IMG/VR virus record: IMGVR_UViG_3300022822_000014
Location: 26,406-90,405 of that record
Reading direction: 5' to 3' (one strand)
Source: a virus
Length of the DNA: 64,000 nucleotides
The notes under the pieces were generated by a model that saw only the letters and a list, made by a program, of their open reading frames with translations, did not search any database and was not told where the DNA came from. The position numbers were made by a program, and so were the translations under genes. This document shows, one piece after another, positions 1-64,000 of this stretch. Within the stretch, counting starts at the first letter, position 1; each line of letters begins with the position of its first letter.

Positions 1-2
1 TA

Positions 3-326
3 GCAGGAAATTTAGAAAAAACCAGATTAAGAAAAGAAGACCCTGCATTTAGAGCAAGGTTCACCAAAGTTATGTCAGAATGCATGAAGAAACAGTTTCT
101 AGAGGGAAAACGAACATCTTTTAACATAGGACAGTGGATAGGAAAAAAACACACAGAAGCGACTAAGCTAAAAATGAGTAAATCAGCATCAAACAAACCA
201 CCTGAACAGAATTCACAATTCGGCACATGTTGGATAACTAATGAAGTTGAAAGCAAAAAGATTAAAAAAGGCGATGATATTACAGAAGGTTGGAGATTAG
301 GACGAATAGTGAATATCGTGGCGTAA
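3..326 (+). CDS. Homing endonuclease-like protein, C-terminal part (5' end outside window)
   Basis: The frame is open from the first bases of the window, so the gene begins upstream; the first internal ATG is at 72. The visible part contains a NUMOD3-like segment (IGKKHTEATKLKMSKSAS) followed by the tail motif FGTCWITN...GWRLGR. This tail is common at the C terminus of phage GIY-YIG/HNH homing endonucleases. The catalytic domain is not in view, so the nuclease class is unknown. It sits directly before the tRNA cluster, which carries two more endonuclease genes. Confidence 0.6.
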   Translation, partial: AGNLEKTRLRKEDPAFRARFTKVMSECMKKQFLEGKRTSFNIGQWIGKKHTEATKLKMSKSASNKPPEQNSQFGTCWITNEVESKKIKKGDDITEGWRLGRIVNIVA

Positions 327-410
327 GCCCCATTAGTACGACGATATAAAATAAACGAGAAAGGGCGAAAGCACACTAGCTAGAAGGTGTAAGTAGCAAC
401 GAAGGGATAT

Positions 411-486
411 GGAATTTTTGTGTAGATGGTTCGCACGCTAGTCTGAAGAACTAGAGGAGAAGGTTCGATTCCTTCAGATTCCACCA
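411..486 (+). tRNA. tRNA-Phe(GAA)
   Basis: All four arms can be drawn. Acceptor GGAATTT pairs with AGATTCC; D stem GTGT/GCAC; anticodon stem CTAGT/ACTAG with loop CTGAAGA (anticodon 445-447); T stem GAAGG/CCTTC. The CCA end is encoded at 484-486. Confidence 0.9.
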
Positions 487-491
487 TTATA

Positions 492-572
492 TTACGATGC
501 AGGTGCGTTGACTGTTCCATTGGCAGTACCGGTAGATATACCCAATGAAGGTTCGAGTCCTTTAATCGTAAC
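492..572 (+). tRNA. tRNA of unresolved isotype, possibly with a long variable arm
   Basis: A T arm (loop TTCGAGT) is followed by an acceptor strand ATCGTAA that pairs with TTACGAT at 492. The core is not canonical. ACTGT/GCAGT can form an anticodon stem whose loop TCCATTG would give anticodon CAT with C instead of U at position 33. It would be followed by a GGTA/TACC hairpin resembling a class II variable arm. GTA (Tyr) also occurs in the region but without a proper stem. The gene is probably real; its identity is open. Confidence 0.55.
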
Positions 573-591
573 AACTACATCGTAGTTAGTT

Positions 592-635
592 GCTTCTACC
601 CCACAGAACCATAACTGAGAAGCTTATAGAGGGGT
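592..635 (+). ncRNA. Predicted H-type pseudoknot upstream of tRNA-Asn
   Basis: Stem 1 is GCTTCT (592-597) with AGAAGC (618-623). The loop begins ACCCC (598-602), which can pair with GGGGT (631-635) just downstream. A small AACTAC/GTAGTT hairpin lies immediately upstream (573-587). Complementarity is seen in the sequence; that the RNA forms and is functional is inferred from similar arrangements in other tRNA intervals. Confidence 0.4.
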
Positions 636-659
636 GACTAATAGGAGAGACTAAATCCA

Positions 660-736
660 GGGTTGGTAGCTAAGTGGTAAAGCATTTGCCTGTTAAGTAA
701 AAGATTCCGTGGGTTCGACCCCCACCCAACCCTCCA
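660..736 (+). tRNA. tRNA-Asn(GTT)
   Basis: Acceptor GGGTTGG/CCAACCC, D arm GCT/AGC, anticodon stem TTTGC/GTAAA with loop CTGTTAA, T stem GTGGG/CCCAC. The CCA end is encoded (734-736). Confidence 0.9.
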
Positions 737-795
737 ATTAGTTTATAGGAAGTCCTGCCCTTGAGTTCTAGTGATTGTATCAAAAACTCTAAAAA
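737..795 (+). repeat. Inter-tRNA element, copy 1 (pseudoknot-capable)
   Basis: This spacer shares the blocks TAGTTTATAGG, CTTGAGTTCTA and AAAACTCTAAAAA with 4670-4720. ATTAG (737-741) can pair with CTAGT (768-772) and the enclosed GAGTT (763-767) with AACTC (785-789), giving an H-type pseudoknot. In the other copy stem 1 is AATAG/CTATT, so one pair differs on both sides yet still pairs. Each copy directly precedes a tRNA gene (Ile here). Confidence 0.5.
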
Positions 796-801
796 GACCC
801 A

Positions 802-874
802 CGGAGTGTAGCTCAATCGGTAGAGCGTTCGCCTGATACGCGAAAGGTAGTAGGATCGTAACCTACCATTCCGA
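802..874 (+). tRNA. tRNA-Ile(GAT)
   Basis: Acceptor CGGAGTG/CATTCCG, D stem GCTC/GAGC, anticodon stem TTCGC/GCGAA with loop CTGATAC, T stem GTAGG/CCTAC. CCA is not encoded. Confidence 0.9.
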
Positions 875-879
875 CAAAA

Positions 880-965
880 GGAAGATAAACTATGATGGTG
901 ATTAGGGTATCCTGCTAAGATAATCGTGCTATAAAAGGCATTCGGTTCGATTCCGATTTCTTCCT
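880..965 (+). tRNA. tRNA-Ser(GCT)
   Basis: Acceptor GGAAGAT/TTCTTCC has one T-T mismatch at the base. The anticodon loop CTGCTAA is closed by TATC/GATA. A long variable region (about 923-940), expected for tRNA-Ser, precedes a T arm with loop TTCGATT. Confidence 0.82.
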
Positions 966-971
966 CAAAAT

Positions 972-1043
972 ACTAATATAGCTCAATGGTAGAGCGGCTC
1001 TTTCATACGGAGTAGGTTGATGGTTCGATTCCATCTATTGGTA
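972..1043 (+). tRNA. tRNA-Met(CAT) or tRNA-Ile2(CAT)
   Basis: Acceptor ACTAATA/TATTGGT, D stem GCTC/GAGC, anticodon loop TTCATAC, T stem GATGG/CCATC. It is one of three clear CAT tRNAs in the cluster. Elongator Met, initiator Met and lysidine-dependent Ile2 cannot be told apart from sequence alone. Confidence 0.85.
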
Positions 1044-1093
1044 CTATATTTAAAACCGCTCGGGTTCAAACATAGAAATATGTGGAGGATAAT

Positions 1094-1157
1094 TCAGTCA
1101 CCCGCACCTCGTAAGAGACAACTATAGACTGACACGTAAGGAAAGTGGGAGCCTTAC
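1094..1157 (+). ncRNA. Predicted pseudoknot/kissing structure upstream of tRNA-His
   Basis: TCAGTC (1094-1099) pairs with GACTGA (1127-1132). Its loop starts with CCCGC (1101-1105), complementary with one wobble to GTGGG (1145-1149). That GTGGG is itself presented in the loop of a GTAAGG/CCTTAC hairpin (1136-1157). The layout resembles that at 592-635. The whole interval 1044-1163 has no ORF or tRNA. Confidence 0.4.
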
Positions 1158-1163
1158 AAACAT

Positions 1164-1235
1164 GGTGTTTGTAGTTCAATGGTAGAATGTTTGACTGTGA
1201 ATCAAAAGACGAAGGATCGATACCTTCCTTACACC
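1164..1235 (+). tRNA. tRNA-His(GTG)
   Basis: Anticodon loop CTGTGAA with stem TTTGA/TCAAA, D arm GTTC/GAAT, T stem GAAGG/CCTTC. G at 1164 faces C at 1235, matching the extra G-1:C73 pair of tRNA-His. The acceptor has two T-T mismatches in its lower half. Confidence 0.85.
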
Positions 1236-1259
1236 CGGTATACTTTTTGAAACAGTTAG

Positions 1260-1268
1260 CTATTTATA
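1260..1268 (+). promoter_or_regulatory. CTATTTATA-class promoter box
   Basis: CTATTTATAATAAA lies 14 bases before the ATG of the homing endonuclease gene at 1283. The same box precedes the genes at 4903, 16441, 27319, 28159 and 54282. A phage-specific (late-type) promoter is inferred from recurrence and position. Confidence 0.5.
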
Positions 1269-1282
1269 ATAAACAAACATAA

Positions 1283-1963
1283 ATGGCTAACTATTCAAAA
1301 AAGAAGAAATACCACTTTACTTATAAAACAACAAATATAATAAACAGTAGATATTACCTAGGAATGCATTCAACTAACCGTATCGATGACGGATATTTAG
1401 GAAGCGGTACAAGACTACGCTACGAAGTAACTAAGTACGGTAGAGACAATTTTAAGGTTGAGATAATTAAGTATTTTAATTCAAGAGAAGACCTAGTTCA
1501 AGCTGAAATGCAGTTAATAACAGAACAGGATCTAAACAGTGTAAACTGCTTAAACTTAATAACAGGAGGAAATGGATTTAGTATAGAAACTTCTAGGTGT
1601 GCAAATGAGATTAGAAAACAGAAATTACAACAGGACGTAGATTGGAGAGAGGCATATATACTAAAACTTAAAGATACAAAAAAAGAGTGGGTAAAAAATC
1701 TAACACAGCAGGACAAAGACACTATCTCTAAAAAAATAAAAAGAGGTCTAAAAAAAAGCGGACATATTCATAACTCTTTTCTAGGAAAAAAACACTCGAA
1801 AGAGACTATACTTAAGATGAAAAAAGCTAAAATAGGACAGGGGTGTGGGAATAAAAACTCACAATACGGAAAACCAAGGAGTGAGGAAACTAAAAAAAAG
1901 ATAAGAGAAAGTCTTAGGAAGACTCGTGAAATGAAAAAAAATGCCCATATGGTGAAACGGTAA
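1283..1963 (+). CDS. GIY-YIG homing endonuclease
   Basis: This 226-residue protein starts with a GIY-YIG-type nuclease fold: FTYKTTN then YYLGMHST at residues 13-30, followed by GYLGSGTRLRYEVTKYG (about 38-54), typical of phage Seg-like enzymes. The C-terminal half has NUMOD3-like DNA-binding repeats (LGKKHSKETILKMKKAK; YGKPRSEETKKKIRES). Such genes spread by cutting cognate sites lacking them. It lies between tRNA-His and tRNA-Leu, and its last seven codons and stop are formed by the 5' end of the tRNA-Leu gene. A CTATTTATA box lies just upstream. Confidence 0.88.
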   Translation: MANYSKKKKYHFTYKTTNIINSRYYLGMHSTNRIDDGYLGSGTRLRYEVTKYGRDNFKVEIIKYFNSREDLVQAEMQLITEQDLNSVNCLNLITGGNGFSIETSRCANEIRKQKLQQDVDWREAYILKLKDTKKEWVKNLTQQDKDTISKKIKRGLKKSGHIHNSFLGKKHSKETILKMKKAKIGQGCGNKNSQYGKPRSEETKKKIRESLRKTREMKKNAHMVKR

Positions 1964-2015
1964 ACACAACAGGTTTAAGCCCTGTAAGCTGTAGGTTCGA
2001 ATCCTACTATGGGTA
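1943..2015 (+). tRNA. tRNA-Leu(TAA), overlaps the endonuclease gene
   Basis: Acceptor GCCCATA/TATGGGT, anticodon stem ACAGG/CCTGT with loop TTTAAGC, T stem GTAGG/CCTAC. The variable loop is only five bases (AAGCT), whereas bacterial tRNA-Leu normally has a long variable arm. Bases 1943-1963 also encode the end of the endonuclease. Confidence 0.85.
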
Positions 2016-2106
2016 CAATAAGGAAGAGCTAGAGAGTCCTAAATGATATCTAAAATCTCCTCGCAGTTTTTAAGATTGGTTTTTTGCTTTAAAAAATCCT
2101 TCAAAT
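2016..2106 (+). other. Inter-tRNA spacer with hairpins
   Basis: The spacer has no ORF or tRNA. AAGGA near 2019 can pair with TCCTT near 2096, enclosing the segment. Inside, an AGGA/TCCT hairpin and a GGTTTTTT...AAAAAATCC hairpin (about 2077-2098) are visible. Structure is plausible but weaker than in neighbouring intervals. Confidence 0.25.
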
Positions 2107-2178
2107 GGCTTTATAGTTTAATGGACAGAACCTTCGGCTACGAACCGAAAAATGGGAGTTCGAATCTCTCTAAAGCCT
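2107..2178 (+). tRNA. tRNA-Arg(ACG)
   Basis: Acceptor GGCTTTA/TAAAGCC, D arm GTTT...GAAC, anticodon stem TTCGG/CCGAA with loop CTACGAA, T arm GGGAG/CTCTC. The A34 would need to become inosine through the host deaminase. Confidence 0.87.
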
Positions 2179-2183
2179 CAACT

Positions 2184-2255
2184 ACCTCCATAGTTAAATG
2201 GACATAACAAAACTCTTCTAAAGTTTAGATCCAAGTTCGATTCTTGGTGGAGGTT
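2184..2255 (+). tRNA. tRNA-Arg(TCT)
   Basis: Acceptor ACCTCCA/TGGAGGT, D stem GTTA/TAAC, anticodon stem AAACT/AGTTT with loop CTTCTAA, T stem CCAAG/CTTGG. It reads AGA/AGG, codons used often in the surrounding AT-rich genes. Confidence 0.88.
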
Positions 2256-2265
2256 CAAACAAAAT

Positions 2266-2334
2266 GCTTCTCGGGCTAAGGTAGCCAAATAGTCTCCAAA
2301 ACTATAGGACAAGGTTCGATTCCTTGGGGTTGCG
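2266..2334 (+). tRNA. tRNA-Trp(CCA)
   Basis: Anticodon stem ATAGT/ACTAT with loop CTCCAAA, D arm GCT/AGC, T stem CAAGG/CCTTG. The acceptor GCTTCTC/GGGTTGC carries two T-T mismatches, like the neighbouring tRNA-His. Confidence 0.75.
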
Positions 2335-2359
2335 CAAACATTAACTTAATTATTAACTC

Positions 2360-2869
2360 ATGAAAAATCGTTATGACAAAACACTAGTGGTTGATTCAAG
2401 CTACATTGCAAGAAGCATCATTACTACCGAAAGAGCTTTCGTGATTTCGTATAAAGGTAATGCTGATGTAGTAGTTGAACACCCTGAAACATTTGGAGTT
2501 GTAAACCCCAAACTAGAAATTTTTAAACCATCTGTTATTAGAGTCTACACTTATGTAAAACTAGAATACCAGAAAGTAGCTCTAACAAGAGATAATGTAT
2601 TTAAAAGAGATGGACATGAATGCGTATACTGCGGTTGTAATAACAGAAAAACACTTACATTAGATCACGTAGTACCACAATCAAAAGGAGGACCAAACAC
2701 TTGGGATAACTTAGTAACTGCTTGTAAAGTTTGTAATAACGAAAAAGCAAATTTAACATTAAAAGAATACGGTAGGGAAATACCTAAACCAAAAAGACCA
2801 CACTACTTAATGTTATTAAAGAAAACAAGTTTTATACCTGAAGAGTGGAAACCTTACCTATTATTCTAG
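2360..2869 (+). CDS. HNH endonuclease
   Basis: This 169-residue protein has a classic HNH nuclease core: a zinc pair CVYCGC (about 89-94), the metal-binding motif LDHVVPQSKGG (about 102-112), then WDNLVTACKVCNNEK (about 116-130). The N-terminal 70 residues are a beta-rich region common in small bacterial HNH proteins. A free-standing gene inside a phage tRNA cluster is probably mobile (homing). It sits between tRNA-Trp and tRNA-Cys; the stop is seven bases before tRNA-Cys. Confidence 0.9.
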   Translation: MKNRYDKTLVVDSSYIARSIITTERAFVISYKGNADVVVEHPETFGVVNPKLEIFKPSVIRVYTYVKLEYQKVALTRDNVFKRDGHECVYCGCNNRKTLTLDHVVPQSKGGPNTWDNLVTACKVCNNEKANLTLKEYGREIPKPKRPHYLMLLKKTSFIPEEWKPYLLF

Positions 2870-2875
2870 GTAGAT

Positions 2876-2945
2876 GAGTGAGTTGTTCTTGGAGAACAGT
2901 TGGTTTGCAAAACCAATAGAGTAGGTTCGATTCCTACCTTACTCT
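2876..2945 (+). tRNA. tRNA-Cys(GCA)
   Basis: Acceptor GAGTGAG/CTTACTC, D arm GTTC/GAAC, anticodon stem TTGGT/ACCAA with loop TTGCAAA, T stem GTAGG/CCTAC. Confidence 0.88.
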
Positions 2946-2985
2946 CAAAAATAAACATAAAAAAATTAGGATATACAGTAAATAG

Positions 2986-2997
2986 TTCGTATATTTA
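2986..2997 (+). promoter_or_regulatory. Host-like promoter box inside the tRNA cluster
   Basis: TTCGTATATTTA is identical to the box upstream of many protein genes here (for example 21043 and 62560). It lies about 40 bases before tRNA-Leu(TAG) and probably starts transcription of the second half of the RNA cluster. Confidence 0.5.
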
Positions 2998-3037
2998 TAT
3001 ATAATAAAGATAGGTTCATTGACATATTGGATAAATT

Positions 3038-3110
3038 GCTCGTGTGGTGGAATGGTATACACGGCCGTCTTAGAAACGGTCTTTTGCAGGTTCGAGTCCT
3101 GCCATGAGTA
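3038..3110 (+). tRNA. tRNA-Leu(TAG)
   Basis: Acceptor GCTCGTG/CATGAGT, D arm GTG/CAC, anticodon stem GCCGT/ACGGT with loop CTTAGAA, T stem GCAGG/CCTGC. As with tRNA-Leu(TAA), the variable loop is short (CTTTT). Confidence 0.87.
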
Positions 3111-3127
3111 CAAAAACTGTTCGAGTA

Positions 3128-3164
3128 CTAATTATGACTTATCACTCTAATTAGGAAGTAGTGG
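3128..3164 (+). ncRNA. Predicted H-type pseudoknot after tRNA-Leu(TAG)
   Basis: CTAATTA (3128-3134) pairs perfectly with TAATTAG (3148-3154). TCACT (3142-3146) in the loop can pair with AGTGG (3160-3164) five bases downstream of stem 1. Confidence 0.42.
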
Positions 3165-3252
3165 GCAAATATATTAAAGGTTATTAATCAATAAACTACC
3201 TAGAATAGTTCTGATACTGGACTTGAGATTAAAGCGGTTGGATCCCGAAGTG

Positions 3253-3304
3253 TTAACAGGTTTATAAGGGTAAGCTAAGTTACTGTTAGTGCAAAATTAT
3301 AGCT
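3253..3304 (+). ncRNA. Predicted pseudoknot overlapping a tRNA-like acceptor
   Basis: TTAACAG (3253-3259) pairs with CTGTTAG (3283-3289). AGCTA (3273-3277) in the loop is complementary to TAGCT (3300-3304). TAGCT is also the 5' acceptor strand of the tRNA-like element at 3301, so the two folds would compete. The interval 3165-3252 has no gene; a small AACTA/TAGTT hairpin lies in it. Confidence 0.35.
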
Positions 3305-3403
3305 GTGAAATCATTGGTTGATAGCACCTCTCCAGGGTTAAGTTTAACGATAAGTTCACTTAGAATTGTAAAGCCGGATTAGGTTCGAATCCTAACATAG
3401 CTA
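3301..3403 (+). ncRNA. tRNA-like element with an oversized core (103 nt)
   Basis: The 3' part is a normal T arm (TTAGG/CCTAA, loop TTCGAAT) followed by acceptor CATAGCT, which pairs with AGCTGTG at 3301-3307. The 71 bases between do not give a clear D arm plus anticodon arm. ATAGCACC followed by TCTCC recalls the D/anticodon boundary of a normal tRNA, after which about 30 extra bases follow. It may be a tRNA with an insertion, a decayed tRNA or a tRNA mimic. Confidence 0.4.
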
Positions 3404-3415
3404 CAAAATTAAAAT

Positions 3416-3568
3416 GGTCCTATATATAGTAGTGGATCGCTCCTACTACTATCAGTGGGATAACGTTACGGCTTTTGGTTTAACACTTCTTATACTAGTT
3501 TGAAGAGAAAAGTTAAAACATTAGAGTAAGTAACTTATCAAAGGTTGGTTCGATTCCAACTAGGGCTA
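3416..3568 (+). ncRNA. tRNA-like element with an oversized core (153 nt) and internal pseudoknot
   Basis: GGTCCTA (3416-3422) pairs over seven positions with TAGGGCT (3561-3567), next to a good T arm (GTTGG/CCAAC, loop TTCGATT). The interior holds ATAGTAG (3426-3432) pairing with CTACTAT (3446-3452), while TCCTA (3441-3445) can pair with TGGGA (3456-3460). No canonical anticodon arm is visible. A tmRNA is unlikely at this size. Confidence 0.4.
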
Positions 3569-3576
3569 CAAAATAC

Positions 3577-3630
3577 AAGTTAGACGTTCGAAGGAGAACT
3601 TAAAAGGTATTCAAACCACCATTCTAACTT
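3577..3630 (+). ncRNA. Stem-closed inter-tRNA segment
   Basis: AAGTTAGA (3577-3584) pairs perfectly with TCTAACTT (3623-3630). A GTTC/GAAC hairpin and a weak GGT/ACC hairpin lie inside. Noncoding. Confidence 0.35.
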
Positions 3631-3637
3631 ATAATAT

Positions 3638-3736
3638 TAAGAGAGTTAGTGAAGCTAGGACAAGCTGGAATAGGATAAAGGTTTATCCCCAGTCCCAGAT
3701 ATTTCTAGAAACCTCGAAAGACCCGAAGCTCTCTTA
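3638..3736 (+). ncRNA. Stem-closed inter-tRNA RNA before tRNA-Thr (about 99 nt)
   Basis: TAAGAGAG (3638-3645) pairs perfectly with CTCTCTTA (3729-3736). Inside, CTGG...CCAG encloses GGATAA/TTATCC (3673-3688), whose loop AGGTTT could pair with AAACCT (3709-3714). The interior also carries CCCGAAG, a heptamer that recurs near 3244 and at 3956. Confidence 0.42.
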
Positions 3737-3741
3737 TATTT

Positions 3742-3813
3742 GCCTCTAAAGCATAAATGGTAATGTGCCCGGTTTGTACCCGGAGGAACAGGGTTCGATT
3801 CCTTGTAGAGGCT
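3742..3813 (+). tRNA. tRNA-Thr(TGT)
   Basis: Acceptor GCCTCTA/TAGAGGC, anticodon loop TTTGTAC closed by CCGG/CCGG, T stem CAGGG/CCTTG. Confidence 0.86.
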
Positions 3814-3814
3814 C

Positions 3815-3873
3815 AAAAGTAAATTAACCTCGCTTAACGATAATATCACCGAGGGAGGTCAATGTTTACTTTT
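3815..3873 (+). ncRNA. Stem-closed spacer between tRNA-Thr and tRNA-Gly
   Basis: AAAAGTAAA (3815-3823) pairs perfectly with TTTACTTTT (3865-3873). ACCTC pairs with GAGGT and CCTCG with CGAGG inside. It fills the whole spacer between the two tRNAs. Confidence 0.42.
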
Positions 3874-3876
3874 AAT

Positions 3877-3948
3877 GCGAATATAGTATAGTGGCTATTA
3901 TGTCTGGCTTCCAACCAGAGGACGAGAGTTCGATTCTCTCTATTCGCT
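3877..3948 (+). tRNA. tRNA-Gly(TCC)
   Basis: Acceptor GCGAATA/TATTCGC, anticodon stem TCTGG/CCAGA with loop CTTCCAA, T stem GAGAG/CTCTC. Confidence 0.9.
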
Positions 3949-3955
3949 CGAACAG

Positions 3956-4031
3956 CCCGAAGTACAAGGGAACGAAGATAGAGATTACAGATATGAGTTG
4001 AAATAACAAATACCTTCGGGTACACTCATAT
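3956..4031 (+). ncRNA. Strong predicted H-type pseudoknot after tRNA-Gly
   Basis: CCCGAAG (3956-3962) pairs perfectly with CTTCGGG (4014-4020). ATATGAGT (3991-3998) inside the loop pairs perfectly with ACTCATAT (4024-4031), three bases beyond stem 1. This is the clearest of the cluster pseudoknots (7 and 8 pairs, no mismatch). The stretch 4032-4102 has no recognised feature. Confidence 0.5.
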
Positions 4032-4102
4032 AGGCGTGGATGCTCTCCAAATCGTAGGTTGGTACAGTTGGTAACTCTGGGAATATTACAAAAGTTACAA
4101 AT

Positions 4103-4174
4103 GCTCCTGTCGACAACTGGCTAAGTCACTACCCTTTCACGGTAGAGTAGAGGGATCGATACCCTCCAGGAGTA
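4103..4174 (+). tRNA. tRNA-Glu(TTC)
   Basis: Acceptor GCTCCTG/CAGGAGT, anticodon stem CTACC/GGTAG with loop CTTTCAC, T stem GAGGG/CCCTC. Confidence 0.87.
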
Positions 4175-4179
4175 CTTTT

Positions 4180-4371
4180 ATTAAAAATTCTTTGCTTAAA
4201 GATAGACATAGTGAAAGCATTCCCTGATAGAAAAGGCGAGAAAGACCACAATTGAAAGTGGATAGCTATAGACTGTATCAGCAGTTGTGTTTATTGTAAA
4301 GGTATTGGTGATTAGGTTCATAGCGTTAAGAGCGTGATATTACACTGAAATTTGTACAAAGAGTTTTTAAT
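4180..4371 (+). ncRNA. Structured noncoding RNA, about 190 nt, closed by a 15-pair stem
   Basis: ATTAAAAATTCTTTG (4180-4194) pairs with CAAAGAGTTTTTAAT (4357-4371) over 15 positions with a single wobble. Inside, CTGATA/TATCAG form a stem containing a CCAC/GTGG hairpin, and the sequence GCTAT in that loop can pair with ATAGC further on, again a pseudoknot. There is no ORF, T arm or anticodon. It exactly fills the gap between tRNA-Glu and tRNA-Ala. I do not recognise the family; RNase P RNA and tmRNA hallmarks are absent. Confidence 0.5.
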
Positions 4372-4376
4372 AATTT

Positions 4377-4449
4377 GGGGATATGGTGAAATTGGCTATC
4401 ATAGTAGATTTGCATTCTACTGTTCCGAGTTCGAGCCTCGGTTTCTCCA
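4377..4449 (+). tRNA. tRNA-Ala(TGC)
   Basis: Acceptor GGGGATA/TTTCTCC with one mismatch, anticodon stem GTAGA/TCTAC with loop TTTGCAT, T stem CCGAG/CTCGG. Confidence 0.87.
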
Positions 4450-4462
4450 CGAGATATCTACC

Positions 4463-4519
4463 CTAGGTAGGTGTTTTACTCAAGGTTTTATTGGTTGTAC
4501 CTCAACAACCAATACCTAG
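4463..4519 (+). ncRNA. Nested stem segment between tRNA-Ala and tRNA-Asp
   Basis: CTAGGT (4463-4468) pairs with ACCTAG (4514-4519), enclosing a nine-pair hairpin ATTGGTTGT/ACAACCAAT (4490-4513). The outer 3' strand shares two bases with tRNA-Asp. Confidence 0.42.
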
Positions 4520-4589
4520 CTTCATAGTTAAACGGCTATAATGTCGCCCTGTCACGGCGAAGTTCGGAGTTCGATTCTCCGTGGAGCTG
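4518..4589 (+). tRNA. tRNA-Asp(GTC)
   Basis: Acceptor AGCTTCA/TGGAGCT, D stem GTTA/TAAT, anticodon stem TCGCC/GGCGA with loop CTGTCAC, T stem CGGAG/CTCCG. Confidence 0.88.
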
Positions 4590-4595
4590 CATATT

Positions 4596-4664
4596 GCGGT
4601 TTGGTGTAATTGGTAGCATGAGGGGCTCATAACCCCAAGGCGAGGTTCGAGTCCTTAATCCGCT
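4596..4664 (+). tRNA. tRNA with anticodon CAT (Met, fMet or Ile2)
   Basis: Acceptor GCGGTTT/AATCCGC has a T-T mismatch. The anticodon loop CTCATAA is closed by GGGG/CCCC; T loop TTCGAGT. The ends are uncertain by one base; shifting the 3' end by one would give an encoded CCA at 4666-4668. Confidence 0.75.
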
Positions 4665-4669
4665 TCCAA

Positions 4670-4720
4670 AATAGTTTATAGGTCGTTCTGTCCTTGAGTT
4701 CTATTTCAAAACTCTAAAAA
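4670..4720 (+). repeat. Inter-tRNA element, copy 2 (pseudoknot-capable)
   Basis: Second copy of the element at 737-795. AATAG (4670-4674) pairs with CTATT (4701-4705), GAGTT (4696-4700) with AACTC (4710-4714). It again sits directly upstream of a tRNA gene. Confidence 0.5.
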
Positions 4721-4726
4721 AGGCTA

Positions 4727-4801
4727 GGTCATGTAGCTAAGTTTGGTAAGGCAGCTCGCTCATAACGAGAAGATTCATAGGTTCGAATCCTATCATGACC
4801 A
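4727..4801 (+). tRNA. tRNA with anticodon CAT (Met, fMet or Ile2)
   Basis: Acceptor GGTCATG/CATGACC, anticodon stem CTCG/CGAG with loop CTCATAA, T stem ATAGG/CCTAT. Last gene of the cluster. Confidence 0.85.
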
Positions 4802-4868
4802 CATTTAATTTTATCCAATAAGTTAAACATTGAAATACCTTTAAAAAACAGATAACATTAGTTTCTTC

Positions 4869-4877
4869 CTATTTATA
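4869..4877 (+). promoter_or_regulatory. CTATTTATA-class promoter box
   Basis: CTATTTATACTAAA lies 25 bases upstream of the first probable virion gene at 4903. It is the same box as at 54253, including the following CTAAA. Confidence 0.55.
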
Positions 4878-4902
4878 CTAAATAAGTTAACTAAATAGTA
4901 TT

Positions 4903-5511
4903 ATGCATATAATATATAAAGATAAAGAGGAAGATTTTGAATGTAAAATAGCGGTTGAAGGAGCAGACTTAAGTAACGCCAAAGCGCGTTTAATATTGGA
5001 AAATAACAACCAAAGTTTACTTTTTAACGGAATAATTGACTCCGAAGGGAACTGCAAAGTCCATTTAGGAAAATTAAAAGTACTTCCGGAACACTTAAAA
5101 GGAACATTAAAACTAGAAGTAATTGTAGATGAAGACACCTACTTTGTACCCTACCAAGATGAATTTGTCTTAGAAGTTAGTAAGAAAGTTACTGTAGAGG
5201 TAGTAAATAAAAGAGAGTCCCCAATTAGTAAAAAGAAAGTCACAGTAGAAATAGCTCAAAAACCCAATAAATTAGTTGAAAGGAAGTATACAGACAATAA
5301 GGCAGAAAACCAAAATTGGACTTTGGCAGTACTAGAAGCCCGCAAGGTACTATCAGGAGAGAAAATAAAAGAATTTAAACCTGAAGTAAGAAACCGCATA
5401 TCACAGGAGATAGTAAAAGAAATTGCAAACAAATACAAAATACCCACTTCAAAAATATCAGAATTTAAATTAAAAGTAATACGAGAATTAACAGAACCGA
5501 AAAAGAAATAA
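4903..5511 (+). CDS. Hypothetical protein, probably virion-associated
   Basis: This 202-residue protein is not recognised. The N-terminal 95 residues look like a beta-sandwich (alternating hydrophobics, LKLEVIVDEDTYFVPYQDEF). A lysine-rich linker (residues 100-135) leads to a helical C-terminal domain. It follows a CTATTTATA box and is the first gene of a run of tail-fibre-like genes (5521-8962), so a structural role is inferred from context only. Confidence 0.45.
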   Translation: MHIIYKDKEEDFECKIAVEGADLSNAKARLILENNNQSLLFNGIIDSEGNCKVHLGKLKVLPEHLKGTLKLEVIVDEDTYFVPYQDEFVLEVSKKVTVEVVNKRESPISKKKVTVEIAQKPNKLVERKYTDNKAENQNWTLAVLEARKVLSGEKIKEFKPEVRNRISQEIVKEIANKYKIPTSKISEFKLKVIRELTEPKKK

Positions 5512-5520
5512 AGAATATAA

Positions 5521-5721
5521 ATGAGTAATGATCTTACAGACACATTAATACAAGATACCTACCCTAGATTAGTTCAGACAGTAGACGGTGTATTATATGA
5601 TGGTTTAGGAAATAATTTAATTATAAGCTCGATTACCCTCCCTCTTAGGATAAGTGAAGCAGCTAATTTTATTCAAACACAGAATATATACGCTAAGTAT
5701 ATTTTAAAACAACAGTTATGA
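5521..5721 (+). CDS. Small virion/tail-associated protein
   Basis: 66 residues. The N-terminal motif LIQDTYPRLVQTVDG...DGLGN resembles the start of fibre-type structural proteins in marine myophages, where it is thought to mediate attachment. Here it is followed only by a short tail. Its stop overlaps the next ATG (ATGA), indicating coupled translation. Confidence 0.45.
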   Translation: MSNDLTDTLIQDTYPRLVQTVDGVLYDGLGNNLIISSITLPLRISEAANFIQTQNIYAKYILKQQL

Positions 5722-5921
5722 CTACAGAGGAATCAATTGTAAATTTAACCACCCAAACCACAAATTTATTAGATACAGTTGGGGATATTAGTTCTACTTT
5801 AGATGGACGTATAGAAACCGCCGTTACTGCCTCACAAAACGCTGCTTTAATACCGCTGGTTACTGTAGCAACAAATCTTATAGATACCCAAACCATTTTT
5901 ATAAACTATATAACCCAATAA
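5718..5921 (+). CDS. Hypothetical protein of the tail gene block
   Basis: 67 residues, Thr/Ile-rich, with LTTQTTNLLDTVGDISSTLDGRI, suggesting a coiled or fibrous segment. The C-terminal part (VATNLIDTQTIFINYITQ) echoes the end of the preceding protein (EAANFIQTQNIYAKYI), so the two may be related pieces. Overlaps its neighbour by four bases. Confidence 0.4.
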   Translation: MTTEESIVNLTTQTTNLLDTVGDISSTLDGRIETAVTASQNAALIPLVTVATNLIDTQTIFINYITQ

Positions 5922-5925
5922 CAAA

Positions 5926-6543
5926 ATGTCTTTAGAAACAGAAGTAGCTGGGTTAACATCCGCCACTACAGCATTAACAAACGCTGTAGCACAACAACAA
6001 TTAAATGTATCTTCATCCGTAGCAAACTTTGCTGATATTATTAACAAGGTCAATACCGAATTAAATTTAGTAGATAACACATCAGATGCTGATAAACCAT
6101 TAAGTGATGCAGCGATTATAGAATCAGCTACAAAACAAGCAACACTTGTAGACGGTGTTAACATAAGTACAGTAAATGGTGTTTCACTTTTAGGTGGAAC
6201 TCCCTTAGTAATAGAGAGAAGTAAAACAGAGCTTGAAACTTTAATATATGAAAATAGAGGAAATTTAAGAACACCCTCTATACCCTTACCCAGCTCTGAT
6301 GATTCAATAGTTATAGAAGGTATTGGTCTTTTAATATTTGAAGGGACAACATTAGAGCCTGATGATGACGAAACCTGCTTTACCGCAATAGATCCAGTAA
6401 CATCCATCCCATTCGGACAGTGGCTTTTAAATGTAGCAGCTCCTGATTTACAATCTGCATGGGCAACCGACGATAGAAATTTTAGAGATGAACTTGATGA
6501 AGATGAAACAAGTAGATTAACATCTTTTTTTGTAACAAAGTAG
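5926..6543 (+). CDS. Probable tail fibre-associated protein
   Basis: 205 residues. The N terminus (LETEVAGLTSATTALTNAVAQQQ) is a heptad-like Ala/Thr-rich segment as in phage fibre proteins. The middle contains a VDGVNISTVNGVSLLGGTPLVI segment typical of fibre repeats; the C terminus is acidic. It precedes the large repetitive fibre gene with a 24-base gap. Function inferred from composition and context. Confidence 0.45.
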   Translation: MSLETEVAGLTSATTALTNAVAQQQLNVSSSVANFADIINKVNTELNLVDNTSDADKPLSDAAIIESATKQATLVDGVNISTVNGVSLLGGTPLVIERSKTELETLIYENRGNLRTPSIPLPSSDDSIVIEGIGLLIFEGTTLEPDDDETCFTAIDPVTSIPFGQWLLNVAAPDLQSAWATDDRNFRDELDEDETSRLTSFFVTK

Positions 6544-6567
6544 AAAAACCAAATTAAAATAAAATTT

Positions 6568-8649
6568 ATGCAATTATCAACAAGAAGACTGTTAACAGCA
6601 GTAAAATCAGGCACGGTATTAGGTGCAGAATTAGATACAAGGTTATCCAATGCAGGAACAAGGGTAGGTTTTGAGGAAGCTCTTTCGATGCGAAGTGAAA
6701 CAAAGAGTTTAGCGGCAAACCAATTAGCAATCACTGCTATTATTGCAAGCCCAATAGCAACGGATTCTGTTTTTGGAGCAGCTAGCATAAATAACTCTAC
6801 AGCCGCACAAGCAATGTCTGCAAGTCCTGTAGCAATGCTAAATGTGACGCTTAACTTGCCAACCCTAACTAAAATCATAAACAATCAGGTAGCGTGGGAC
6901 ATATACTTACAAAGTCCTTATGCTGTAGATAATCTTGGTTATGCAGCCGCAGTTTTTGCAGAATTAGATTTAGTAGCATATCCTGATAGAACTTATGTAT
7001 TTGCTGACCCTGTTGCAATGGCACAAATTATAGGTAGTACTAATGCAATTAGAGCTATCATAGAAGATGATGATTTAGTTTTAAGAACATCAGTCAATAG
7101 TATAGGTATGGAGCTTGTAGCTACAAATGCAAGTGCTTTAAGCTATATCACGTTTTCTCAAAGAAGTATGACGGCTATTGCTAATAGTACAATAGCTATG
7201 TTTGAATTATCTTCAAAGTCATTGGCTGTAGCTGCTATTTCCAATAGTAAGATAGCAGTAGATACGATATATGCTAATAGTGTTGCAAGAGCTTCCTATA
7301 AAGGCAGTGCCTTCTTTGTGGCAAATTTAAAAAATACAATAGCAAACCTAGCAGGAATTAACCCTTTATCTTTTGCAACAATTGACGATATTATAAATGA
7401 CGCTGTTGCAATAGGGGCAGTTAATGCAAATGAAAGCGCATCAGAAGCATTAGCTTCAAGTAGTGATGCAATGCTAACATTGGGTGCAAGCGCTAATCTT
7501 TCTATCGTAACAGGTAATACTGTTATTATGGCTGCATTGGCAAGCAATAATACTGCAATGGTTAATATAGCTACAGGTACAAACTTTACACTTATAAAAA
7601 GTAATGCAGTAATAATGACAGCACTTGCTGGCAATTCATCAGGAGTAACAGCATTATCTACTCACGCTAATTTAACACTTGCTATTAACGACTCTGTAGG
7701 AATGCCTATACTATCGTCTAATACAATATCAGTTGGAATTTTAGTTGGTGCAACCTCTACAGTAGGAATAAGAGATATTATTTTTAATTCCGAAAATGCA
7801 ATGACATCGGTGTCTAATAAAACAACTTCAATTAATGCTATTAATGCGAATGCTACCAGATGGGGAGAATTTAAAGGAAGTCCTTATTATGAAGACAATG
7901 CTTTTGCAATAACTTATAATCTTGCAGGAATAACTTTAATAATGTCAACCTTTGCTCAAATCATAGCTAAAGCATCAGCTTTAACACTAGTAAATGCAAA
8001 CGCAGGAGCATCAGAAGTACTAGCAACTAGTTCAGATGCGATGCTTACCCTTGCTACAAGTGCAAACTTTAGTATTGTAGCTGGGAATAGTCTTATTATG
8101 ACAGGATTTGTTGCTAATACAGCAGCACTTATAGCACTTGGAGGACATTCAAATATTAATGTAGCAATAGGAAACGCAGTAGCAATTGGATTAATAGTAA
8201 ATTCAGCACCAGCAATGGCAAGCTATGTTTCTAACAATACTTTACTAGGATCTCTGTTTGGTAGTTCAATAGCCAAAGCAGCTATATTTACATCTACAGT
8301 AGCAGTTGCAGCATTAGCAGGTTCTGCATCAGCGGTTACTTACTTGAAATCAATTCAAACATTATTATTATCATCAACAACCCCAACAGCTGGGAATTGG
8401 GTTTCATTTGGAAGCGGTGTACCAGCGAAAATACTTATGGTAACTTACAGACAACAAGGTATTGGAGCTATTGAAACCCCAATTAGGTACCGTTCCCCAG
8501 AAAGTATACAATTAAGTATGGTTGGTACAGCAGCAATTGGTGACCAGATTGGTAGAACCCACATTGGTGCTTTTAGCAACCTAGAATTTAATACTACGGC
8601 TATTAGTGCAATCACTGGTGCAGGTATTGGATATATTTCAATGGTCTAA
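6568..8649 (+). CDS. Large repetitive tail fibre-like protein
   Basis: This 693-residue protein is dominated by degenerate repeats of about 10-20 residues of the form AM...L..SN.(A/I)(A/M), for example SNNTAMVNIATG and SNAVIMTALAGN. Such Ala/Ser/Asn-rich helical repeats occur in long phage tail fibres. The last 110 residues lose the repeat (GNWVSFGSGVPAKILMVTYRQQG onwards) and may be the receptor-binding or trimerisation tip. The motif KGS(A/P)(F/Y)(F/Y) recurs near residues 243 and 434, pointing to duplication of a segment of about 190 residues. Confidence 0.65.
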   Translation: MQLSTRRLLTAVKSGTVLGAELDTRLSNAGTRVGFEEALSMRSETKSLAANQLAITAIIASPIATDSVFGAASINNSTAAQAMSASPVAMLNVTLNLPTLTKIINNQVAWDIYLQSPYAVDNLGYAAAVFAELDLVAYPDRTYVFADPVAMAQIIGSTNAIRAIIEDDDLVLRTSVNSIGMELVATNASALSYITFSQRSMTAIANSTIAMFELSSKSLAVAAISNSKIAVDTIYANSVARASYKGSAFFVANLKNTIANLAGINPLSFATIDDIINDAVAIGAVNANESASEALASSSDAMLTLGASANLSIVTGNTVIMAALASNNTAMVNIATGTNFTLIKSNAVIMTALAGNSSGVTALSTHANLTLAINDSVGMPILSSNTISVGILVGATSTVGIRDIIFNSENAMTSVSNKTTSINAINANATRWGEFKGSPYYEDNAFAITYNLAGITLIMSTFAQIIAKASALTLVNANAGASEVLATSSDAMLTLATSANFSIVAGNSLIMTGFVANTAALIALGGHSNINVAIGNAVAIGLIVNSAPAMASYVSNNTLLGSLFGSSIAKAAIFTSTVAVAALAGSASAVTYLKSIQTLLLSSTTPTAGNWVSFGSGVPAKILMVTYRQQGIGAIETPIRYRSPESIQLSMVGTAAIGDQIGRTHIGAFSNLEFNTTAISAITGAGIGYISMV

Positions 8650-8659
8650 AGTATAGTAT

Positions 8660-8962
8660 ATGAAAATACCTTATACATGGGGTAATGCTGATTTTACATG
8701 GAATGATAATGATTTCATATGGCAAGATGTATATTACATACTAGAGAAGATAAAAAAAGGAGGTAATAACTCATCATCTATATCTTCTCTTACCAAAAAA
8801 GAAAAAGAAAAACTAATTAAGGTTATTCTTACTTTAAACGGGATAGATTACAGAGAACAAAAAACCATTTTTAAGACTTATAAGGTAACTGCTAAAGACA
8901 TAGAAATGGTATCAACTAAAATTAAGATATTAGTTGAAAGTAAATCAATAAAAATAGTTTAA
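8660..8962 (+). CDS. Small protein of the tail gene block
   Basis: 100 residues. It begins IPYTWGNADFTWNDNDFIWQDV, a Trp-rich repeat seen at the start of some phage structural proteins; the rest is Lys-rich and helical. It ends the tail block 44 bases before the carbamoyltransferase gene. Confidence 0.4.
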   Translation: MKIPYTWGNADFTWNDNDFIWQDVYYILEKIKKGGNNSSSISSLTKKEKEKLIKVILTLNGIDYREQKTIFKTYKVTAKDIEMVSTKIKILVESKSIKIV

Positions 8963-9006
8963 TATAGAAATAAATACTATTTTCTATAGAAACAAAAATA
9001 AAAGTT

Positions 9007-10674
9007 ATGATACAATTAGGTATATCTGCTTTTTATCACAATTCAGCAGCCTGTCTGGTTAAAGACGGTAAAGTTCTATATGCTGTAGAAGAAGAAAGGT
9101 TTACAGAAATAAAACATGATGCTTCCTTCCCGATCAACTCAATTAAATGGTTACTTAAAGAATCAGGAATAAAACTAACAGACATAGATGAAGTTTGTTG
9201 GTATGAAAACCCAGATAAAAAGAAAAATAGGGTAGTTACTACGTTTAAAAAAAGACCAATTAGTACATTTTTTCAAAAACGTAAATTTCTTAAAGAACAA
9301 GAAGCCAATTCACCAAAAACCCTTTTACAGAATATCGGATATACCGGTAAAATTTCATATACCGATCATCACCTCTCCCATGCAGCTTTCACCTATTATA
9401 CCTCAAATTTTCAAACCTCTGCAATATTAACAATAGACGGAGTAGGGGAATGGGCTACAGCAACAATCGCTGAAGGTAGAGGGGATAGAATTTACAACCA
9501 TTTATCAATTAATTTCCCTAATTCTCTAGGAATGTTTTACTCAACCTTTACAGCCTACTTGGGATTCAAACCTAATGAAGGAGAGTATAAGGTAATGGGT
9601 CTTGCACCATATGGAGATTCAAGTCAATTTAAAGACAAGCTTAAAAGTATCTTTTTCACTACAGATAATAAATTCTGGATAGATCAGAAGTATTTTACAT
9701 GGGAATACTCAGATAAAATAATGTTTAATAAAAATCTATGCCGGTTACTGGGCATTCCCCCCCGTCTGCCGGAAGAACCTATAACCCATGAACATCAAAA
9801 CTTAGCAGCAGCTTTGCAAGAGGTATATGAAGAGAGATTTCTTGTATTAGTAGAAAAAGCTAAACTTATCACAGGATCTGAAAATTTATGTATAGGAGGA
9901 GGATGTGCTTATAATGGAGTAGCAAACTTTAAAGCATATAAATACTTTAAACATTTACATATACCATTTGCACCCTCTGATGCAGGTTCAGCCATAGGAG
10001 CGTGTCTCTACCAATATGAAGGAAAGAGCCAAGAGAACTCATCCCCTTACTTAGGCCCAGAGTACACAGACACGGAGGTAAAGAGAGAACTTAGAAAATA
10101 TGAAGATAGGGTACTTTCATTTCATCTTACGGATGAAAAGATTATTAAAAAAACAGCTGAACTTTTAATTGCACAAAATATAGTAGCATGGTTTCAAGGT
10201 CAAATGGAATTTGGAGCAAGAGCATTAGGAAATAGATCTATATTAGCTTCTCCTGCAAATCCTAAAATGAGAGAAAAGCTTAATTATGTAATTAAAAAAA
10301 GAGAAGGTTTTAGACCATTTGCACCTTCAGTATTAGAGGAAGACGGAAATAAATGGTTCGGGACAACAGAACCAGTCCCTTATATGAACGTAGTCTCTTT
10401 TGCTAGAACATCACACAATGTAATCCCCTTCCCCGCTGCCACCCATATAAATAAAACTTGCAGAGTACAGACAGTAAGTAAAAAGCAAAATGAAAAATAT
10501 TATAATCTACTATCGGAAATGAAAAGAGTAACAGGAGCAGGAGTACTGTTAAATACTTCTTTTAATTTAAAGGACCAGACAATCACTATGTCACCTAAAC
10601 AAGCCATAGAGAGATTTATAGATTCAGAAATAAACTACCTGGTAATAAATAATTTTTTAATCAAGAAGATATGA
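9007..10674 (+). CDS. Carbamoyltransferase (NodU/CmcH/TobZ family)
   Basis: This 555-residue protein would transfer a carbamoyl group from carbamoyl phosphate to a hydroxyl of a sugar or nucleoside, via carbamoyl-adenylate. The ASKHA-fold N-terminal domain is clear: LGISAFYHNSAACLVKDG (2-20), EEERFTEIKHDASFP, DHHLSHAA (about 121-128, metal ligands), IDGVGEWAT, and EYKVMGLAPYG (about 198-208). The C-terminal YrdC-like half has GQMEFGARALGNRSILA (about 399-415) and REGFRPFAPSVL. Length matches the family. In a phage it may decorate a virion glycan or a modified base. It overlaps the next small gene by ATGA. Confidence 0.92.
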   Translation: MIQLGISAFYHNSAACLVKDGKVLYAVEEERFTEIKHDASFPINSIKWLLKESGIKLTDIDEVCWYENPDKKKNRVVTTFKKRPISTFFQKRKFLKEQEANSPKTLLQNIGYTGKISYTDHHLSHAAFTYYTSNFQTSAILTIDGVGEWATATIAEGRGDRIYNHLSINFPNSLGMFYSTFTAYLGFKPNEGEYKVMGLAPYGDSSQFKDKLKSIFFTTDNKFWIDQKYFTWEYSDKIMFNKNLCRLLGIPPRLPEEPITHEHQNLAAALQEVYEERFLVLVEKAKLITGSENLCIGGGCAYNGVANFKAYKYFKHLHIPFAPSDAGSAIGACLYQYEGKSQENSSPYLGPEYTDTEVKRELRKYEDRVLSFHLTDEKIIKKTAELLIAQNIVAWFQGQMEFGARALGNRSILASPANPKMREKLNYVIKKREGFRPFAPSVLEEDGNKWFGTTEPVPYMNVVSFARTSHNVIPFPAATHINKTCRVQTVSKKQNEKYYNLLSEMKRVTGAGVLLNTSFNLKDQTITMSPKQAIERFIDSEINYLVINNFLIKKI

Positions 10675-10787
10675 AAGTAATAAATTGGATTAAAGCTAAA
10701 ATTTGGAATTGGAGAAAAGAAAGAGAGTATAGAAAGAAAATAGCTGAACTTAAAAAAAGAGACCCTTTTAATTATAAAAACTTTTAA
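10671..10787 (+). CDS. Small basic protein coupled to the carbamoyltransferase
   Basis: 38 residues beginning MKVINWIKAKIWNWRKE and ending KKRDPFNYKNF. A KKRDPFIYK-type tail is typical of the small protein next to carbamoyltransferase genes in bacteria and phages. It overlaps the preceding stop by four bases. Function unknown. Confidence 0.7.
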   Translation: MKVINWIKAKIWNWRKEREYRKKIAELKKRDPFNYKNF

Positions 10788-10812
10788 AAATAGTTGCATA
10801 AGTAATTTATAT

Positions 10813-10824
10813 TTCTTATATTGA
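10813..10824 (+). promoter_or_regulatory. Host-like promoter box
   Basis: TTCTTATATTGA with TTG at 10794-10796, about 20 bases upstream of the TTATATTG core, fits the Bacteroidetes -33/-7 layout. A GACAC-AA-GTGTC palindrome follows. Precedes the gene at 10868. Confidence 0.5.
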
Positions 10825-10867
10825 ATTATAAGACACAAGTGTCGTAGCCCCACTCTAAAAACAAAAA

Positions 10868-11170
10868 ATGGCAAACCTTAGACAAAACCAAGTAGAAAAA
10901 GAAGTCCTAGAACAGGAACTTTACAAAGCAGACCTGAGACATTCATTTTTGAAGGCGGAACAGGAAGAGTACCCTTACAATCTACAAACCCCACTATTAC
11001 CACACTTAAACCCAATGAACCACCCTGATGCAAAAAAACATCAGATAGTGTCATTTATTAAATCAGGTATTCGTATATTAGGTTATATATTGATACCTTT
11101 TGATTTTGGAGCAGCAGCAATAGTGCTAGTAATATCAGAAACAGTAGGAGTATACGAAGAATTAGTTTAA
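10868..11170 (+). CDS. Hypothetical protein with hydrophobic C terminus
   Basis: 100 residues: charged helical N terminus (NQVEKEVLEQELYKADLRHSF), then a C-terminal hydrophobic hairpin (GIRILGYILIPFDFGAAAIVLVISE), probably membrane-embedded. It heads the transcription unit containing the queuosine-type genes. Not recognised. Confidence 0.5.
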   Translation: MANLRQNQVEKEVLEQELYKADLRHSFLKAEQEEYPYNLQTPLLPHLNPMNHPDAKKHQIVSFIKSGIRILGYILIPFDFGAAAIVLVISETVGVYEELV

Positions 11171-11179
11171 ATAAAAGAA

Positions 11180-11647
11180 ATGGGTAAATTTACATCAACA
11201 AAAGTATTTGACGGGTACTCTACTGTATTTCGTCAATGGAGAGCAGAAACAACTCATTGCCGTTTTTTACATGGCTATGGAATTTCATTTCAACTATGGT
11301 TTGAAGGGGAATTAGATGAACGTAATTGGGTTTGGGATTTTGGCGGAATGAAAAGAGCTAAAGGAACTATAGACGGTATGTCCCCTAAAGATTGGATGGA
11401 TTATATGTTTGATCATACTCATATAGTAGCAGAAGATGATCCCTTTAAAGACTCTTTTTTAAAAATGGAACAAGCAGGTGTATCTCAAGTAAGAGTTGTA
11501 CCGGCAACAGGAGCAGAAAGCTTTGCAAAATTTATATTTGATAAAGTATCCCCGTTTATACTAGAAGAGACCGAAGGAAGAGTTAAAGTAACAAAAGTTG
11601 AATTTAGAGAACACGCTAAAAACGCAGCATCGTATGAGCTTAGGTAG
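11180..11647 (+). CDS. queD: 6-pyruvoyl/6-carboxy-tetrahydropterin synthase family protein (QueD-like)
   Basis: QueD converts dihydroneopterin triphosphate to 6-carboxy-tetrahydropterin, the second step of 7-deazaguanine synthesis. The 155-residue protein has THCRFLHGYG (28-37), corresponding to the catalytic Cys and zinc-binding HGH region, then LDERNWVWDFGGMK and FDHTHIVAEDDP (about 74-85). The usual second His of HGH is Tyr here. The C-terminal VEFREHAKN keeps the conserved Glu. QueE follows with a 14-base overlap and FolE lies 2.2 kb downstream. Confidence 0.82.
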   Translation: MGKFTSTKVFDGYSTVFRQWRAETTHCRFLHGYGISFQLWFEGELDERNWVWDFGGMKRAKGTIDGMSPKDWMDYMFDHTHIVAEDDPFKDSFLKMEQAGVSQVRVVPATGAESFAKFIFDKVSPFILEETEGRVKVTKVEFREHAKNAASYELR

Positions 11648-12413
11648 AATAGAAGATTATAGTAGAATTTTACCTATTGTTGAGATTTATACAGCAGTAC
11701 AATCAGAAGGTTCAAGAGCAGGGTATCCAACAGTAGTTATTAGAACTACAGGGTGTACCCATAGGTGTTATTTCGGAGAAGGAGGCTGGTGTGATAGCTG
11801 GTACACTTCAATACACCCAGAGAAAGGAAAATTTAACTTTAATGATATAATTCAAGCGTATAAGAATAACCCTCATATTACTGAAATGATGTTGACGGGG
11901 GGAGCCCCTACAATGCATCCAAAGTTAGTAAACGAATTAACCCACTTTGCACATGAAAGGGGTATTTTTATAACAATGGAAAACGAAGGGTCCCATTACC
12001 TGGAAACTGATTACCCTATCGATCTACTTTCGATATCTCCTAAGTTTAGCAACTCTATCCCTGTCCTCGGTGTACTCACCCCAGAAGGTAAAGTGACTGA
12101 TGAGAGAATGATTAAACAGCATAATAAGTTTAGGCTTAACTATGATGCAATAAAAAAGAGTATATTATTTCATAAAAACTACCACTTAAAACCGGTCTGG
12201 GACGGAAAAGACCAAGGAGCATTGGAAGAAATATTAGATTGCATTAAAACATTAGAAATACCCCAGGATAAAGTTTGGTTTATGCCGGCTGGTGATAGTA
12301 GGGAAGCTCTATTTATATCATATCCACTACTATTTGATTGGGTGAGAGATAATGGATACAGAATGACTTGGAGACCGCATATAATCGCCTTTCAAGATGC
12401 AAGATGCGTCTAA
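11634..12413 (+). CDS. queE: 7-carboxy-7-deazaguanine synthase (QueE), radical SAM
   Basis: QueE rearranges carboxy-tetrahydropterin to 7-carboxy-7-deazaguanine using S-adenosylmethionine and a 4Fe-4S cluster. Visible motifs: VEIYTAVQSEGSRAGYPTVVIRTTGC, the cluster site CTHRCYFGEGGWCDSW, and LTGGAPTMHP for SAM binding. The cysteine spacing is C-x3-C-x7-C rather than the usual C-x3-C-x2-C, because of a short insertion. I chose ATG 11634, which overlaps queD by 14 bases; an in-frame TTG at 11598 is less likely. A ferredoxin gene follows. Confidence 0.88.
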   Translation: MSLGRIEDYSRILPIVEIYTAVQSEGSRAGYPTVVIRTTGCTHRCYFGEGGWCDSWYTSIHPEKGKFNFNDIIQAYKNNPHITEMMLTGGAPTMHPKLVNELTHFAHERGIFITMENEGSHYLETDYPIDLLSISPKFSNSIPVLGVLTPEGKVTDERMIKQHNKFRLNYDAIKKSILFHKNYHLKPVWDGKDQGALEEILDCIKTLEIPQDKVWFMPAGDSREALFISYPLLFDWVRDNGYRMTWRPHIIAFQDARCV

Positions 12414-12438
12414 GTAGTAAAAATTTAATTTAAAGATA

Positions 12439-12750
12439 ATGAGCTATATAATAGGTAGCCCTTGTGTTAGTACATGTGATACTGCCTGCGTTAATGTATG
12501 TCCAGTAGACTGTATTCATGGTCCAATAGACATTACTGGAGCCGGAGCAGAGGTATTTGGAATGTCCAAAGACGAACTACAAGGAAAAATGTTATATATC
12601 AACCCAGATGAATGCATAGACTGTGGGGCATGCTTACCTGAATGCCCAGTTTCTGCAATATTTGATACAGAAGAAGAAGCAATAGAAGCCGGGGAAGAAG
12701 AGTATGTTCATAGGAACTACGAGTTTTTTGGACTTAAATTTATAAATTAA
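12439..12750 (+). CDS. 4Fe-4S dicluster ferredoxin
   Basis: 103 residues. Cluster-binding cysteines appear in [21 protein letters not shown] (9-29) and [17 protein letters not shown] (about 59-75), the Bacteroidetes-type dicluster ferredoxin pattern. The C terminus is acidic. It directly follows queE, so it may reduce the QueE cluster or another phage radical enzyme; this is inferred from position. Confidence 0.88.
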
Positions 12751-12752
12751 AA

Positions 12753-13046
12753 ATGACACTAGACCAGATTTTAAATCAAAGTATTGACAAAATGTCAAAC
12801 GTAATTACCATTAACGGAAGTCCAGTATGGGACTATAAAGAAGGAAACTACCCCTACATTTACCTTATATCAGAAGATCCTTGGAAAGTGGCTGAAGAAG
12901 AGTATGTAACTGTACAGGAATTATTAGATTTCTGTAATACTGTAGCGCAAAGACATAAAACAATTGAATTTGCAACAGAAGCAGATCAACAGCCTTTAAC
13001 TACATTAACTTGGAAAACAGGAGTTTTAGAATTATCACATTTTTAA
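12753..13046 (+). CDS. Hypothetical protein
   Basis: 97 residues, begins two bases after the ferredoxin stop. Soluble, with VWDYKEGNYPYIYLISEDPWKVAEEEY in the middle (split here for reference only by residues 24-50). No family recognised. Its tight spacing puts it in the ferredoxin/QueE operon. Confidence 0.5.
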   Translation: MTLDQILNQSIDKMSNVITINGSPVWDYKEGNYPYIYLISEDPWKVAEEEYVTVQELLDFCNTVAQRHKTIEFATEADQQPLTTLTWKTGVLELSHF

Positions 13047-13064
13047 GGATTAAGAAGGAATACA

Positions 13065-13430
13065 GTGTATAAGTACGGAGCAAAATTAATAAGGGTAGTA
13101 GACGGAGATACAGTAGACTGTATGATCGATTTAGGATTTGATACCTGGGTAAAAGCAAGATTACGGCTTAAAGGCGTTGATACTTGGGAAAGCAGAACAA
13201 GAGATCTAGAAGAAAAGAAAAAAGGAAAAGCAGCAACAGCCTTTACAAAAAAATACATGGAAAAGAATGACGGAAAATTTACTCTTCAATCTTATGGGAA
13301 AGGAAAGTTCGGTAGGGTGCTAGCTGAGATTTTTATCGAAGGAGAAAATAGTTCCTTGAATAATCTTCTTATAGAAAATAACCACGCTTACGTATACGAA
13401 GGTGGTAAAAAACAAATATTTAAAACTTAA
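13065..13430 (+). CDS. Staphylococcal-nuclease-like (thermonuclease family) protein
   Basis: 121 residues. The SNase OB-fold motifs are clear: IRVVDGDTVDCMIDLGF (10-26), ARLRLKGVDTWESRT (32-46), then GKFGRVLAEIFIEGENSSLNNLLIENNHA with the Arg and Leu-Ile of the C-terminal motif. Catalytic Asp, Arg and Glu positions (VDGDT; GVDTWES) are kept. It would cleave DNA or RNA calcium-dependently. GTG is taken as start because no ATG lies upstream in frame. No signal peptide, so it probably acts in the cytoplasm. Confidence 0.82.
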   Translation: MYKYGAKLIRVVDGDTVDCMIDLGFDTWVKARLRLKGVDTWESRTRDLEEKKKGKAATAFTKKYMEKNDGKFTLQSYGKGKFGRVLAEIFIEGENSSLNNLLIENNHAYVYEGGKKQIFKT

Positions 13431-13438
13431 ATTAAGTT

Positions 13439-13858
13439 ATGGCGGAAAAGGTTTTTTTAGATTGGGAATGGGTGTCTCATCAACTCAATACAATCGCAGA
13501 CAAGTTACAGGGTGATAACCTAGATATTTATGCAGTTACTGGAATACCTAGAGGAGGACTAATCCCTGCAATAATGTTCTCACATCGATACGGAATACCG
13601 TACATGGATTTTAGCCAAGCAAAAAATTTACCGAGATTTTCTCGTAAGAAAATTATAGTCTTAGACGATATAGCAGATACCGGAAAGACATTAGAGGAAA
13701 TACTTCCTCTAACTTTTATCACCGCAACACTAGCATACAGAGATATGTCCTCAATAGTCCCTGATTATTTTGGTGAGCATATTAAACATGGAGACTGGCT
13801 GGTGTACCCGTGGGAAGAAAAAAGTTCAAAAACAGTACAAGATTATCTTGTTATATAG
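13439..13858 (+). CDS. Phosphoribosyltransferase family protein
   Basis: 139 residues. Type I PRTase fold: VTGIPRGGLIPA (about 33-44) and the PRPP-binding motif KKIIVLDDIADTGKTLEE (about 69-86). The family attaches purines, pyrimidines or related bases to PRPP. Given the neighbouring deazaguanine genes it could recycle a base, but the substrate cannot be read from sequence. Confidence 0.85.
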   Translation: MAEKVFLDWEWVSHQLNTIADKLQGDNLDIYAVTGIPRGGLIPAIMFSHRYGIPYMDFSQAKNLPRFSRKKIIVLDDIADTGKTLEEILPLTFITATLAYRDMSSIVPDYFGEHIKHGDWLVYPWEEKSSKTVQDYLVI

Positions 13859-13866
13859 AAAAGTAA

Positions 13867-13878
13867 TTCATATATTTA
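13867..13878 (+). promoter_or_regulatory. Host-like promoter box
   Basis: TTCATATATTTA, 22 bases before the ATG of folE at 13901. Confidence 0.5.
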
Positions 13879-13900
13879 AATATAAACAAAAGTTATAAGA

Positions 13901-14605
13901 ATGTCAAAAAAGTTTATTACCGGAACTGAATTAGTTCAAGCAGGATTTGCAAACGGAATCTCAACACAGTTAGCAGCTAAACAGCTAAAAGACGGCCCAG
14001 AAGCTACCCTTACCGAAATTGAAAAAAGTACTATTATTGTAAATGCATCTACAGCATTTGCAGATTTCCTTACAGCTTTAGGGGTAGATTATAAAGCAGA
14101 TCCTAATTCTTCCGATACTCCAATGAGAGTAGCTAAAGCGTACGTAAATGATTTATGGGCAGGAAGATACTCCCCTTTAGATAGGGTTACTGCTTTCCCT
14201 TCGGATGGATATGATGGAATCGTTCAAGAAAGTAGAATACCTGTAACATCAATGTGTTCTCACCATCACCAGCAAATCAGAGGAGAAGTGAGTATTGCTT
14301 ATATTGCTTCAGAAGACGGAAAAGTAGTGGGGTTATCTAAACTTAATAGGATTGTTGAACAATTCAGCAGAAGAGGTGCTATACAAGAGCAATTAACAGT
14401 AGCAATCTGGAATGCAGTTAATAAGATTTGTGAAGGAAATCAAGGAGTAGCTGTTATGATTAATGCAACTCATGCTTGTGTATCCTGTAGAGGAGTAAAA
14501 CATCAAGGAGCCGCTATGCAGACAGCTAAACTGTCCGGTGCATTTTTACATGAAGACTCGGCCAAAGCAGAGTTTTACAAAAACATAGAATTATCAATTA
14601 AATAA
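13901..14605 (+). CDS. folE: GTP cyclohydrolase I (FolE)
   Basis: FolE converts GTP to dihydroneopterin triphosphate, the first step of 7-deazaguanine (and folate) synthesis. The 234-residue protein keeps SSDTPMRVAKAYVNDLWAG (about 67-85), the zinc and active site SMCSHHHQQIRGEVSIAYI (about 117-135), GLSKLNRIVEQFSRR (about 146-160), and the second zinc Cys in HACVSCRGV. Length is normal. It has its own promoter and belongs functionally with queD and queE upstream and queF downstream. Confidence 0.93.
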   Translation: MSKKFITGTELVQAGFANGISTQLAAKQLKDGPEATLTEIEKSTIIVNASTAFADFLTALGVDYKADPNSSDTPMRVAKAYVNDLWAGRYSPLDRVTAFPSDGYDGIVQESRIPVTSMCSHHHQQIRGEVSIAYIASEDGKVVGLSKLNRIVEQFSRRGAIQEQLTVAIWNAVNKICEGNQGVAVMINATHACVSCRGVKHQGAAMQTAKLSGAFLHEDSAKAEFYKNIELSIK

Positions 14606-14614
14606 AAAACAGAA

Positions 14615-14818
14615 ATGACACAGTATTGGCAAGTAACCGCTCAATTCGAAAGAGAAAATGACAGAGGTAGGATTCAAAAAATTAAAGAAGTATACCTAGT
14701 AGATGCTTTAACAGGAACAGAGGCAGAAGCTAAGACCTATAAAGCGTTAGAAACTGAAGGTGAAACAGGATTTAAGATTATAAGCCTTACAGAATCTAGA
14801 ATTATAAAAGTCATTTAA
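14615..14818 (+). CDS. DUF4494-like small protein
   Basis: 67 residues. The pattern YWQVTAQFERENDRGRIQKIKE, YLVDALTGTEAEAKTYK, TGFKIISLTESRI matches the N-terminal part of DUF4494 proteins, which are common in Bacteroidetes and usually longer. It therefore looks like a minimal version. Followed by a strong terminator. Function unknown. Confidence 0.65.
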   Translation: MTQYWQVTAQFERENDRGRIQKIKEVYLVDALTGTEAEAKTYKALETEGETGFKIISLTESRIIKVI

Positions 14819-14825
14819 AAAACAG

Positions 14826-14843
14826 TAGGTCCTTCGGGACCTA
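14826..14843 (+). terminator. Rho-independent terminator-like hairpin
   Basis: TAGGTCC/GGACCTA closed by a TTCG tetraloop, followed by TTTCTTA. It separates the folE unit from the promoter at 14845, which overlaps its tail. Confidence 0.75.
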
Positions 14844-14844
14844 T

Positions 14845-14856
14845 TTCTTATATTAA
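14845..14856 (+). promoter_or_regulatory. Host-like promoter box
   Basis: TTCTTATATTAA directly after the terminator hairpin, 17 bases before ATG 14874. Confidence 0.5.
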
Positions 14857-14873
14857 TAAAAAATAAAAGTTAT

Positions 14874-15392
14874 ATGCAATTAAATTTATTTAACGAAAAT
14901 AAAGGTAGTAAAGCTCCTATGAGTGTACCTTTCGTTAACGAAGTAGAGATATTTAACGCTACATTTGGAAAACCCAACAACTATGAACCCATTATCCCCG
15001 AAAAAAAAGAATGGCAATTTGTCTATGACTTTATCCTCGAAGAACTTGAGGAATATAAACAAGCTTGCGAAAACGGAGACATCGTGGAAGTTTTGGACGC
15101 TCTTTGCGATATTACTTATGTTTCCCTTGGGAACGGTGTTATGCTACACGGCCTTAAAGATAAGATATGGCCAGCATATCAAGAAGTACAAGGAAGTAAT
15201 ATGTCAAAAGCTTGTACAACTGAGGAAGAAGCCATACTTACCGTCAGCAAAAGAAGTAAGGAACAAGGTGAGGCCTGCCATTTTGAGAAAATTGCGGAAG
15301 GAAGGTATATTGTCTATAGATCAAGAGATAAAAAAGTAATGAAGTCTATTAACTACTATAGACCTAACCTTAAACAATTTTTCAATGATTAA
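14874..15392 (+). CDS. MazG-like/HisE-like NTP pyrophosphohydrolase
   Basis: 172 residues. All-alpha NTP-PPase features: residues 46-75 carry EWQFVYDFILEELEEYKQA (the EExE helix) and then EVLDALCDITYVSLG (the ExxD helix), followed by EVQGSNMSKACTTEEEA. These bind Mg and the nucleotide phosphates. Phage members hydrolyse (d)NTPs or alarmones. The C terminus (RYIVYRSRDKKVMKSINYYRP) is typical of phage homologues. Overlaps the next gene by eight bases. Confidence 0.75.
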   Translation: MQLNLFNENKGSKAPMSVPFVNEVEIFNATFGKPNNYEPIIPEKKEWQFVYDFILEELEEYKQACENGDIVEVLDALCDITYVSLGNGVMLHGLKDKIWPAYQEVQGSNMSKACTTEEEAILTVSKRSKEQGEACHFEKIAEGRYIVYRSRDKKVMKSINYYRPNLKQFFND

Positions 15393-15603
15393 TTTAGACG
15401 AACATAAAATTTTTAATCACGACTTAAAGTTAGAGACTGTTCCTCTTTCTGTTGCAAAAGCAGCTGTCGCCGAAGCCCTAGAGTCTGTAAGTGCAAATAC
15501 AGTAACTGAACTAGAGAGTGTTATGAGTTTGATTCAAAAATCTATGTTAGAAATGAATGAAGCTGTAGAGGAATTATCAAAATTAGAGAACTTAGATGAT
15601 TAA
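15385..15603 (+). CDS. Small acidic helical protein
   Basis: 72 residues, mostly predicted helical (ELESVMSLIQKSMLEMNEAVEELSKLE, residues 42-68). Overlaps both the MazG-like gene and the DpdA-like gene by ATGATTAA junctions, so it is translated with them. Not recognised. Confidence 0.5.
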   Translation: MINLDEHKIFNHDLKLETVPLSVAKAAVAEALESVSANTVTELESVMSLIQKSMLEMNEAVEELSKLENLDD

Positions 15604-16390
15604 AATAGCACATGAATCCCCGAAGAGTATCTCCCAGCTAGTAGAAAGTGTAACTGATTATAGTTATGCTCTCGTGCACCTTTTCGAAGAAGATACTCAA
15701 TACTTAGCACAGTTCGAAGAAGCAGTAGCAAACGGCCGTGAAGTTATATTGGATAATTCTATATTTGAATTAGAAGAAGCATTCAATGAAGAAGGATTCG
15801 TAAAATGGGTTAAACATTTAAAGCCGGAATGGTATATAGTTCCCGATGCATTGGAAGATGCAAAAAGAACGATGTCTAATATGGCTGGTTGGAACTTACG
15901 ACAGAAAGATGTACCGGGAAAGAAAATTGGAGTAGTTCAAGGTAAAACATATGAGCAAATAAAAGCCTGTTATGATTATATGGATAAGATAAGTGGAGTT
16001 GATATGATAGCTATATCCTTTGATTACTCTTACTATACCGTATCTGTCCCTCATCCTAACAAGTACGTAAGTTGGATGTTAGGAAGAGTTAAACTTTTAG
16101 GAGACCTATTAAGAGACGGTATAATAAACGTAAATAAACCTCACCATCTATTAGGAAGCTCACTATATTGGGAAGGTCAGTTCTATAAGGACTCAGACTA
16201 TAACTGGATATATTCGATGGATACTTCGAACCCTGTAGTATATGGAATGAAAGTAGGTGAATACGGAGGGTTAACATGGGATAAACCTTCAGTTAAACTG
16301 CACACACTTATCGACACAAATATTAGTACTATTCCTATTGAATCTGTACTAGAGAACATTAAGTCTTTTAGAAAAGCCTGGAATGGGTAG
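15596..16390 (+). CDS. DpdA-like DNA 7-deazaguanine transglycosylase (TGT superfamily)
   Basis: DpdA swaps guanine in DNA for a 7-deazaguanine base. The 264-residue protein reads as a TGT-type TIM barrel: EVILDNSIFEL (about 49-59), WYIVPDALEDAKRT (about 79-92), IGVVQGKTYEQI (about 111-122), VDMIAISFDYSYY (about 135-147), KPHHLLGSSLYWE (about 180-192) and YSMDTSNPVVYGM (about 205-217). These match the order of TGT segments but not the tRNA-TGT zinc site, as expected for phage DpdA. Context with FolE, QueD, QueE and QueF supports the call. A plain hypothetical barrel cannot be excluded. Confidence 0.65.
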   Translation: MIKIAHESPKSISQLVESVTDYSYALVHLFEEDTQYLAQFEEAVANGREVILDNSIFELEEAFNEEGFVKWVKHLKPEWYIVPDALEDAKRTMSNMAGWNLRQKDVPGKKIGVVQGKTYEQIKACYDYMDKISGVDMIAISFDYSYYTVSVPHPNKYVSWMLGRVKLLGDLLRDGIINVNKPHHLLGSSLYWEGQFYKDSDYNWIYSMDTSNPVVYGMKVGEYGGLTWDKPSVKLHTLIDTNISTIPIESVLENIKSFRKAWNG

Positions 16391-16419
16391 TCCCTATTAG
16401 GGTGTTCTCTTCCTCAAGA

Positions 16420-16428
16420 CTATTTATA
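16420..16428 (+). promoter_or_regulatory. CTATTTATA-class promoter box
   Basis: CTATTTATATAAAA, 12 bases before the ATG of the endonuclease at 16441. A short CCCT/AGGG hairpin lies upstream at 16393-16403. Confidence 0.5.
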
Positions 16429-16440
16429 TAAAAGTATAAT

Positions 16441-17160
16441 ATGAAAATAGTTGGATATAGAACTGAAAACAAAGTAAATGGACACTTTTATTACGGTGTA
16501 CGGACTTTAAGAAAGGAAAACGATCCGTATTTAGGTTCTGGCCTAAGGCTTAAGAAAGCAGTAGACAGGTACGGCAAAGGTAACTTCGTGAGAATCGATT
16601 TATTAGATTTTGAAACTTTTGCAGAAGCTTTAGAATGGGAAAGAGGAATAATAACTGAAGAGTTAATAAATACCCCAGAATGTTATAACCTTAAACCTGG
16701 CGGAGCAGGAGGAGGCACCCCTTGGACAGAAGAAAGAAAAGAGAAACATAAAGAAAAGAAGAGTTATAAAAAAACCCAGGAAACAATAAAGAAAATGTCA
16801 AAAGCAGCAATTTTAAGGTTTAAGACAGAACCTGGAACGTTCCTAGGAAAAGTACATACGGAAGAAACAAAAAAGAATCTCTCGGAAAGGAGAAAAGGAA
16901 AACCCGGATATAATAAAGGAAAGAAATTAAACCTGACCGAAAATAGACGTAAAGAACTTCGGAAACCCAAATCGCAACAGGTAAAAAATAAGATATCAAG
17001 ATCCTTGTGCAAACTAACAGAATACCAGGTTAAATTCCTACAAGAAGAATTTGTAGATAGGTACGGGGAAAGAACTAAAGTTTGTAAACAGTGGGGGATA
17101 AATTTAGACCAAATAGCACGTATAATAGGAAGAAGAAATGGCAACAAGAGCAAAGTATAA
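16441..17160 (+). CDS. GIY-YIG homing endonuclease
   Basis: 239 residues. The nuclease part contains VGYRTENKVNGHFYYGVRT (4-22), DPYLGSGLRLKKAVDRYG (28-45) and a catalytic Glu region ALEWERGIITEELI. NUMOD3-like repeats follow (LGKVHTEETKKNLSERRKG). The C terminus (QVKFLQEEFVDRYGERTKVCKQWGINL onward) resembles a small helix-turn-helix used for target recognition. It splits the deazaguanine cassette between the DpdA-like and QueF genes and carries its own promoter box. Confidence 0.88.
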   Translation: MKIVGYRTENKVNGHFYYGVRTLRKENDPYLGSGLRLKKAVDRYGKGNFVRIDLLDFETFAEALEWERGIITEELINTPECYNLKPGGAGGGTPWTEERKEKHKEKKSYKKTQETIKKMSKAAILRFKTEPGTFLGKVHTEETKKNLSERRKGKPGYNKGKKLNLTENRRKELRKPKSQQVKNKISRSLCKLTEYQVKFLQEEFVDRYGERTKVCKQWGINLDQIARIIGRRNGNKSKV

Positions 17161-17332
17161 AAAAGGAGATAAGGTAGATTTTTCTTTTGCTGGTGCGACT
17201 GAAACTGGCACCATCCAGGAAATTAAAATTGAAAAATTAAATAATAAACAAGAAGTAACTTACTATATAACAAACAGTAGGTATAAATACCCATCGGTAC
17301 TAGAGACTAAAGTGTTAAAAAAATTATGGTGA
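17138..17332 (+). CDS. Small hypothetical protein (SH3-like)
   Basis: 64 residues: KYKKGDKVDFSFAGATETGTI resembles a small beta-barrel (hypervariable/SH3-like) fold. Its start lies 23 bases inside the endonuclease gene. A 17-codon frame overlaps its stop but is too short to call. Confidence 0.45.
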   Translation: MATRAKYKKGDKVDFSFAGATETGTIQEIKIEKLNNKQEVTYYITNSRYKYPSVLETKVLKKLW

Positions 17333-17394
17333 TTTACGGAATTTTCGATAAAGTATCAGGAAAAGGTATAATAACTTAAATAGAAAGGATAAAA

Positions 17395-17955
17395 ATGAAT
17401 AATATTCCAAAAAGATTTTGGATAGTTTTTTTTTCACAAACAGGTACTGAGATAGTGGATTTAGCCAAAGCTTTAAATAGGTGGCCGGATTTAATAGTAA
17501 CAAATAAAAGACCGAAAGAACTTAGAACTATTAATCCTGAGTTAGAAGGTAAAGTAGTATTTGTAGAGAATAAACCTACTACTGAGGAACTTAAACTTAT
17601 TTTAAGACCATACAAAAACCCCATAATAAGCTTACATGGTTGGTTAAGAATAATGCCTGAAGGGATATGCAAATCGTATTCAATTTATAATGGTCACCCT
17701 GGACTAATAGTAGATTATCCGGAACTTAAAGGAAAAGATCCTCAAGTTAGGACCTACAAAGGCATCCAGAAAGGTATCTACGAAACTGCGGGATGTGTAA
17801 TTCATAAAGTAACACCTGGAGTAGATGAAGGTAGTGTAGAATCTTTCGAAAGATTTAATACACATACAGTAGAAAGTTTAGATGATTTATTTGATGTCTT
17901 AAGGGATAGGAGTTTATACCTTTGGGTACAGTTTTTTAAAAGCAAAGCAGTATAG
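17395..17955 (+). CDS. Formyltransferase-like protein (PurN/Fmt N-terminal family)
   Basis: 186 residues. WIVFFSQTGTEIVDLAKAL (9-27) corresponds to the start of the formyltransferase Rossmann fold. The family signature appears as ISLHGWLRIMPEGICK (about 80-95) and IYNGHPGLI (about 98-106, the catalytic N-H-P segment), then TAGCVIHKVTPGVDEG (about 129-144). Family members use 10-formyltetrahydrofolate to formylate amines. The acceptor is unknown here; an amino sugar or a modified nucleotide is possible. Overlaps the ferredoxin start by one base. Confidence 0.78.
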   Translation: MNNIPKRFWIVFFSQTGTEIVDLAKALNRWPDLIVTNKRPKELRTINPELEGKVVFVENKPTTEELKLILRPYKNPIISLHGWLRIMPEGICKSYSIYNGHPGLIVDYPELKGKDPQVRTYKGIQKGIYETAGCVIHKVTPGVDEGSVESFERFNTHTVESLDDLFDVLRDRSLYLWVQFFKSKAV

Positions 17956-18278
17956 TGACAGACATTACCTTTACAGTAATAGACAGAGAAGGAATAGAAC
18001 ATAAAGTGACTGCCCCTACTGATATGAATATGAATATGATGGAAGCTCTAAAACTTAATGAGTTCCCAATAGAAGCCATATGTGGGGGAATGGCAATGTG
18101 CGCTACCTGTCAATGTTATATAGAATCAGACCACATACTACCAGAAATGACTGATGAAGAAGATTCTATGCTAGAAGACGTATATATGATAAGGAACCCC
18201 AACAGCAGACTCACCTGTCAAATACCGGTAACCGAAGATTTAGATGGGTTAAAATTAACTATTGCACCAGTTGTATAG
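17955..18278 (+). CDS. 2Fe-2S ferredoxin (adrenodoxin type)
   Basis: 107 residues. Cluster motif CGGMAMCATCQCYI with a fourth Cys in SRLTCQIPVTEDLDGL matches C-x5-C-x2-C and the distal Cys of adrenodoxin-like ferredoxins. The GTG start overlaps the preceding TAG and gives the expected N terminus (TFTVIDREG). It is the second phage ferredoxin in this region; a partner enzyme is not obvious. Confidence 0.88.
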   Translation: MTDITFTVIDREGIEHKVTAPTDMNMNMMEALKLNEFPIEAICGGMAMCATCQCYIESDHILPEMTDEEDSMLEDVYMIRNPNSRLTCQIPVTEDLDGLKLTIAPVV

Positions 18279-18289
18279 TAAGGAAAATA

Positions 18290-18301
18290 TTCGTATCTTT
18301 A
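18290..18301 (+). promoter_or_regulatory. Host-like promoter box
   Basis: TTCGTATCTTTA; TTG at about 18270 gives a spacing near 20 to the TATCTTTA core. It precedes the kinase gene at 18325. Confidence 0.55.
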
Positions 18302-18324
18302 ATAAGAAGTAATAGGTTATAAAA

Positions 18325-18843
18325 ATGATAAAAAGAGTTGCATTAGTTGGAGCGAGTAGTACGGGTAAAACCACAGTCTACGAATTACTATTAAATAAAC
18401 TACCAGAATATAAATTTATTAATGAATCGACTAGAACAGTTAAAAGTTACGGATTCCCTATTAACGAAAAAGGAACTTCTGAAACTCAATTAGCTATTAG
18501 TTCATTTCATTTAGAAGCCCTATTAAAACCTAATAATCTACTTTTAGATAGATGTTATATGGATTTAGTAGTGTATAGTTCTTTAATGCCTAACTGTTCC
18601 AAAGAAGCAAATAGGTACATAGAATCTACTTGGAACAGAATCCAAAGCGAATATACACATTATATTTATTTTCCTATTGAATTTGAATCTGTCGATGACG
18701 GAGTAAGAAGCGTTAATGAAGGGTGGAGAAAAGATGTGGACAATACCTTTAATAAACTATTAAACGATTTAAAAACCCCCCACCTGACCGTAACAGGGTC
18801 ACCATTACAAAGAGTTAATCAAATCTTAAATTTTATAAATTAA
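18325..18843 (+). CDS. NadR/Ttd14-like ATPase or nucleotide kinase (AAA_28 type)
   Basis: 172 residues. Walker A VGASSTGKTTVYELL (8-22) at the N terminus, then NESTRTV and LLLDRCYMDLVVYS (about 72-85), the pattern of AAA_28 proteins related to the kinase domain of NadR. Family members phosphorylate small substrates such as nicotinamide riboside. Substrate not readable from sequence. Confidence 0.75.
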   Translation: MIKRVALVGASSTGKTTVYELLLNKLPEYKFINESTRTVKSYGFPINEKGTSETQLAISSFHLEALLKPNNLLLDRCYMDLVVYSSLMPNCSKEANRYIESTWNRIQSEYTHYIYFPIEFESVDDGVRSVNEGWRKDVDNTFNKLLNDLKTPHLTVTGSPLQRVNQILNFIN

Positions 18844-18849
18844 AATAGG

Positions 18850-19305
18850 ATGTTTACACAACTAGAACCGGGTTTATTGCAAAAAAGGAATTCACAGATT
18901 GAGCTATGGAAAAAAGTACCCCTCTGGGCTTCAAAGATATACTTAATGACATTCAGAAAATATTTTGAAGAGTATACATTAGAGGTGGTAAAAATAGGAC
19001 AAACAGCCTTTTATGAAACTTACGATAGGATACTTTATAACCATGCTATTTTTAAAGAAGGAAAAGAGAAAGAATATATAAAAGATACTATGTTTGGGTA
19101 CTACGATGAAATTAAGGTAAATACCAGCGCAATGTTACCTTCCGGTAAAGTGGATGATATTGAAAAGGAAGTTTTAAGGCTATGGGGCCCACAAGATTTG
19201 GAAATACCTAAGATGAATGGTATGAGTGAAATGAGAAAGTATAGTAAAGAGAGATATGCAATTGCAAGTTTAATAATAGAAAAAAATAGATATGTCAAAC
19301 GTTAA
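18850..19305 (+). CDS. Hypothetical protein
   Basis: 151 residues, Lys/Glu/Tyr-rich, probably soluble and helical. No motif recognised. Its 3' end overlaps the queF start by 14 bases, tying it to that gene. Confidence 0.5.
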   Translation: MFTQLEPGLLQKRNSQIELWKKVPLWASKIYLMTFRKYFEEYTLEVVKIGQTAFYETYDRILYNHAIFKEGKEKEYIKDTMFGYYDEIKVNTSAMLPSGKVDDIEKEVLRLWGPQDLEIPKMNGMSEMRKYSKERYAIASLIIEKNRYVKR

Positions 19306-20194
19306 AAATTACGAAGAAGTAATTGCTTTAGCTAGCAAACATTTAGGGAAAGTAGGAGGAGATGGATATTCAGATCAATACAATCCTGAACTACTAGTTA
19401 AAATCCCCCGTTATTTAAACCGAGAAGGTTATGGATTAACAGGAAAAGAATTTGTTGGTGTAGATGTATGGAATGCATACGAAGTATCAGCAATTACATC
19501 TAAAGGTCAACCGGTAGCAGGAATGCTAAAAATTGTATGCCCTTCAGATTCAGAAAACCACGTAGAATCTAAATCTATAAAGTTATATTTAAATTCATTT
19601 AATATGACTAAAATTGGAATTTCGGCAAGAGACTGTATCAAAGGTATCCAAGCTAGAGTTAAAAGAGATTTAGATGAATTATTAGAAACAGATACCATAG
19701 TTTCATTTTATTCAACTTCTGATGAAGTACCAGCACTCTCTTTTGAAGGCTACAAAGATGTAGCCGAAGTAGCTAATCTAGACGAAATTGACTTTACATC
19801 ATTTCAATCAGATGCAACTCAATTAGAAGGCACAGGGAAACCAGGTAATATTAAATTCTCATCAAATTTATTAAGATCAAATTGTAGAGTTACAAACCAA
19901 CCAGATTGGGGGGATGTATACATTAACATTAAAGGTAATAATGTTCCTACAGCGGAATCATTAGCCCGGTACATAGTATCTCATAGAACAGTTTCTCATT
20001 TTCATGAAGAAATTTGTGAAATGATATTTGCTCATTTATCTGAAGCATTTAAACCAGAAGAACTAATGGTATCATGTCTTTATACACGAAGAGGGGGATT
20101 GGATATTAACCCAATTAGGGCAACACATTCTATGTTAATACCTGAATTTTATACATCCCCAAATTATCGAATTGCTAAAACACTACGTCAGTAA
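19292..20194 (+). CDS. queF: preQ0 reductase (QueF, long type)
   Basis: QueF reduces 7-cyano-7-deazaguanine (preQ0) to 7-aminomethyl-7-deazaguanine (preQ1) with NADPH. The 300-residue length fits the long two-T-fold form. Motifs: ESKSIKLYLNSFNMTKI (about 92-108), LLRSNCRVTNQPDWGDVYI with catalytic Cys and Asp (about 192-210), SHFHEEICEMIFAHL (about 236-250), and YTRRGGLDINPIR (about 264-276, NADPH/substrate). It indicates that the pathway goes on from preQ0 to preQ1. In bacteria the enzyme serves tRNA queuosine; with a DpdA-like gene nearby, DNA is the likelier end use. Confidence 0.88.
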   Translation: MSNVKNYEEVIALASKHLGKVGGDGYSDQYNPELLVKIPRYLNREGYGLTGKEFVGVDVWNAYEVSAITSKGQPVAGMLKIVCPSDSENHVESKSIKLYLNSFNMTKIGISARDCIKGIQARVKRDLDELLETDTIVSFYSTSDEVPALSFEGYKDVAEVANLDEIDFTSFQSDATQLEGTGKPGNIKFSSNLLRSNCRVTNQPDWGDVYINIKGNNVPTAESLARYIVSHRTVSHFHEEICEMIFAHLSEAFKPEELMVSCLYTRRGGLDINPIRATHSMLIPEFYTSPNYRIAKTLRQ

Positions 20195-20448
20195 TGAAAG
20201 AAACAGTAGAAAAAGCAGAATTAATTGCAATCCGTGTTCCACCAGGAGATAATTGGCAATTAACTATAGATAAAGACATAACCGTGGAGGGGCTAGTACC
20301 AACATTGACCCAATACATGAGAAAAACAAAATTTAAAGGCAACTACAGGTTAGAACCTTTGAATGGAAAGCTGTTTATACTTAAAGAAGAAGAAGTTGAA
20401 ATACAAGAACCCGAAGCAGTAGTTTTTGATTTGTACGGTGAAAACTAA
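20194..20448 (+). CDS. Hypothetical protein
   Basis: 84 residues; start and stop overlap both neighbours by one base. Contains IAIRVPPGDNWQLTIDKDITVEGL and an acidic tail. Not recognised. Confidence 0.45.
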   Translation: MKETVEKAELIAIRVPPGDNWQLTIDKDITVEGLVPTLTQYMRKTKFKGNYRLEPLNGKLFILKEEEVEIQEPEAVVFDLYGEN

Positions 20449-21035
20449 TGTCAAAAGCACTCCAAAAACTAACCCATAAGTATGAATTCCTTAAATTAGA
20501 ATTAGAGGAAACTAAAGATGAACTTGCAACTTACCTAAGTAAGTGGAATAAATACTTTGGTAAATACTTCGCAGATAAAAATGCGGAAATGTGGGTTAAT
20601 GAAGAGACAGGTGAAATGAAAAAAGAACCACCAGGAGAAGAACTAACTACTAACCGAAAATCTCGAAAAACTAAACCAGCAAAACTTAAAAAACTTTATA
20701 AACACCTTTCCAAATATATTCACCCAGATAAAGGAGGAAAGCAAGAAGACTTCAAGAAAATGAAACAATCCTACGAAGAGGAGGATTTATTAGAGCTACT
20801 TAAGTTTGCAGGTTTATATAAAATAGATTTTGAATTAGAAAAAGATGATGAGCTTTTAATCGAAAAGACTTGTTCTAATTTTCAACAGCAGATAGAAAAC
20901 CATAAAGGATCTCTTGCTTGGGCATATTTTACAGGAGATAAAAGTAAAAAACTAGCAGTACTCCAAATGTTAGAAAAACACTTGGGAAAAGAAATAAAAA
21001 AAGAAGATTACCCTCCTGAATTGTTGGAGGATTAG
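20448..21035 (+). CDS. J-domain (DnaJ-like) protein
   Basis: 195 residues. A coiled N terminus (1-45) is followed by KLKKLYKHLSKYIHPDKGG (about 76-94) and EDFKKMKQSYEEEDLLELLKFA, the HPD loop and helices of a J domain, which stimulates DnaK-type ATPases. Phages use such proteins to redirect host Hsp70. The gene lies upstream of DNA polymerase and GroES/GroEL, consistent with a set of chaperone functions. Confidence 0.78.
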   Translation: MSKALQKLTHKYEFLKLELEETKDELATYLSKWNKYFGKYFADKNAEMWVNEETGEMKKEPPGEELTTNRKSRKTKPAKLKKLYKHLSKYIHPDKGGKQEDFKKMKQSYEEEDLLELLKFAGLYKIDFELEKDDELLIEKTCSNFQQQIENHKGSLAWAYFTGDKSKKLAVLQMLEKHLGKEIKKEDYPPELLED

Positions 21036-21042
21036 AATATAA

Positions 21043-21054
21043 TTCGTATATTTA
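21043..21054 (+). promoter_or_regulatory. Host-like promoter box
   Basis: TTCGTATATTTA, 22 bases before the DNA polymerase ATG, which follows an AAAGGTTATAA leader. Confidence 0.55.
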
Positions 21055-21076
21055 AGTAGACTTAGAAAGGTTATAA

Positions 21077-23440
21077 ATGCAGATAGAAAAAAAATACTAC
21101 ACCGTCCAAGATGAAGAGACCTTAAGACTCTTATTCCAACATATTAAAAACTCAGATGTAATTGCAGTCGATACGGAAACTACAGGACTAAACCCTAGAA
21201 AAGATAAAATTATAGGATGGTCAGTGTCCGGTGAAGAAGGGGTTGGATTTTACTTACCAACCTTAGTTTGGGATTACCACAGAGAAGAACTTATATTACA
21301 GTCTATAGAAGGTCAATCCACTGAAGTAATCTCTAAAAATTTAATAAAGATGCTTAAAGGAAAAAAACTTGTATTTCACAATGCTTCCTTTGACGTACAG
21401 TTTATAAAAAATTATTTTGGAGTAGACCTTATAGAAGATATTTGGGTTGATACTGGTTTACTAGTTCATACAGTTTACGAAGAAGGAGCTTTTGGCTTTG
21501 GAAATCCATTTGGATTAAAATCTATAGCGATAATGAACCAGGAAGCTTTAGGTTTAAACGTTCAAGAAGCCGCCAATCAGGAGCAACTTGAATTAAAAGA
21601 CTCAATTAAAAAGAATGGAGGTTCGGTTACAAAAGAAAGTTACGAAATCTTTAAAGCAGACCTTAGTATTCTTAGTAAATATGCTAGTGCGGATACGGAT
21701 TTAACATTGCGTATATGTAACCTGTATTTAGGGAAGCTTAAAGAGGAAGGCTTAGAGAAATTCTTTTTCGAAGATGAAGTTATGCCAATCTACCGGGAAG
21801 TAACAGTCCCAATGGAAGCATATGGTGTGGACTTAGATGTTGATTTAATTAATAAGATTTACGATGAAATTTTAATAGATCAAGTAGAGAATAAAGAAAT
21901 TGTGATGAAATCTCTACTAGATATTCCTGCAGTAAAAAGATGGGTAGTAGATACTGCAGCAGATAACTACCCTGTTTCTCATAAAGGTAATTGGGCACAG
22001 AGTTTAGTCGAGAGGTATTCCTTACCCCTTTCAAAGTCTGAGAAGACAGGAAAGTATTCTTTAACACAGAAGAATATCGAAGCATTTGAACCTACCAATG
22101 AAAAAGAAGAGAAAGTAAAGCAATTTCTATTAACCGGAGACGAGTCCTTTATAGACGAGTTAGAAAGACACAGAATTTCCATGGCATTATGGAAAGAAAG
22201 TAACGACGGAGAGTATTTAAATATTCAGTCGAAAAAACATCTGGGCGAGATCGTTTTCGGTTATATGGGAATTGAACCTAAAGTAAAAGGAGCTAATACT
22301 AAATCCGGTAGAGATAAATTCGATATGGATATGGTAAAGGAGCTTGCCAAAGAACATCCATGGGCAGAAAATCTACGTGTTTATAATAAATTATTAAAGA
22401 TTAAATCTACCTATGTAGACAGATTTAGAGATAGACAAGAAGATGGAAAATATTACTTTTACTTTAAGCAGAACGGTACAGTCTCTGGACGATATGGCTC
22501 AGATGCTCAGCAATTACCTAAACCGTTAGAACCCGGTGATGATGCACCAATCATACTGAAATATGTGAACATAGTTAGAAAGTTCATGATTGCCGGAAAA
22601 GATAGAAAGGTAATTGATTCAGATTACGAATCATTAGAACCACATTGTTTTGCTTCAATAACAGGAGATGTAGCTCTTCAAGAGATCTTCAATAAAGGAT
22701 GGGATTTCTACTCTACAGTTGCTATTAAGACGGAAAGGTTAGACGAAGATAGAGCTAGATTTCCCAACGGAGTATCAGCAGATAAAAAGGCAGATAATTA
22801 CCTTAAGAAATTAGATCCAAACGCCCGTAATAAAGCAAAAGCCTACTCACTAGGAATTGCTTACGGAATGGAAGCATATGCTCTTAAGATGACTTTAGAT
22901 ATAGATCAAAAAACAGCTGAGAAATTAGTACAGGGGTATCTAGATGGTTTTCCACAGCTTAAACAATGGAGAGAAGATTCAAGATTGCAAGTAAAAGCTC
23001 ATGGGTACATTAAAAATTACTTAGGACGAGTTAGACACTTACCCAAAGTACAAAAAACCTATATTAAGTTCCAGGATAGAATACTAGATTGGAGATTTAG
23101 AAAAGAATTAGAATCAAGATACGGAAAAGTAGTTGTTTTACAGGCTTATAGGGATTATCGAAATGGGCTTAACAACTGTCTAAACTTCCAACTCCAATCA
23201 TTAGCAGCAGCTGTTGTAAACCGAGCAGCATTAGTAATTAACCGTAAAGCCAGAGAGTTAGGAATAGATGCTCAGGTGCAAGCACAGGTTCATGATCAAC
23301 TTATTATAAATGTTCATGAAAAAGATGCAGAAATGTTCGCACCTTATGTACAGGAGATTATGATAAACACAACCATACTTCCTGGGGTAACATTAAAAGC
23401 TCCACCTGAGATAGCAAACAATTGGGCAGAAGGCCACTGA
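21077..23440 (+). CDS. DNA polymerase I (family A) with 3'-5' exonuclease domain
   Basis: 787 residues, the probable phage replicative polymerase. The exonuclease domain starts VIAVDTETTGLNP (about 32-44) with KKLVFHNASFDVQFIKNYF as Exo II. Polymerase motifs: SGRYGSDAQQLPKP, motif A KVIDSDYESLEPHCFASITGD (Asp kept; usual SQIELR replaced by ESLEPH), motif B RNKAKAYSLGIAYGMEAY, motif C QVHDQLII (VHDQ in place of VHDE). There is no 5' nuclease domain. The acidic residue expected after VHD is Gln, which is notable although the main catalytic Asp is present. Confidence 0.92.
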   Translation: MQIEKKYYTVQDEETLRLLFQHIKNSDVIAVDTETTGLNPRKDKIIGWSVSGEEGVGFYLPTLVWDYHREELILQSIEGQSTEVISKNLIKMLKGKKLVFHNASFDVQFIKNYFGVDLIEDIWVDTGLLVHTVYEEGAFGFGNPFGLKSIAIMNQEALGLNVQEAANQEQLELKDSIKKNGGSVTKESYEIFKADLSILSKYASADTDLTLRICNLYLGKLKEEGLEKFFFEDEVMPIYREVTVPMEAYGVDLDVDLINKIYDEILIDQVENKEIVMKSLLDIPAVKRWVVDTAADNYPVSHKGNWAQSLVERYSLPLSKSEKTGKYSLTQKNIEAFEPTNEKEEKVKQFLLTGDESFIDELERHRISMALWKESNDGEYLNIQSKKHLGEIVFGYMGIEPKVKGANTKSGRDKFDMDMVKELAKEHPWAENLRVYNKLLKIKSTYVDRFRDRQEDGKYYFYFKQNGTVSGRYGSDAQQLPKPLEPGDDAPIILKYVNIVRKFMIAGKDRKVIDSDYESLEPHCFASITGDVALQEIFNKGWDFYSTVAIKTERLDEDRARFPNGVSADKKADNYLKKLDPNARNKAKAYSLGIAYGMEAYALKMTLDIDQKTAEKLVQGYLDGFPQLKQWREDSRLQVKAHGYIKNYLGRVRHLPKVQKTYIKFQDRILDWRFRKELESRYGKVVVLQAYRDYRNGLNNCLNFQLQSLAAAVVNRAALVINRKARELGIDAQVQAQVHDQLIINVHEKDAEMFAPYVQEIMINTTILPGVTLKAPPEIANNWAEGH

Positions 23441-23474
23441 TAAAATATAAAAGAGTTTGTTTATTGAAATAAAT

Positions 23475-23486
23475 TTCATATATTAT
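23475..23486 (+). promoter_or_regulatory. Host-like promoter box
   Basis: TTCATATATTAT with TTTG about 22 bases upstream (near 23457). ATG of the next gene follows within six bases, so the transcript may be leaderless. Confidence 0.5.
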
Positions 23487-23491
23487 TTCTA

Positions 23492-23677
23492 ATGAATCAG
23501 ATTATAGAAATACACGGAAATCTTTACACAGTAATAAGAACTATTAAAGAGAGTCAGGTAAATGAAAATATCGACGGATTAAAAGCTTGGGTTGAGTATT
23601 TACATTGTGATAGATCATTTAAAAACAACGGACAATATTATATTGTTAAAGACATAACAGATATAGAATTTGAATAA
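23492..23677 (+). CDS. Small hypothetical protein
   Basis: 61 residues, beta-rich (IIEIHGNLYTVIRTIKES). It lies two bases upstream of groES and shares its promoter. Not recognised. Confidence 0.45.
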   Translation: MNQIIEIHGNLYTVIRTIKESQVNENIDGLKAWVEYLHCDRSFKNNGQYYIVKDITDIEFE

Positions 23678-23679
23678 TT

Positions 23680-23988
23680 ATGAGTAAAAAGTTACAACCA
23701 ACAAATGACCGTATCCTTCTAAAACCGATTGACGAAGGAGAACAGATGTACGGTAATATCGTAATCCCGGATATGGGGAAGGAAAAACCTGAAATGGGCG
23801 AAGTACTAGCAGTAGGACCTGGAAGACAGTCCGAGTTAGATCCTTCAAAACTCATTACAGTTAGGTCCTGTAAAGTAGGAGATATCGTACTTGTTCCCAA
23901 ATTAGGAACTTTACGAATTGACTTCGAAGGACAGGAGTATTATATCGCACAAGATCGTGAAATTTTAGCAGTTATAAAAGAAGCATAA
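23680..23988 (+). CDS. groES: GroES co-chaperonin
   Basis: 102 residues. N-terminal KLQPTNDRILLKPID (4-18), a mobile loop containing YGNIVIPDMGKEKPEMGEVLAVGPG (about 24-48), and the C-terminal GDIVLVPKLGTLRIDFEGQEYYIAQDREILAVI, matching bacterial GroES almost end to end. It would cap the GroEL encoded one base downstream. Phages commonly carry only one of the pair. Confidence 0.92.
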   Translation: MSKKLQPTNDRILLKPIDEGEQMYGNIVIPDMGKEKPEMGEVLAVGPGRQSELDPSKLITVRSCKVGDIVLVPKLGTLRIDFEGQEYYIAQDREILAVIKEA

Positions 23989-23989
23989 T

Positions 23990-25630
23990 ATGAGTAAGAA
24001 TATAACATTTTCAAAAGAAGCAAGGAATAAACTTGCAGCCGGAGTAGATAAATTAGCAAATGCAGTAACATCTACATTAGGACCTTCAGGTCGAAACGTT
24101 ATTATAGAACAAGACAACGGCTTGCCGGTATCTACTAAAGATGGTGTGACTGTAGCAAAGTCCATTACATTAAAAGACAAGGTAGAAAATTTAGGAGCAC
24201 AGATTGTGAAACAAGCAGCAATTAAAACAGGAGAACAGGCCGGAGATGGTACTACTACCTCCACCCTACTAGCTCAATCAATTCTATCAGAAGGATTAGA
24301 CCGAATCAAACTAGGATCTAACTCAGTAGAAATTAAAAGAGGAATTGATAAAGCAGTAAAAGAAGTTGTAGAGTTTCTTGAAGGAGAATCTAAAGAGATC
24401 ACGGACGAAGAACAGTTAAAACAGGTCGCTACTATATCAGCAAACAACGACACTGAAGTTGGTGAGCTAATTGCAACAGCAATGGATAAAGTAGGACGTG
24501 ATGGTGTTATCACAATCGAAGAATCAAAAACAGGAGAAACGTATTTAGAAACGGTTGAGGGTGTTCAATTCAACAGGGGTTATAAGTCTCCGTACTTTGT
24601 TACAGATAATAGCACTATGACAGCTGTTCTTCAAGATCCGTTGATACTAATCACAGATAAACGACTAAATCAAATCAAAGAGTTACTACCTGTCTTAGAA
24701 GGCGTTTCACAACAAACTAAGTCTCTTCTTATTATTGCAGAAGATATAGACGGAGAGGCACTCTCTACCCTAGTAGTAAACAAGATGAGAGGTATTCTTA
24801 ATTGTGCTGTAGTAAAAGCTCCTGAATTTGGGGATAGAAGAAAAGCAATGTTAGAAGATATCGCCACCCTTACAGGAGGAAAAGTAATATCAACTGAAAA
24901 AGGAATGAGACTGGATAAATTTCAACCAGACTGGTTAGGTAAAGCAGGCAAGATCACTATTACAAAAGATACGACTACAATCATCGATGCAAAAGGAGAC
25001 GAAGAAGCAATCAATATAAGAGTAGAAGAAATTAAAACTCAAATTGATGAAACAACATCTCCTTATGAGAAAGAGAAATTACAGGAGAGATTATCTACCT
25101 TTATTGGAGGTGTCGCAATTGTACATGTAGGAGGACATACTGAGGTAGAGATGAAAGAGAAAAAAGATAGAGTAGATGACGCTTTACACGCAACCAAAGC
25201 AGCTTTAGAAGAAGGTATTGTGCCCGGTGGAGGAATTGCATTATTAAATGCTTCTAAGATGTTAGTATCAAAACTTGAAGATGTAGAAGGTGATGAAGCA
25301 GTGGGCTATGAGATTATAGTAAGCGCTATCGAAAGACCGTTCTATAAGATATTAGAAAATGCAGGATACGATCATGATAGGATTGGGGATATTGAAGAAG
25401 CAATTATAGAGAAAAACGACTTCTGGCAAGGGTATAATCCCAGAACAGTAACACTAGTAGATATGTTTAACAGTGGAATTATCGATCCAGCTAAAGTAAC
25501 TAGACTAGCATTAGAAAATGCAGCATCTGTTGCAGGAACGTTATTAATAACTGAGGCAGTAGTCTCAAACGGAAAAGAGAAAAAAAACAATGATATGGGA
25601 GGGATAGATCCTAACATGCTATTAGGTTAA
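23990..25630 (+). CDS. groEL: GroEL chaperonin (60 kDa)
   Basis: 546 residues, full length. Equatorial and ATP-binding motifs: [13 protein letters not shown] (about 29-41), [11 protein letters not shown] (about 48-58), [17 protein letters not shown] (about 79-95, catalytic Asp). The signature [15 protein letters not shown] lies near 405. Intermediate and apical domains are intact ([21 protein letters not shown]). The C terminus ends [13 protein letters not shown] instead of the GGM repeats. It forms one transcription unit with groES. It probably folds a phage protein that the host machine handles poorly. Confidence 0.95.
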
Positions 25631-25651
25631 TTAAATTTTAAAACAAAGATT

Positions 25652-25819
25652 ATGAACAAAAATGAATTATTTGAAGCGATTGAAACAAACTTTAATGTTT
25701 TATCAGAAAACAACAGTTTAACTACAAAAGCATCCCAGCAGAGAGCTAGGAAAGCAGCGGGTGAATTAAAGAAACTTATTACTGCATACAGAAAAGCATC
25801 AGTAGAAGAAAGCAAGTAG
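25652..25819 (+). CDS. Histone H1-like small DNA-binding protein
   Basis: 55 residues. The sequence NELFEAIETNFNVLSE, then QRARKAAGELKKLITAYRK and ASVEESK, matches the short histone H1-like proteins of Bacteroidetes (AGxRARKA...L.KL...YRK.S.EE.K). It would bind nucleic acid through its basic helical core. It sits 21 bases after groEL and before a terminator. A host-type nucleoid protein on a phage may compact phage DNA or alter host transcription. Confidence 0.78.
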   Translation: MNKNELFEAIETNFNVLSENNSLTTKASQQRARKAAGELKKLITAYRKASVEESK

Positions 25820-25883
25820 TACGATGGGCGGGGGGAGGTCATTTTTCTCCTCCACCGAAGGTGCCACGCGCGAATTTAAACAA
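25820..25883 (+). other. Structured 3' region after the histone-like gene
   Basis: Two hairpins precede the terminator: GGAGG/CCTCC (25834-25853) and CACC-GAA-GGTG (25853-25863). The segment is locally GC-rich (GGGCGGGGGGAGG), unlike its AT-rich surroundings. It could be a processed small RNA or a 3' stabiliser. Confidence 0.35.
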
Positions 25884-25910
25884 CCCTTCCCTCAACCGGA
25901 GGGGTTTTTT
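25884..25910 (+). terminator. Rho-independent terminator
   Basis: CCCTTCC (25884-25890) pairs with GGAGGGG (25898-25904), followed by six T. It ends the polymerase-groES-groEL-histone-like stretch. Confidence 0.85.
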
Positions 25911-25940
25911 ATTGCCATATCTTGCCTCTTTGGTAAATAT

Positions 25941-25952
25941 TTCGTATATTTA
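25941..25952 (+). promoter_or_regulatory. Host-like promoter box
   Basis: TTCGTATATTTA only seven bases before ATG 25960, suggesting a leaderless or very short leader transcript. Confidence 0.5.
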
Positions 25953-25959
25953 TTAATAT

Positions 25960-26076
25960 ATGACAGACTTTATTTATTTTGAAGAATCGTGGAATGAAGA
26001 TAGGAAAGGAACAATACTCGATGGGGGAATTAGCTCAACTTTCGAGACGGAGGATGGTACAGAAACATCACGGTGA
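25960..26076 (+). CDS. Small acidic protein
   Basis: 38 residues (MTDFIYFEESWNEDRKG... ending TEDGTETSR) directly downstream of a promoter box. Acidic and without recognised motif. Called on promoter position and an uninterrupted frame. Confidence 0.4.
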   Translation: MTDFIYFEESWNEDRKGTILDGGISSTFETEDGTETSR

Positions 26077-26120
26077 TGATAATGTATATAGGAGAAAACT
26101 AAAACATAAAGATAAAAGTT

Positions 26121-26351
26121 ATGAGTGATTCAATCAAAAAGTGGCATGAAATGCAGGAGGATAAATCTTTAAAGATATTCGAGTCTCCTGATAGAGGTGA
26201 AACAGTAACCGAACGTCCTTTTGGAGGAGATACTTCCCAAAGGAAAGTTATACTAAGCCAAGGAGTTAAAAAACTAGCATACAGTATACTAATAGAATAC
26301 CCAGAAGCAGCCATACAAGAAGCAGCCAGGATACTAAAAAGTGGAGAATAA
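26121..26351 (+). CDS. Hypothetical protein
   Basis: 76 residues, start preceded by AAAAGTT as in many genes here. The C-terminal half is helical (LAYSILIEYPEAAIQEAARILKSGE). Its end overlaps the GTG start of the acetyltransferase-like gene by 11 bases. Confidence 0.5.
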   Translation: MSDSIKKWHEMQEDKSLKIFESPDRGETVTERPFGGDTSQRKVILSQGVKKLAYSILIEYPEAAIQEAARILKSGE

Positions 26352-26778
26352 AAGCTGGTACACCCTTATTAATCAGCAAAGCTATACTCCTATCCAGGGA
26401 ATGGTTTGGATACAACCTCATACATTTTGTTCGTTAGAAAATACTATTCAAACTAGTATTAATGGCTTTAATGGTAACGTATACTGGACAGAGATGTGGG
26501 ATCTCGATATTGCTAGAGAGAGACTAGAAAGAGGCCATGATTTATTTATAGGAGTAGATCAAGATGGACCACTCGCCCATGTTTGGTTTGAAAAAAATTA
26601 CCTTTACAACTTATTTGTTAATCCTAGAAGACCTGATGGATACGGAGAAAAGTTTATTAAAGGGTGTTTAAACTATATTAACTTTCCTACTATTACTCTA
26701 TGTACAGATGACTGGAATATTAAAGCCCAAAAACTATTTGAAAAAGTTGGCTTTATAAAAGATATTTCGTATATTTAA
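26341..26778 (+). CDS. GNAT-like acetyltransferase
   Basis: 145 residues from a GTG start. The C-terminal half has GNAT features: DLFIGVDQDGPLAHVWFEKNY, NLFVNPRRPDGYGEKFIKG as the acetyl-CoA loop region, and a final TDDWNIKAQKLFEKVGFIKD, the N-x-x-A-x-x-L-F/Y-x-K-x-G-F ending of the family. Substrate unknown. The final codons also carry the promoter of the next gene. Confidence 0.68.
   Translation: MENKSWYTLINQQSYTPIQGMVWIQPHTFCSLENTIQTSINGFNGNVYWTEMWDLDIARERLERGHDLFIGVDQDGPLAHVWFEKNYLYNLFVNPRRPDGYGEKFIKGCLNYINFPTITLCTDDWNIKAQKLFEKVGFIKDISYI
26766..26777 (+). promoter_or_regulatory. Host-like promoter box inside a coding end
   Basis: TTCGTATATTTA forms the last codons of the acetyltransferase-like gene (..ISYI stop) and ends four bases before ATG 26781, so the downstream transcript should be leaderless or nearly so. 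Confidence 0.5.
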
Positions 26779-26780
26779 GT

Positions 26781-27287
26781 ATGATTAGTACGCTACCTTA
26801 TACCCCGATTCACTCTATGGAATGGTTAGAGAGTTTCTTTAAGAAGAATTATTATAAGATGCCCTATAGTAGATTTACGTGGTGGAGATCTTATACTACT
26901 AAGACTAAACCTCTTACTGGTAGATATCCTTTAAGAGACAGAATACTTAATGGTGACTTTGACTATAGTTCATATAGGTATGAAGCTGAAGTAGTAGAAC
27001 ATAGGATTAATGAGAAGTTTAGACTTCTTAGAAACGACCCAGGTAGGTACGTAGAAGAAACTTCCCTAGATATATCCAGACGTAAGAGACTTATGGAGGA
27101 TTACGGTAAAGATGAGACTACTAAATTAGGGGAACTCAAAAATGCGTTTCTTACTACTTTTAAGTTAGATAAGGACCAATACGAATGTGAACTAATGAAT
27201 ACCGAGTTAGAATTAATTGACTTATACTTTTTTATAGAAGAAAAATACGGGATATATTGGAAACCCGCTAAGATTCCGATTAATTAA
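26781..27287 (+). CDS. Hypothetical protein
   Basis: 168 residues. Opens with STLPYTPIHSMEWLESFF; the motif YTPIHSMEW resembles YTPIQGMVW at residues 15-23 of the preceding acetyltransferase-like protein, so part of the two may be related. Arg/Tyr-rich, soluble. No family recognised. Confidence 0.5.
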   Translation: MISTLPYTPIHSMEWLESFFKKNYYKMPYSRFTWWRSYTTKTKPLTGRYPLRDRILNGDFDYSSYRYEAEVVEHRINEKFRLLRNDPGRYVEETSLDISRRKRLMEDYGKDETTKLGELKNAFLTTFKLDKDQYECELMNTELELIDLYFFIEEKYGIYWKPAKIPIN

Positions 27288-27288
27288 T

Positions 27289-27297
27289 CTATTTATA
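27289..27297 (+). promoter_or_regulatory. CTATTTATA-class promoter box
   Basis: CTATTTATATTAAA, 21 bases before ATG 27319. Confidence 0.5.
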
Positions 27298-27318
27298 TTA
27301 AATTAAACAAACAAAGAC

Positions 27319-27642
27319 ATGAAATTTATTTTTATCTTATTAGCGGTTCTGTTAGTAGCAGCCGTAACCGGGGCAATTCTTACAAAAAAAGGAATTTTAA
27401 AAGACACTGACTCTGATGGAATACCTGATGTAGTAGAAGACGTTGTAGATGACGTAAAAGAAAAGTATGACGATATTAAAGAAGAGGTAAAAGACCTGCC
27501 CAAAAAACTTACCCGTAAAAAACCAGGTAGATCTAAAAAAGAAACAGCTAAAGGAACCACCACAGGAGGCGGACCTAGTAATTCCTTACAGACAAGTGCT
27601 AACGGAGACCATTACAGAAAAAACCGTAAAGCGCAGCAGTAA
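27319..27642 (+). CDS. Membrane-anchored or secreted acidic protein
   Basis: 107 residues: an N-terminal hydrophobic helix (FIFILLAVLLVAAVTGAIL, 3-21), a calcium-loop-like DTDSDGIPDVVED (29-41, thrombospondin type 3/dockerin style), an acidic helix, and a basic low-complexity tail. Probably anchored in the inner membrane. It is under the presumed late box, so an envelope or virion role is possible. Confidence 0.5.
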   Translation: MKFIFILLAVLLVAAVTGAILTKKGILKDTDSDGIPDVVEDVVDDVKEKYDDIKEEVKDLPKKLTRKKPGRSKKETAKGTTTGGGPSNSLQTSANGDHYRKNRKAQQ

Positions 27643-27643
27643 T

Positions 27644-27874
27644 ATGCAAGTACAACAACCACAGGTCGACATTACACAGACCTCAGGAGTTACATGTGAT
27701 GATTGTGGGGGAGTATACTTTGATCAATCACTTATATTAAGAAAAGTATCAGGGCTTATTTCCGGAACCGGGAAACCATCCTACATTCCAATCCCAATAT
27801 TTGCTTGCAAAAAATGCGGAACAGTGAATGAAGAGTTTCTTCCTCGGGAAATTAAAAACCTAGATAAAGAATAG
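27644..27874 (+). CDS. Small zinc-ribbon protein
   Basis: 76 residues from ATG 27644; the longer frame from 27596 would overlap the previous gene. Cys pairs CDDCGG (about 17-22) and CKKCG (about 54-58) form a zinc ribbon, flanking a conserved LRKVSGLISGTGKPSYIPIP. This arrangement is common in T4-like marine phages, function unknown. Confidence 0.65.
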   Translation: MQVQQPQVDITQTSGVTCDDCGGVYFDQSLILRKVSGLISGTGKPSYIPIPIFACKKCGTVNEEFLPREIKNLDKE

Positions 27875-27911
27875 GAGACGTTACTTAGAAATAAGAAACG
27901 TTGTAGGTAGC

Positions 27912-27937
27912 AAAGGGAGGTGTAGGAGCCTCCTTTT
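27912..27937 (+). terminator. Terminator-like hairpin
   Basis: AAAGGGAGG (27912-27920) pairs with CCTCCTTTT (27929-27937) over nine positions with one wobble; the T-rich end of the stem doubles as the tail. The rest of 27875-28118 has no convincing gene; an 18-codon frame at 27995 is too short to call. Confidence 0.6.
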
Positions 27938-28118
27938 GTATATACGGAAAATAAAAACTATTTAAAAATGTCGTCATGTTAAAATAAAAGGGTAATGAAA
28001 TATGTATTATTTTATGTCTCTATGATAATTACCTACTCAATTATAGGCTAAACATTAGAGAAAGTTAAGAAAGAACATTATGTCTAATGAAAGAATACAC
28101 TGCAGATAAGTATCTTTG

Positions 28119-28127
28119 CTATTTATA
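28119..28127 (+). promoter_or_regulatory. CTATTTATA-class promoter box
   Basis: CTATTTATAATAAA, identical over 14 bases to the box at 1260; 31 bases before the holin-like ATG. Confidence 0.55.
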
Positions 28128-28158
28128 ATAAAGTATTGTTTCACTAAAATTGTTATTT

Positions 28159-28413
28159 ATGTTTAATAAAATAAAACAAAATTGGATGGCTTTTAAAGAC
28201 ATATTTAAAGATAGTAATGACCTTAACGAAAAGAACATAGTAGGCTTTGCTTCTTTCGCAGTAATGGTAATATTTGCAACAGCAGATATAATATCAGGAT
28301 TATTTGGAAAAGATTTAGTAATTAACGAATTGATATACAATTCATTCGTAATTATTACCTTAGGGTCTTTTGGGATTGCTGAAGCAGGAAAGATATTTGG
28401 CAAAAAAGAATAA
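28159..28413 (+). CDS. Holin-like membrane protein
   Basis: 84 residues from ATG 28159 (an in-frame TTG lies at 28150). Two hydrophobic segments: IVGFASFAVMVIFATADIISGLFG and IYNSFVIITLGSFGIAEAG, with a charged N terminus and basic C terminus (KKE). Size, topology and position directly before the endolysin gene fit a class II holin. Sequence family not identified. Confidence 0.6.
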   Translation: MFNKIKQNWMAFKDIFKDSNDLNEKNIVGFASFAVMVIFATADIISGLFGKDLVINELIYNSFVIITLGSFGIAEAGKIFGKKE

Positions 28414-28452
28414 AGTATGTCCGAAGAATATACAAAACCTTAAAATTAGTTT

Positions 28453-29070
28453 ATGAGTTTAAAAAATTTACAGAGTAAGATTGGAACAACTGCAGACGGA
28501 ATATTTGGACCAGGTACAATGAATAAAGCTATGGAGTTTTACAAATTAACTCCGCTAAGAGCAGCTCACTTCTTTGCTCAAACAGCACACGAAACCGGAA
28601 ACTTTAAATTATTCTCAGAGAATTTAAATTATGGAGCATCCGGACTCTTAGGTATATTTAAAAAATACTTTATAAATGAAGACCTAGCAACACATTATGC
28701 TAGAAAACCAGAGATGATTGCTAATAGAGTTTATGCATCTCGTATGTCTAATGGAGATGAGGCCTCAGGTGATGGTTGGAAATTTAGAGGTAGAGGAGCA
28801 TTACAATTAACAGGTAAGGCGAACTACCAAGCTTTCTCTAATTATTTAGGCAAACCAGAAATTATGACTAACCCTGATTTAGTTGCAACTGAATTTTCAT
28901 TCGAATCAGCTATGTTCTTTTTTGATAAGAATAAACTTTGGTCTATTTGTGATAGGGGAATAAATGATGCTTCTATTTTAAAATTAACTAAGCGTATCAA
29001 CGGAGGTACAAATGGTTTAGAAGATAGAAATGTAAAAACTAAAAAATATTACGAATTTGTAAAAAAATAA
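28453..29070 (+). CDS. Endolysin, glycoside hydrolase family 19 (chitinase-like)
   Basis: 205 residues. The GH19 catalytic core is clear: RAAHFFAQTAHETGNFKLFSENLNYG (about 36-61) with the general acid Glu in AHETGNF, FRGRGALQLTGKANYQAFS (about 117-135) and the C-terminal KRINGGTNGLEDR (about 181-193). Phage GH19 enzymes cleave peptidoglycan glycan chains. The N terminus (LQSKIGTTADGIFGPGT) is a shortened peptidoglycan-binding motif. Lies after the holin-like gene. Confidence 0.9.
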   Translation: MSLKNLQSKIGTTADGIFGPGTMNKAMEFYKLTPLRAAHFFAQTAHETGNFKLFSENLNYGASGLLGIFKKYFINEDLATHYARKPEMIANRVYASRMSNGDEASGDGWKFRGRGALQLTGKANYQAFSNYLGKPEIMTNPDLVATEFSFESAMFFFDKNKLWSICDRGINDASILKLTKRINGGTNGLEDRNVKTKKYYEFVKK

Positions 29071-29072
29071 AA

Positions 29073-29168
29073 ATGGAAAATTCTACTATAATATTAGTAC
29101 AGGGGTTAATAGGAAGTTTATCAATATTAGTATTTTGTTACTTATGGGTAACCTTTAAAAGGGAGTAG
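29073..29168 (+). CDS. Small single-pass membrane protein
   Basis: 31 residues (MENSTIILVQGLIGSLSILV...VTFKRE): one transmembrane helix and a basic tail, starting two bases after the endolysin stop. Could be a lysis accessory protein. Short, so moderate confidence. Confidence 0.45.
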   Translation: MENSTIILVQGLIGSLSILVFCYLWVTFKRE

Positions 29169-29223
29169 TTGTATGTTAGAAAAATATTTCTTATTTTAAC
29201 TATATAACTTTATTCAAAAATAT

Positions 29224-29859
29224 ATGTTAAATTCAAAGTTTGATAGTAAAACAATAATACTACTACTACTGTGTATATTTCTTTTAATTAGAAATTGCTC
29301 TAATAAAGGAAATAATGTAGGTGAAAAAGTAAATATTAATGGTAAAAAGTACGAATTAGTAAAAAAAGAAACAGATACGGTAATTAAAATCGTAAAAGAA
29401 ACCACAATCGTATATAAACCAAAGTTGATAACAAGAGTTGAAAAGGAAATTATAAAAGTACCCGCAGATGTAGACACTCTTGCAATACTTAAAGATTTTT
29501 ACACTAAATATCAATATAGAGATACCGTTCTTGTAAGTTCCTACGGAAAAGGGATTATATCAGACATAATTACTCAAAATCAAATTGTAGGTAGACAAAT
29601 AGAATGGGATTTGAATATTCCTTCCGTAAAAGAAACAATTACAGTAAAAGAAAGTCCTAAAACTCAAGTATACTATGGATTTAATCTAGGACTAAATAAA
29701 ACAGATGTATTCAATAATGCTAGTGGTGGGCTTATTCTAAAGACCAAAAAAGATTACCTCTACCAGTTAAATCTTGGATTTCAACCAGCTCCAGACTCAA
29801 AAATTAACCCTTACCTTGGAGTTGGAATGTACTGGAAAATTAACCTTAATAAGAAATAG
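29224..29859 (+). CDS. Membrane-anchored envelope protein, possible spanin-like
   Basis: 211 residues: hydrophobic N-terminal helix with a Cys right after it (IILLLLCIFLLIRNC, 11-25), a Lys/Glu/Thr-rich extended region (30-80), then a C-terminal part with beta-strand pattern ending NPYLGVGMYWKINL, as in outer-membrane barrels. The fold and position in the lysis region suggest envelope spanning; function unproven. Confidence 0.45.
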   Translation: MLNSKFDSKTIILLLLCIFLLIRNCSNKGNNVGEKVNINGKKYELVKKETDTVIKIVKETTIVYKPKLITRVEKEIIKVPADVDTLAILKDFYTKYQYRDTVLVSSYGKGIISDIITQNQIVGRQIEWDLNIPSVKETITVKESPKTQVYYGFNLGLNKTDVFNNASGGLILKTKKDYLYQLNLGFQPAPDSKINPYLGVGMYWKINLNKK

Positions 29860-29883
29860 ATTAAGCTCATTCCTTTTATAATA

Positions 29884-31008
29884 ATGAAAAAACTTAGAAG
29901 AAATATACTTCCCATTATAATCACTCTTGCAGCACTATCAGTATCAGGTTCTGCAGCATTTTACAGTGTGAGTGGGCTATCAAAACTATTTGCAGGCGCC
30001 TCCACAGAGGTAATTATAATGGCAGGATCTTTAGAGGTAGCTAAATTAGTTATTGCTTCACTTTTGTACCAATACTGGGGGACATTAAATAAGTGGCTTA
30101 GAGCGTATTTGAGTATTGCTACAGTAATTTTAGTATTAATTACCAGTATGGGTATCTATGGTTTTCTAAGCGCTGCTTACCAACAAACTTATGCGGGGTT
30201 ATCGGTTGTAGAAAACAAAATTGAATTTTTAGAACAAAAGAAAAATTTCTATGAAAACGATGTTACAAGGTTTGATCAAGAACTTAAGGGTATTTCAACC
30301 AATATTAATAATTTATCAACTGCGAAAAGCAGTCAAATACAAGTCCGAGATACCTCCTCAACGTCCGGCTTCCGTACTACTATATCTACAACAGAGCTTA
30401 GAATGGCTCAAAAACGTATCGATACAGAAGAAGTAAATAGAAAAAGTATACAATCTAAAAGAGAAGTAGCTGCTGATAGTCTACAAAAATATCAACTACA
30501 GATTTTAGAATTAAGGACCCAATCTTCAACTTCAGGAGAATTAGGTCCATTAAAATATCTAGCAGGACTAACAGGTATTCCAATGGATAGAATTATAAAC
30601 TATCTTTTGCTTACAATAATATTCGTATTCGACCCATTAGCAATATCTTTAGTAATAGCAGCAAACTTTGCTTTTAATCAAGCAAAGCCTAAGAAGACCC
30701 TTTACGGGGAAGATGAAGATATAGAAGATATAGGTAAGGGTATAAGAAAAGCTGTGGATTCATACGATGATTTACAAAGCGAAATACAAGATTGGAATAC
30801 AACTCTTAATGACGGGTTAGAGAATGATGAAGAATGGAAAATTACAGATGAAAATGATAATGAATTACCAGAAAAAAAATCAATTAAAAGAGTTATACAG
30901 AAATCCCCTAAGAACCGTAGAGTAGAGTTTACTGATGGTACAGTAGGATGGGTGAGTAAGACAGAGCTTAAACAAGACCAAGACGAGCATAAAATTACAT
31001 ATTTATAA
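29884..31008 (+). CDS. Multi-spanning membrane protein with coiled coil
   Basis: 374 residues. Transmembrane segments lie near 9-28, 38-60 and 72-95. A long coiled coil follows (about 107-215), then another hydrophobic segment (about 236-262). The C-terminal tail contains IKRVIQKSPKNRRVEFTDG and VGWVSKTEL, a motif repeated in the next gene. Similar proteins occur in T4-like marine phages without assigned function. A role at the membrane during entry or superinfection control is possible. Confidence 0.5.
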   Translation: MKKLRRNILPIIITLAALSVSGSAAFYSVSGLSKLFAGASTEVIIMAGSLEVAKLVIASLLYQYWGTLNKWLRAYLSIATVILVLITSMGIYGFLSAAYQQTYAGLSVVENKIEFLEQKKNFYENDVTRFDQELKGISTNINNLSTAKSSQIQVRDTSSTSGFRTTISTTELRMAQKRIDTEEVNRKSIQSKREVAADSLQKYQLQILELRTQSSTSGELGPLKYLAGLTGIPMDRIINYLLLTIIFVFDPLAISLVIAANFAFNQAKPKKTLYGEDEDIEDIGKGIRKAVDSYDDLQSEIQDWNTTLNDGLENDEEWKITDENDNELPEKKSIKRVIQKSPKNRRVEFTDGTVGWVSKTELKQDQDEHKITYL

Positions 31009-31030
31009 AGATAAACTAATAACAATTACT

Positions 31031-31261
31031 ATGCAAGAAAAATTTAGTACAAAAGAAATAGAAGTAAATTCACCAGTAACTGTAGAAGCACCTAAAGCGG
31101 AGATAATAGCCCCTAAAGCTGTTAAAAAAGCAGATAAGGTTAAAAAAGTATTGAGAGTAATACAAAAAAAACCTAAGACATTTAGATTACAATTACAAGG
31201 AGGAGAAGTTGTGGAAGTTCCAAAAGCTAATTTTGATAAAGCGTCTATGAGTATTAAGTAG
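31031..31261 (+). CDS. Small protein sharing the RVIQK-PK motif
   Basis: 76 residues. The C-terminal part LRVIQKKPKTFRLQLQGG then EVVEVPKANF parallels the end of the preceding membrane protein (RVIQKSPKNRRVEFTDG; VSKTEL). The N-terminal part is Ala/Pro/Lys-rich and probably unstructured. Followed by a terminator. Confidence 0.5.
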   Translation: MQEKFSTKEIEVNSPVTVEAPKAEIIAPKAVKKADKVKKVLRVIQKKPKTFRLQLQGGEVVEVPKANFDKASMSIK

Positions 31262-31293
31262 AAGCAAAAGATTTAATAAATATACAAGAAAGA

Positions 31294-31316
31294 GGTTGGT
31301 TTTTCCAACCTTTTTT
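31294..31316 (+). terminator. Rho-independent terminator
   Basis: GGTTGG/CCAACC with a TTTTT loop and six following T. Its T-tract runs into the promoter box at 31315. Confidence 0.82.
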
Positions 31317-31326
31317 CGTATCTTAA
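31315..31326 (+). promoter_or_regulatory. Host-like promoter box
   Basis: TTCGTATCTTAA directly abutting the terminator, 21 bases before ATG 31348. Confidence 0.5.
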
Positions 31327-31347
31327 AGATATATATAAAGTAGTCAT

Positions 31348-31653
31348 ATGAGTAAGAATAGTGAACTTTTTAGCTGGACGATAAGTTCAACAGCTACCGC
31401 AGAAAATAGAGACCCCTATGTTCAATCAGTTAAAGATAAATTTGAAGAGCGGTCTCAAGTAGGTATTCGGAAGTACGGTAGAACGTTAGACAGAGACGAT
31501 ATTGACTTTTTGGGGTGGATTGACCATTTACAAGAGGAACTTATGGATGCTACATTATATTTAGAAAGATTAAAAGCAAGTTATGTCGAAGAAGGTAAAA
31601 GGGGAAGTAAAAAAAGTTTGGGAAAGCAAAATAAAACAAAGCAAAAAAAATAA
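31348..31653 (+). CDS. Conserved phage protein, possible MazG-fold enzyme
   Basis: 101 residues. Contains VKDKFEERSQVGIRKYGRTLDR and DFLGWIDHLQEELMDATLYLERLK, a pattern widespread in large phages. The helical EEL..A..Y segment recalls the all-alpha NTP pyrophosphatase fold, but the full set of metal ligands is not obvious. Lys-rich tail. Overlaps the nuclease gene by 71 bases. Confidence 0.55.
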   Translation: MSKNSELFSWTISSTATAENRDPYVQSVKDKFEERSQVGIRKYGRTLDRDDIDFLGWIDHLQEELMDATLYLERLKASYVEEGKRGSKKSLGKQNKTKQKK

Positions 31654-32530
31654 ACACATTTCCTACTCAGCAGTTTATACATTTCAGACCTGCCCGAAAA
31701 TGTGGCACTACCAATACAACAATAAACTAGTACCGTTTACATCTAGCATACATACCATTTTTGGTAGTGCAATGCATGAGACTATTCAAGAATGGCTGGA
31801 AGTACTCTTTCATGACCAAGTGAAGAAAGCAAACGAAATGGATTTAAATTCGTTGCTCTATGCTAAAATGGTACAGGCATTTAAGGTTGCTAGAGCACAA
31901 GCTAAGGGTACATTAGACCCGGGTATAAACGCTAAGGTACTACAGGAGTTCTACTTAGATGGAAAACATATTTTAGATTATCTTAAAAAGAATAGAGCAG
32001 GGTATTTTTCTACTAAAACTATGGAACTTGCCGGAGTAGAAACTTTACTATACCAGGAAATTACCCCTGGGGTGATGTTTAAAGGATTAGTAGATTTAGT
32101 ATTTTACAGTCCCTTAGCAGATACTTGGACGATAATGGACATCAAGACATCAACTTCTGGATGGAAAGATTACCAAAAGAAAGATGATAAAAAAATAGCA
32201 CAAGTGGCTTTATATAGAGAGTTCTTCTCTAAACAGTTTAATATACCGGTAGAAAAAATAAACGTGGAGTACTTTATTCTAAAGAGAAGAGTACCTGTAA
32301 ATGCTGATTTTGCTTCTATGCAAAAAAGAGTACAAGAGTTTAGACCCGCTATCGGACCAAGAAAAAGCAAACAATTCAGAGAAACTTTTACACAGACATT
32401 AAAAGATATGCTTAATGAAGACATGACTTTTAAAGACCATTCACAAAATACAACACCAGAGAAGTTTGCATGTACCTATTGCGATGTAGGAAAAATGAAA
32501 CTTTGTAATGAATGGAAGACTGTTTTGTAA
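31583..32530 (+). CDS. PD-(D/E)XK nuclease, RecB/Cas4-like
   Basis: 315 residues. ISYSAVYTFQTCPKMWHYQY (about 26-45) is the N-terminal motif of PDDEXK_1 nucleases, with a Cys. The core shows GSAMHETIQEW, MFKGLVDLVFY (catalytic Asp), WTIMDIKTSTSGW (D-x-K) and AQVALYREFF (motif with Gln/Tyr). Near the C terminus CTYCDVGKMKLC gives three more Cys. Four Cys arranged this way often bind a 4Fe-4S cluster (as in Cas4 and AddB). Likely acts in recombination or genome processing. Confidence 0.83.
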   Translation: MSKKVKGEVKKVWESKIKQSKKNKHISYSAVYTFQTCPKMWHYQYNNKLVPFTSSIHTIFGSAMHETIQEWLEVLFHDQVKKANEMDLNSLLYAKMVQAFKVARAQAKGTLDPGINAKVLQEFYLDGKHILDYLKKNRAGYFSTKTMELAGVETLLYQEITPGVMFKGLVDLVFYSPLADTWTIMDIKTSTSGWKDYQKKDDKKIAQVALYREFFSKQFNIPVEKINVEYFILKRRVPVNADFASMQKRVQEFRPAIGPRKSKQFRETFTQTLKDMLNEDMTFKDHSQNTTPEKFACTYCDVGKMKLCNEWKTVL

Positions 32531-32565
32531 AACAATATATATTTATATATAATAAATAGAAAGTT

Positions 32566-32754
32566 ATGATCCCAAAAACAGAAAAACTGACCTCAGTCAA
32601 AATAACCCAACCTCTTTTTAGCGAATTTAAAATGGCTTGTTTGCAAGACAACTTTTCATTTAAAAAGCTTGCAGATCGGGCAATTTATCTCTATCTTACG
32701 GATAGGGACTTTAAAGAGAAACTTCACAAACAACATAACATTAGATTAAAATAA
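32566..32754 (+). CDS. Ribbon-helix-helix-like DNA-binding protein
   Basis: 62 residues. LTSVKITQPLFSEFKMACLQDNFSFKKLADRAIYLYL shows a strand followed by two helices of RHH (CopG/MetJ) type across residues 8-44. A promoter-like TATATTTATATATAATAA lies at 32536-32553. Overlaps the next start by one base; may regulate the sugar cassette downstream (inference). Confidence 0.55.
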   Translation: MIPKTEKLTSVKITQPLFSEFKMACLQDNFSFKKLADRAIYLYLTDRDFKEKLHKQHNIRLK

Positions 32755-34199
32755 TGAACAGTAAACTCGGTTACATACCTAAAGCAGAAAGGAAAAAAAT
32801 CTTATTGCTATGTGATGATATTAGAATGCACTCAGGAGTAGCTACAATGGCAAGAGAGTTCGTAGTAGGAACCGCACACCATTTTAATTGGTTCAATTTA
32901 GGTGCAGCATTAAACCATCCAGAAATAGGAAAAACATTTGATCTATCTGAAGATATAAATAAAAAAGTTGGTATATCTGATTCAAACGTATCTGTAAGGC
33001 CAAACACAGGCTATGGAGATGCTGATATAATAAGAAAACTCCTTAAAACAGAAAAACCAGATGCAATCTTTATCTTCACAGATCCAAGATACTGGACATG
33101 GTTATTCGAAATAGAAAGAGAGATTAGATCCCAAATCCCAATTTTTTGGTTAAATATCTGGGATGACTATCCCGCACCCCTATACAATAAACAGTACTAC
33201 GATTCAGTGGATGTATTAATGGCAATTTCAAAACAGACTAAGAATATTAATGAGATTGTATTAGGAGAGCAAGCTAAAGATAAAATTATAGAGTATGTTC
33301 CCCACGGTATTGATGAAACTACATTCTTCCCAATTGATGAGCAACATAAACTGTATGCTCAATTAGTAGATTTTAGAAAAAACACAATTCCGGATCCAAA
33401 CATAGAGTTTATAATTTATTTTAACTCCAGAAATATCCAGAGAAAACATCCAGCAGATACAATTCTTGCGTATAGAATATTTTGTGATATGATTGGCAAA
33501 GAAGCTTCCAAGAAATGTGCACTGCTAATGCATACACAGGCCATAGACCAAAACGGAACAGATTTAAACGCAGTGAAAGAAGCTTTCTGTGACCCGGATT
33601 ATATTAACGTGTACTTTTCACAGGGAAGAATATCACCAGCACAAATGAACATGCTGTACAATATTACAGACGTTACAGTACTACTTTCATCAAACGAAGG
33701 TTGGGGGTTATCTTTAACAGAAGCAATGATGACAGGTAAGATGATTGTTGCCAATGTTACAGGAGGTATGCAAGATCAAATGAGGTTTGAAAAAGACGGT
33801 AAGTGGATTGATTTTTCACCTGACTTTCCTTCCAACCATAGAGGTACAGTTAGGGAGTGTGGGGAATGGGCAGTACCAGTCTATCCGTCTTCAATCTCCT
33901 TAACAGGATCTGTACCAACCCCTTATATTTTTGATGATAGATGTTCACCTGAAGATGCCGCAATAGCTTTTTTAAAAGTATACAGTATGACTCCTGAAGA
34001 AAGAAAAGTAAACGGCTTAAAAGGTAGAGAATGGGTAACATCAGAAGAATCGCAAATGTCTGCCTCAACAATGAGTATTAATATTACAAAGGTACTGGAA
34101 AAAGGATTTAAAGAATTTAAACCAAGACCCTCTTTTGATTTAATTAAAGTAAAACCAAAGGAAAAGAAATATATAACACATAAATTAACAGGTTATTAA
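32754..34199 (+). CDS. Glycosyltransferase, GT4-like (GT-B fold)
   Basis: 481 residues. N-terminal KKILLLCDDIRMHSGVATMARE (about 14-35) with the Gly-rich acceptor site; C-terminal donor domain with IYFNSRNIQRKHP (R/K pair) and LSSNEGWGLSLTEAMMTGKMIVA (E-x7-E motif). Retaining GT-B enzymes of this kind use nucleotide sugars. First gene of a sugar cassette running to 40769; may decorate DNA bases, virion proteins or glycans. Confidence 0.85.
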   Translation: MNSKLGYIPKAERKKILLLCDDIRMHSGVATMAREFVVGTAHHFNWFNLGAALNHPEIGKTFDLSEDINKKVGISDSNVSVRPNTGYGDADIIRKLLKTEKPDAIFIFTDPRYWTWLFEIEREIRSQIPIFWLNIWDDYPAPLYNKQYYDSVDVLMAISKQTKNINEIVLGEQAKDKIIEYVPHGIDETTFFPIDEQHKLYAQLVDFRKNTIPDPNIEFIIYFNSRNIQRKHPADTILAYRIFCDMIGKEASKKCALLMHTQAIDQNGTDLNAVKEAFCDPDYINVYFSQGRISPAQMNMLYNITDVTVLLSSNEGWGLSLTEAMMTGKMIVANVTGGMQDQMRFEKDGKWIDFSPDFPSNHRGTVRECGEWAVPVYPSSISLTGSVPTPYIFDDRCSPEDAAIAFLKVYSMTPEERKVNGLKGREWVTSEESQMSASTMSINITKVLEKGFKEFKPRPSFDLIKVKPKEKKYITHKLTGY

Positions 34200-34200
34200 G

Positions 34201-35481
34201 ATGAGTAAAACAACATGCGTAATAAGCTGTCCTATAGACTGTTATAGTGGATATTCAGCAAGATCTAGAGACTTTATCAAAGCGTTAATAAAGACAAAAC
34301 CGGAATGGGATATAAAGATATTATCCCAAAGATGGGGTAATACAAGATTTGGGTACTTAAAAGATCACAAAGAAGTAGATCTTATCTCTAAGATTATAGA
34401 TAAAATAGAAGACCAACCAGACGTATGGATACAAATTACAGTCCCAAACGAATTCCAAAAAATAGGGAAGTATAATATTGGAGTAACAGCCGGAATAGAG
34501 ACTACAGTTTGTGATGTTTCTTGGATTCAAGGATGTAATAACATGGACTTAATAATTACCTCATCAGAACACAGCAAGAATGTTTTTATTAATTCGGTGT
34601 ATAGTAAAGAGGATAGTAAAACAAAAGGTATAATTGGGAAGGTGGAAATAACAACTCCTATTGAAGTTTTATTTGAAGGAGCTGATATAAATAAATATTT
34701 CCCAGCCAAGTCAAATAGGGAGTTGGAAATTAATAAACAGTTAGATGGAATTAAAGAATCGTTCTGCTACCTGGTTGTGGGACATTGGATGCAAGGAGAT
34801 TTAGGCCAGGACAGGAAAAATATAGGATACACTTTAAAAGCTTTCTTAGAAACATTTAAAAATAAACCTAATTCACCGGCCTTAATACTAAAAACTCATC
34901 AAGTTACAACCTCTATTATGGATAGAGAAAAAATATTAGATAAGATTGACAGTATTAGAAAAACTGTAAAAGGCACAGTACCTAACGTATATCTTCTTCA
35001 TGGAGAGGTGTCTGATGAGGAAATAAATGAACTATATAATCATTCAAAAATAAAAGCAATGATTAGCCTAACTAAAGGAGAAGGATTTGGAAGACCTTTA
35101 TTAGAGTTTTCCTTAACCAACAAACCTATTATAGCTTCAGCCTGGTCGGCACATCTAGATTTTTTACATAGAGATTATACAACTCTAATTGGAGGAACTT
35201 TAACAAAAGTACACCCATCAGCATCAGTACCAAAAGTAATCTTACCGGAAGCAAGCTGGTTCACACCAGATGCCGGGGAGGTGTCAACAGCATATAAAGG
35301 AATAGTAAAAGACTATAAGAAGTTATTGGAATTAGCAAAAAGGCAAGGACATAGAAGCAGAAGCTTATTTAGCTTTGATGCTATGACAGAATTATTAGGA
35401 AAGATTTTAGATGAAAAAATACCAATCTTCCCAAAGAAAATAGAATTAAATTTACCTAAATTAGAGTTACCAAAATTATAA
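34201..35481 (+). CDS. Glycosyltransferase, GT4-like
   Basis: 426 residues. N terminus VISCPIDCYSGYSARSRDF; donor-binding half with LVVGHWMQGDLGQDRKNIG, NVYLLHGEVSDEEINELYNHSK and LTKGEGFGRPLLEFSLTNKPIIA (E-x7-E). Same order of motifs as its upstream neighbour but little obvious identity. Separated from it by one base, so co-translated. Confidence 0.82.
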   Translation: MSKTTCVISCPIDCYSGYSARSRDFIKALIKTKPEWDIKILSQRWGNTRFGYLKDHKEVDLISKIIDKIEDQPDVWIQITVPNEFQKIGKYNIGVTAGIETTVCDVSWIQGCNNMDLIITSSEHSKNVFINSVYSKEDSKTKGIIGKVEITTPIEVLFEGADINKYFPAKSNRELEINKQLDGIKESFCYLVVGHWMQGDLGQDRKNIGYTLKAFLETFKNKPNSPALILKTHQVTTSIMDREKILDKIDSIRKTVKGTVPNVYLLHGEVSDEEINELYNHSKIKAMISLTKGEGFGRPLLEFSLTNKPIIASAWSAHLDFLHRDYTTLIGGTLTKVHPSASVPKVILPEASWFTPDAGEVSTAYKGIVKDYKKLLELAKRQGHRSRSLFSFDAMTELLGKILDEKIPIFPKKIELNLPKLELPKL

Positions 35482-35484
35482 GTT

Positions 35485-35934
35485 ATGCAAGATCAATTAG
35501 TAGAATGTAAACGATGCAAAGGAAATGCATGTTACGAGCAGCACATAGATAAGGATACAACAACATGGTTATGTTTAGGATGTGGTTTTACAACTTCAAC
35601 CCTAATGACTGAGGGAGGAAAAGTAACAGCTGATTTAATAGAAACTTCTCCTGAACTATATAGGGATTTATTATTCACAGATGAAGACAAAAGAGTATGG
35701 GCACCCGCCACCATTACCTTACCGGGAAGCGGAATGGTATTCCTAGACGGTTCATCAAAAGAGGAATGGAAATGGTCAGCAGTAAAAGCTATTAGAATCA
35801 CTCCAGAAGAGAGAACTACAAAGAGTTTTCCAAAAGATCAGACCCATAAAATGGATATGCCGGAAGCAAAATTCTTTGAACAGAATGAATTTATGGATGC
35901 CCTTGAAGTTATAAACTTTTATGATATAAAGTAA
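35485..35934 (+). CDS. Zinc-ribbon protein
   Basis: 149 residues. CKRCKGNACYEQ (about 8-19) and CLGCGFTTST (about 31-40) form a zinc ribbon. The rest (TITLPGSGMVFLDGSSKEEWKWSAVKAI) is a domain found in several large phages, not assigned. It sits inside the glycosyltransferase operon. Confidence 0.55.
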   Translation: MQDQLVECKRCKGNACYEQHIDKDTTTWLCLGCGFTTSTLMTEGGKVTADLIETSPELYRDLLFTDEDKRVWAPATITLPGSGMVFLDGSSKEEWKWSAVKAIRITPEERTTKSFPKDQTHKMDMPEAKFFEQNEFMDALEVINFYDIK

Positions 35935-35941
35935 TAACGTT

Positions 35942-36574
35942 ATGAGTAAAATAAAATTGTCATATGCAGTAACACTCTGTAATGAGTTTCTTGAAATACA
36001 GAAGCTCCTTCCATTCTTGTTAAATAATAAAAGAATAGGAGATGAAATCGTTATACTATATGACCAAGCAAACGGTACAGAAGAGATAGAAATCTTCCTA
36101 TCAGAGTTTAATAAACTACCCAACGTACAGTTCTATAGAGGGTATTTCGATGGTCATTTCGCAGATTGGAAAAATAAGTTAACCGAATACTGTACTGGGG
36201 ATTTTATATTTCAAATTGATGCAGACGAGACACCTAATGAACAGCTTATTAAAATACTCCCCCTTCTTGTTGAAAAGAACCCAGACAATGAAGTTTATCT
36301 AGTACCTAGAGTAAATACAGTAGAAGGCTTAACAGAAGATCATATACAGAAATGGGGGTGGAATGTAAACAAAGAGGGCTGGATTAACTGGCCGGACTAT
36401 CAAATGAGAATCTGGAAAAATAAACCGGAGATCAAATGGGTGAATAAAGTGCATGAGAAGTTAGAAGGGTTTGAAACCTACTCTAATTTACCTTTAGATA
36501 AAACTTACGCACTCTATCATCCAAAACAAATAGAAAGACAAGAAAAACAGAATGCATTTTATGACACGTTATAA
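35942..36574 (+). CDS. Glycosyltransferase family 2-like
   Basis: 210 residues. KLSYAVTLCNEFLEIQKLLPFL at the start, IVILYDQANGTEEIEIFL, and the metal-binding segment GDFIFQIDADETPNEQLI (D-x-D; about 94-111), then WPDYQMRIWKN and VHEKLEGFE, as in GT2 LPS-type enzymes. GT-A fold, inverting. Confidence 0.83.
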   Translation: MSKIKLSYAVTLCNEFLEIQKLLPFLLNNKRIGDEIVILYDQANGTEEIEIFLSEFNKLPNVQFYRGYFDGHFADWKNKLTEYCTGDFIFQIDADETPNEQLIKILPLLVEKNPDNEVYLVPRVNTVEGLTEDHIQKWGWNVNKEGWINWPDYQMRIWKNKPEIKWVNKVHEKLEGFETYSNLPLDKTYALYHPKQIERQEKQNAFYDTL

Positions 36575-36818
36575 AGTAGGTATTATAGGAAATGGATTTG
36601 TAGGAGATAGCCATTTACACGTACCCGGACCAGACGGAAGACACGGTTACGGAGGAACTTGTTTTCCCAAAGATGTTAATGCTATTATTAAATTAGGAAA
36701 TAAATTAGGCACTCCAATGAATACTATTGAACCAGGATGGAAAACTAACTTAGAGGTTAGACCTGAAAGAGATTGGGAAGCTAAAAAAGGAAGAGCAATA
36801 AGTAATGATAAAGAATAG
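36561..36818 (+). pseudogene. Internally deleted UDP-glucose/GDP-mannose 6-dehydrogenase fragment
   Basis: The N terminus YKVGIIGNGFVGDS is the Rossmann start of UDP-sugar 6-dehydrogenases. It jumps directly to VPGPDGRHGYGGTCFPKDVNAI, the catalytic Cys segment, which lies some 250 residues further on in full enzymes. NAD-binding, substrate-binding and C-terminal regions are missing. ATG 36561 (overlap 14 with the GT gene) is chosen; 36552 is also possible. It is either a decayed gene or a conserved miniature with a new role, since the frame stays open and is coupled on both sides. Confidence 0.6.
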
Positions 36819-37494
36819 TTTTAGAGAAGATATAGAGTATATATTTGCAAAATTAAAGAAAAAAGAAAACTTTAGTTTTAGCAAGTACGCTGATGGGGAA
36901 TTCGCCATACTAGCCAACCAAGCTATTACTAATGTAGATAATTGGACATTTAAACCAGAACTACATTCTGAAATTAGAACTGAACTAATAAGATCCTTCC
37001 AATATAAAGATCCTGAGTATTATGTAGGTGTAAGCTGTAAATGCTGCCAACCTAAACCAATTGTGGATTGGATGAGAATAGAATCAAAGCAGGAGACCCT
37101 AACCTGGGCTAACCTCTTTGTAAATAGTAACTACCCCTACTATAAAGAAAACTTTATTCCGGAATATAGTAAACATGATGTGATTTTATTCGCAAGAGCA
37201 AATGCTACAGTACACAAGCTTCCTTTTATTATAGATCAACACGTACCTATCACCACAGAGGCATTTATAGATAATTTTGATATGGTAGAGAATTTTCCTA
37301 TTGAGAAATATAAAGGAAAACTCTTTTTATTCTGTGCCGGACCGTTGGGTAATATGTTAGCCGCTAAGTTTTGGGAGAAGAATAAGCACAACATTTACTT
37401 AGACATTGGATCAACTTTAAATGGTTACTTGACTGAGAATAATAGAAGCTACCTTAAAGGAGAGAGTACTTCCTTAAAGACATGTATATGGTAA
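36805..37494 (+). CDS. Putative GT-D-fold glycosyltransferase
   Basis: 229 residues. FSFSKYADGEFAILANQ (about 23-39) is the S/R-Y-x-DGE motif of GT-D enzymes (DUF1792 type). FARANATVHKLPF and GKLFLFCAGPLGNMLAAKFWEKN with YLDIGSTLNGYL follow, as in that family's C-terminal part. Overlaps both neighbours by 13-14 bases. Assignment rests on few motifs. Confidence 0.55.
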   Translation: MIKNSFREDIEYIFAKLKKKENFSFSKYADGEFAILANQAITNVDNWTFKPELHSEIRTELIRSFQYKDPEYYVGVSCKCCQPKPIVDWMRIESKQETLTWANLFVNSNYPYYKENFIPEYSKHDVILFARANATVHKLPFIIDQHVPITTEAFIDNFDMVENFPIEKYKGKLFLFCAGPLGNMLAAKFWEKNKHNIYLDIGSTLNGYLTENNRSYLKGESTSLKTCIW

Positions 37495-38468
37495 ATAAGA
37501 TTTTAATATGTTTTGGAACAAGACCTGAATGGTTAAAAGTAAAACCGTTAGTAGAGACACTAGATAACTGTCAGCTTCTATTTACAGGACAACATAAAGA
37601 TTTATTAAACGACATAGAAGTAGATTACCATATAGAAATAGGAAATCAAACTAATAGATTAGATCAAATAATAAGTGACTGCTTAATACAATTTCCAGAC
37701 GGAGATTATGATACAGTTTTAGTACATGGTGATACAGTATCTGCTTTAGCATGCGCTTTAGCAGCATTTAGTAGAAAGAAAAAAATAATACATTTAGAGG
37801 CAGGATTAAGATCTTATGACCTTAACCACCCCTACCCTGAAGAAGGTTATCGACAGATGATATCTAGAATAGCTGATATAAACTTAGCACCTACAGAAGT
37901 ATCAGCTCAAAATTTAAAAGAGGAAAAGGTAAGAGGAGTGGTACATACTGTGGGTAACTCTATACTGGATACTCTCTTACCTCTTAAAGGTAAAGCAATT
38001 TATGGTAATAAGGTATTAGTAACTCTACACCGGTGGGAGAACCATAGGTGGATAGATAAGTGGTTTGAAGAGATAGACAAATTAGCTGAGCAGAACAGAG
38101 AGTTAGATTTCATACTACCACTACACCACCACCCGGAAATACAGAAACATAAGTATCTATTGAAACACGTTACAGTAGTACCCTCCTTACCCCACAATGA
38201 GCTACTGGAAATAATGTTAGAATCTAAATTAATAATAACAGATAGTGGAGGAGTTCAGGAAGAAGGTACATTCTTTAATAAAAAAGTGATAGTGTGTAGA
38301 AGTGTAACAGAAAGACCTGAAGGAATAGAGACAGGACACCTTTATCTATGTCACACACCAGAACAATTACCGGAATTATTTGGAGAATTAATAAATAATT
38401 ACTATATTGATATTAAGTGTCCATATGGAGAAGGAAATACCAGTAAATTAATTAAAGAGTTAATATGA
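37482..38468 (+). CDS. wecB: UDP-N-acetylglucosamine 2-epimerase family protein
   Basis: 328 residues. ICFGTRPEWLKVKPLVETL (about 8-26), TVLVHGDTVSALACALAAF, IIHLEAGLRSYD (about 100-111), EEGYRQMISRIADINLAPTE, VLVTLHRWENH and IITDSGGVQEEGTFFNKKVIVCR all match WecB/MnaA. It interconverts UDP-GlcNAc and UDP-ManNAc, supplying a donor sugar to the neighbouring glycosyltransferases. Shorter than the usual 370 residues, mainly at the C terminus. Confidence 0.9.
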   Translation: MYMVNKILICFGTRPEWLKVKPLVETLDNCQLLFTGQHKDLLNDIEVDYHIEIGNQTNRLDQIISDCLIQFPDGDYDTVLVHGDTVSALACALAAFSRKKKIIHLEAGLRSYDLNHPYPEEGYRQMISRIADINLAPTEVSAQNLKEEKVRGVVHTVGNSILDTLLPLKGKAIYGNKVLVTLHRWENHRWIDKWFEEIDKLAEQNRELDFILPLHHHPEIQKHKYLLKHVTVVPSLPHNELLEIMLESKLIITDSGGVQEEGTFFNKKVIVCRSVTERPEGIETGHLYLCHTPEQLPELFGELINNYYIDIKCPYGEGNTSKLIKELI

Positions 38469-39181
38469 TTACAGTTGTATTAAACTGTTATAAAAGACCT
38501 GAGTACTTAAAGGAACAGATTGAGGCTATAAAAAGTCAAACAGTTCCTGCACAGGATATAATGATATGGTCGAATAAACCAGAACAAGGTGAACAGTACA
38601 ATTTAGACAGTTTAGGTACTACAGTTGCCTACAGTAATGCTAACTTTAAATTTCACGCTAGATTTGCTTATGGACTACTTGCTAAAACAGAGTACGTAGC
38701 TTTTTTTGATGACGATACTATACCAGGACCTAAGTGGTTCGAATCCTGTCTTAAACACTGTAAAGAGGATCTAATTTTAGGCTCAACAGGAGTTAGGTTT
38801 TTAGGAGACGCATACGATCCTCTTGAAAAATATGGATGGAACGGGACTAAGAGTTCCAAGTTAGAGTATGTAGATTTAGTAGGACATTCATGGTTTATGA
38901 AGAGATCCACTTTAAAGTACTTATGGTACCAAGATCCTATATCATGGGAGAACGGAGAAGATATACAACTTTCAGGATTTAGCTACATGTACGGCGGAAT
39001 TAAAACAGCGGTACCCCCTCACACAGTTGACAATCAAGAAGAATGGGGCAGTATAAAAGGTATGCAATACGGTAATGACCAAAATGCATCCCACTGGAAG
39101 AATAACCACGCATCTTTACGGAATGAGATTTCAAGAGAATTAATGAAACAGGGGTATAAAAAAGTAATAGATCGAATATGA
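38465..39181 (+). CDS. Glycosyltransferase (GT-A, GT2-like)
   Basis: 238 residues. ITVVLNCYKRPEYLKEQIEAI at the start, YVAFFDDDTIPGPKWFE (metal-binding DDD, about 77-93), and LVGHSWFMKRSTL, SWENGEDIQLSGF (GED motif). Typical inverting GT-A enzyme. Four-base overlaps link it to both neighbours. Confidence 0.85.
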   Translation: MITVVLNCYKRPEYLKEQIEAIKSQTVPAQDIMIWSNKPEQGEQYNLDSLGTTVAYSNANFKFHARFAYGLLAKTEYVAFFDDDTIPGPKWFESCLKHCKEDLILGSTGVRFLGDAYDPLEKYGWNGTKSSKLEYVDLVGHSWFMKRSTLKYLWYQDPISWENGEDIQLSGFSYMYGGIKTAVPPHTVDNQEEWGSIKGMQYGNDQNASHWKNNHASLRNEISRELMKQGYKKVIDRI

Positions 39182-40023
39182 AAATATTAGTAACAGGAGG
39201 AGCTGGTTTTATTGGTACAAACCTTATAAAAAGGCTTTTAAAAGAAGGTCATCAAGTAGAATCGCTAGATAATTACGATTCGGGTTTAGAAGAAAACGAA
39301 CAGTTAGGGTGTAGATACCATACAGGAGATATTGAGAATATAAATCTAATGGATAAAGACTTTGATCTTATCTATCACCTAGCAGCTGTTTCTAGAATAC
39401 AACCATCATTTAAAAATCCAAATGAAACATTCAGAGTTAATACAATAGGCACTCAATCTGTAGTAGAATTTGCTAGACAAAATAACGCTAGAGTAGTGTA
39501 TGCAGGATCGTCTTCAAGATGGCATGACCCTCATCAGTCCCCCTACGCCAACTATAAGCATTTAGGAGAAGAGATCTGCAAGATGTACCAAAAGGTATAT
39601 AATGTAGATATTAAAATAGCTAGATTTTATAATGTATATGGTCCATATGAGATAGTAGAAGGAGATTGGGCAGCAGTAATAGGAATATGGAGACAGCAGG
39701 TAAACCGTGGCGAGAAAATAACAATCGTTGGTGATGGAGAACAGAGAAGAGACTTCACCCATGTAGATGATATTGTAGATGGGCTGTGTAAAATAGCTAA
39801 TACCGATATAAAAGCACCCGATGCTTGGGAACTTGGATCGGGGGTAAACTACTCTATCAATGAAGTGTATCAAATGTTTAAAGCTAAATTTAACATAGGA
39901 AGTGAATATATACCGGAACAGCCTGGAAACTATAGAATTACATTAAGAGAGAATGATGATACACTGGTGGTACTAGACTGGAATCCCCAAGATAGGTTAA
40001 AAGAATATATAGAGAGTTTATGA
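39178..40023 (+). CDS. NAD-dependent sugar epimerase/dehydratase (SDR, GalE-like)
   Basis: 281 residues. Rossmann motif ILVTGGAGFIGTNL (3-16), DLIYHLAAVSRIQPS (about 62-76), VVYAGSSSRWHDPHQSPYANYKHLGEE with catalytic Ser and YxxxK (YANYK), and RFYNVYGPYE. An extended SDR acting on nucleotide sugars; specificity (4-epimerase or 4,6-dehydratase) not determined. Confidence 0.87.
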   Translation: MKILVTGGAGFIGTNLIKRLLKEGHQVESLDNYDSGLEENEQLGCRYHTGDIENINLMDKDFDLIYHLAAVSRIQPSFKNPNETFRVNTIGTQSVVEFARQNNARVVYAGSSSRWHDPHQSPYANYKHLGEEICKMYQKVYNVDIKIARFYNVYGPYEIVEGDWAAVIGIWRQQVNRGEKITIVGDGEQRRDFTHVDDIVDGLCKIANTDIKAPDAWELGSGVNYSINEVYQMFKAKFNIGSEYIPEQPGNYRITLRENDDTLVVLDWNPQDRLKEYIESL

Positions 40024-40769
40024 AGTTAGTAGTATATACAGCACTCTTTGCAGATGAATCTATACCTTTAGAAGAGGTGGGAAGCTTCTTCCCATTTGTT
40101 CATGATAAAGGAGACGTAGAGTATGTAGCGTTTACAAATAGAAAAGATCTAACATCAGATTTCTGGAATGTAAATATTTTGGAGAAACATAATGATAAGT
40201 CCTTTAGGATGATGTCTAGGTTCTTAAAATGGAACCCTACAAAGGCATTTCTACCGGAACATACTCATACTATTTGGATGGATTCACCGTGCTATTTCAC
40301 AGTTGAACCTAAAGCTATAGTAAAACACTACCTGGGGGATAAATACCATACAGCTATTCATCACCATGCAGATTTACAAAGCGTGTACGTGGAGGGGATG
40401 GTAACTTCGTATGTATATAATAACGATAAACCATCTATTGTTAATAGACAGCTTGAAAGGTATTATGAAAACGGAATGCCATATAACTACGATCACTACG
40501 AAACAGCAATATTACTCAGAAAAAATAATAAAGAAGCTAATGAATTAAGCACTAGCGTGTATGCAGAGCTCTCTAACGGAAGTATAAGAGATCAGATATG
40601 TGTACCATATATTGTAAAGACTAGGAGAGACCAAGGGGATGAAGGTATATTAACTATACAAGAGTCTTATACCGCACATAAAGGAAATTTACCTCTACCC
40701 AAATCAACCCTATTTTTCACAGTACCAAAACCATCAGAAAAATTAAAAGAAGATTTAACAAAACGGTAA
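40020..40769 (+). CDS. DUF616/TOD1-like glycosyltransferase domain protein
   Basis: 249 residues. VVYTALFADESIPL at the start, DVEYVAFTNRKDL, then SRFLKWNPTKAFLPEHTHTIWMDSPC (about 62-87), which matches the R-x-x-K-x-x-P...S-x-W-x-D pattern of the TOD1/MUCI70 family, and IHHHADLQSVYVEG. Last gene of the sugar cassette. Confidence 0.68.
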   Translation: MKLVVYTALFADESIPLEEVGSFFPFVHDKGDVEYVAFTNRKDLTSDFWNVNILEKHNDKSFRMMSRFLKWNPTKAFLPEHTHTIWMDSPCYFTVEPKAIVKHYLGDKYHTAIHHHADLQSVYVEGMVTSYVYNNDKPSIVNRQLERYYENGMPYNYDHYETAILLRKNNKEANELSTSVYAELSNGSIRDQICVPYIVKTRRDQGDEGILTIQESYTAHKGNLPLPKSTLFFTVPKPSEKLKEDLTKR

Positions 40770-40772
40770 ATT

Positions 40773-40946
40773 ATGAAAAAATACATTGTAGAGTTTACAC
40801 TCTTAAACGGAAAAAAAGAAGAAATTGAGTTTTTAACTGACAAAATTGACTGGTGTATTGAACAGTTTAGTAGAAATAAAGAGGTAGTAGAGTATGAAAT
40901 TATTAACGAAAGAACATTAAAGAGTAAAAAAATGTTGTTTGGTTAA
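40773..40946 (+). CDS. Small hypothetical protein
   Basis: 57 residues (KKYIVEFTLLNGKKEEIEF...KSKKMLFG), starting three bases after the sugar cassette. Alternating strands suggest a small beta domain. Real by position and composition; function unknown. Confidence 0.5.
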   Translation: MKKYIVEFTLLNGKKEEIEFLTDKIDWCIEQFSRNKEVVEYEIINERTLKSKKMLFG

Positions 40947-40973
40947 CTATTTATTTGTATACCCGAAATACTT

Positions 40974-40985
40974 TTCTTATATTTA
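40974..40985 (+). promoter_or_regulatory. Host-like promoter box
   Basis: TTCTTATATTTA ending four bases before ATG 40990; leaderless arrangement. Confidence 0.5.
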
Positions 40986-40989
40986 AGAT

Positions 40990-41364
40990 ATGAAACAATT
41001 AGAAAAACTAGTAAAAGAAGTTTTAACAGAAGCCGCTAAGATTAAATTCTCAGGACATGAGTTTATGTTAAAAGTAGATACGAATGAGGACCCTCAGAAG
41101 AAAGGAGTTAAAGTTCAATTCATCCCAACACAGTTTGGACAGATCACCACTACCCAACAAAACGATATTGCAATCGAATTAGAAACTAGACTTGAAAAAG
41201 GATTAGGAGAATTTGATATGAGGGTAGAAAGAGATAGAAACTTAAAAGATAAAACTATTATAGGTTTCTTTATATACATTGAATATTTCGATAGAATTAT
41301 TAGAAAAGCTTTAGCAGGAGAGAATCCTGACCAAAACGAAGTACCATCCGAAGAAGAAATGTAA
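40990..41364 (+). CDS. Hypothetical protein
   Basis: 124 residues: helical start (QLEKLVKEVLTEAAKIKFSG), central beta segments (KGVKVQFIPTQFGQI) and an acidic tail. It reads like a capsid-scaffold or sensor-type small phage protein, but no family is recognised. Confidence 0.5.
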   Translation: MKQLEKLVKEVLTEAAKIKFSGHEFMLKVDTNEDPQKKGVKVQFIPTQFGQITTTQQNDIAIELETRLEKGLGEFDMRVERDRNLKDKTIIGFFIYIEYFDRIIRKALAGENPDQNEVPSEEEM

Positions 41365-41382
41365 CGTACAATCTTTTAGCTT

Positions 41383-41547
41383 ATGAACGCATATTCATAT
41401 TTTAGTAAAGTAGACCCTACAAAAGAGGCTATTATGACCTGGGCATCAAGCTCGCACGATGAAGCAGTAGAAACCTTTGCTAAGTTTAAAGATCTTCCGG
41501 TACATGAGTTTACTAAAATATTTGAAGTAGTTGAACAGACATGGTAG
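41383..41547 (+). CDS. Small hypothetical protein
   Basis: 54 residues (MNAYSYFSKVDPTKEAIMTW...IFEVVEQTW). Its stop overlaps the next ATG by seven bases. Soluble, helical; unknown. Confidence 0.5.
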   Translation: MNAYSYFSKVDPTKEAIMTWASSSHDEAVETFAKFKDLPVHEFTKIFEVVEQTW

Positions 41548-41945
41548 ACCCTAGAAAGAAAATCCGACAAGTATTACATTCCGTATATCCGTTAGGGTAT
41601 AGGATTAAACAAAAAGAACCAAACCAAGATTATATGAACAAAAAGCTATTCATAGAGGTTCTTAACCAAATGCGTCAAATAGAAGAGCGAAGAGACTTCA
41701 TGGAAGAAGAGATTGGAATGGATATGACTCAATATGAAGAACAATTCTTTGCAGTTATAGAAAATCTAATGAAGATGCATTTTACAAAAGAGCAACTTGC
41801 CCTTATACAGATGTACCTCTACCAGTTGGTACCGGACAAGGAATGGGACGGAACAATAACTATTGATGTAGGTAAAAAAGAAGAGATAGTCAAATTTAAG
41901 AAACCAGAAGATGTCTGGAATGTTATTTCAAAATTTATTAAATAG
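41541..41945 (+). CDS. Hypothetical protein
   Basis: 134 residues, mostly helical (KLFIEVLNQMRQIEERRDFMEEEIGMDM), with a C-terminal EWDGTITIDVGKKEE strand region. Followed closely by the IscA-like gene. Not recognised. Confidence 0.5.
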   Translation: MVDPRKKIRQVLHSVYPLGYRIKQKEPNQDYMNKKLFIEVLNQMRQIEERRDFMEEEIGMDMTQYEEQFFAVIENLMKMHFTKEQLALIQMYLYQLVPDKEWDGTITIDVGKKEEIVKFKKPEDVWNVISKFIK

Positions 41946-41961
41946 TAAACATACCCATGGA

Positions 41962-42309
41962 ATGGGAGTTATAGAAGACAAAATGATAACAGTATCAGAA
42001 AATGCAAAACAACATGTTTTAAGTTTAATAGCAAGCGAAAACAGCCCCGAAGGAACTTTTATTAGGGTAGGTGTTGAAGGCGGCGGCTGTTCAGGTCTTA
42101 CCTACAAACTCGTATTCGATAATGTTATTACAGAAACCGACAAGATCTTTGAAGACAAAGGAATAAAGATTGCCGTTGACAAAAAAAGCTTTTTGTATTT
42201 AATAGGCACAGAGCTAGATTATGTGGGAGGATTAAACGGAAAAGGGTTTGTATTTGTTAATCCAAATGCAAGTAGAACTTGTGGTTGTGGAGAATCTTTT
42301 GGCGTGTAA
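41962..42309 (+). CDS. IscA/ErpA-type iron-sulfur cluster carrier
   Basis: About 115 residues from ATG 41962; an upstream ATG at 41911 would overlap the previous gene, and 41983 is also possible. MITVSENAKQHVLSLIAS, then RVGVEGGGCSGLTYKLVFD with the first Cys, and the C-terminal SRTCGCGESFGV with the paired Cys, giving the three ligands of A-type carriers. It delivers Fe-S clusters to apoproteins; phage clients could be QueE, the ferredoxins and the Cas4-like nuclease. Confidence 0.9.
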   Translation: MGVIEDKMITVSENAKQHVLSLIASENSPEGTFIRVGVEGGGCSGLTYKLVFDNVITETDKIFEDKGIKIAVDKKSFLYLIGTELDYVGGLNGKGFVFVNPNASRTCGCGESFGV

Positions 42310-42382
42310 TAATACGGAACTAAGAGAATGTAACAATTGCGGTAAAAGTTTCTCACTATAAAGTTGATTCCTTGAATAATAG

Positions 42383-42394
42383 TTCTTATATTTA
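42383..42394 (+). promoter_or_regulatory. Host-like promoter box
   Basis: TTCTTATATTTA; TTG at 42364 gives about 20 bases to the core. ATG 42420 follows AAAAGGTTAT. Confidence 0.55.
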
Positions 42395-42419
42395 GTAAAA
42401 TAAATCAATAAAAGGTTAT

Positions 42420-42797
42420 ATGGAGTTAATAATGATTGAATGCCCCAAATGCGGCAATGATTTTCCAGAATTAAGAAAAATTAAATATAATTACCACGTC
42501 TGTGTTAACTGTTCTACTGTAGAACCCGTAGTGGGTATAACTACCTTAGAGGGAACAGGAGACCATACTTACAACGATCTTATTATTATGCCTCAAGCTC
42601 AATTTAGAGCAATTGCAATTAAAGCAGCAGAAATAGCAGGACAAAACACCTTCCTAGACGCTCTAGACTTAGACTCTGATGATTTTGAAACTATTCAGGA
42701 TGTAAAAGAAGCTACAACTAAGGTTTTGGATAAGGATAAAGAAGAGGACGAAGAAGAAGAAGAAAGTGGAACACATATACAAGGTATAGATTACTAA
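42420..42797 (+). CDS. Zinc-ribbon protein with acidic tail
   Basis: 125 residues. CPKCGND (8-14) and CVNCSTV (about 28-34) form a zinc ribbon; the C terminus is an acidic run (DKEEDEEEEESG). Unknown function; possibly transcription related. Stop directly abuts the next ATG. Confidence 0.55.
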   Translation: MELIMIECPKCGNDFPELRKIKYNYHVCVNCSTVEPVVGITTLEGTGDHTYNDLIIMPQAQFRAIAIKAAEIAGQNTFLDALDLDSDDFETIQDVKEATTKVLDKDKEEDEEEEESGTHIQGIDY

Positions 42798-43430
42798 ATG
42801 TCCAGACCAACCAAAATATTATCAAAGGAAGACGTCCTACGGGCACAAAAAATGACTCGCTCAAATAAAGCAGCGTCAAGATATCTTCATGTCTCTTATC
42901 CTCACTTTAAGAAATACGCTTTGCTGTATAAAGATGAATCAGGTCAATCATTACTTGAGGTTCATAAGAATCAAGCCGGAAAAGGAATTCCTAAACACTT
43001 AACCAACAGCGGAAAGGAACCCCCTCTTATGGACCTTATAGAAGGTAGAGTACCTATAGATCATTTTAATCCACAGAAGGTTAAGCTACGAATAATACAG
43101 GAATGTTTAGTTGAGGAGAAATGTAACCACTGTGGCTTTGCCGAAAGAAGGGTACAGGATACTAAAATACCTATTATACTTAACCATAAAGATGGCAATA
43201 AAAGAAACTATCATTTAGATAATCTAGAGTTTCTCTGTTATAATTGTGCATTTTTATACGCTGTATCACCAATCTCGGATAAAGAAGTAGAGAGAATGGA
43301 AGATTACGTTGATAAAGATGGAGAACAATTTACCTGGGAGATGGATGAACATATGATAGAGCATCTTAAAGACTTGGGACTATATGAGGAAGAAAAACGT
43401 CCCGGGGAAGAGTACATCTCAAGACAATAA
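42798..43430 (+). CDS. HNH endonuclease-like protein
   Basis: 210 residues. An N-terminal helix-turn-helix-like part (SKEDVLRAQKMTRSNKAASRYL) precedes CNHCGF (about 109-114), IPIILNHKDGNKRNYHLDNLEFLCYNC (about 125-151), an HNH core with two zinc Cys pairs and the N-H-x-D-G-N motif. It may be a homing enzyme or a conserved phage HNH protein with a recognition domain. Confidence 0.82.
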   Translation: MSRPTKILSKEDVLRAQKMTRSNKAASRYLHVSYPHFKKYALLYKDESGQSLLEVHKNQAGKGIPKHLTNSGKEPPLMDLIEGRVPIDHFNPQKVKLRIIQECLVEEKCNHCGFAERRVQDTKIPIILNHKDGNKRNYHLDNLEFLCYNCAFLYAVSPISDKEVERMEDYVDKDGEQFTWEMDEHMIEHLKDLGLYEEEKRPGEEYISRQ

Positions 43431-43442
43431 CTATGTATATGT

Positions 43443-43592
43443 ATGAAAAAGACGAAAACAGCAAAGCTTTCAACTTTTAAAAAACATAAATCTTTAGAGA
43501 GAAAAGTAGCTGACGATCTAGTCAGACTACATGAACGTAATGAAAAACTACGTGATAAAACAATAGATATCTCATTTTTCGACCTATTTTAG
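43443..43592 (+). CDS. Small basic helical protein
   Basis: 49 residues (KKTKTAKLSTFKKHKSLERKV...DISFFDLF). Lys-rich N terminus, hydrophobic end. Unknown. Confidence 0.45.
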   Translation: MKKTKTAKLSTFKKHKSLERKVADDLVRLHERNEKLRDKTIDISFFDLF

Positions 43593-43611
43593 TAGGTTGT
43601 TTGAATTATAG

Positions 43612-43623
43612 TTCTTATCTTTG
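43612..43623 (+). promoter_or_regulatory. Host-like promoter box
   Basis: TTCTTATCTTTG contains a perfect Bacteroidetes TAnnTTTG core, with TTG at 43597 and TTTG at 43600 upstream. Precedes ATG 43650. Confidence 0.6.
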
Positions 43624-43649
43624 TTAGTATTAACTTAAATCACATTAAT

Positions 43650-44213
43650 ATGCTATACAGGTATAATAAAAATTTATTAATCTACACTAAATTAAAATTT
43701 GGTGAAGCACTATTTAAAGGTTCTATGGTATTAATTGTTTTAATAGCAATTTTAGGATTAAAATCAGCAGTAGATAGAGCAAGAGTAGATAATTTAACAT
43801 ATGAAGAGAAATTAATAATCCTAGGGGATTTTAACCAATTTACAGAAGAAAAACTAATTCAAAGAATAGAAAATTTAAACTTTAGATTCCCACATATTGT
43901 TTTAGCTCAAGCAAAATTAGAAACTGGAAATTTCTCTTCAAAATCATTTACATACGCTAATAACTTATTTGGCATGAAACAAGCCAGAGCTAGGTCTACT
44001 ACAGCAAATGGGACAGCTATGGGACATGCCCAATATGATAATTGGATGGAAAGCTTATATGACTATGCTTTATTTACCAACGCCTATCTAAATAAAATAA
44101 GATTAGAATCTCAGTACTATGATTACCTATCTCAAAATTATGCTGAGGATCCAAAATATGTTACTAAACTAAAAAACATAGTTAAAAAAGAAAATCTTAA
44201 ATCTAAATTTTAA
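43650..44213 (+). CDS. Glucosaminidase-domain cell wall hydrolase (GH73-like), signal-anchored
   Basis: 187 residues. One N-terminal transmembrane helix (SMVLIVLIAILGL, 25-38), then FPHIVLAQAKLETGNFSSKSF (about 79-99, catalytic Glu), NNLFGMKQARARST and YDNWMESLYDYALF, as in Bax/FlgJ-type glucosaminidases. Second peptidoglycan hydrolase beside the GH19 enzyme. With its membrane anchor it could act on the cell wall from the periplasmic side. Confidence 0.85.
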   Translation: MLYRYNKNLLIYTKLKFGEALFKGSMVLIVLIAILGLKSAVDRARVDNLTYEEKLIILGDFNQFTEEKLIQRIENLNFRFPHIVLAQAKLETGNFSSKSFTYANNLFGMKQARARSTTANGTAMGHAQYDNWMESLYDYALFTNAYLNKIRLESQYYDYLSQNYAEDPKYVTKLKNIVKKENLKSKF

Positions 44214-44218
44214 ATAAT

Positions 44219-44587
44219 ATGATATCAATATTTTCAAAATACCCACCCACTCCAAAAGAGATACAATTAAAATTTATTATAAGTAACCTACTACAGCACC
44301 CTAAAACTAAGTTACTGATGGACCCTTTAAGGGAGCATTATTATATTGATAATAAAGAATTAAGCTATTTCGTACTTATAACGGATAGTACAATAAAAAT
44401 CACAAACCATAAATTTTACTATACAAACGATATTAGTGGCAGATTCTCCACCAGTATACAAAATATAATGAAAAGCGCTATAAGTGAGGATAGGCAAAGA
44501 ATAGAGGATGAAATGTTTAAAAATGAAGCTGAATTACTTTTAGAAATAAGTAAAAAAGTTTCTCCAAAAGGTATGCCCCTTGCTTAA
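44219..44587 (+). CDS. Hypothetical protein
   Basis: 122 residues. A conserved-looking middle (MDPLREHYYIDNKELSYFVLI...IKITNHKFYYT) is beta-rich; the C-terminal 45 residues are helical. Similar proteins occur in T4-like phages; function unknown. Confidence 0.5.
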   Translation: MISIFSKYPPTPKEIQLKFIISNLLQHPKTKLLMDPLREHYYIDNKELSYFVLITDSTIKITNHKFYYTNDISGRFSTSIQNIMKSAISEDRQRIEDEMFKNEAELLLEISKKVSPKGMPLA

Positions 44588-44590
44588 TAG

Positions 44591-44602
44591 TTCGTATCTT
44601 TA
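44591..44602 (+). promoter_or_regulatory. Host-like promoter box
   Basis: TTCGTATCTTTA, 22 bases before ATG 44625 with an AAATAAAGGTT leader. Confidence 0.55.
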
Positions 44603-44624
44603 TGTAAGATAAAAAATAAAGGTT

Positions 44625-44942
44625 ATGGCAGAAAAAAGAGGTGAAACTGAAAAGCTATACTATGATTTTAATTTAGCAGGTAGTTTAGAAATAAACCACC
44701 CAGTAGTTGGCTGGCATAGAGTAACCGGAAGAGACTTTAGATCCTTTGACGGTGAAAGAAGAATTACTGAACCAGAATATACTAGACTTAGTACAGTAGA
44801 AGTTCCTATGGTAACACGTGAATATCTGGGACCAGTCTTTATGTGGGGGACTAATAAGCAGGTACCTACCAAGTATACCAATAAAATTATTGATAGTTCA
44901 ATCCAGATTAAATTAAATAATATTTCAGGAAGCAAAAAATAA
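44625..44942 (+). CDS. Hypothetical protein
   Basis: 105 residues, beta-rich; contains GWHRVTGRDFRSFDGERRITEP. Stop overlaps the next start by one base. Not recognised. Confidence 0.45.
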   Translation: MAEKRGETEKLYYDFNLAGSLEINHPVVGWHRVTGRDFRSFDGERRITEPEYTRLSTVEVPMVTREYLGPVFMWGTNKQVPTKYTNKIIDSSIQIKLNNISGSKK

Positions 44943-45238
44943 TGACAAGATTACATTTCGAAAATACAGCTGAGTTTGAAACTCTATTTAGTAATAAAAA
45001 AAAGAATGTTACTGATGCAATTGTGAGTGGGATAGAAAAAGCTATGCAGAGTAATAGAAGATCTGCTTTGCTTTTTGAGGTTAGTTTTGAAAACGCTGAT
45101 AAAATGTTTGAGATATCTCTTCCTATATCCCAATGGCAACAAGCTTTAAATTCAGCACTGGAACACTACCATCAATTAGAGCTATCAGATGAAGCAATAG
45201 ATACCTGGAAGTTACTAGAAGCAGTAAAGGTATGGTAG
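44942..45238 (+). CDS. Hypothetical protein
   Basis: 98 residues, helical with a central ALLFEVSFENADKMFEISLPI strand pair. Downstream (45239-45361) a frame without a usual start codon encodes SKASDYSLAEDKEHLGLEYQ and may be a remnant or a non-ATG gene. Confidence 0.45.
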   Translation: MTRLHFENTAEFETLFSNKKKNVTDAIVSGIEKAMQSNRRSALLFEVSFENADKMFEISLPISQWQQALNSALEHYHQLELSDEAIDTWKLLEAVKVW

Positions 45239-45396
45239 AGTTCCTATCTTTAATTTAACAGTACATAGTAAAGCATCGGATTACAGCTTAGCAGAAGATA
45301 AAGAACACTTAGGACTAGAGTACCAGGAGTTAGCAGTAAATAAATTTGTAAAGAGACTAAAATAATTTACTTTATAGTTGTTACTTACCTTTATAT

Positions 45397-45408
45397 TTCT
45401 TATATTAA
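45397..45408 (+). promoter_or_regulatory. Host-like promoter box
   Basis: TTCTTATATTAA; TTG at about 45377 gives a 20-base spacing. ATG 45439 follows AAAAGTTAT. Confidence 0.55.
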
Positions 45409-45438
45409 GGTATATTAATTAATTAAAATAAAAGTTAT

Positions 45439-46266
45439 ATGTCACAAGATGTTATTTCAAAATTCGGAAAAGGTTTAGATTCTTATTTGACAAAAGAACA
45501 AATTAGAGAACAGTCGCCATTAGTATTCGCCACCGCTCCAACTAACCCCGATGTTAGCGGTAAGTATTTATTTGTAAATACAGAAACAATCATAGATGAT
45601 TTAGCAAAGCTAAACTGGTTTCCAGTTACAGCAGCTCAACGTAAAGGTAGAGGAGATAGTACTATCTTTTCAAAACACATGGTTTCCTTTCAGAACCCAG
45701 ACATCAAAATTACTTCAAGTGATGGGGATGATGCTTTTCCAAGAATTATATTAACAAACAGTCACGATGGAATGCAGGCATTTAAGTTCTCTGTGGGTAT
45801 ATTTAGATTGGTGTGTAGCAATGGGTTAGTCATTGCCGATGAGAAGTTCTCTGATTTCAAGATAAAGCATAAAGGTTATTCTTTTGTGGAGCTTAGAAAC
45901 GTTGTAAGACAGGCGGTAGAAGATCTACCAAGCAGAGTAGAGGTAATGAATGATATGAGAGATAGAATACTAACTCCGGAAGAAAAAAATAAATTAGCCT
46001 TGGATGCTTTATTAATTAGAGCAGGAGTTAAAACTCTAGAATACGATCAGGAGACTATTAATGATATCTTAGAGCCAAAAAGATCGGAAGACAAAGGAGA
46101 AGACCTCTGGACAGTATTTAATGTTATACAGGAGAAGATTATTAACGGAGACTTTCACGCAGCTTTAAAAGGAGCCAAAGTAAGAAAGGTTCGTAAGATT
46201 AAATCCTTTGAAAAGGATATACAGGTTAATAAAGACTTATTTAAACTAGCAACTTCTTTAATATAA
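45439..46266 (+). CDS. DUF932 (phage/plasmid-like) protein
   Basis: 275 residues. FVNTETIIDDLAKLNWFPVTAAQRKGRGD (about 35-63), FPRIILTNSHDGMQAFKFSVGIFRLVCSNGLVI (about 93-125) and the following KIKHKGYSF match DUF932 proteins of phages and plasmids. Function of the family is unknown, possibly linked to single-stranded DNA handling. Confidence 0.75.
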   Translation: MSQDVISKFGKGLDSYLTKEQIREQSPLVFATAPTNPDVSGKYLFVNTETIIDDLAKLNWFPVTAAQRKGRGDSTIFSKHMVSFQNPDIKITSSDGDDAFPRIILTNSHDGMQAFKFSVGIFRLVCSNGLVIADEKFSDFKIKHKGYSFVELRNVVRQAVEDLPSRVEVMNDMRDRILTPEEKNKLALDALLIRAGVKTLEYDQETINDILEPKRSEDKGEDLWTVFNVIQEKIINGDFHAALKGAKVRKVRKIKSFEKDIQVNKDLFKLATSLI

Positions 46267-46296
46267 TGTTCTGGTGGGATTAATAAATAAAAAATT

Positions 46297-46731
46297 ATGA
46301 AAGAATACAAAGTAAAGGTATGTAATGACAGAACAGACTGGTATAACCTAGAAGATAAACGCCACCGAGAAGATGGACCTGCTGTAGAGCTTGCAAACGG
46401 ATATAAATATTACTACATTAATGGTAAACTTCATAGAGAAGATGGACCTGCTGTAGAGTGTTCAAACGGAGATAAATATTACTTCATTAATGGTAAGCGT
46501 CATAGAGAAGATGGACCTGCTGTAGAGTGGGCGAATGGAGATAAATCTTACTACATTAATGATAAACTTCATAGAGAAGATGGACCTGCTGTTGAAGATG
46601 TAGATGGATATAAATATTACTACATTAAGGATAAAAATTTAACCGAAGAAGAATTTAATAATAGAACTAAATCCTGTAAAAATAAGATTGTAGAAATTGA
46701 AGGTATTAAATATAAACTATCTAAAGTATAG
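46297..46731 (+). CDS. HREDGPA-repeat protein 1 (4 repeats)
   Basis: 144 residues, first of twelve tandem paralogues. Layout: N-terminal cap MKEYKVKVCNDRTDWYNLEDK, four repeats of 23 residues with core HREDGPAVE.ANG.KYYYING(K), and C-terminal cap LTEEEFNNRTKSC...EIEGIKYKLSKV. The repeats resemble MORN/YwqK-type beta-hairpin units and probably stack as a solenoid. A four-base AGTT spacer leads to the next copy. Function unknown. Confidence 0.75.
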   Translation: MKEYKVKVCNDRTDWYNLEDKRHREDGPAVELANGYKYYYINGKLHREDGPAVECSNGDKYYFINGKRHREDGPAVEWANGDKSYYINDKLHREDGPAVEDVDGYKYYYIKDKNLTEEEFNNRTKSCKNKIVEIEGIKYKLSKV

Positions 46732-46735
46732 AGTT

Positions 46736-47170
46736 ATGAAAGAATACAAAGTAGAAGTTACAGAAAATAGTACAAAATGGTATAATTCAAAAGATCAGCT
46801 ACATAGAGAAGATGGACCTGCTATTGAGGATGCAGATGGTAGTAAATATTTCTATATTAACGATAAACTTCATAGAGAAGATGGGCCTGCTATGGAGTGG
46901 GCAAATGGAGATAAATATTACTATATCAATGATCTACGTCATAGAGAAGATGGACCTGCTATAGAGCTTGCAAACGGGGATAAATTTTACTTCAGTAACG
47001 GTCAACTTCATAGAGAAGATGGACCTGCTATAGAGTGGTCAAATGGAAGTAAACATTACTACATTAATGATAAAAATTTAACCGAAGAAGAATTTAATAG
47101 TAGAACTAAAACCTGTGAGGGTAAGGTGGTAGAAATTGAAGGAGTTAAATATAAACTATCTAAAGTATAG
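46736..47170 (+). CDS. HREDGPA-repeat protein 2 (4 repeats)
   Basis: 144 residues from ATG 46736; the frame is open upstream but the conserved GAGTT-ATG-AAAGAATAC context fixes the start. Cap KEYKVEVTENSTKWYNSKDQ, four 23-residue repeats, cap ending EIEGVKYKLSKV. Confidence 0.72.
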   Translation: MKEYKVEVTENSTKWYNSKDQLHREDGPAIEDADGSKYFYINDKLHREDGPAMEWANGDKYYYINDLRHREDGPAIELANGDKFYFSNGQLHREDGPAIEWSNGSKHYYINDKNLTEEEFNSRTKTCEGKVVEIEGVKYKLSKV

Positions 47171-47174
47171 AGTT

Positions 47175-47471
47175 ATGAAAGAATACAAAGTAAAGGTATA
47201 TAATAACAGAACAGAATGGTATAACATGGAAGGTCAACTCCATAGGGAAGATGGTCCTGCTGTAGAGTATGCAAACGGAGATAAATATTACTACATTAAT
47301 GGGAAGTATCACAGAGAGGATGGTCCTGCTATGGAGTGGAGAAACGGATATAAATGTTACTACATAAACGGGAAGTGTCTAACTAAAAAAGAATTTGACA
47401 ATAGAACCAAATCTTGTGAAAATAAGATTGTAGAGATTGAAGGAGTAAAGTATAAACTATCTAAAGTATAG
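47175..47471 (+). CDS. HREDGPA-repeat protein 3 (2 repeats)
   Basis: 98 residues, exactly 46 (two repeats) shorter than copies 1 and 2. Caps are conserved; the C-terminal cap begins KCLTKKEFDNRTKSC, a variant shared with copy 5. Confidence 0.72.
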   Translation: MKEYKVKVYNNRTEWYNMEGQLHREDGPAVEYANGDKYYYINGKYHREDGPAMEWRNGYKCYYINGKCLTKKEFDNRTKSCENKIVEIEGVKYKLSKV

Positions 47472-47475
47472 AGTT

Positions 47476-47841
47476 ATGGTGGAATACAAAGTAGAAGTTT
47501 CAGAGTACAGTACAAGATGGTATAGTTCAAAAGATCAGCTACACAGAGAAGACGGACCTGCAGTAGAGTGTATAAACGGAACTAAATATTACTACATTAA
47601 TGATAAACTTCATAGAGAAGATGGACCCGCTATAGAGTATGCAGATGGAAGTAAACATTACTACATTAATGATAAACGTCATAGAGAGGACGGACCTGCT
47701 ATAGAGTGGTCAAATGGAGATAAATATTACTATATTGATGATAAAGCTTTAACCGAAGAAGAATTTAATAATAGAAACAAATCTTATCAAAATAAGATTG
47801 TAGACATTGAAGGAATTAAATATAAACTATCTAAGGTATAG
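47476..47841 (+). CDS. HREDGPA-repeat protein 4 (3 repeats)
   Basis: 121 residues, starts MVEYKVEVSEYSTRWYSSKDQ, three repeats. The N cap is closest to copy 10 (EVSEHSTRWYNSKDQ). Confidence 0.72.
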   Translation: MVEYKVEVSEYSTRWYSSKDQLHREDGPAVECINGTKYYYINDKLHREDGPAIEYADGSKHYYINDKRHREDGPAIEWSNGDKYYYIDDKALTEEEFNNRNKSYQNKIVDIEGIKYKLSKV

Positions 47842-47845
47842 AGTT

Positions 47846-48280
47846 ATGAAAGAATATAAAGTAAAAGTATATAGTGACAGAACAGAATGGTATAACTTAG
47901 AAGGTCAACTACACAGAGAAGATGGTCCCACTATAGAGTGTTCAAACGGATATAAATCTTACTATGTTAATGGTAAATACCACAGAGAAGATGGACCTGC
48001 TGTAGAGTGGGCAAATGGAAGTAAGTTTTACTACATTAATGACAAACGCCACAGAGAGGACGGGCCTGCTGTAGAGTGGCCAAACGGATATAAGGACTAC
48101 TATATAAACGATAAACTTCATAGAGAAGATGGGCCTGCTATGGAGTGGCCAAACGGAGATAAACATTACTACATAAACGGGAAGTGTCTAACTAAAAAAG
48201 AATTTGACAATAGAACCAAATCTTGTGAAAATAAGATTGTAGAGATTGAAGGAGTAAAGTATAAACTAACTAAGGTATAG
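47846..48280 (+). CDS. HREDGPA-repeat protein 5 (4 repeats)
   Basis: 144 residues, four repeats; its C-terminal cap is nearly identical to that of copy 3, suggesting recombination between copies. Followed by a nine-codon frame (48285-48314) and an unrelated gene. Confidence 0.72.
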   Translation: MKEYKVKVYSDRTEWYNLEGQLHREDGPTIECSNGYKSYYVNGKYHREDGPAVEWANGSKFYYINDKRHREDGPAVEWPNGYKDYYINDKLHREDGPAMEWPNGDKHYYINGKCLTKKEFDNRTKSCENKIVEIEGVKYKLTKV

Positions 48281-48317
48281 AGTTATGAAATTTAAAGACA
48301 TTAAATTCAAATAAATA

Positions 48318-48800
48318 ATGTACTGGTTTAAAAGAAAATACACACAAATAAAAAGAACCCTATCATTCCTCCCAATTATTTGGAAGGGATATGACAGGGA
48401 TTATATGTACGCAATAGATTTATTCAAACACCAACTTGGAAGGTTAGCAACTACCTTAGAAGGCGAAACAGCATACGGTTTAGATTCTCTTTTAAAAGCC
48501 CAACGCATAAGAACCACAATTAGACTATTAGATAAGGTCTACGATGATTTTTATGGATGTGAATATCAATCTAAAATAGAAAAAATTTACGGTGAAGATG
48601 TATATTATTTTGAATTTGAAGATAACGGTAAAGGAGATGATTCAGGATATTTAAAGCATAAATACGAATATTGGAACAATGCAGATGAAATCAGAGAATT
48701 AAATCAATTCCTTTTTCACGAATCAAATACAAAACAAAAGAAAGCCCATCGCATTCTTTGGAAATATATAGAACATAATATACAGTCATGGTGGGATTAA
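48318..48800 (+). CDS. Hypothetical protein inserted in the repeat array
   Basis: 160 residues, unrelated to the repeat proteins. Starts YWFKRKYTQIKRTLSFLPIIWKG and contains YDRDYMYAIDLFKHQLGRLA and a Lys-rich C-terminal helix (KKAHRILWKYIEHNIQSWWD). Related-looking proteins occur in phages; role unknown. It divides the array into 5 + 7 copies. Confidence 0.55.
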   Translation: MYWFKRKYTQIKRTLSFLPIIWKGYDRDYMYAIDLFKHQLGRLATTLEGETAYGLDSLLKAQRIRTTIRLLDKVYDDFYGCEYQSKIEKIYGEDVYYFEFEDNGKGDDSGYLKHKYEYWNNADEIRELNQFLFHESNTKQKKAHRILWKYIEHNIQSWWD

Positions 48801-48813
48801 TAAATAAAAGATT

Positions 48814-49179
48814 ATGAAAGAATATAAAGTAAAGGTATATAATAACAGTACAAAATGGTTTAACTTAGAAGGTAAACTTCATAGAGAGGACGGACCTGCT
48901 GTAGAGTGGGCAAATGGAGATAAATCTTACTACCTTAATGGTAAACACCACCGGGAAAATGGTCCTGCTGTAGAAATTAAAGATGGAACTAAATATTACT
49001 ACATAAACGGTAAATTTCATAGAGAAGATGGCCCTGCAGTAGAGTGGCCAAACGGATATAAGTCATACTATATTAATGGTATGGAATTAACCCAAGAAGA
49101 ATTCAATAACAGAAACAAATCTTGCATAGACAAAATTGTAGAAATTGAAGGAGTTAAATATAAACTAACTAAGGTATAG
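48814..49179 (+). CDS. HREDGPA-repeat protein 6 (3 repeats)
   Basis: 121 residues. The first 60 residues are almost the same as those of copy 11 (NNSTKWFNLEGKLHREDGPA), a sign of recent duplication. One repeat has HRENGPAVEIKDG, also present in copy 8. Confidence 0.72.
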   Translation: MKEYKVKVYNNSTKWFNLEGKLHREDGPAVEWANGDKSYYLNGKHHRENGPAVEIKDGTKYYYINGKFHREDGPAVEWPNGYKSYYINGMELTQEEFNNRNKSCIDKIVEIEGVKYKLTKV

Positions 49180-49183
49180 AGTT

Positions 49184-49618
49184 ATGAAAGAATATAAAGT
49201 AAAGGTATATAGTGACAGAATAGAATGGTACAACTTAAAAGGTCAACTCCACAGAGAAGAGGGACCTGCTGTAGAGTATGCAAACGGATATAAGGCGTAC
49301 TACATAAACGGGAAACGACATAGAGAAGACGGTCCTGCTATTGAATATAGAGATGGAGCTAAAGCTTATTACATTAATGATAAACGTCATAGAGAAGATG
49401 GTCCTGCTATTGAACATGCAGATGGAGGTAAATGGTACTACATTAACGGTAAACCACATAGAGAAGATGGCCCTGCTATTGAACATGCAGATGGAGGTAA
49501 ATGGTACTTCATTAACGATAAAGCTTTAACCGAAGAAGAATTCAATAATAAGCACAAATCCTGTGAAAATAAGGTGGTAGAAATTGAAGGTATTAAATAT
49601 AAACTAACTAAGGTATAG
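49184..49618 (+). CDS. HREDGPA-repeat protein 7 (4 repeats)
   Basis: 144 residues, four repeats; two adjacent repeats are near-identical (EHADGGKWY(Y/F)IN), consistent with a very recent repeat duplication at 49400-49520. Confidence 0.72.
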   Translation: MKEYKVKVYSDRIEWYNLKGQLHREEGPAVEYANGYKAYYINGKRHREDGPAIEYRDGAKAYYINDKRHREDGPAIEHADGGKWYYINGKPHREDGPAIEHADGGKWYFINDKALTEEEFNNKHKSCENKVVEIEGIKYKLTKV

Positions 49619-49622
49619 AGTT

Positions 49623-49988
49623 ATGAAAGAATATAAAGTAAAGGTATATAGTGACAGAATAGAATGGTACAACTTAAAAGGTCAACTCCATAGAGAGGAT
49701 GGGCCAGCATCAGAGAACGCAGACGGAGATAAATGTTACTACATTAATGGTAAACGCCACCGGGAAAATGGTCCTGCTGTAGAAATTAAAGACGGTTTTA
49801 AATTTTACTATATTAATGATAAACTTCATAGAGAAGATGGCCCTGCTATTGAACATGCAGATGGAGGTAAATGGTACTTCATTAACGATAAATTATTAAC
49901 CGAAGAAGAATTCAACAACAGAAACAAATCTTGCATAGACAAGATTGTAGAAATTGAAGGAGTTAAATATAAACTAACTAAGGTATAG
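49623..49988 (+). CDS. HREDGPA-repeat protein 8 (3 repeats)
   Basis: 121 residues, three repeats. N cap identical to copy 7 (VYSDRIEWYNLKGQ) and last repeat identical to that of copy 7 (EHADGGKWYFIND), pointing to gene conversion. Confidence 0.72.
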   Translation: MKEYKVKVYSDRIEWYNLKGQLHREDGPASENADGDKCYYINGKRHRENGPAVEIKDGFKFYYINDKLHREDGPAIEHADGGKWYFINDKLLTEEEFNNRNKSCIDKIVEIEGVKYKLTKV

Positions 49989-49992
49989 AGTT

Positions 49993-50358
49993 ATGAAAGA
50001 ATACAAAGTAAAAGTACATAATGACAGAACAGACTGGTATAACTTAGAAGGTCAACGCCACAGAGAAGAGGGACCTGCTGTAGAATATGCAGACGGATAT
50101 AAGGCGTACTACATAAACGGGAAACGACATAGAGAAGATGGGCCTGCTATAGAGTGGGCAGACGGAGATAAATATTACTACATAAACGGTAAATTTCATA
50201 GAGAAGATGGTCCTGCTATAGAGTATGCAGATGGAAGTAAACATTACTACATTAATGATATACAGATAACCAAAGAAAAATTTGACAATAGAAACAAATC
50301 TTGCATAGACAAGATTATAGAAATTGAAGGAGTTAAATATAAACTATCTAAAGTATAG
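49993..50358 (+). CDS. HREDGPA-repeat protein 9 (3 repeats)
   Basis: 121 residues, three repeats, N cap HNDRTDWYNLEGQRHREEGPA. C cap has the variant DIQITKEKFDNRNKSC. Confidence 0.72.
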   Translation: MKEYKVKVHNDRTDWYNLEGQRHREEGPAVEYADGYKAYYINGKRHREDGPAIEWADGDKYYYINGKFHREDGPAIEYADGSKHYYINDIQITKEKFDNRNKSCIDKIIEIEGVKYKLSKV

Positions 50359-50362
50359 AGTT

Positions 50363-50728
50363 ATGAAAGAATATAAAGTAGAAGTTTCAGAGCACAGTAC
50401 AAGATGGTATAATTCAAAAGATCAGCTACATAGAGAAGATGGACCTGCTATAGAGTGGGCAAACGGAACCAAGTCCTACTATATAAACGGGAAGCATCAC
50501 AGAGAGGATGGGCCTGCTATGGAGACCGCAGATGGAGAAAAACATTACTACATAAATGGTCAACTTCACAGAGAGGAGGGGCCTGCGGTAGAGTGGGTTG
50601 ATGGAAGTAAAGGCTATTATATAAACGGGAAGTGTCTAACGAAAAAAGAATTCAATAATAGAAACAAATCTTGTGAAAATAAAATTGTAGAAATTGAAGG
50701 AGTAAAGTACAAACTAACTAAGGTATAG
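50363..50728 (+). CDS. HREDGPA-repeat protein 10 (3 repeats)
   Basis: 121 residues from ATG 50363 (upstream frame open but context fixes the start). Three repeats; C cap starts KCLTKKEFNNRNKSC. Confidence 0.72.
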   Translation: MKEYKVEVSEHSTRWYNSKDQLHREDGPAIEWANGTKSYYINGKHHREDGPAMETADGEKHYYINGQLHREEGPAVEWVDGSKGYYINGKCLTKKEFNNRNKSCENKIVEIEGVKYKLTKV

Positions 50729-50732
50729 AGTT

Positions 50733-51029
50733 ATGAAAGAATACAAAGTAAAGGTATATAATAACAGTACAAAATGGTTTAACTTAGAAGGTAAACTTCA
50801 TAGAGAGGACGGACCTGCTGTAGAGTGGGCAAATGGAGATAAATCTTACTACCTTAATGGAAAGCTACATAGAGAAGATGGTCCTGCTCTTGAGGATGTA
50901 GACGGTTATAAATCTTACTCTATTAATGGTGAATATTTAACCCAAGAAGAATTCAATAACAGAAACAAATCTTGTGAAAATAAGATTGTAGAGATTGAAG
51001 GAGTAAAGTACAAACTAACTAAGGTATAG
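50733..51029 (+). CDS. HREDGPA-repeat protein 11 (2 repeats)
   Basis: 98 residues, two repeats; N-terminal half nearly identical to copy 6. Confidence 0.72.
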   Translation: MKEYKVKVYNNSTKWFNLEGKLHREDGPAVEWANGDKSYYLNGKLHREDGPALEDVDGYKSYSINGEYLTQEEFNNRNKSCENKIVEIEGVKYKLTKV

Positions 51030-51033
51030 AGTT

Positions 51034-51471
51034 ATGAAAGAATATAAAGTAAAGGTACATAGTGACAGAACAGAATGGTATAACATGGAAGGTCAACTTC
51101 ATAGAGAAGATGGTCCTGCTATAGAGTATGCAAACGGAGATAAATATTACTACATTAATGATAAACTTCATAGAGAAGATGGTCCTGCTATAGAGTGGGC
51201 GAATGGAGATAAATATTACCTCATTAATGATAAGCGTCATAGAGAAGATGGTCCTGCTATTGAATATGTAAATGGATATAAAGCTTACTACATTAATGAT
51301 AAAGGTTTAACGGAACAAGAATTCAATGACAGAAACAATCCAACATTAGACAAAGCAGCAGAATATTATGCACACAATTACTTTGATATGCACGAAACTA
51401 ATAGCTACAAAGAACTAAAAAAAGGATTTATAGCTGGTGTTGAATGGGAGAGAAAAACAAATAAAGTATAA
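51034..51471 (+). CDS. HREDGPA-repeat protein 12 (3 repeats, different C terminus)
   Basis: 145 residues. Cap and three repeats as in the other copies. The C-terminal cap is replaced after LTEQEFNDRN by a different helical segment (LDKAAEYYAHNYFDMHETNSY and FIAGVEWERKTNKV). This end resembles C-terminal helices found in other phage small proteins, so the copy looks like a fusion closing the array. Confidence 0.72.
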   Translation: MKEYKVKVHSDRTEWYNMEGQLHREDGPAIEYANGDKYYYINDKLHREDGPAIEWANGDKYYLINDKRHREDGPAIEYVNGYKAYYINDKGLTEQEFNDRNNPTLDKAAEYYAHNYFDMHETNSYKELKKGFIAGVEWERKTNKV

Positions 51472-51476
51472 ATGTT

Positions 51477-52196
51477 ATGAAAATTTGGCACATTGGGGAC
51501 ACCCACACATATCACGATTTATTAGAAATTCCAAAGGACATAGATATGGTCATCTTTAGTGGGGATTGTTCAAATCCAAGAGACCCTTACAGTAATGAAC
51601 TTGAAGTTAGAAACTTTATAGACTGGTTTAAATGCTTGCCAATTAAACATAAAATATTTGTAGCAGGTAACCATGATAGTTCTATAGAAAAAGGGCTAGT
51701 TACTAAAAAAGACTTTACACAATATAATATAATCTATTTAGAAAATGAGCACGTCATGGTTGAAGGGATAAAAATATTCGGTTCCCCTTACACTCCTACT
51801 TTTGGTAATTGGTCTTTTATGAAAGAAAGACATAAATTAGATAGAATATGGGATAATGCAATAGATAATGACTCAGATATTATAGTAGTACATGGTCCAC
51901 CTAAGGGAATATTAGATTTATCTTATGATAGAGATAATAAACTTGAGAATTGCGGTGATAAAAGTCTATGGAATAAAGTTCAAATAGTAAAACCAAAATT
52001 AATGTTATTTGGTCACCTTCATGATAACAAAGATATTATAAACGCAGGTACTAGAACAGTAAGAGGATTAAATACAGTTTTCTCAAATGGCTCTGTTGTT
52101 ACAGATGGAAAATTTGGTAAATTATCTAGCAATGGAAACATACTAGAGATTAAACAAAGAAATAAAACATGGTATCAAAGAGTATTTAAATTATGA
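51477..52196 (+). CDS. Calcineurin-like metallophosphoesterase
   Basis: 239 residues. Metal-binding motifs in order: GDTHTYHD (7-14), VIFSGDCSNP (about 25-34), VAGNHDSS (about 63-70), IIVVHGPPKG (about 138-147) and LFGHLHDN (about 178-185). Complete active site, so probably a working phosphodiesterase or phosphatase; substrate unknown. It could act on nucleic acid ends or cyclic nucleotide signals. Confidence 0.88.
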   Translation: MKIWHIGDTHTYHDLLEIPKDIDMVIFSGDCSNPRDPYSNELEVRNFIDWFKCLPIKHKIFVAGNHDSSIEKGLVTKKDFTQYNIIYLENEHVMVEGIKIFGSPYTPTFGNWSFMKERHKLDRIWDNAIDNDSDIIVVHGPPKGILDLSYDRDNKLENCGDKSLWNKVQIVKPKLMLFGHLHDNKDIINAGTRTVRGLNTVFSNGSVVTDGKFGKLSSNGNILEIKQRNKTWYQRVFKL

Positions 52197-52561
52197 TAAC
52201 GGGGGCACAACCAAAGATATTACTAGACTTAAAAGAAGACGGTGATCTTGTAATTAATGAAGGTTTCGCAGATTTAACAAAAATCTACTTTAAAGAAATG
52301 GAGCAGAATTGGAAACTCGTTAGAGAAAGAGATTATTTAACCAAGTACTCTGCTGATGTTATGTGGTTAGAATATAATGATTTAAATGGAGAATTTAAAA
52401 AAGAACATAAATATATTAAAGTAGGATATAATTTAATAATGTCTCCATTCAACCCTTCTTATACTTGGCAAACAACCTCAGTAACTGAAATAGTAGAACA
52501 GAGAGACGGTTATGTTAAGTTTAAGACAGATAATAGTACTTACGAATTATTTAAATTATGA
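52193..52561 (+). CDS. Hypothetical protein
   Basis: 122 residues, overlaps both neighbours by four bases (ATGA). Mixed beta/alpha, Trp and Tyr rich. No recognised family. Confidence 0.45.
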   Translation: MITGAQPKILLDLKEDGDLVINEGFADLTKIYFKEMEQNWKLVRERDYLTKYSADVMWLEYNDLNGEFKKEHKYIKVGYNLIMSPFNPSYTWQTTSVTEIVEQRDGYVKFKTDNSTYELFKL

Positions 52562-52944
52562 AATATCAAGAGTTTTTAACAGTAATAATGTTTTACAAGA
52601 AGTTTGATGAAGAAATTTCAAAGCTATATAATTTTGGGTTTGACCTAAGGGAAGGTAAATTTAATTTATCCCACTATATGGAGAAAATACTTGAAGTATC
52701 AATGTTATCTCACTATACAAGAGAGGGATTCGATTGGATATCTTGGTTCATATATGAATCAGATTATGGTCAAAAAGATTGGTCCCTACTCCCTTCACTT
52801 GGAATAAAAGAAGATGGGACTTCTGGGATAGTCCATAAGGCCGGTGAAGTTAGGTTTGGTGCACATGATAGTGAGGGAAACCCAATTTGCCATTCATACG
52901 AATCCCTTTGGGAATATTTAGAAAAAGAATGTAAACACAAATAA
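52558..52944 (+). CDS. Hypothetical protein
   Basis: 128 residues. Contains FDWISWFIYESDYGQKDWSL and HAGEVRFG-like text (KAGEVRFGAHDSEGNPIC, about 93-110), a pattern seen in unassigned phage proteins. Confidence 0.45.
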   Translation: MKYQEFLTVIMFYKKFDEEISKLYNFGFDLREGKFNLSHYMEKILEVSMLSHYTREGFDWISWFIYESDYGQKDWSLLPSLGIKEDGTSGIVHKAGEVRFGAHDSEGNPICHSYESLWEYLEKECKHK

Positions 52945-52948
52945 AAAT

Positions 52949-53173
52949 ATGAAGGCAATACTGGAATTTGATTTAAATGATCCGGAGGATATAATATCAC
53001 ACATGAAGTGTGTTAAAGGGCCCGACATGGCAGCATTTATTTGGGAACTACAGCATAATTTCTGGAGAAAATGGAAACATAATGAAGAATCTTTTACATT
53101 AGAGAATTACAAAGAGGCATTAAGTGAATTGTTAGATGAGTATAACATTAATACAGAAGAATTAATAAATTAA
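52949..53173 (+). CDS. Conserved small phage protein
   Basis: 74 residues. KAILEFDLNDPEDIISHMKCVKGPDMAAFIWEL is a pattern I associate with small conserved phage proteins across many hosts (residues 2-34). Acidic helical C terminus. Function unknown. Confidence 0.55.
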   Translation: MKAILEFDLNDPEDIISHMKCVKGPDMAAFIWELQHNFWRKWKHNEESFTLENYKEALSELLDEYNINTEELIN

Positions 53174-53313
53174 AAACTTTATGTCCTACGAACAGGTCAA
53201 GTATGGGGACAGGTTTACTTGTTACCTTACATAAAAGTAAAACACACTACAGAGTTGAATGGAAATATAGAGCTAATAATTGGCCGGTGGAATAGAGAAA
53301 TAATATTTACACT

Positions 53314-53388
53314 ATGAAAACACAGCAGTATAGAAATAGATTGGGCATAAAAAGTAGAGGGAAAGAATACTTACTTGTATTAAAATAA
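53314..53388 (+). CDS. Very small basic protein
   Basis: 24 residues (KTQQYRNRLGIKSRGKEYLL). Short frame between larger genes; uncertain. A 17-codon frame also lies at 53181. Confidence 0.25.
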   Translation: MKTQQYRNRLGIKSRGKEYLLVLK

Positions 53389-53393
53389 CAAAT

Positions 53394-53561
53394 ATGACCA
53401 ATAAAGAGTGGAAGGTTTTTGTAGACACCGATATTATCCCAATTAAAGTAATAGAGGGTATTGTTAGTAAAATAAAACAATCTAAAGCCTTGGATGTCAA
53501 AGAGAAAGCAGTTTATAACTCACATGCTAAAATAATAGAAGGATTATTAAAAAATAAATAA
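53394..53561 (+). CDS. Small hypothetical protein
   Basis: 55 residues (TNKEWKVFVDTDIIPIKVIE ... IIEGLLKNK), helical C terminus. Closely spaced with the next gene. Confidence 0.45.
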   Translation: MTNKEWKVFVDTDIIPIKVIEGIVSKIKQSKALDVKEKAVYNSHAKIIEGLLKNK

Positions 53562-53567
53562 AAAAAT

Positions 53568-53828
53568 ATGCCAGTAAAACTAGTATCAGTCACAAAAACA
53601 TCCTCTATAGTAGTAGATGGAGAAAAAGTAGAAAGAGCAAGAGTAGTAACCCTATCCCATAATTGGACGGAAAGAGAGATAACCTTATTCAAAAAAATAG
53701 TTAAACAAGGAGGAGTAGTTAGTATTCAAGGAAAGAAGTATGAATGTACTCCTATAGATAAGATAACAACCACTAAGGGATGGGCAGACGGCGGGGTGGA
53801 AATAATGCATGGACCAGAAAAAGAATAG
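53568..53828 (+). CDS. Small hypothetical protein
   Basis: 86 residues, beta-rich (VKLVSVTKTSSIVVDGEKVE), with TEREITLFKKIVKQGGVVSI. Ends one base before the likely start of the nucleotidyltransferase. Confidence 0.45.
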   Translation: MPVKLVSVTKTSSIVVDGEKVERARVVTLSHNWTEREITLFKKIVKQGGVVSIQGKKYECTPIDKITTTKGWADGGVEIMHGPEKE

Positions 53829-53829
53829 A

Positions 53830-54228
53830 ATGGTAAAAGGAGTAATTGCCGGAAACTTTGATGTAATACACCCAGGCTATATTAAAATGTTTAAAGAGGC
53901 AGCCACTAAGTGTGACTGTCTTATAGTATTACTACATACAGACCCGTCTATTGAAAGGCCCCATAAGATAAAACCTATATTGTCGGTAGAGGAGAGAAAA
54001 GAAATGCTCTCCGAACTTAAATCGATTTGTGATATACTTATATACACATATGAAGAACAGCTCTTAGATCTTCTTAGAATGGGGGAGTTCGATGTTAGAT
54101 TCTTAGGAGACGATTATAAAGGTAAATCTTTTACCGGGGATCATTTAAACATTCCTATTTATTATTTGAATAGATCACACGGTTGGTCTACAACTAAATT
54201 TAAAAAAATGATAAGTACTACATTATAA
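53830..54228 (+). CDS. Cytidylyltransferase-like nucleotidyltransferase
   Basis: About 132 residues from ATG 53830; an in-frame ATG at 53809 would overlap the previous gene. GNFDVIHPGYIKMFKEA (about 8-24) is the nucleotide-binding motif (HPGY in place of HxGH), SVEERKEML follows, and RSHGWSTTKFKKMI near the end corresponds to the R-T-x-G-I-S-T-T motif of TagD/RfaE-type enzymes. It would activate a sugar or alcohol phosphate to an NDP derivative. Confidence 0.8.
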   Translation: MVKGVIAGNFDVIHPGYIKMFKEAATKCDCLIVLLHTDPSIERPHKIKPILSVEERKEMLSELKSICDILIYTYEEQLLDLLRMGEFDVRFLGDDYKGKSFTGDHLNIPIYYLNRSHGWSTTKFKKMISTTL

Positions 54229-54252
54229 CATAAGGTATTTGTATATACATAT

Positions 54253-54261
54253 CTATTTATA
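54253..54261 (+). promoter_or_regulatory. CTATTTATA-class promoter box
   Basis: CTATTTATACTAAA, same 14 bases as at 4869, 20 bases before ATG 54282. Confidence 0.55.
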
Positions 54262-54281
54262 CTAAACAAGAAAATAAGACT

Positions 54282-55832
54282 ATGAAAAGTTTACTTACTA
54301 GTATAGATTTTGTGTATAATAAAAATGGTACATTAACACCATTAGAACTTAACACAAATACCGCATCGGAATACGGAGATGGAAAATTAACAGTTGAAAA
54401 TTTTATACAGTCCACAGAAGGTCTTTATAATCACATCGAACTTCATAATTTCTTACAACTAAACAGTATTACTAAAATAAAAGTTATAGGTAGATACGGT
54501 CAAGAAGGCTTTTTTAAGGTATTTTCATTATTTTATGGATATGAATTTGAATTAATAAAGATATCACCAGACTCTAATACTATACCAGAGGTAGAAGATA
54601 CCACAGATACATTAATAATTAGAATAGCCTACAATACCTATGCATTAATTGATGATTTATATGCTAGGGACAATTACGAATTTCATAATTTAATTAAAGA
54701 GGAATCATTTGCTTCGCCTATATGCTTTAATGAAAATAACCTAGATACTATTTCAGAATTTATGTACTCTGATAATAATACGCTCCCTAATTACGTTATT
54801 AAACCAAGAACACCAGGATATGCTGAACTTGAATACCCTAAAGTATATAGGTTAGAATTAGAAAGTGAATTATCTACTTTGAAAGAGAATTTACTTGATA
54901 GTGAATTTATACAGCAATATGAATTTAATTCAAATACTTCGTTAATTGATGAGAGAACATTTCACCTTAGGAGTATGAATTTACTAATAGGTGATTCCCT
55001 TGAGATAATTAATATTCACAATTATGTGAGTATTAATATACTTTCAACCACTAATGAACTCTTAATCTACCCATCGGAAATAGATACTACCACAAAGCAA
55101 TTAGACCCGTTATTTGCATCTAAATACTATCCAACGTACTATACGAGAAAAGGATTTTCATACCACCATGATGAAGATGATTTTGTACTAAAACCAGATG
55201 GCTCTCTAATAGACTTCGAAGATATTGGTGTAGGTACTCAATTTAAAGATGTGTATTTTAATGAACAAATTGATAACTTCAGTACAGGAACTCCTGAAGA
55301 CGTAAATACTTTTACAATAGGAAGTAGTAGTGTAGAAAATATACAATACTCAGCTGCTGGTGGTATTTTTACTAACATAACGGCAACTCATGAAACCTAC
55401 GGTGAATTTAGCTGGTATGATGGAGTTTCAAACAGGTACTTATTAGACTCCCAATTGACCGAGAACGAAGTAATATACACTCAGTCAGGATTTATAGTAC
55501 CGGGTGATAATTTATATATTTACGACAAGGCACTGAATACGATGGTACCTCTTTTGGTAACCGCAAAGACGTATGAAATTAAATCTATAAAGGTATATAA
55601 TGTAGGATTAGGACCAATCTCCGAATTTTTTGTCCAGTTAAACACTAATAATACAGATTTATTTTTAGTCCAACACAACGGATGTAAGGCAGCAGCCTGC
55701 AGTGAAAACGGATTTGGCTATGACTGCTACCCCGGTACTACGTGCAATGACTGCGGTAAAAATTCCTCCAACTGCCTGAATTGCGGCGGAAACTCCACTA
55801 ATACCTGCACCGGCGGCGGCGGCATGCAGTAA
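54282..55832 (+). CDS. Probable virion protein with ATP-grasp-like and Hint-like regions and Cys-rich tail
   Basis: 516 residues. The first 270 carry ATP-grasp-like phrases: LTPLELNTNTASEYG (17-31), NYVIKPRTPGY, SEFIQQYEF and DERTFHLRSMNLLIG. The later part has GFIVPGDNLYIYDKALNTMVPL and then IKVYNVGLGPISEFFVQL...LFLVQHNGC, resembling the C-terminal block of a Hint/intein domain, which ends in HN. After HN-G the chain continues with about 45 residues holding ten or so Cys in CxxC and CGG units. The presumed late promoter box suggests a virion role. The processing idea is an inference. Confidence 0.5.
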   Translation: MKSLLTSIDFVYNKNGTLTPLELNTNTASEYGDGKLTVENFIQSTEGLYNHIELHNFLQLNSITKIKVIGRYGQEGFFKVFSLFYGYEFELIKISPDSNTIPEVEDTTDTLIIRIAYNTYALIDDLYARDNYEFHNLIKEESFASPICFNENNLDTISEFMYSDNNTLPNYVIKPRTPGYAELEYPKVYRLELESELSTLKENLLDSEFIQQYEFNSNTSLIDERTFHLRSMNLLIGDSLEIINIHNYVSINILSTTNELLIYPSEIDTTTKQLDPLFASKYYPTYYTRKGFSYHHDEDDFVLKPDGSLIDFEDIGVGTQFKDVYFNEQIDNFSTGTPEDVNTFTIGSSSVENIQYSAAGGIFTNITATHETYGEFSWYDGVSNRYLLDSQLTENEVIYTQSGFIVPGDNLYIYDKALNTMVPLLVTAKTYEIKSIKVYNVGLGPISEFFVQLNTNNTDLFLVQHNGCKAAACSENGFGYDCYPGTTCNDCGKNSSNCLNCGGNSTNTCTGGGGMQ

Positions 55833-55873
55833 TAGATGTAATGTAACACTTAGCACAAACTATATATAGTATT

Positions 55874-55990
55874 ATGGATAAAAATCAAATAGCAAAGCCA
55901 GTAATAGAAAAGGCATCTGAATTACAGATTGAAGAAATGAACACAATTGTAAGTAAAATTGTACAATTGATTAAAAATAAACATTTGTAG
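55874..55990 (+). CDS. Small helical protein
   Basis: 38 residues (DKNQIAKPVIEKASELQIEE...LIKNKHL). Uninterrupted frame in an otherwise empty gap; unknown. Confidence 0.4.
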   Translation: MDKNQIAKPVIEKASELQIEEMNTIVSKIVQLIKNKHL

Positions 55991-56000
55991 ATAATTTACA

Positions 56001-56387
56001 TTGAGTATATTAACGCTAGCAACAAAGGTAGTAATAAAAGAATCCAATGGACGTGGATTGGGAGTCTTTGCAACAAGTACTATACTAAAAGGAGAGGTTA
56101 TAGAAGAATGCCATTTAATTACTGTTCCGGTACTTAGGGGACAGAAGATTTTTATGGACTATATCTTCGGTTGGCCTGCAAAGGCAGCGTTAGAGTTAGT
56201 ACTCCCACTAGGTTATGGATGCATATACAACCACCACGAGAATAATAATGCATCATGGCGAGATCACCCAACACTAAAAGCTTTTCAATTCTATGCAATT
56301 TCTAATATAGAGAGCGGCGAAGAAATTTATACAAGCTATGGTGGAGAAATTTACTGGGACGATAAGACTGTAAAACCGTTAATATGA
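56001..56387 (+). CDS. SET-domain protein (putative protein lysine methyltransferase)
   Basis: 128 residues from TTG 56001. GRGLGVFATSTILKGEVIEEC (about 17-37) is the N-terminal SET motif; LGYGCIYNHHENNNASW (about 69-85) corresponds to the NHS-type SAM-binding motif, and ISNIESGEEIYTSYG (about 99-113) to the C-terminal Y motif. Small stand-alone SET proteins methylate lysines. A phage-encoded histone H1-like protein (25652) is a conceivable substrate, but nothing shows this. Confidence 0.83.
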   Translation: MSILTLATKVVIKESNGRGLGVFATSTILKGEVIEECHLITVPVLRGQKIFMDYIFGWPAKAALELVLPLGYGCIYNHHENNNASWRDHPTLKAFQFYAISNIESGEEIYTSYGGEIYWDDKTVKPLI

Positions 56388-56662
56388 AAATAAACATAAA
56401 AGATATTGTATCCGCATGGGCAATAGCAGCTAATCCAACCGAAGAAGAAAGAATACTATCAGAAAAGAGGTATCAAATTTGTTCAACATGTGACCAGCGA
56501 GGTAAAAATAAAATAGGCATTGAAACCTGTAAAGCATGTGGATGTCCCCTATCCAAGAAAATATTTACACTTAATGATGAGGATTCATGTCCTCTTAAAA
56601 AATGGGATGAAGTTAATTCTGAATTTAGAAAAGAAAAGAAGAAGCGTTATTTCTTATTTTAA
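56384..56662 (+). CDS. Small Cys-rich (DUF6171-like) zinc protein
   Basis: 92 residues. CSTCDQ, CKACGCPLSKKIF and SCPLKKW give the C-x2-C...C-x2-C-x-C...C pattern of DUF6171-like phage proteins, likely zinc binding. Overlaps the SET gene by four bases. Confidence 0.65.
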   Translation: MKINIKDIVSAWAIAANPTEEERILSEKRYQICSTCDQRGKNKIGIETCKACGCPLSKKIFTLNDEDSCPLKKWDEVNSEFRKEKKKRYFLF

Positions 56663-56725
56663 GCGGTAATATACTAGTTATTCCACTAAAGTAAAGTGAA
56701 AAGTAGTTGTAAAACCTATATATAT

Positions 56726-56737
56726 TTCGTATATTAA
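56726..56737 (+). promoter_or_regulatory. Host-like promoter box
   Basis: TTCGTATATTAA; TTG at about 56706 gives the -33 spacing. ATG 56766 follows AAATAAAAGTT. Confidence 0.55.
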
Positions 56738-56765
56738 GTTATATAAATTATATAAAATAAAAGTT

Positions 56766-56954
56766 ATGGAGAAGTTAATGTTTGTACCATCAACTAAAGT
56801 AAATGCGAAAATTTCTGATACTGTTATTACAGGTCAACACATTACATTAGAAGGATTAACATACCAAATGGTATCGAGACGTCCTATTGGTAGGAGAGTT
56901 TTAAGGAGATTATTAAATCAATCTACAAATACTAGGGTTGTAATTTACTCATAA
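56766..56954 (+). CDS. Small hypothetical protein
   Basis: 62 residues, basic C terminus (RRPIGRRVLRRLLNQSTNTR). Its last base overlaps the thyA start. Unknown. Confidence 0.45.
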   Translation: MEKLMFVPSTKVNAKISDTVITGQHITLEGLTYQMVSRRPIGRRVLRRLLNQSTNTRVVIYS

Positions 56955-58063
56955 TGAACAACCTCGATAAAGGTTATCAAAATTTACTTCAAGATATACT
57001 GGATAATGGAGTAACAAAGAACGATAGAACCGGAACTGGTACACTATCAGTATTTGGCAGACAAATCCGACATAAAATGTCAGAAGGCTTTCCATTATTA
57101 ACTACAAAAAAAATGGCATTTAAAACTATGGTAACCGAATTACTTTGGTTTTTAAAAGGTGATACTAATATTAAATATTTAGTGTATAACAATTGTCATA
57201 TTTGGAACGGTGATGCTTATGGGAATTATTGTAAATGGTATGATTCACAAAGTGAGGCCGAAAAAATATATGAAGGTTCTATATTACCAACACAGGAAGA
57301 ATTCATTAACAAAATCAAAACCGATGATGAGTTTGCTAAAGAATGGGGAGAGTTAGGACCAATTTATGGAAAGCAGTGGAGAAATTGGACTTATCAAAAT
57401 AAAAAAAATCACTATGTTACCCAAGGTCAACCTACCCACCATAATAGGAATATAGACCAAATCCAAAACCTTATCAGTGAACTCAAAACAAACCCAGATT
57501 CAAGAAGATTAATGGTATCGGCTTGGAATGTAGGTGAATTAGATCAAATGGTACTACCACCTTGTCATTACGGATTTCAAGTTTATACAAGAAAATTATC
57601 TCCAATAGAAGTATTAGAACAAGCTAAGAAGGATGGGCTATGGGAAGATGGGTCTAAATTTGATGGTAAGGAGGGAATTAGTCGTAATTCAAATGGAGAA
57701 TTATTTCATGAATATATGAGTAAAATCCAATCTAGATTTAAAACCAGAAAAATTTCATTAATGTGGAATCAACGTTCAGTAGATACCCTTTTAGGCCTAC
57801 CATTTAACATAGCTTCCTATGGTTTACTTTTATCAATGTTGGCAGATGAAGTTAATATGGTACCTGATGAACTAATTGGTAATTTAGGAGATGTTCATTT
57901 ATACTCCAATCATATTAAACAAGCTAAAGAGCAAATTAGTAGAGATTCATTTCCATTACCCTCTGTACAAATTCAAGATGGTATCTTTTCTACACTTGGA
58001 AATGATATTCGATTAGTAGAGTATAAATCACAACCTGCAATAAAAGCACCCCTAAGTAATTAG
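56954..58063 (+). CDS. thyA: Thymidylate synthase (ThyA)
   Basis: Methylates dUMP to dTMP with methylenetetrahydrofolate. 369 residues, longer than the typical 264-316. NDRTGTGTLSVFGRQIRH (about 22-39), FPLLTTKKM, ELLWFLKGDTNIKYL, ELGPIYGKQWRNW, SRRLMVSAWNVGEL, the catalytic MVLPPCHYGFQVY (about 200-212), MWNQRSVDTLLGLPFNIASYG and GDVHLYSNHI are all present. An extra segment of about 50 residues follows the PPCHYGFQVY motif (SPIEVLEQAKKDG to FKTRKIS). Confidence 0.95.
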   Translation: MNNLDKGYQNLLQDILDNGVTKNDRTGTGTLSVFGRQIRHKMSEGFPLLTTKKMAFKTMVTELLWFLKGDTNIKYLVYNNCHIWNGDAYGNYCKWYDSQSEAEKIYEGSILPTQEEFINKIKTDDEFAKEWGELGPIYGKQWRNWTYQNKKNHYVTQGQPTHHNRNIDQIQNLISELKTNPDSRRLMVSAWNVGELDQMVLPPCHYGFQVYTRKLSPIEVLEQAKKDGLWEDGSKFDGKEGISRNSNGELFHEYMSKIQSRFKTRKISLMWNQRSVDTLLGLPFNIASYGLLLSMLADEVNMVPDELIGNLGDVHLYSNHIKQAKEQISRDSFPLPSVQIQDGIFSTLGNDIRLVEYKSQPAIKAPLSN

Positions 58064-58090
58064 GATACTAGTAGGATATTTAAATTAAAG

Positions 58091-58102
58091 TTCGTATATT
58101 AA
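58091..58102 (+). promoter_or_regulatory. Host-like promoter box
   Basis: TTCGTATATTAA, 24 bases before ATG 58127 with an AAATAAAGGTT leader. Confidence 0.55.
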
Positions 58103-58126
58103 GGTATACTAAAAAAAATAAAGGTT

Positions 58127-58531
58127 ATGGCATTATGGGATATAGATGGAGAGATAGTATTTAGCGAAGGACCGCTAACTATCGATACAGCAGAAGCATT
58201 ATTTGTTATAAAACATACTTATAACGTTCCCTACTCGAACATTCATGTAAATGGATTTAAAGGAAGCATACTGACTACCCCTACAGGAACCTTTCATACA
58301 CCCTCCTGGATTGAGGTACACCCTCAAACTACTTTAGAAGATATAGAGATTGAAAAAAACCTCTTCGAAGAACTGCTTATAGTAGAAAAGAACTGGAAAA
58401 TAAAATCATCAACAGGGGATAAAGAGTATATAGTTAAGTACAATAAGCATGGAGAATTAAGCTGTGATTGTTGGGGGTACATCGGACATAAAAAATGTAA
58501 ACACATAACAGAAATTAAAGCAAAGATATGA
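58127..58531 (+). CDS. SWIM-type zinc-finger protein
   Basis: 134 residues. The C terminus YNKHGELSCDCWGYIGHKKC-KH (about 107-129) matches the SWIM motif C-x-C-x(n)-C-x-H, which binds DNA or proteins. The N-terminal 85 residues (ALWDIDGEIVFSEGP...) form an unassigned domain. Confidence 0.7.
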   Translation: MALWDIDGEIVFSEGPLTIDTAEALFVIKHTYNVPYSNIHVNGFKGSILTTPTGTFHTPSWIEVHPQTTLEDIEIEKNLFEELLIVEKNWKIKSSTGDKEYIVKYNKHGELSCDCWGYIGHKKCKHITEIKAKI

Positions 58532-58725
58532 TTGTATTATATGCAATAGTAGGAATAGTATGGACTGTATGGTTAGAATACTATACACACAAACACTTTG
58601 ATCTAAAAAAAATTGATAAAGAATGGGCTACACAGGAGAGATTATATCACATAGTTCTTTGGCCACTTGACTTAGGTATCTTTATTGTAGCATTTATAAA
58701 AGGAATAAATGGTGATGACGAATAA
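58528..58725 (+). CDS. Small membrane protein
   Basis: 65 residues with two hydrophobic segments (IVLYAIVGIVWTVWLEYYT and HIVLWPLDLGIFIVAFIKG). Overlaps both neighbours. Function unknown. Confidence 0.5.
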   Translation: MIVLYAIVGIVWTVWLEYYTHKHFDLKKIDKEWATQERLYHIVLWPLDLGIFIVAFIKGINGDDE

Positions 58726-58933
58726 GTATACACTACCGGACCAAATACCAATCGTTGTTGTATTTCAACAGCCCAGAAAAAGAAAACCGCAAATAAAAAT
58801 CTTTACAGACCTAAGATGCCCAGACTCTTTAATTACAAACAAAAGTAAAAAACTTCCAGAAGGATCCGAAATATTAGATTTAGGAGTGGGAATTGGTTTT
58901 GAAGCACTATATAAAAAAAAACATAAAATATGA
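58709..58933 (+). CDS. Small hypothetical protein
   Basis: 74 residues (ATG 58709 or 58715), start inside the preceding gene. Contains IVVVFQQPRKRKPQIKIF. Unknown. Confidence 0.42.
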   Translation: MVMTNKYTLPDQIPIVVVFQQPRKRKPQIKIFTDLRCPDSLITNKSKKLPEGSEILDLGVGIGFEALYKKKHKI

Positions 58934-59121
58934 AGTTAATTTACATGCAAGAGACCATAAACTATATGCACTCACTAAACCCGGCTTCCCTTACGAAGTT
59001 AGAGGAAATAGGTACACCAAAACCAGTCGAAGTATTGAACGATAACGGAGAAATTAAAACCAAATATTACGTATATGACAACACCATTAACAGTAGCCAA
59101 GAAAGCAAAGAAAGTAATTAA
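58930..59121 (+). CDS. Small hypothetical protein
   Basis: 63 residues (KLIYMQETINYMHSLNPASL...). Overlaps the next gene by 47 bases in another frame. Unknown. Confidence 0.4.
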   Translation: MKLIYMQETINYMHSLNPASLTKLEEIGTPKPVEVLNDNGEIKTKYYVYDNTINSSQESKESN

Positions 59122-59308
59122 CTCCTGTATAAATCTTCATCAGTTAGGACATGCTAAGGAGTACATAAACTTATTCTTTGTAAAATATTCAACCCCTATC
59201 AAACATAAGACTGTAGGCATAATCTACGAAGCAGATTCTTCCACGGTTAAGCTCTATAATAAGTTAATTTCTACTTTAGAAAAGAAAGAGAAACAGTTAA
59301 ATAAGTAG
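59075..59308 (+). CDS. Small helical protein
   Basis: 77 residues. TVAKKAKKVINSCINLHQLGHAKEYINLFF suggests a helical hairpin (residues 6-35). Unknown. Confidence 0.45.
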   Translation: MTTPLTVAKKAKKVINSCINLHQLGHAKEYINLFFVKYSTPIKHKTVGIIYEADSSTVKLYNKLISTLEKKEKQLNK

Positions 59309-59326
59309 TTGGTAACCTAAAATATA

Positions 59327-59338
59327 GTTCTTATCTTA
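59327..59338 (+). promoter_or_regulatory. Host-like promoter box
   Basis: TTCTTATCTTAA, 21 bases before ATG 59360. Confidence 0.5.
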
Positions 59339-59359
59339 AGGTATTAAAAAATAAAGGTT

Positions 59360-59926
59360 ATGAGTAATTTAAAGTTTTATCCCAACCTAACCCCTAAAGA
59401 GGTTATTCAAGCAGGAGCTTTTGGCGGATGTTACTTTGGATCAGAGATAGACGAGCATGTTGAATATGACTATACAGGTTTATTCAATAGTCATTTCGAT
59501 GGAGTAGACACAAGCTTATACATGGGAGAAAAGTACTCTCCTAAACTAAATAGGTTTAAGGTAAGGTCTGGTATGAACTATGATTATTGGAAGGATATGA
59601 AGTGGATGCACGAAGATGATCCTTACGGTTGGTTTGAATGGTACTGTAAGTACTCTATAGGAAGAAGACACCAGGATGACGATAGACAGATTAGAAGGTG
59701 GCAAGACTTTTGTGGACAAAAAGGGAGATGGAGAACTAGAATTTACTCTATGATTCACCAGACAGGTGACTGGAATATATCACCTAGAATACAGCAATCC
59801 CTTTTACATTGGGGATACAGAGTTAATGAAGAAGATTATAGTTTATGGTGTAAAATGAATAATAAAGTTGCACCAGAAGAATGGTGTGAATATGGAGGAT
59901 TACCTTCACCATCTTTTTATCAATAA
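59360..59926 (+). CDS. Conserved hypothetical protein
   Basis: 188 residues, Trp/Tyr-rich. FYPNLTPKEVIQAGAFGGCYFG at the start, then YSIGRRHQDDDRQIRRWQDFCGQKGRWR and LHWGYRVNEEDYSLWC. This looks like the conserved phage and giant-virus protein with an RR..DD..QI.RW core; I know of no assigned function. Confidence 0.55.
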   Translation: MSNLKFYPNLTPKEVIQAGAFGGCYFGSEIDEHVEYDYTGLFNSHFDGVDTSLYMGEKYSPKLNRFKVRSGMNYDYWKDMKWMHEDDPYGWFEWYCKYSIGRRHQDDDRQIRRWQDFCGQKGRWRTRIYSMIHQTGDWNISPRIQQSLLHWGYRVNEEDYSLWCKMNNKVAPEEWCEYGGLPSPSFYQ

Positions 59927-59944
59927 TAAAGTAAATTAATATAT

Positions 59945-60139
59945 ATGGATATAACAGGAAGATTAAACGAACAACCAGTAGGAGAAATATTTACTATTGA
60001 TGGTCATAACAGGATTGGAAGACCTATTCAAGTATTAGCAAAGCTAATTGAAATTAAAGGCAATGATTATATTGTCGAAGTTAACGGGCAAGGGAAAAAA
60101 ATTCTTTCTGGAAACACTAAAGTATACTTAAACTACTAA
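59945..60139 (+). CDS. Small hypothetical protein
   Basis: 64 residues, beta-rich (EIFTIDGHNRIGRPIQVLAK), possibly an OB/SH3-like barrel. Abuts the next ATG. Confidence 0.42.
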   Translation: MDITGRLNEQPVGEIFTIDGHNRIGRPIQVLAKLIEIKGNDYIVEVNGQGKKILSGNTKVYLNY

Positions 60140-60484
60140 ATGGAAAAACCACCAATCGGATTAAGACCAAAATGGGCTAGTGATAGAGAAAGACTAAACG
60201 AGGTAAGAAGTGCAATGCATAGATATTCGGAGGCAGATTTAAAAATACCAATTAAATGGGTTAAGGAATATAATGAATTAATAGACAGTCTTTTCGTTAA
60301 AAAGCCAACAACGGAACTCTCTAATTTAGAGCCTGCGATATTCCAACAACTTAGATCACCCAACCTTTCTCATACCGCATGTACTTACTTTATGGTGGGT
60401 GTAGATACAAGTAGCTTAACTAAATGTAGTTCATGTGGTAAGGAAAAATGGGAACATTTTTCTGTTACGAACTCTCACTTCTAG
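60140..60484 (+). CDS. Small protein with Cys/His motif
   Basis: 114 residues. Near the C terminus CSSCGKEKWEHFSVTNSH (about 97-114) could bind zinc. The N-terminal part is basic and helical. Unknown. Confidence 0.45.
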   Translation: MEKPPIGLRPKWASDRERLNEVRSAMHRYSEADLKIPIKWVKEYNELIDSLFVKKPTTELSNLEPAIFQQLRSPNLSHTACTYFMVGVDTSSLTKCSSCGKEKWEHFSVTNSHF

Positions 60485-60547
60485 GTGTATATACATAAAA
60501 ATTATGAAATCAAATTTATCAAAAAAACTAATAAACATTTACAAATT

Positions 60548-60814
60548 ATGAATAAAATATGTATAATATTTATCAAATGGCTTACAAAGAAATTAGGATT
60601 TAAGCTTGTAATGCTTAAAGCAAAATCAGGAAATATCATCATAGAGGGAGATAAAGAACTTTTTCGTTATGTGGATATAACAGGATATTTCTTTAAGAAA
60701 GATCCACTAAAAAGAGAATACCCTAAACCACATCAACCCTCACTCGTAAGACCATTAACACCTGAACAATTAAAAGAGTTAGGAATACACATTAATGTAG
60801 ATGTAGCGGATTAG
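60548..60814 (+). CDS. Small hypothetical protein
   Basis: 88 residues from ATG 60548, preferred over the upstream GTG at 60485. IKWLTKKLGFKLVMLKAKSGNIIIEGD and a Pro-rich end (EYPKPHQPSLVRPLTPEQ). Unknown. Confidence 0.42.
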   Translation: MNKICIIFIKWLTKKLGFKLVMLKAKSGNIIIEGDKELFRYVDITGYFFKKDPLKREYPKPHQPSLVRPLTPEQLKELGIHINVDVAD

Positions 60815-60880
60815 AATATAGTTTTATAACCAACGGTTAAATTAAATACAAACACAACAAACCCAGCGAATAATACCACG

Positions 60881-61069
60881 GTGAACAATACGAAAACACA
60901 ACTTGACATATCAAAATTATTGGAAATTGGAAAAATTCAAAATGAATTAGATTTTGAAAAAGCTTTGATTGCTGATAGAAAATTAAGGGTTCTTTCTAAA
61001 GAAGATTCAAAGTATAAAGTTATCCGCAAGAAGTTAAGAGACTTAATTGCTGACTATGAAGACAACTAA
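60881..61069 (+). CDS. Small helical protein
   Basis: 62 residues from GTG 60881; charged helices (LDFEKALIADRKLRVLSKED). Unknown. Confidence 0.4.
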   Translation: MNNTKTQLDISKLLEIGKIQNELDFEKALIADRKLRVLSKEDSKYKVIRKKLRDLIADYEDN

Positions 61070-61111
61070 CCTATATAAGTAATAAACTTAGAAGACTAAA
61101 AATAAATAAAG

Positions 61112-61333
61112 ATGAATATGAAAGTAATAGATAAAGCAAAAGAATTAACAGAAACCTTTAGGAGTTCTGTCCACGTTTACCCGCACCACTATAGTAACAG
61201 TATGGAAGATAGAAAACGATTAGCAAAATACTGTATAAGTGAAATTGTGACAGAGCTAAATAAACTACCGAGTAAAGACTTGAGCGATTTACAATATTGG
61301 TCTGAGGTAGAGTATGAACTTAGCTTATTGTAG
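61112..61333 (+). CDS. Small hypothetical protein
   Basis: 73 residues (KVIDKAKELTETFRSSVHVYPHHYSN...). Helical, soluble. Unknown. Confidence 0.42.
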   Translation: MNMKVIDKAKELTETFRSSVHVYPHHYSNSMEDRKRLAKYCISEIVTELNKLPSKDLSDLQYWSEVEYELSLL

Positions 61334-61371
61334 TTAGCTAACCGATATAAATAATTTTAATATAATAAAGT

Positions 61372-61836
61372 ATGATATTAACATTAGTACAAGCAGTAGT
61401 TTTTATAACATATGTAATATTTCTATATTCATATTGTAAGAAAACACTACCATCAATTTCACATTCTTATTATGAATTACCAAATTCATTAAGTTATTTA
61501 TTTACATTCTTCTGTTGGGGTATTGGAATACCGATGTTGTTACAAGGCAGCAGCGCTTTTTTCTTTATATCCGGTTCCGGCCTATGCTTTGTAGGAGCTG
61601 CAACTAACTTTCTATCTAAAGGCGCCCACACAAACATAGTACATTACGGGGGAGCTTTATTTGGGATTGGAGGAGGGTTATTAGGATTGTTTCTAGAATA
61701 TCACATTCAATTTCCACTTTGGTTATTCATAGGGGGAACTGCCTGTATATTGCTTATAAAAAAGATAGTGAATAAAATCTGGTGGGTTGAGATACTAGCC
61801 TTTATACTTATAATAACAGGGTTAAGTATTCGATAA
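61372..61836 (+). CDS. Multi-spanning membrane protein
   Basis: 154 residues with about five hydrophobic segments (3-20, 38-58, 60-80, 85-108, 112-152). Gly-rich middle (GGALFGIGGGLLGLFLEYH). No family recognised. Confidence 0.5.
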   Translation: MILTLVQAVVFITYVIFLYSYCKKTLPSISHSYYELPNSLSYLFTFFCWGIGIPMLLQGSSAFFFISGSGLCFVGAATNFLSKGAHTNIVHYGGALFGIGGGLLGLFLEYHIQFPLWLFIGGTACILLIKKIVNKIWWVEILAFILIITGLSIR

Positions 61837-61853
61837 TTAAAATATAAAAAGTT

Positions 61854-62078
61854 ATGACAATTCAGTACAAAACAGCAATTAGAATCGAATGTGTAGAAGG
61901 TTTCATTCCGGAAGGAGGAGACCTAGTAATAATGAAAGGCGATAGATTCTATCAATCACCAGACTTCAGTGATGATTGGATTGGAGAGGATGACGGAAGA
62001 ATGGGAGGAATGCTTATATCTTTCTACAATGAACATCTATCTAAAAACTTCAAATTTGTTGGGAGAAAGGCTTTATAA
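61854..62078 (+). CDS. Small acidic protein
   Basis: 74 residues. GFIPEGGDLVIMKGDRFYQ and SDDWIGEDDGRMGG suggest a small beta-rich domain. Unknown. Confidence 0.42.
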   Translation: MTIQYKTAIRIECVEGFIPEGGDLVIMKGDRFYQSPDFSDDWIGEDDGRMGGMLISFYNEHLSKNFKFVGRKAL

Positions 62079-62100
62079 TAGTTGGTTCCTATTAGATTAT

Positions 62101-62112
62101 TTCATATATTTA
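62101..62112 (+). promoter_or_regulatory. Host-like promoter box (first of three near-identical blocks)
   Basis: TTCATATATTTACGTATAAT followed by an AAATAAAGGTT leader; the blocks at 62560 and 62858 share almost the whole stretch up to the ATG. Confidence 0.6.
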
Positions 62113-62137
62113 CGTATAATAATTAAAAATAAAGGTT

Positions 62138-62383
62138 ATGAAAACATTTAAAGATTTAGAATTCAAACGACACTCATTAATTCAAGATGGAACGATAGCT
62201 AAACTCCATTTAGAGGATGGAAGTCAAATATCAATTATTACTGGAAAGGGAACATATTCAGGTACAAATTCATTTGAAATGATGTCTAATAGAACAAATA
62301 GTAGAGATGGGATTAGAGGGTGGATTGATGCAAAACAAATCAATACTCATTTAAAATATATTCAAAATAACCCCTTAAAATAA
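62138..62383 (+). CDS. Small hypothetical protein
   Basis: 81 residues, beta-rich (IAKLHLEDGSQISIITGKG). Unknown. Confidence 0.42.
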   Translation: MKTFKDLEFKRHSLIQDGTIAKLHLEDGSQISIITGKGTYSGTNSFEMMSNRTNSRDGIRGWIDAKQINTHLKYIQNNPLK

Positions 62384-62397
62384 ATAATAATTAAATT

Positions 62398-62538
62398 CGT
62401 GTTGCATCTACTTCAGCAATATATAAAGCAATTAAAACCACTAATTGGAAGGCAACGGATTGTTCAATTACCGAGCTACAGAGCGAATTAGTTACCGCCA
62501 AATATAAAGGCGCCGACGGTAAAAACATGGCAGTATAA
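62398..62538 (+). pseudogene. Probable gene remnant (open frame without start codon)
   Basis: 46 sense codons (RVASTSAIYKAIKTTNW...KYKGADGKNMAV) and a stop, with an upstream stop immediately before and no ATG, GTG or TTG in frame at the 5' end. Codon use looks coding. It is probably the 3' end of a gene whose start was lost, perhaps by recombination between the flanking promoter repeats. Confidence 0.45.
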
Positions 62539-62559
62539 ATTAGGCTACCTGAAGTATTG

Positions 62560-62571
62560 TTCGTATATTTA
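62560..62571 (+). promoter_or_regulatory. Host-like promoter box (second near-identical block)
   Basis: GAAGTATTG then TTCGTATATTTACGTATAAT; TTG is nearby but too close for -33. Precedes ATG 62597. Confidence 0.6.
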
Positions 62572-62596
62572 CGTATAATAATTAAAACAAAAGATT

Positions 62597-62830
62597 ATGA
62601 AATTACAAGCAATTACCGCAAGTCAAATTAGTCAAGCCCAATGGAACACATCAACTCCTTCAGGGACAAAAGCAGCAAAAGTTAAAACCTATAATGACGC
62701 TGGGAATTTAGTAGACATTACTTATGTTGTTTATTCAGAAAAAGATGATCAATTTTATGATGAGCTTTCAGACGCTAAGCAAGTTTCTAGCGGATATATG
62801 ACAGATACTTTATATGTGACTAGAAAATAA
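62597..62830 (+). CDS. Small hypothetical protein
   Basis: 77 residues, beta-rich, starting KLQAITASQISQAQWNTSTP. Unknown. Confidence 0.42.
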   Translation: MKLQAITASQISQAQWNTSTPSGTKAAKVKTYNDAGNLVDITYVVYSEKDDQFYDELSDAKQVSSGYMTDTLYVTRK

Positions 62831-62857
62831 ATATAAATTAGGATATATGAAGTATTG

Positions 62858-62869
62858 TTCGTATATTTA
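62858..62869 (+). promoter_or_regulatory. Host-like promoter box (third near-identical block)
   Basis: Same block as at 62560 with GAAGTATTG and TTACGTATAATAATTAAA downstream; precedes ATG 62895. Confidence 0.6.
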
Positions 62870-62894
62870 CGTATAATAATTAAAAATAAAGGTT

Positions 62895-63254
62895 ATGAAA
62901 AATTTAAAGGTAGTTGCAATAGAGCGAGAGGCATTAACATTTAATGACGGATCTATATTAATGTCAAGTCATAATCAAGACTGTTGTGAATCTCATTATT
63001 TAGACTTTTTAGATATAGATATGACTGATTTTGAGGGGTTAGAGTTTGACCTAACAAATGATGGCTTTTTTAACAGGGTTGAAGATTACGGTATTGAATT
63101 AAAGCCAATTAAAGGGCATGTGGTTAGAGTACCTGGATATGGAGAAAATAATGGTTATTACAGTTCTAATATTGATTTGGTAATTACAGATAAAAAAGGT
63201 AATATAATCAAGTCTTTTGATGTTAGTGAGTGTCAATCATATTTTGAATGCTAG
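62895..63254 (+). CDS. Hypothetical protein (DUF7448-like pattern)
   Basis: 119 residues. SSHNQDCCESHYLDFLDIDMTDFEGLEFD and FNRVEDYGIELKPIKGHVVRVPGYGENNGYYSSNI, beta-rich and acidic; the pattern HNQDCCE..Y resembles DUF7448-type phage proteins. Assignment tentative. Confidence 0.5.
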   Translation: MKNLKVVAIEREALTFNDGSILMSSHNQDCCESHYLDFLDIDMTDFEGLEFDLTNDGFFNRVEDYGIELKPIKGHVVRVPGYGENNGYYSSNIDLVITDKKGNIIKSFDVSECQSYFEC

Positions 63255-63261
63255 TGTCTAT

Positions 63262-63270
63262 TTATTTATA
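63262..63270 (+). promoter_or_regulatory. TATTTATA-type box
   Basis: CTATTTATTTATAATAATT, a variant of the CTATTTATA box, 19 bases before ATG 63290. Confidence 0.35.
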
Positions 63271-63289
63271 ATAATTAAAATAAATAATT

Positions 63290-63385
63290 ATGACTCAAGT
63301 AGTATTATGGTTTTTATTATGCCCCTTCTTTATATTATTTGTAGGTATATATCTTGAACTAATTAAGTTAAATAATCGTAAATAA
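63290..63385 (+). CDS. Mini membrane protein A
   Basis: 31 residues: MTQVVLWFLLCPFFILFVGI then YLELIKLNNRK. One transmembrane helix. It is a paralogue of the frame at 63591. Confidence 0.5.
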   Translation: MTQVVLWFLLCPFFILFVGIYLELIKLNNRK

Positions 63386-63393
63386 TAAAAGTT

Positions 63394-63579
63394 ATGTTAC
63401 ACCAAATTAAAAACATTAAAATTACAAAAAGAATATTAGCTATCATAGCTATCATAGCAATACTAAGCGCGTTATTTATATTTGTTGATATAAAAATACT
63501 AATAACAGTACTCTTAATTGAGGCATGTGAATTGTATATTATATTTAAAATATTAAAAATAAAGTGGACGTTAGATTAA
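63394..63579 (+). CDS. Small membrane protein
   Basis: 61 residues with two hydrophobic helices (ILAIIAIIAILSALFIFVDI; ILITVLLIEACELYIIFKIL). Lies between the two mini membrane proteins. Unknown. Confidence 0.5.
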   Translation: MLHQIKNIKITKRILAIIAIIAILSALFIFVDIKILITVLLIEACELYIIFKILKIKWTLD

Positions 63580-63590
63580 AATAAAGGTTA

Positions 63591-63680
63591 TGAGCCAATT
63601 AGTATTATGGTTTGGGTTTTGTATTTTACTTGTAGGTATATATATTGAACTATATAAATCAAATGATAATCGTAAATAAT
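63591..63680 (+). CDS. Mini membrane protein B
   Basis: 29 residues: MSQLVLWFGFCILLVGIYIE then LYKSNDNRK. Same layout and ending (NRK) as the protein at 63290; the pair probably arose by duplication. Confidence 0.5.
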
Positions 63681-63703
63681 AAAGGTTATGGCCAAAGGCC
63701 ACC

Positions 63704-63715
63704 TTCGTATATTTA
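63704..63715 (+). promoter_or_regulatory. Host-like promoter box
   Basis: TTCGTATATTTA, 21 bases before ATG 63737; a GGCC-AAA-GGCC hairpin lies just upstream (63690-63700). Confidence 0.55.
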
Positions 63716-63736
63716 TAATATACACTAAATAGATTC

Positions 63737-64000
63737 ATGGAAAAAATATTAAATAAACTTACTAATTTTAGAGGTTTTTTACTTGTATTAGCAATCACTT
63801 TAATTAGTCTCTCAAATGAAGGTACAGCCCAAACACTTCAATTAGGAACTCTTTCTTCTTTTGAAGCTTATGCTGGAGCTGGAGCTATTACAAATAGCGG
63901 AACTGCTACAGGCGACGCTGGAACAAATGATGGAATAATTAGTGGTAGCGGTTTTGGGACAGGATATAGCGGAACAACACAAAATAACAATGCTCTAACG
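63737..64000 (+). CDS. Secreted DUF3494-like (ice-binding/adhesin-like) protein, N-terminal part
   Basis: 88 residues are in view; the gene runs past the window. A signal peptide is clear (FRGFLLVLAITLISLSNEGTAQ, about 11-32). After it LQLGTLSSFEAYAGAGAITNSG, then TGDAGTNDGIISGSG, matches the start of DUF3494 domains (L-G-x-a-x-x-F-x-x-x-a-x-x-A-I-T-N-x-G). Those form beta-helices in ice-binding proteins and surface adhesins. A signal-bearing version in a phage is unusual; it may be a surface-altering cargo gene. Confidence 0.65.
   Translation, partial: MEKILNKLTNFRGFLLVLAITLISLSNEGTAQTLQLGTLSSFEAYAGAGAITNSGTATGDAGTNDGIISGSGFGTGYSGTTQNNNALT

What the first reader, a model, noticed from the sequence alone, without database searches (positions are those of the whole stretch)
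411..4801. Repeated pseudoknot-capable RNAs between phage tRNA genes
At least seven tRNA intervals hold two-stem pseudoknot-type complementarity, several perfect: 592-635, 737-789, 1094-1157, 3128-3164, 3426-3460 (within a tRNA-like element), 3956-4031 and 4670-4714; 3253-3304 and the 190-nt RNA at 4180 may add more. Some intervals share motifs (CCCGAAG three times; GTGGG as the downstream strand several times). tRNA spacers in phages are usually short and featureless. These may be processing signals, exonuclease blocks, tRNA mimics or a family of small regulatory RNAs.
Basis: partly seen in the sequence, partly recalled or inferred. Interest (0 to 1): 0.8.

Follow-up and report, generated by a model that had tools for sequence, protein, structure and literature searches.

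The report
RNA cassettes in phage tRNA arrays
Between the transfer-RNA genes of this virus of Flavobacterium-like bacteria sits a string of small folded RNAs, of about 14 different kinds, most of which recur in other uncultured viruses, are missing from the RNA family database and have no known function.

Summary
The tRNA intervals are not featureless: they hold a modular string of conserved structured RNAs, about 15 units of 14 kinds in the window. Most recur in other viral contigs, nearly always beside tRNA genes, with whole units gained or lost. None matches Rfam. Intervals 737-789 and 4670-4714 are copies of one family (A): 19 distinct sequences share a hairpin with three covarying pairs. 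A was not found in 199 genomes of one bacterial family or in 50,697 phage records.

The pseudoknot claim holds only in part. That at 3426-3460 is well supported: its first helix covaries at 5 of 5 pairs in 11 versions, inside a tRNA-like RNA. That at 3128-3164 is supported by four sequences. In A the crossing helix is unproven. The most perfect case, 3956-4031, is contradicted by relatives. Double-stem counts alone barely exceed shuffles.

So this is not one pseudoknot family but many RNA cassettes, comparable to T4 RNAC/RNAD and GOLLD/ROOL. Best explanation: RNAs co-transcribed with the tRNAs, freed by tRNA processing and acting in trans, perhaps as decoys for host RNA-targeting factors. Expression and function are inferred.

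The parts
318..410 (+). RNA unit F5, about 95 nt, ends directly before tRNA-Phe
   Evidence: 4 distinct sequences; 6 hits, all beside tRNAs; no Rfam match
492..572 (+). tRNA-like RNA TL0: acceptor and anticodon-like stems change in step between relatives, T-arm, long variable arm, no recognisable D-stem
   Evidence: 15 distinct sequences; 28 hits, all beside tRNAs; no Rfam tRNA match
573..659 (+). RNA unit with the perfect double stem 592-635 (GCUUCU/AGAAGC and ACCCC/GGGGU)
   Evidence: two near-identical sequences only; shuffle P 0.015; untested by covariation
739..801 (+). Element A, copy 1 (long-loop version), between tRNA-Asn and tRNA-Ile; helix 763-767/785-789
   Evidence: CM R1 63.0 bits, E 6.9e-13; covariation
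1045..1164 (+). RNA unit P1094; covarying hairpin 1094-1099/1127-1132, conserved hairpin 1136-1141/1152-1157 with loop AAAGUGGGAG
   Evidence: 11 distinct sequences; 18 hits, all beside tRNAs
3112..3300 (+). RNA of about 185 nt; contains the crossing pair CUAAUUA/UAAUUAG (3128-3134/3148-3154) and UCACU/AGUGG (3142-3146/3160-3164)
   Evidence: three helices with 4, 3 and 2 covarying pairs in 4 sequences
3301..3403 (+). tRNA-like RNA TL1: acceptor, D- and T-stems covary; anticodon arm replaced by a short hairpin with a C-rich loop; extended variable arm
   Evidence: 12 distinct sequences; 16 hits, all beside tRNAs
3416..3568 (+). tRNA-like RNA TL2: acceptor stem and T-arm with an H-type pseudoknot in place of the D-arm (3426-3433/3445-3452 crossing 3437-3440/3455-3458)
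   Evidence: S1 5/5 pairs covary in 11 distinct versions; acceptor and T-stem covary
3572..3636 (+). RNA unit P3570, closed by AAGUUAGA/UCUAACUU
   Evidence: 7 distinct sequences; z -2.5
3637..3741 (+). RNA unit P3640, carries the conserved GAAAGACCCGAAG
   Evidence: 11 distinct sequences; 13 hits, all beside tRNAs
3815..3876 (+). RNA unit P3815, long closing stem
   Evidence: z -4.99, 0 of 200 shuffles; 4 distinct sequences, 8 hits
3950..4102 (+). RNA unit P3950 with a UUCG-capped hairpin at 3991-4031; the proposed pseudoknot is not conserved
   Evidence: alignment
4176..4376 (+). 201-nt RNA, 17-bp closing stem 4178-4194/4357-4373
   Evidence: z -3.05; 5 distinct sequences; 10 hits, all beside tRNAs
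4451..4517 (+). RNA unit P4451, two hairpins
   Evidence: z -4.53; relatives
4672..4726 (+). Element A, copy 2 (9-nt loop), between two tRNA-Met genes; helix 4696-4700/4710-4714
   Evidence: CM R1 83.0 bits, E 5.6e-18; covariation
411..4802 (+). Stretch holding the 17 ARAGORN tRNA genes with which the RNA units are interleaved (weaker tRNA calls near 880-964 and 2266-2334)

Best explanation
Shown by sequence comparison: the array is a modular string of tRNAs and many distinct, conserved, structured small RNAs of about 55-200 nt. Inferred: the string is transcribed together as a stable-RNA operon, and the tRNA-processing enzymes (RNase P at tRNA 5' ends, RNase Z at 3' ends) cut the tRNAs out, which also frees the RNAs lying between them. 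Also inferred: the freed RNAs act in trans as exchangeable accessory factors. The likeliest role is to occupy or inhibit host RNA-binding proteins, such as tRNA-cutting defence nucleases or other tRNA- or ribosome-binding factors; the three odd tRNA-like RNAs are the clearest candidate decoys. The structured-RNA part alone would deserve about 0.9; the decoy part is the weak step.
For: Conservation and covariation: A, TL2, TL1, 1094 and 3112 units, and F1, a sister family outside the window, with 7 of 8 closing pairs covarying in 49 sequences. Association: 23 of 23 A hits and all hits of most other families lie within 300 nt of a called tRNA, TL2 being lowest at 14 of 20; F1 69 of 71 within 400 nt. 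Spacer lengths are bimodal: 469 of 0-12 nt, 43 of 13-40 nt, 444 of 41-130 nt. Spacers fold better than control stretches of the same loci: mean z -1.65 against -0.31, P 2e-14. Cassette turnover: the Asn-Ile interval holds A in the window, A and F1 in G002, F1 in G003, nothing in G008. Not seen outside viruses: no CM hit in 199 genomes of one bacterial family, and the genome contigs pattern hits lack the helix and lie in loci without tRNAs. A promoter- and boxA-like leader precedes tRNAs in many arrays. A phage tRNA is known to counter a host tRNA nuclease (PMC11455837).
Against: No transcript data, so expression, ends and processing are untested. No binding partner or target is known. The decoy role rests on location, cassette turnover and the tRNA-like members only; families such as A or F1 have no proven likeness to tRNA. 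A itself does not fold better than shuffles by nested free energy. Records are fragments of uncultured viruses, and the genome search had no positive control.
Confidence: 0.5

Rival explanations
1. The elements are cis-acting tRNA-processing or stability elements: leaders or trailers that help RNase P or RNase Z, or block exonucleases.
For: A usually begins 2-4 nt after one tRNA and ends at the next; some units have long closing stems.
Against: The same neighbouring tRNAs occur with none, one or two units between them, and one unit stands before different tRNAs. About a third of neighbouring tRNAs are only 0-12 nt apart.
Confidence: 0.12
2. The units are decayed or alternative tRNA genes, kept by chance.
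For: TL0, TL1 and TL2 keep acceptor and T-arm.
Against: Helices covary across diverged contigs, which decay would not produce; most units have no tRNA features.
Confidence: 0.05
3. The units are trans-acting regulators by base pairing with host or phage mRNAs.
For: Size and conserved stretches without a proven partner, e.g. in the 5' half of A.
Against: No target search was made; conserved folded cores fit protein or ligand binding equally well.
Confidence: 0.2
4. The RNAs are structural or assembly RNAs, like the RNA-only cages formed by GOLLD and ROOL.
For: GOLLD and ROOL also sit near phage tRNA islands (PMC12286853).
Against: The units are far smaller, and none matches the Rfam models of those families.
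Confidence: 0.08

Closest known systems
T4 RNAC and RNAD
   Same: Small RNAs of unknown role transcribed from a phage tRNA region (PMC3014915, PMC9697503).
   Different: Two RNAs in T4 against about 15 units here; no sequence comparison with them was made; these phages are related to a Flavobacterium phage.
GOLLD and ROOL RNAs
   Same: Structured phage RNAs of unknown function, often near tRNA islands (PMC12286853).
   Different: Much larger and cage-forming; the units here are about 55-200 nt and do not match their Rfam models.
tRNA (Rfam RF00005)
   Same: TL0, TL1 and TL2 keep an acceptor stem and T-arm.
   Different: No D-stem in TL0, no normal anticodon arm in TL1, a pseudoknot in place of the D-arm in TL2; none reaches the Rfam tRNA threshold.
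Phage tRNAs that evade tRNA-targeting defence
   Same: Phage T5 tRNA-Lys resists the host nuclease AriB of PARIS (PMC11455837).
   Different: That is a working tRNA with an altered anticodon stem-loop; the units here are mostly not tRNAs and no such activity was tested.

Membership tests
H-type pseudoknot RNA (as claimed for the intervals) | two crossing helices, both kept by compensatory change | tested here: inconclusive
   TL2: S1 covaries 5/5, S2 nearly invariant. 3128: S1 covaries, S2 consistent, 4 sequences (83). A: one helix proven, crossing helix 87% paired and broken in several (61). 3956: contradicted (44).
one repeated RNA family across the intervals | shared alignable sequence and fold between the intervals | tested here: not met
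   Only 737-789 and 4670-4714 align; the other units are separate families.
GOLLD / ROOL | match to the Rfam covariance model | tested here: not met
   No match at gathering in the window, none at E<=5 in window 300-5000; in nine related arrays all 150 listed hits are tRNA, 18 lower ones were not listed.
GOLLD / ROOL | location near phage tRNA genes | tested here: met
   literature
T4 RNAC / RNAD | sequence or structure homology | not tested
   their sequences were not fetched or aligned
T4 RNAC / RNAD | expressed from a phage tRNA region | not testable with these tools
   position met; expression needs RNA data
tRNA (RF00005), for TL0, TL1 and TL2 | match at or above the Rfam threshold | tested here: not met
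   no hit at 492-572, 3301-3403 or 3416-3568
tmRNA, for TL2 | detected as tmRNA by ARAGORN or Rfam | tested here: not met

The most novel reading that the evidence does not exclude
Phages of Flavobacterium-like bacteria and their relatives carry, inside their tRNA arrays, an exchangeable arsenal of dozens of unrelated small RNAs that are released by tRNA processing and each block or decoy a different host RNA-targeting factor: an RNA counterpart of anti-defence gene islands.
Probability: 0.2. Interest if true: 0.93.

Novelty: new variant of a known kind. Interest (0 to 1): 0.7.

Why it matters
Phage tRNA arrays are usually read as tRNAs and nothing else. Here the intervals hold many conserved, covarying RNA families missing from Rfam, so standard annotation overlooks them. 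They offer a ready set of well-bounded RNAs to test for roles in infection, and the turnover of whole units suggests that different hosts or defences select for different sets. If even some act against tRNA-cutting defences, the open question of why phages carry tRNA clusters gains a new, testable part.

Tried and rejected
Perfect double stems as sole evidence: hand-picked intervals look good, unselected spacers barely exceed shuffles. Nested folding energy of A: not better than shuffles (z about +0.3); its support is covariation. Element A in bacteria: the 12 genome contigs pattern hits lack the helix and lie in loci without tRNAs; a CM search of 199 genomes was empty, without a positive control in that set. 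A-like pattern hits in contigs L018, L021 and others: a different upstream sequence and no tRNA nearby, taken as unrelated, probably coding. TL2 pattern scan: 22 of 37 distinct pattern matches lack a T-arm downstream and look unrelated. MAFFT misregistered L075, L183 and the window in the TL2 alignment, so the S1 strands were registered by hand. Further relatives of the 3128 element: none beyond close ones. Cultured phages: no A or F1 match; the fetched stretch of Flavobacterium phage immuto has no A. boxA-like motif before rRNA in bacterial genomes: inconclusive, no 16S start or tRNA in the fetched loci. tRNA introns: ARAGORN intron mode gave only implausible calls. A first folding survey timed out and was rerun smaller. 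An anticodon-stem mimic as a general reading of A was dropped because the loop varies from 7 to about 17 nt.
Full report
Setting. The window is G000:C1:26406-90405 of a 90,405-base virus record. The tRNA array begins about 1.4 kb upstream of the window and ends at 4802; 24 tRNAs are called in L014, 17 of them in the window. The DNA polymerase is 68% identical to that of Flavobacterium phage vB_FspM_immuto_2-6A, so a Flavobacterium-like host is likely.

Check of the observation. The complementarities are there, but perfect double stems alone are weak evidence: five of eight intervals reach P 0.005-0.04 against dinucleotide shuffles, while of ten unselected spacers two do, and of 25 control stretches one does.

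Element A. The two similar intervals 739-801 and 4672-4726 led to pattern scans of viral contigs. Real copies lie in tRNA arrays, usually 2-4 nt after one tRNA and ending at the next, before Met, Ile, Lys or Phe tRNAs. Nineteen distinct sequences all keep the helix GAGUU/AACUC, in the forms GAGUU/AACUC, GGGUU/AACCC, GCGUU/AACGC, AGAUU/AAUCU and a wobble form GGGUU/AAUCC; three pairs change on both sides. The crossing helix UAUAG/CUAUA pairs in 87% of cells and one of its pairs is broken in four sequences, so a pseudoknot in A is possible, not shown. A covariance model finds 25 copies at 48-86 bits in 70 sources with no weak tail, and none in 199 genomes of one bacterial family (no positive control). 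BLAST finds none in 50,697 phage records.

The element at 3426-3460 lies in a tRNA-like RNA, TL2 (3416-3568), with covarying acceptor and T-stems. The first pseudoknot helix is fully paired in 11 distinct versions, all five pairs covary, and 1 of 5000 shuffles of the 3' strands does as well. These strands were registered by hand. The second helix UCGC/GUGG is almost invariant.

The element at 3128-3164 is part of one RNA at 3112-3300: three helices show 4, 3 and 2 covarying pairs, but only four sequences exist and most of the change lies on one branch.

Other units. TL1 (3301-3403) keeps covarying acceptor, D- and T-stems but has a short C-rich hairpin where the anticodon arm should be. TL0 (492-572) is tRNA-like without a D-stem. 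The 1094 unit has a covarying hairpin UCAGUC/GACUGA and a nearly constant hairpin with loop AAAGUGGGAG; the proposed CCC.CAC/GTGGG pairing is not kept. In the 3950 unit, CTTCGGG sits in a UUCG-capped hairpin that relatives keep with changed stems, and two relatives keep CCCGAAG without a partner: that pseudoknot is rejected. The 3815 and 4451 units and the 4176 RNA fold far better than shuffles.

Generality. Arrays of 16 related records were fetched. Spacer lengths are bimodal. There are 231 non-redundant spacers of 45-160 nt; 140 of them, drawn at random, fold better than controls (mean z -1.65 against -0.31, P 2e-14). Clustering of 522 distinct spacers gave 96 similarity groups, some of which are coding or leader sequence. 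A sister family absent from the window, F1, has 71 copies, 69 of them within 400 nt of a tRNA, and 7 of its 8 closing pairs covary. Rfam finds only tRNA in the window; in nine arrays all 150 listed hits are tRNA and 18 lower ones were not listed.

Modularity. Maps of the arrays show whole units gained or lost between fixed tRNAs. The Asn-Ile interval holds A in the window, A and F1 in G002, F1 in G003 and nothing in G008. The Leu-Thr interval holds six profile units in the window (the first two form one RNA), three in G002 and three in G006.

Interpretation. Shown: many distinct conserved structured RNAs interleaved with tRNAs in viral contigs, and modular. Inferred: joint transcription, release by RNase P and RNase Z, action in trans. 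The decoy role is the preferred guess because a phage tRNA is known to counter a tRNA nuclease and three units are odd tRNA-likes; it is not tested.

Known relatives. T4 RNAC and RNAD and GOLLD/ROOL are RNAs of unknown role in or near phage tRNA regions. The present units match no Rfam model. Relation to RNAC and RNAD was not tested. No paper found in the searches describes these families, within an open-access library only.

Noticed in passing
window 2998-3037; L014 11026 and 15419; 42 loci: A leader GTTC(A/T)TTGACATATTGG, resembling a boxA antitermination site, lies within 60 nt before a tRNA in 54 of 55 cases, in 25 behind a TANNTTTG/A promoter-like box.
   Followed up: partly
window 3142-3164, 3437-3458, 1098-1150: Three otherwise different units share a UCRCY strand followed downstream by AGUGGG, which may be one recurring pseudoknot motif.
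   Followed up: partly
window 1283-1963 and 2360-2869: Two ORFs inside the array. The first has a paralogue in the upstream array; the second reads like an HNH endonuclease by its CxxC and DHxxP residues. Families were not searched.
   Followed up: no
L020, L006, L028, L113, L153 (copies of element A): In short-loop copies of A the hairpin is a 5-bp stem with loop CUAUAAA, like an anticodon stem-loop.
   Followed up: no
window 47476-50358: Several neighbouring ORFs of identical length (121 aa) suggest tandem duplicated genes.
   Followed up: no
window 23990-25630 and 9007-10674: Phage GroEL-like chaperonin and Nol-like carbamoyltransferase.
   Followed up: no

Follow-up and report, generated by a model that had tools for sequence, protein, structure and literature searches.

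Variable leucine-rich repeat (LRR) receptors, such as the VLRs of lampreys, combine a repeat scaffold with variable exposed positions and a variable number of repeats. Polyimmunity loci of bacterial polymorphic toxin systems are tandem arrays of tightly spaced, functionally parallel genes on the same strand, among which LRR members occur and whose number varies between close relatives (PMC3482391). In T4-like phages, segmental amplification of anti-defence genes by recombination produces tandem copies, the number of which changes fast (PMC9391042, PMC13096335). MORN repeats (PF02493; variant PF07661) are 23-residue beta-hairpin units in tandem with the signature motifs GxG and YEGEW, and MORN proteins act as protein-interaction modules (PMC7725318).

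Here we analyse a window of 64,000 nucleotides (bases 26406-90405) within a 90.4-kb metagenomic virus record, IMGVR_UViG_3300022822_000014, which contains a tandem array of genes built from a repeat named HREDGPA. The nearest cultured relatives of the phage are the Flavobacterium phages vB_FspM_immuto of the genus Immutovirus (68% identity for DNA polymerase and 65% for a DUF932 protein). Since these relatives infect Flavobacterium and have genomes of about 160 kb, the host of the phage is probably a flavobacterium and the virus record is probably incomplete. Like polyimmunity loci, the array is composed of tightly spaced, parallel genes on one strand, and gene number differs in a sister phage whose flanks are 98-99% identical. 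Unlike them, it is located in a phage, has no known toxin, and consists of a single short-repeat family, whereas polyimmunity loci encode globular immunity proteins. T4-like amplifications yield near-identical copies that raise dosage, whereas the copies of the array are diversified at specific sites. By analogy, the array may work like a polyimmunity locus or like an extended anti-defence gene amplification. A description of such tandem repeat-protein arrays was not found in the papers searched.

Organization of the array

The array comprises twelve intact ATG-initiated ORFs in tandem with 38 repeats in total (Table 1). A sequence-only reading of the window had described twelve tandem paralogues with end caps and fixed lengths, and the ORFs bear out this description. 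Every repeat is exactly 23 aa long (38 of 38). The end caps are conserved: the N-cap is 22 aa in all twelve genes, and the last repeat together with the C-cap makes up 53 aa in each gene but gene 12, in which three repeats are followed by a different, longer C-terminus. The spacer AGTT, which had been called constant, is found as TAG-AGTT-ATG at all ten direct gene junctions, but the array is interrupted between genes 5 and 6, where an unrelated ORF splits it into blocks of five and seven genes. The encoded proteins are small (11-17 kDa). The blocks reported to be shared by genes 6 and 11, 3 and 5, and 7 and 8 are real, with exact runs of 116, 103 and 68 nt, respectively. These are the three longest among the 66 gene pairs, for which the median is 26 nt. 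The Tandem Repeats Finder score reached 1647 inside the array and did not exceed 62 in the rest of the window. In the array region, no known RNA families were found, a Bacteroidota-type promoter pattern was no more frequent than expected by chance, and a DNA-level search against annotated phages gave no match. Searches of PADLOC, NCBIfam and PHROGs with the array proteins returned nothing useful.

Table 1 Features of the HREDGPA array (window positions)
Feature	Position	Strand	Length (aa)	Repeats	Remarks
Leader before gene 1	46273..46296	+			GGTGGGATTAATAAATAAAAAATT; same as 3' end of inserted ORF; similar in sister L026
Gene 1	46297..46731	+	144	4	
Gene 2	46736..47170	+	144	4	
Gene 3	47175..47471	+	98	2	
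Gene 4	47476..47841	+	121	3	
Gene 5	47846..48280	+	144	4	Pfam DUF6745, 27.5 bits (cut-off 27)
Inserted unrelated ORF	48318..48800	+	160		Between genes 5 and 6; predicted helical
Leader before gene 6	48790..48813	+			Overlaps end of inserted ORF
Gene 6	48814..49179	+	121	3	116 nt identical with gene 11
Gene 7	49184..49618	+	144	4	
Gene 8	49623..49988	+	121	3	
Gene 9	49993..50358	+	121	3	
Gene 10	50363..50728	+	121	3	
Gene 11	50733..51029	+	98	2	
Gene 12	51034..51471	+	145	3	Swapped C-terminus

The structure model of the inserted ORF is helical and had no match in the PDB. The leader GGTGGGATTAATAAATAAAA is common to genes 1 and 6, and the inserted ORF ends with it at its 3' end; in front of gene 1 it is probably a relic of an earlier junction. 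An obligatory partnership between the inserted ORF and the repeat genes was considered and rejected. Members of the inserted-ORF family are also present in phages without the HREDGPA repeat, distant relatives being found in nine repeat-free loci, and the repeat genes of another phage, G003, stand without it. The inserted ORF is therefore probably a passenger. Between gene 5 and this ORF, after the usual AGTT, lies a ten-codon mini-ORF (MKFKDIKFK; 48285-48314), and a similar stretch is retained in the sister record L026 and in contig L010.

Family and predicted fold of the repeat

The fixed framework of the repeat is HREDGPA-E-NG-K-YYIN-G. Weak matches to DUF6745 (PF20530) were obtained for 33 of 34 aligned proteins (best 6e-9), but they were short and mostly under the curated cut-off: among genes 1, 5, 11 and 12, for which the curated score was tested, only gene 5 passed, and the other three scored below 27 bits. 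We found no described function for DUF6745 and no paper naming either HREDGPA or DUF6745. MORN_2 matched 3 of the 34 members (best E 0.003), and no Pfam MORN match was above cut-off. Beta-flower/Tubby-like families (PF21784-PF21786, CL0395; PMC10584680) were not among the matches of the 34 members at E<=0.01. Sequence searches against the PDB, run with a single member as well as with a profile, gave nothing meaningful.

Structure prediction, proposed in the sequence-only reading, was carried out for gene 1 with AlphaFold2 on a 34-sequence alignment (pLDDT 82.7, pTM 0.69). The top PDB matches of the model in Foldseek were MORN1 crystal structures (E 1.7e-4, probability 1.0), and further matches were radial spoke, junctophilin and SET7/9 structures, all of them MORN proteins. 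The predicted fold thus appears MORN-like, but the TM-scores to the PDB entries are low (0.42-0.45). Among predicted viral structures, the model matched unnamed phage proteins, proteins of Agrobacterium phage Atu_ph07 and of Celeribacter phage P12053L, and giant-virus proteins, some of which are named MORN. The array shares with MORN repeats the tandem 23-residue unit, predicted here to form a beta-hairpin, but not the signature motifs. At the start of MORN strand 1, GxG is absent and nearly all repeats have GPA; in strand 2, YEGEW is absent and the region reads xKxYYIN with two variable sites, so that the equivalent second-strand positions are variable in the array. Judging from the model, the HREDGPA repeat appears to be MORN-like in fold and not MORN by sequence.

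Variable positions and selection

Over the 38 repeats, positions 1-3, 5, 6, 9, 13 and 15 are invariant, whereas positions 10, 14, 16 and 23 are the most variable and position 11 is less so. In the window array, pN was 0.58 and pS 0.32 at the four most variable positions, against 0.09 and 0.50 at the remaining ones; these values were obtained by counting differences, which are close to saturation, among paralogues that recombine, a test that does not by itself prove positive selection and leaves some room for relaxed constraint at the sites. The four sites defined on the window were then applied to seven other phage loci, and in all seven pN exceeded pS at these sites and was lower than pS elsewhere. 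Bootstrapping of the window and six loci supported pN>pS at the four sites, except for L018 against local pS (P=0.22). The residues at the four sites are strongly biased: Trp is enriched 10-fold, Cys and Tyr about 6-fold, and His 3.6-fold, and Asp is also frequent, while Lys, Val and Met are absent and Asn and Gln are scarce. As judged from the sequences, this is what a binding surface carried by a fixed frame would look like. The positions outside the hypervariable sites are under purifying selection. For the sequence-only reading, untranslated genes, or a stable, identical copy number across divergent phages with no variation at exposed positions, would have counted against its proposal. The strong purifying selection outside the four sites indicates that the array is translated, and the variable, presumably exposed positions do vary.

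Turnover of the array among related phages

Copy number is not stable either. The sister record (L026/L013, G002) is 98.2-99.2% identical to the window over 11 kb up to the array, and the other shared sequence that was compared is mostly 97-99% identical. In its first block there are four genes (2, 2, 3 and 2 repeats), against five in the window (4, 4, 2, 3 and 4 repeats); the sister contig stops inside its array. Sister repeats differ from the nearest window repeat at 3-16 of 69 bases, and the inserted ORF differs by 3.7%. Gene and repeat numbers thus vary in the sister-phage comparison suggested earlier. The continuing duplication and gene conversion proposed in the sequence-only reading gain support from the shared blocks and from this reorganization between 98-99% identical flanks. 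Array content is likewise different in contigs L018 and L019, whose sequences agree to 99.5% over 5.3 kb, a difference that assembly collapse may have produced.

No repeat match was found in 26 of 30 related records, and one further record had a weak match. Contig L010, otherwise without a match longer than 300 bp to the 90.4-kb record, carries one repeat gene, the inserted ORF (1.9% different) and one more repeat gene. The presence of a near-identical cassette in an otherwise dissimilar contig suggests its recent transfer. A diversity-generating retroelement was considered as the source of variation and rejected, since reverse transcriptase (RVT_1) was absent from the four array-bearing records searched, which are themselves incomplete. 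Given this absence and a weak RecA-family match in the phage, recombination is the likelier source of the changes in the array.

A second array of leucine-rich repeats

The phage has a second tandem array at record bases 20908-24484 (G000:C1; L218:908-4484), about 2-5.5 kb before the window start. It consists of five genes with a 20-residue leucine-rich repeat and conserved caps, and is split by one unrelated ORF of 249 aa. The x-L-x-L-x stretch is the classical ligand-facing strand of LRR proteins. Its positions 13, 15 and 17 are among the most variable of the repeat, with pN>pS in three phages. The sister phage G002 has the LRR array too, and so does G003, in which HREDGPA genes stand on both sides of it. 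LRR matches occurred in 5 of 19 repeat-bearing records (that of the window included) and, among the 26 related records that had no strong match to the repeat, in 1; this association is weak because three of the five LRR records are relatives and L018 and L019 are nearly the same phage. The occurrence in one genome of two unrelated scaffolds with the same organization and a variable, likely binding face is the strongest argument for a binding repertoire. Like the lamprey VLRs, the HREDGPA array has a repeat scaffold with variable, presumably exposed positions and a varying number of repeats, and the second array is itself of the LRR type; the likeness is an analogy only, neither somatic assembly nor a receptor function being known on the phage side. 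The N-terminal LxxLLEN stretch of the LRR proteins (MIKLIDLLEN...) is reminiscent of T4-type capsid-targeting peptides. Should this likeness hold, packaging and injection of the LRR proteins would be conceivable.

Distribution of the repeat

Many bacterial genomes contain the HREDGPA repeat, usually in genes that stand singly. Groups of at least three repeat genes were found at 11 of 18 viral loci, of which L020, L021 and L022 appear to be one phage sampled three times, compared with 5 of 77 bacterial-genome loci. Among the five bacterial groups, L125 looks like a phage contig. In another of the five, from Duganella qianjiadongensis (L126:4927-7863), an array of seven genes with at least two repeats each lies directly behind a MobC/NikA-type mobilisation gene. 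This distribution would fit use by mobile elements facing different hosts. Several phage and bacterial members have exchanged C-terminal parts. BLASTP against the other phage loci revealed no non-repeat family common to the surroundings of the arrays, and the PHROG hits of array neighbours were mostly singletons, with several endonucleases and two Lar-like proteins.

The contigs L020-L022, from different metagenomes, carry arrays of at least 13 HREDGPA genes with identical ORFs. One of their proteins has a C-terminal extension of 233 aa without Pfam or PHROG match. A Neisseriaceae MAG contig (RXKI01000080.1) carries 12 and 5 HREDGPA-like ORFs with at least two repeats at two loci (L178 and L186).

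Possible functions of the array

We give about an even chance to the explanation that the array is a phage-borne repertoire of small binding proteins, shuffled by recombination and selected, against variable host targets. Each protein would be a short stack of beta-hairpin repeats of MORN-like fold between conserved end caps, and in every repeat the fixed framework would present four or five hypervariable residues (at positions 10, 14, 16 and 23 and, to a lesser degree, 11) that may make up an exposed, protein-binding surface. Homologous recombination between copies would alter copy number, repeat number and combinations of variants, and selection for new binding properties would retain some of them. 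The targets would most likely be proteins that vary from one host to the next, defence proteins for example, and the array would then provide inhibitors in advance, in the manner of a bacterial polyimmunity locus. The array proteins are probably cytoplasmic. The sequence-only reading had proposed a reservoir of antigenic or binding diversity, or inhibitors matching several host targets. Antigenic diversity finds no support, there being no virion role and no secretion signal seen by eye. Indirect support for binding diversity comes from the hypervariable sites, their pN>pS, their binding-site-like residues and the second, unrelated array. We keep a set of inhibitors as the leading interpretation, with the qualification that no array member matches models of defence or anti-defence proteins.

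It is unlikely that the proteins act, as in a true polyimmunity locus, by neutralizing toxins or exclusion proteins that come from other mobile elements or from phages infecting the same cell, instead of host defence proteins. The gene organization, the presence of LRR proteins in polyimmunity loci (PMC3482391) and the mobilisation gene adjoining the Duganella array are consistent with such a role, yet no toxin gene was found among the neighbour families, a weak test with so few neighbours of known function.

We consider it likewise unlikely that the array is a non-adaptive expansion, in which recombination makes tandem repeats grow and shrink and the variable sites are simply unconstrained. 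The repeats recombine readily, as the blocks common to copies indicate, and most relatives do without the array. However, the twelve ORFs and 38 repeats are all intact and in frame under strong purifying selection outside the four sites, the residue bias (10-fold for Trp, no Lys) is far from drift, the same sites are variable in seven other phage loci, and the phage genome retains about 5 kb for these genes.

A structural role, in which the repeats would self-assemble or link phage or host structures in the infected cell and the variants would form hetero-assemblies, seems improbable. MORN1 proteins dimerize and build meshes (PMC7725318), and the exchanged C-terminal parts would agree with such a role, but a shared assembly would tend to keep its interfaces conserved, whereas at the variable sites copies differ from one another, as do sister phages, and the genes are missing from most relatives. 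That each repeat reads one or two units of a linear polymer (DNA, RNA, glycan or peptide) in a modular way, like the repeats of TALE or PUF proteins, is very improbable: despite the exact unit length, varying unit number, few variable residues per unit and nearby glycosyltransferase genes, many genes have just two or three units, and the variable residues, for the most part Trp, Tyr, His, Asp and Cys, with Lys absent and Asn and Gln scarce, are to our knowledge unlike the known nucleic-acid codes.

If the array is indeed a diversified stock of inhibitors, phages would already possess the variety needed to face host defences and would not have to evolve their inhibitors one by one. The signature of the array, short-repeat genes in tandem whose frame is fixed and whose variable sites are few, could then be used to find anti-defence loci among unknown phage genes, and its members could be used as baits to fish for unknown host factors. 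More tentatively, some phages and mobilisable elements may keep a repertoire of intracellular, hypervariable binders made of repeat proteins, with two or more unrelated scaffolds in one genome, that are made by recombination and selected at binding-face residues; such a repertoire would be a parasite-side counterpart of the variable repeat immune receptors of hosts.

Other genes of the phage

The window also contains 17 tRNA genes at 411-4802, among which lies a homing-endonuclease-type gene (1283-1963). The phage further encodes a Nol-like carbamoyltransferase (9007-10674) and a GroEL-type chaperonin (23990-25630).
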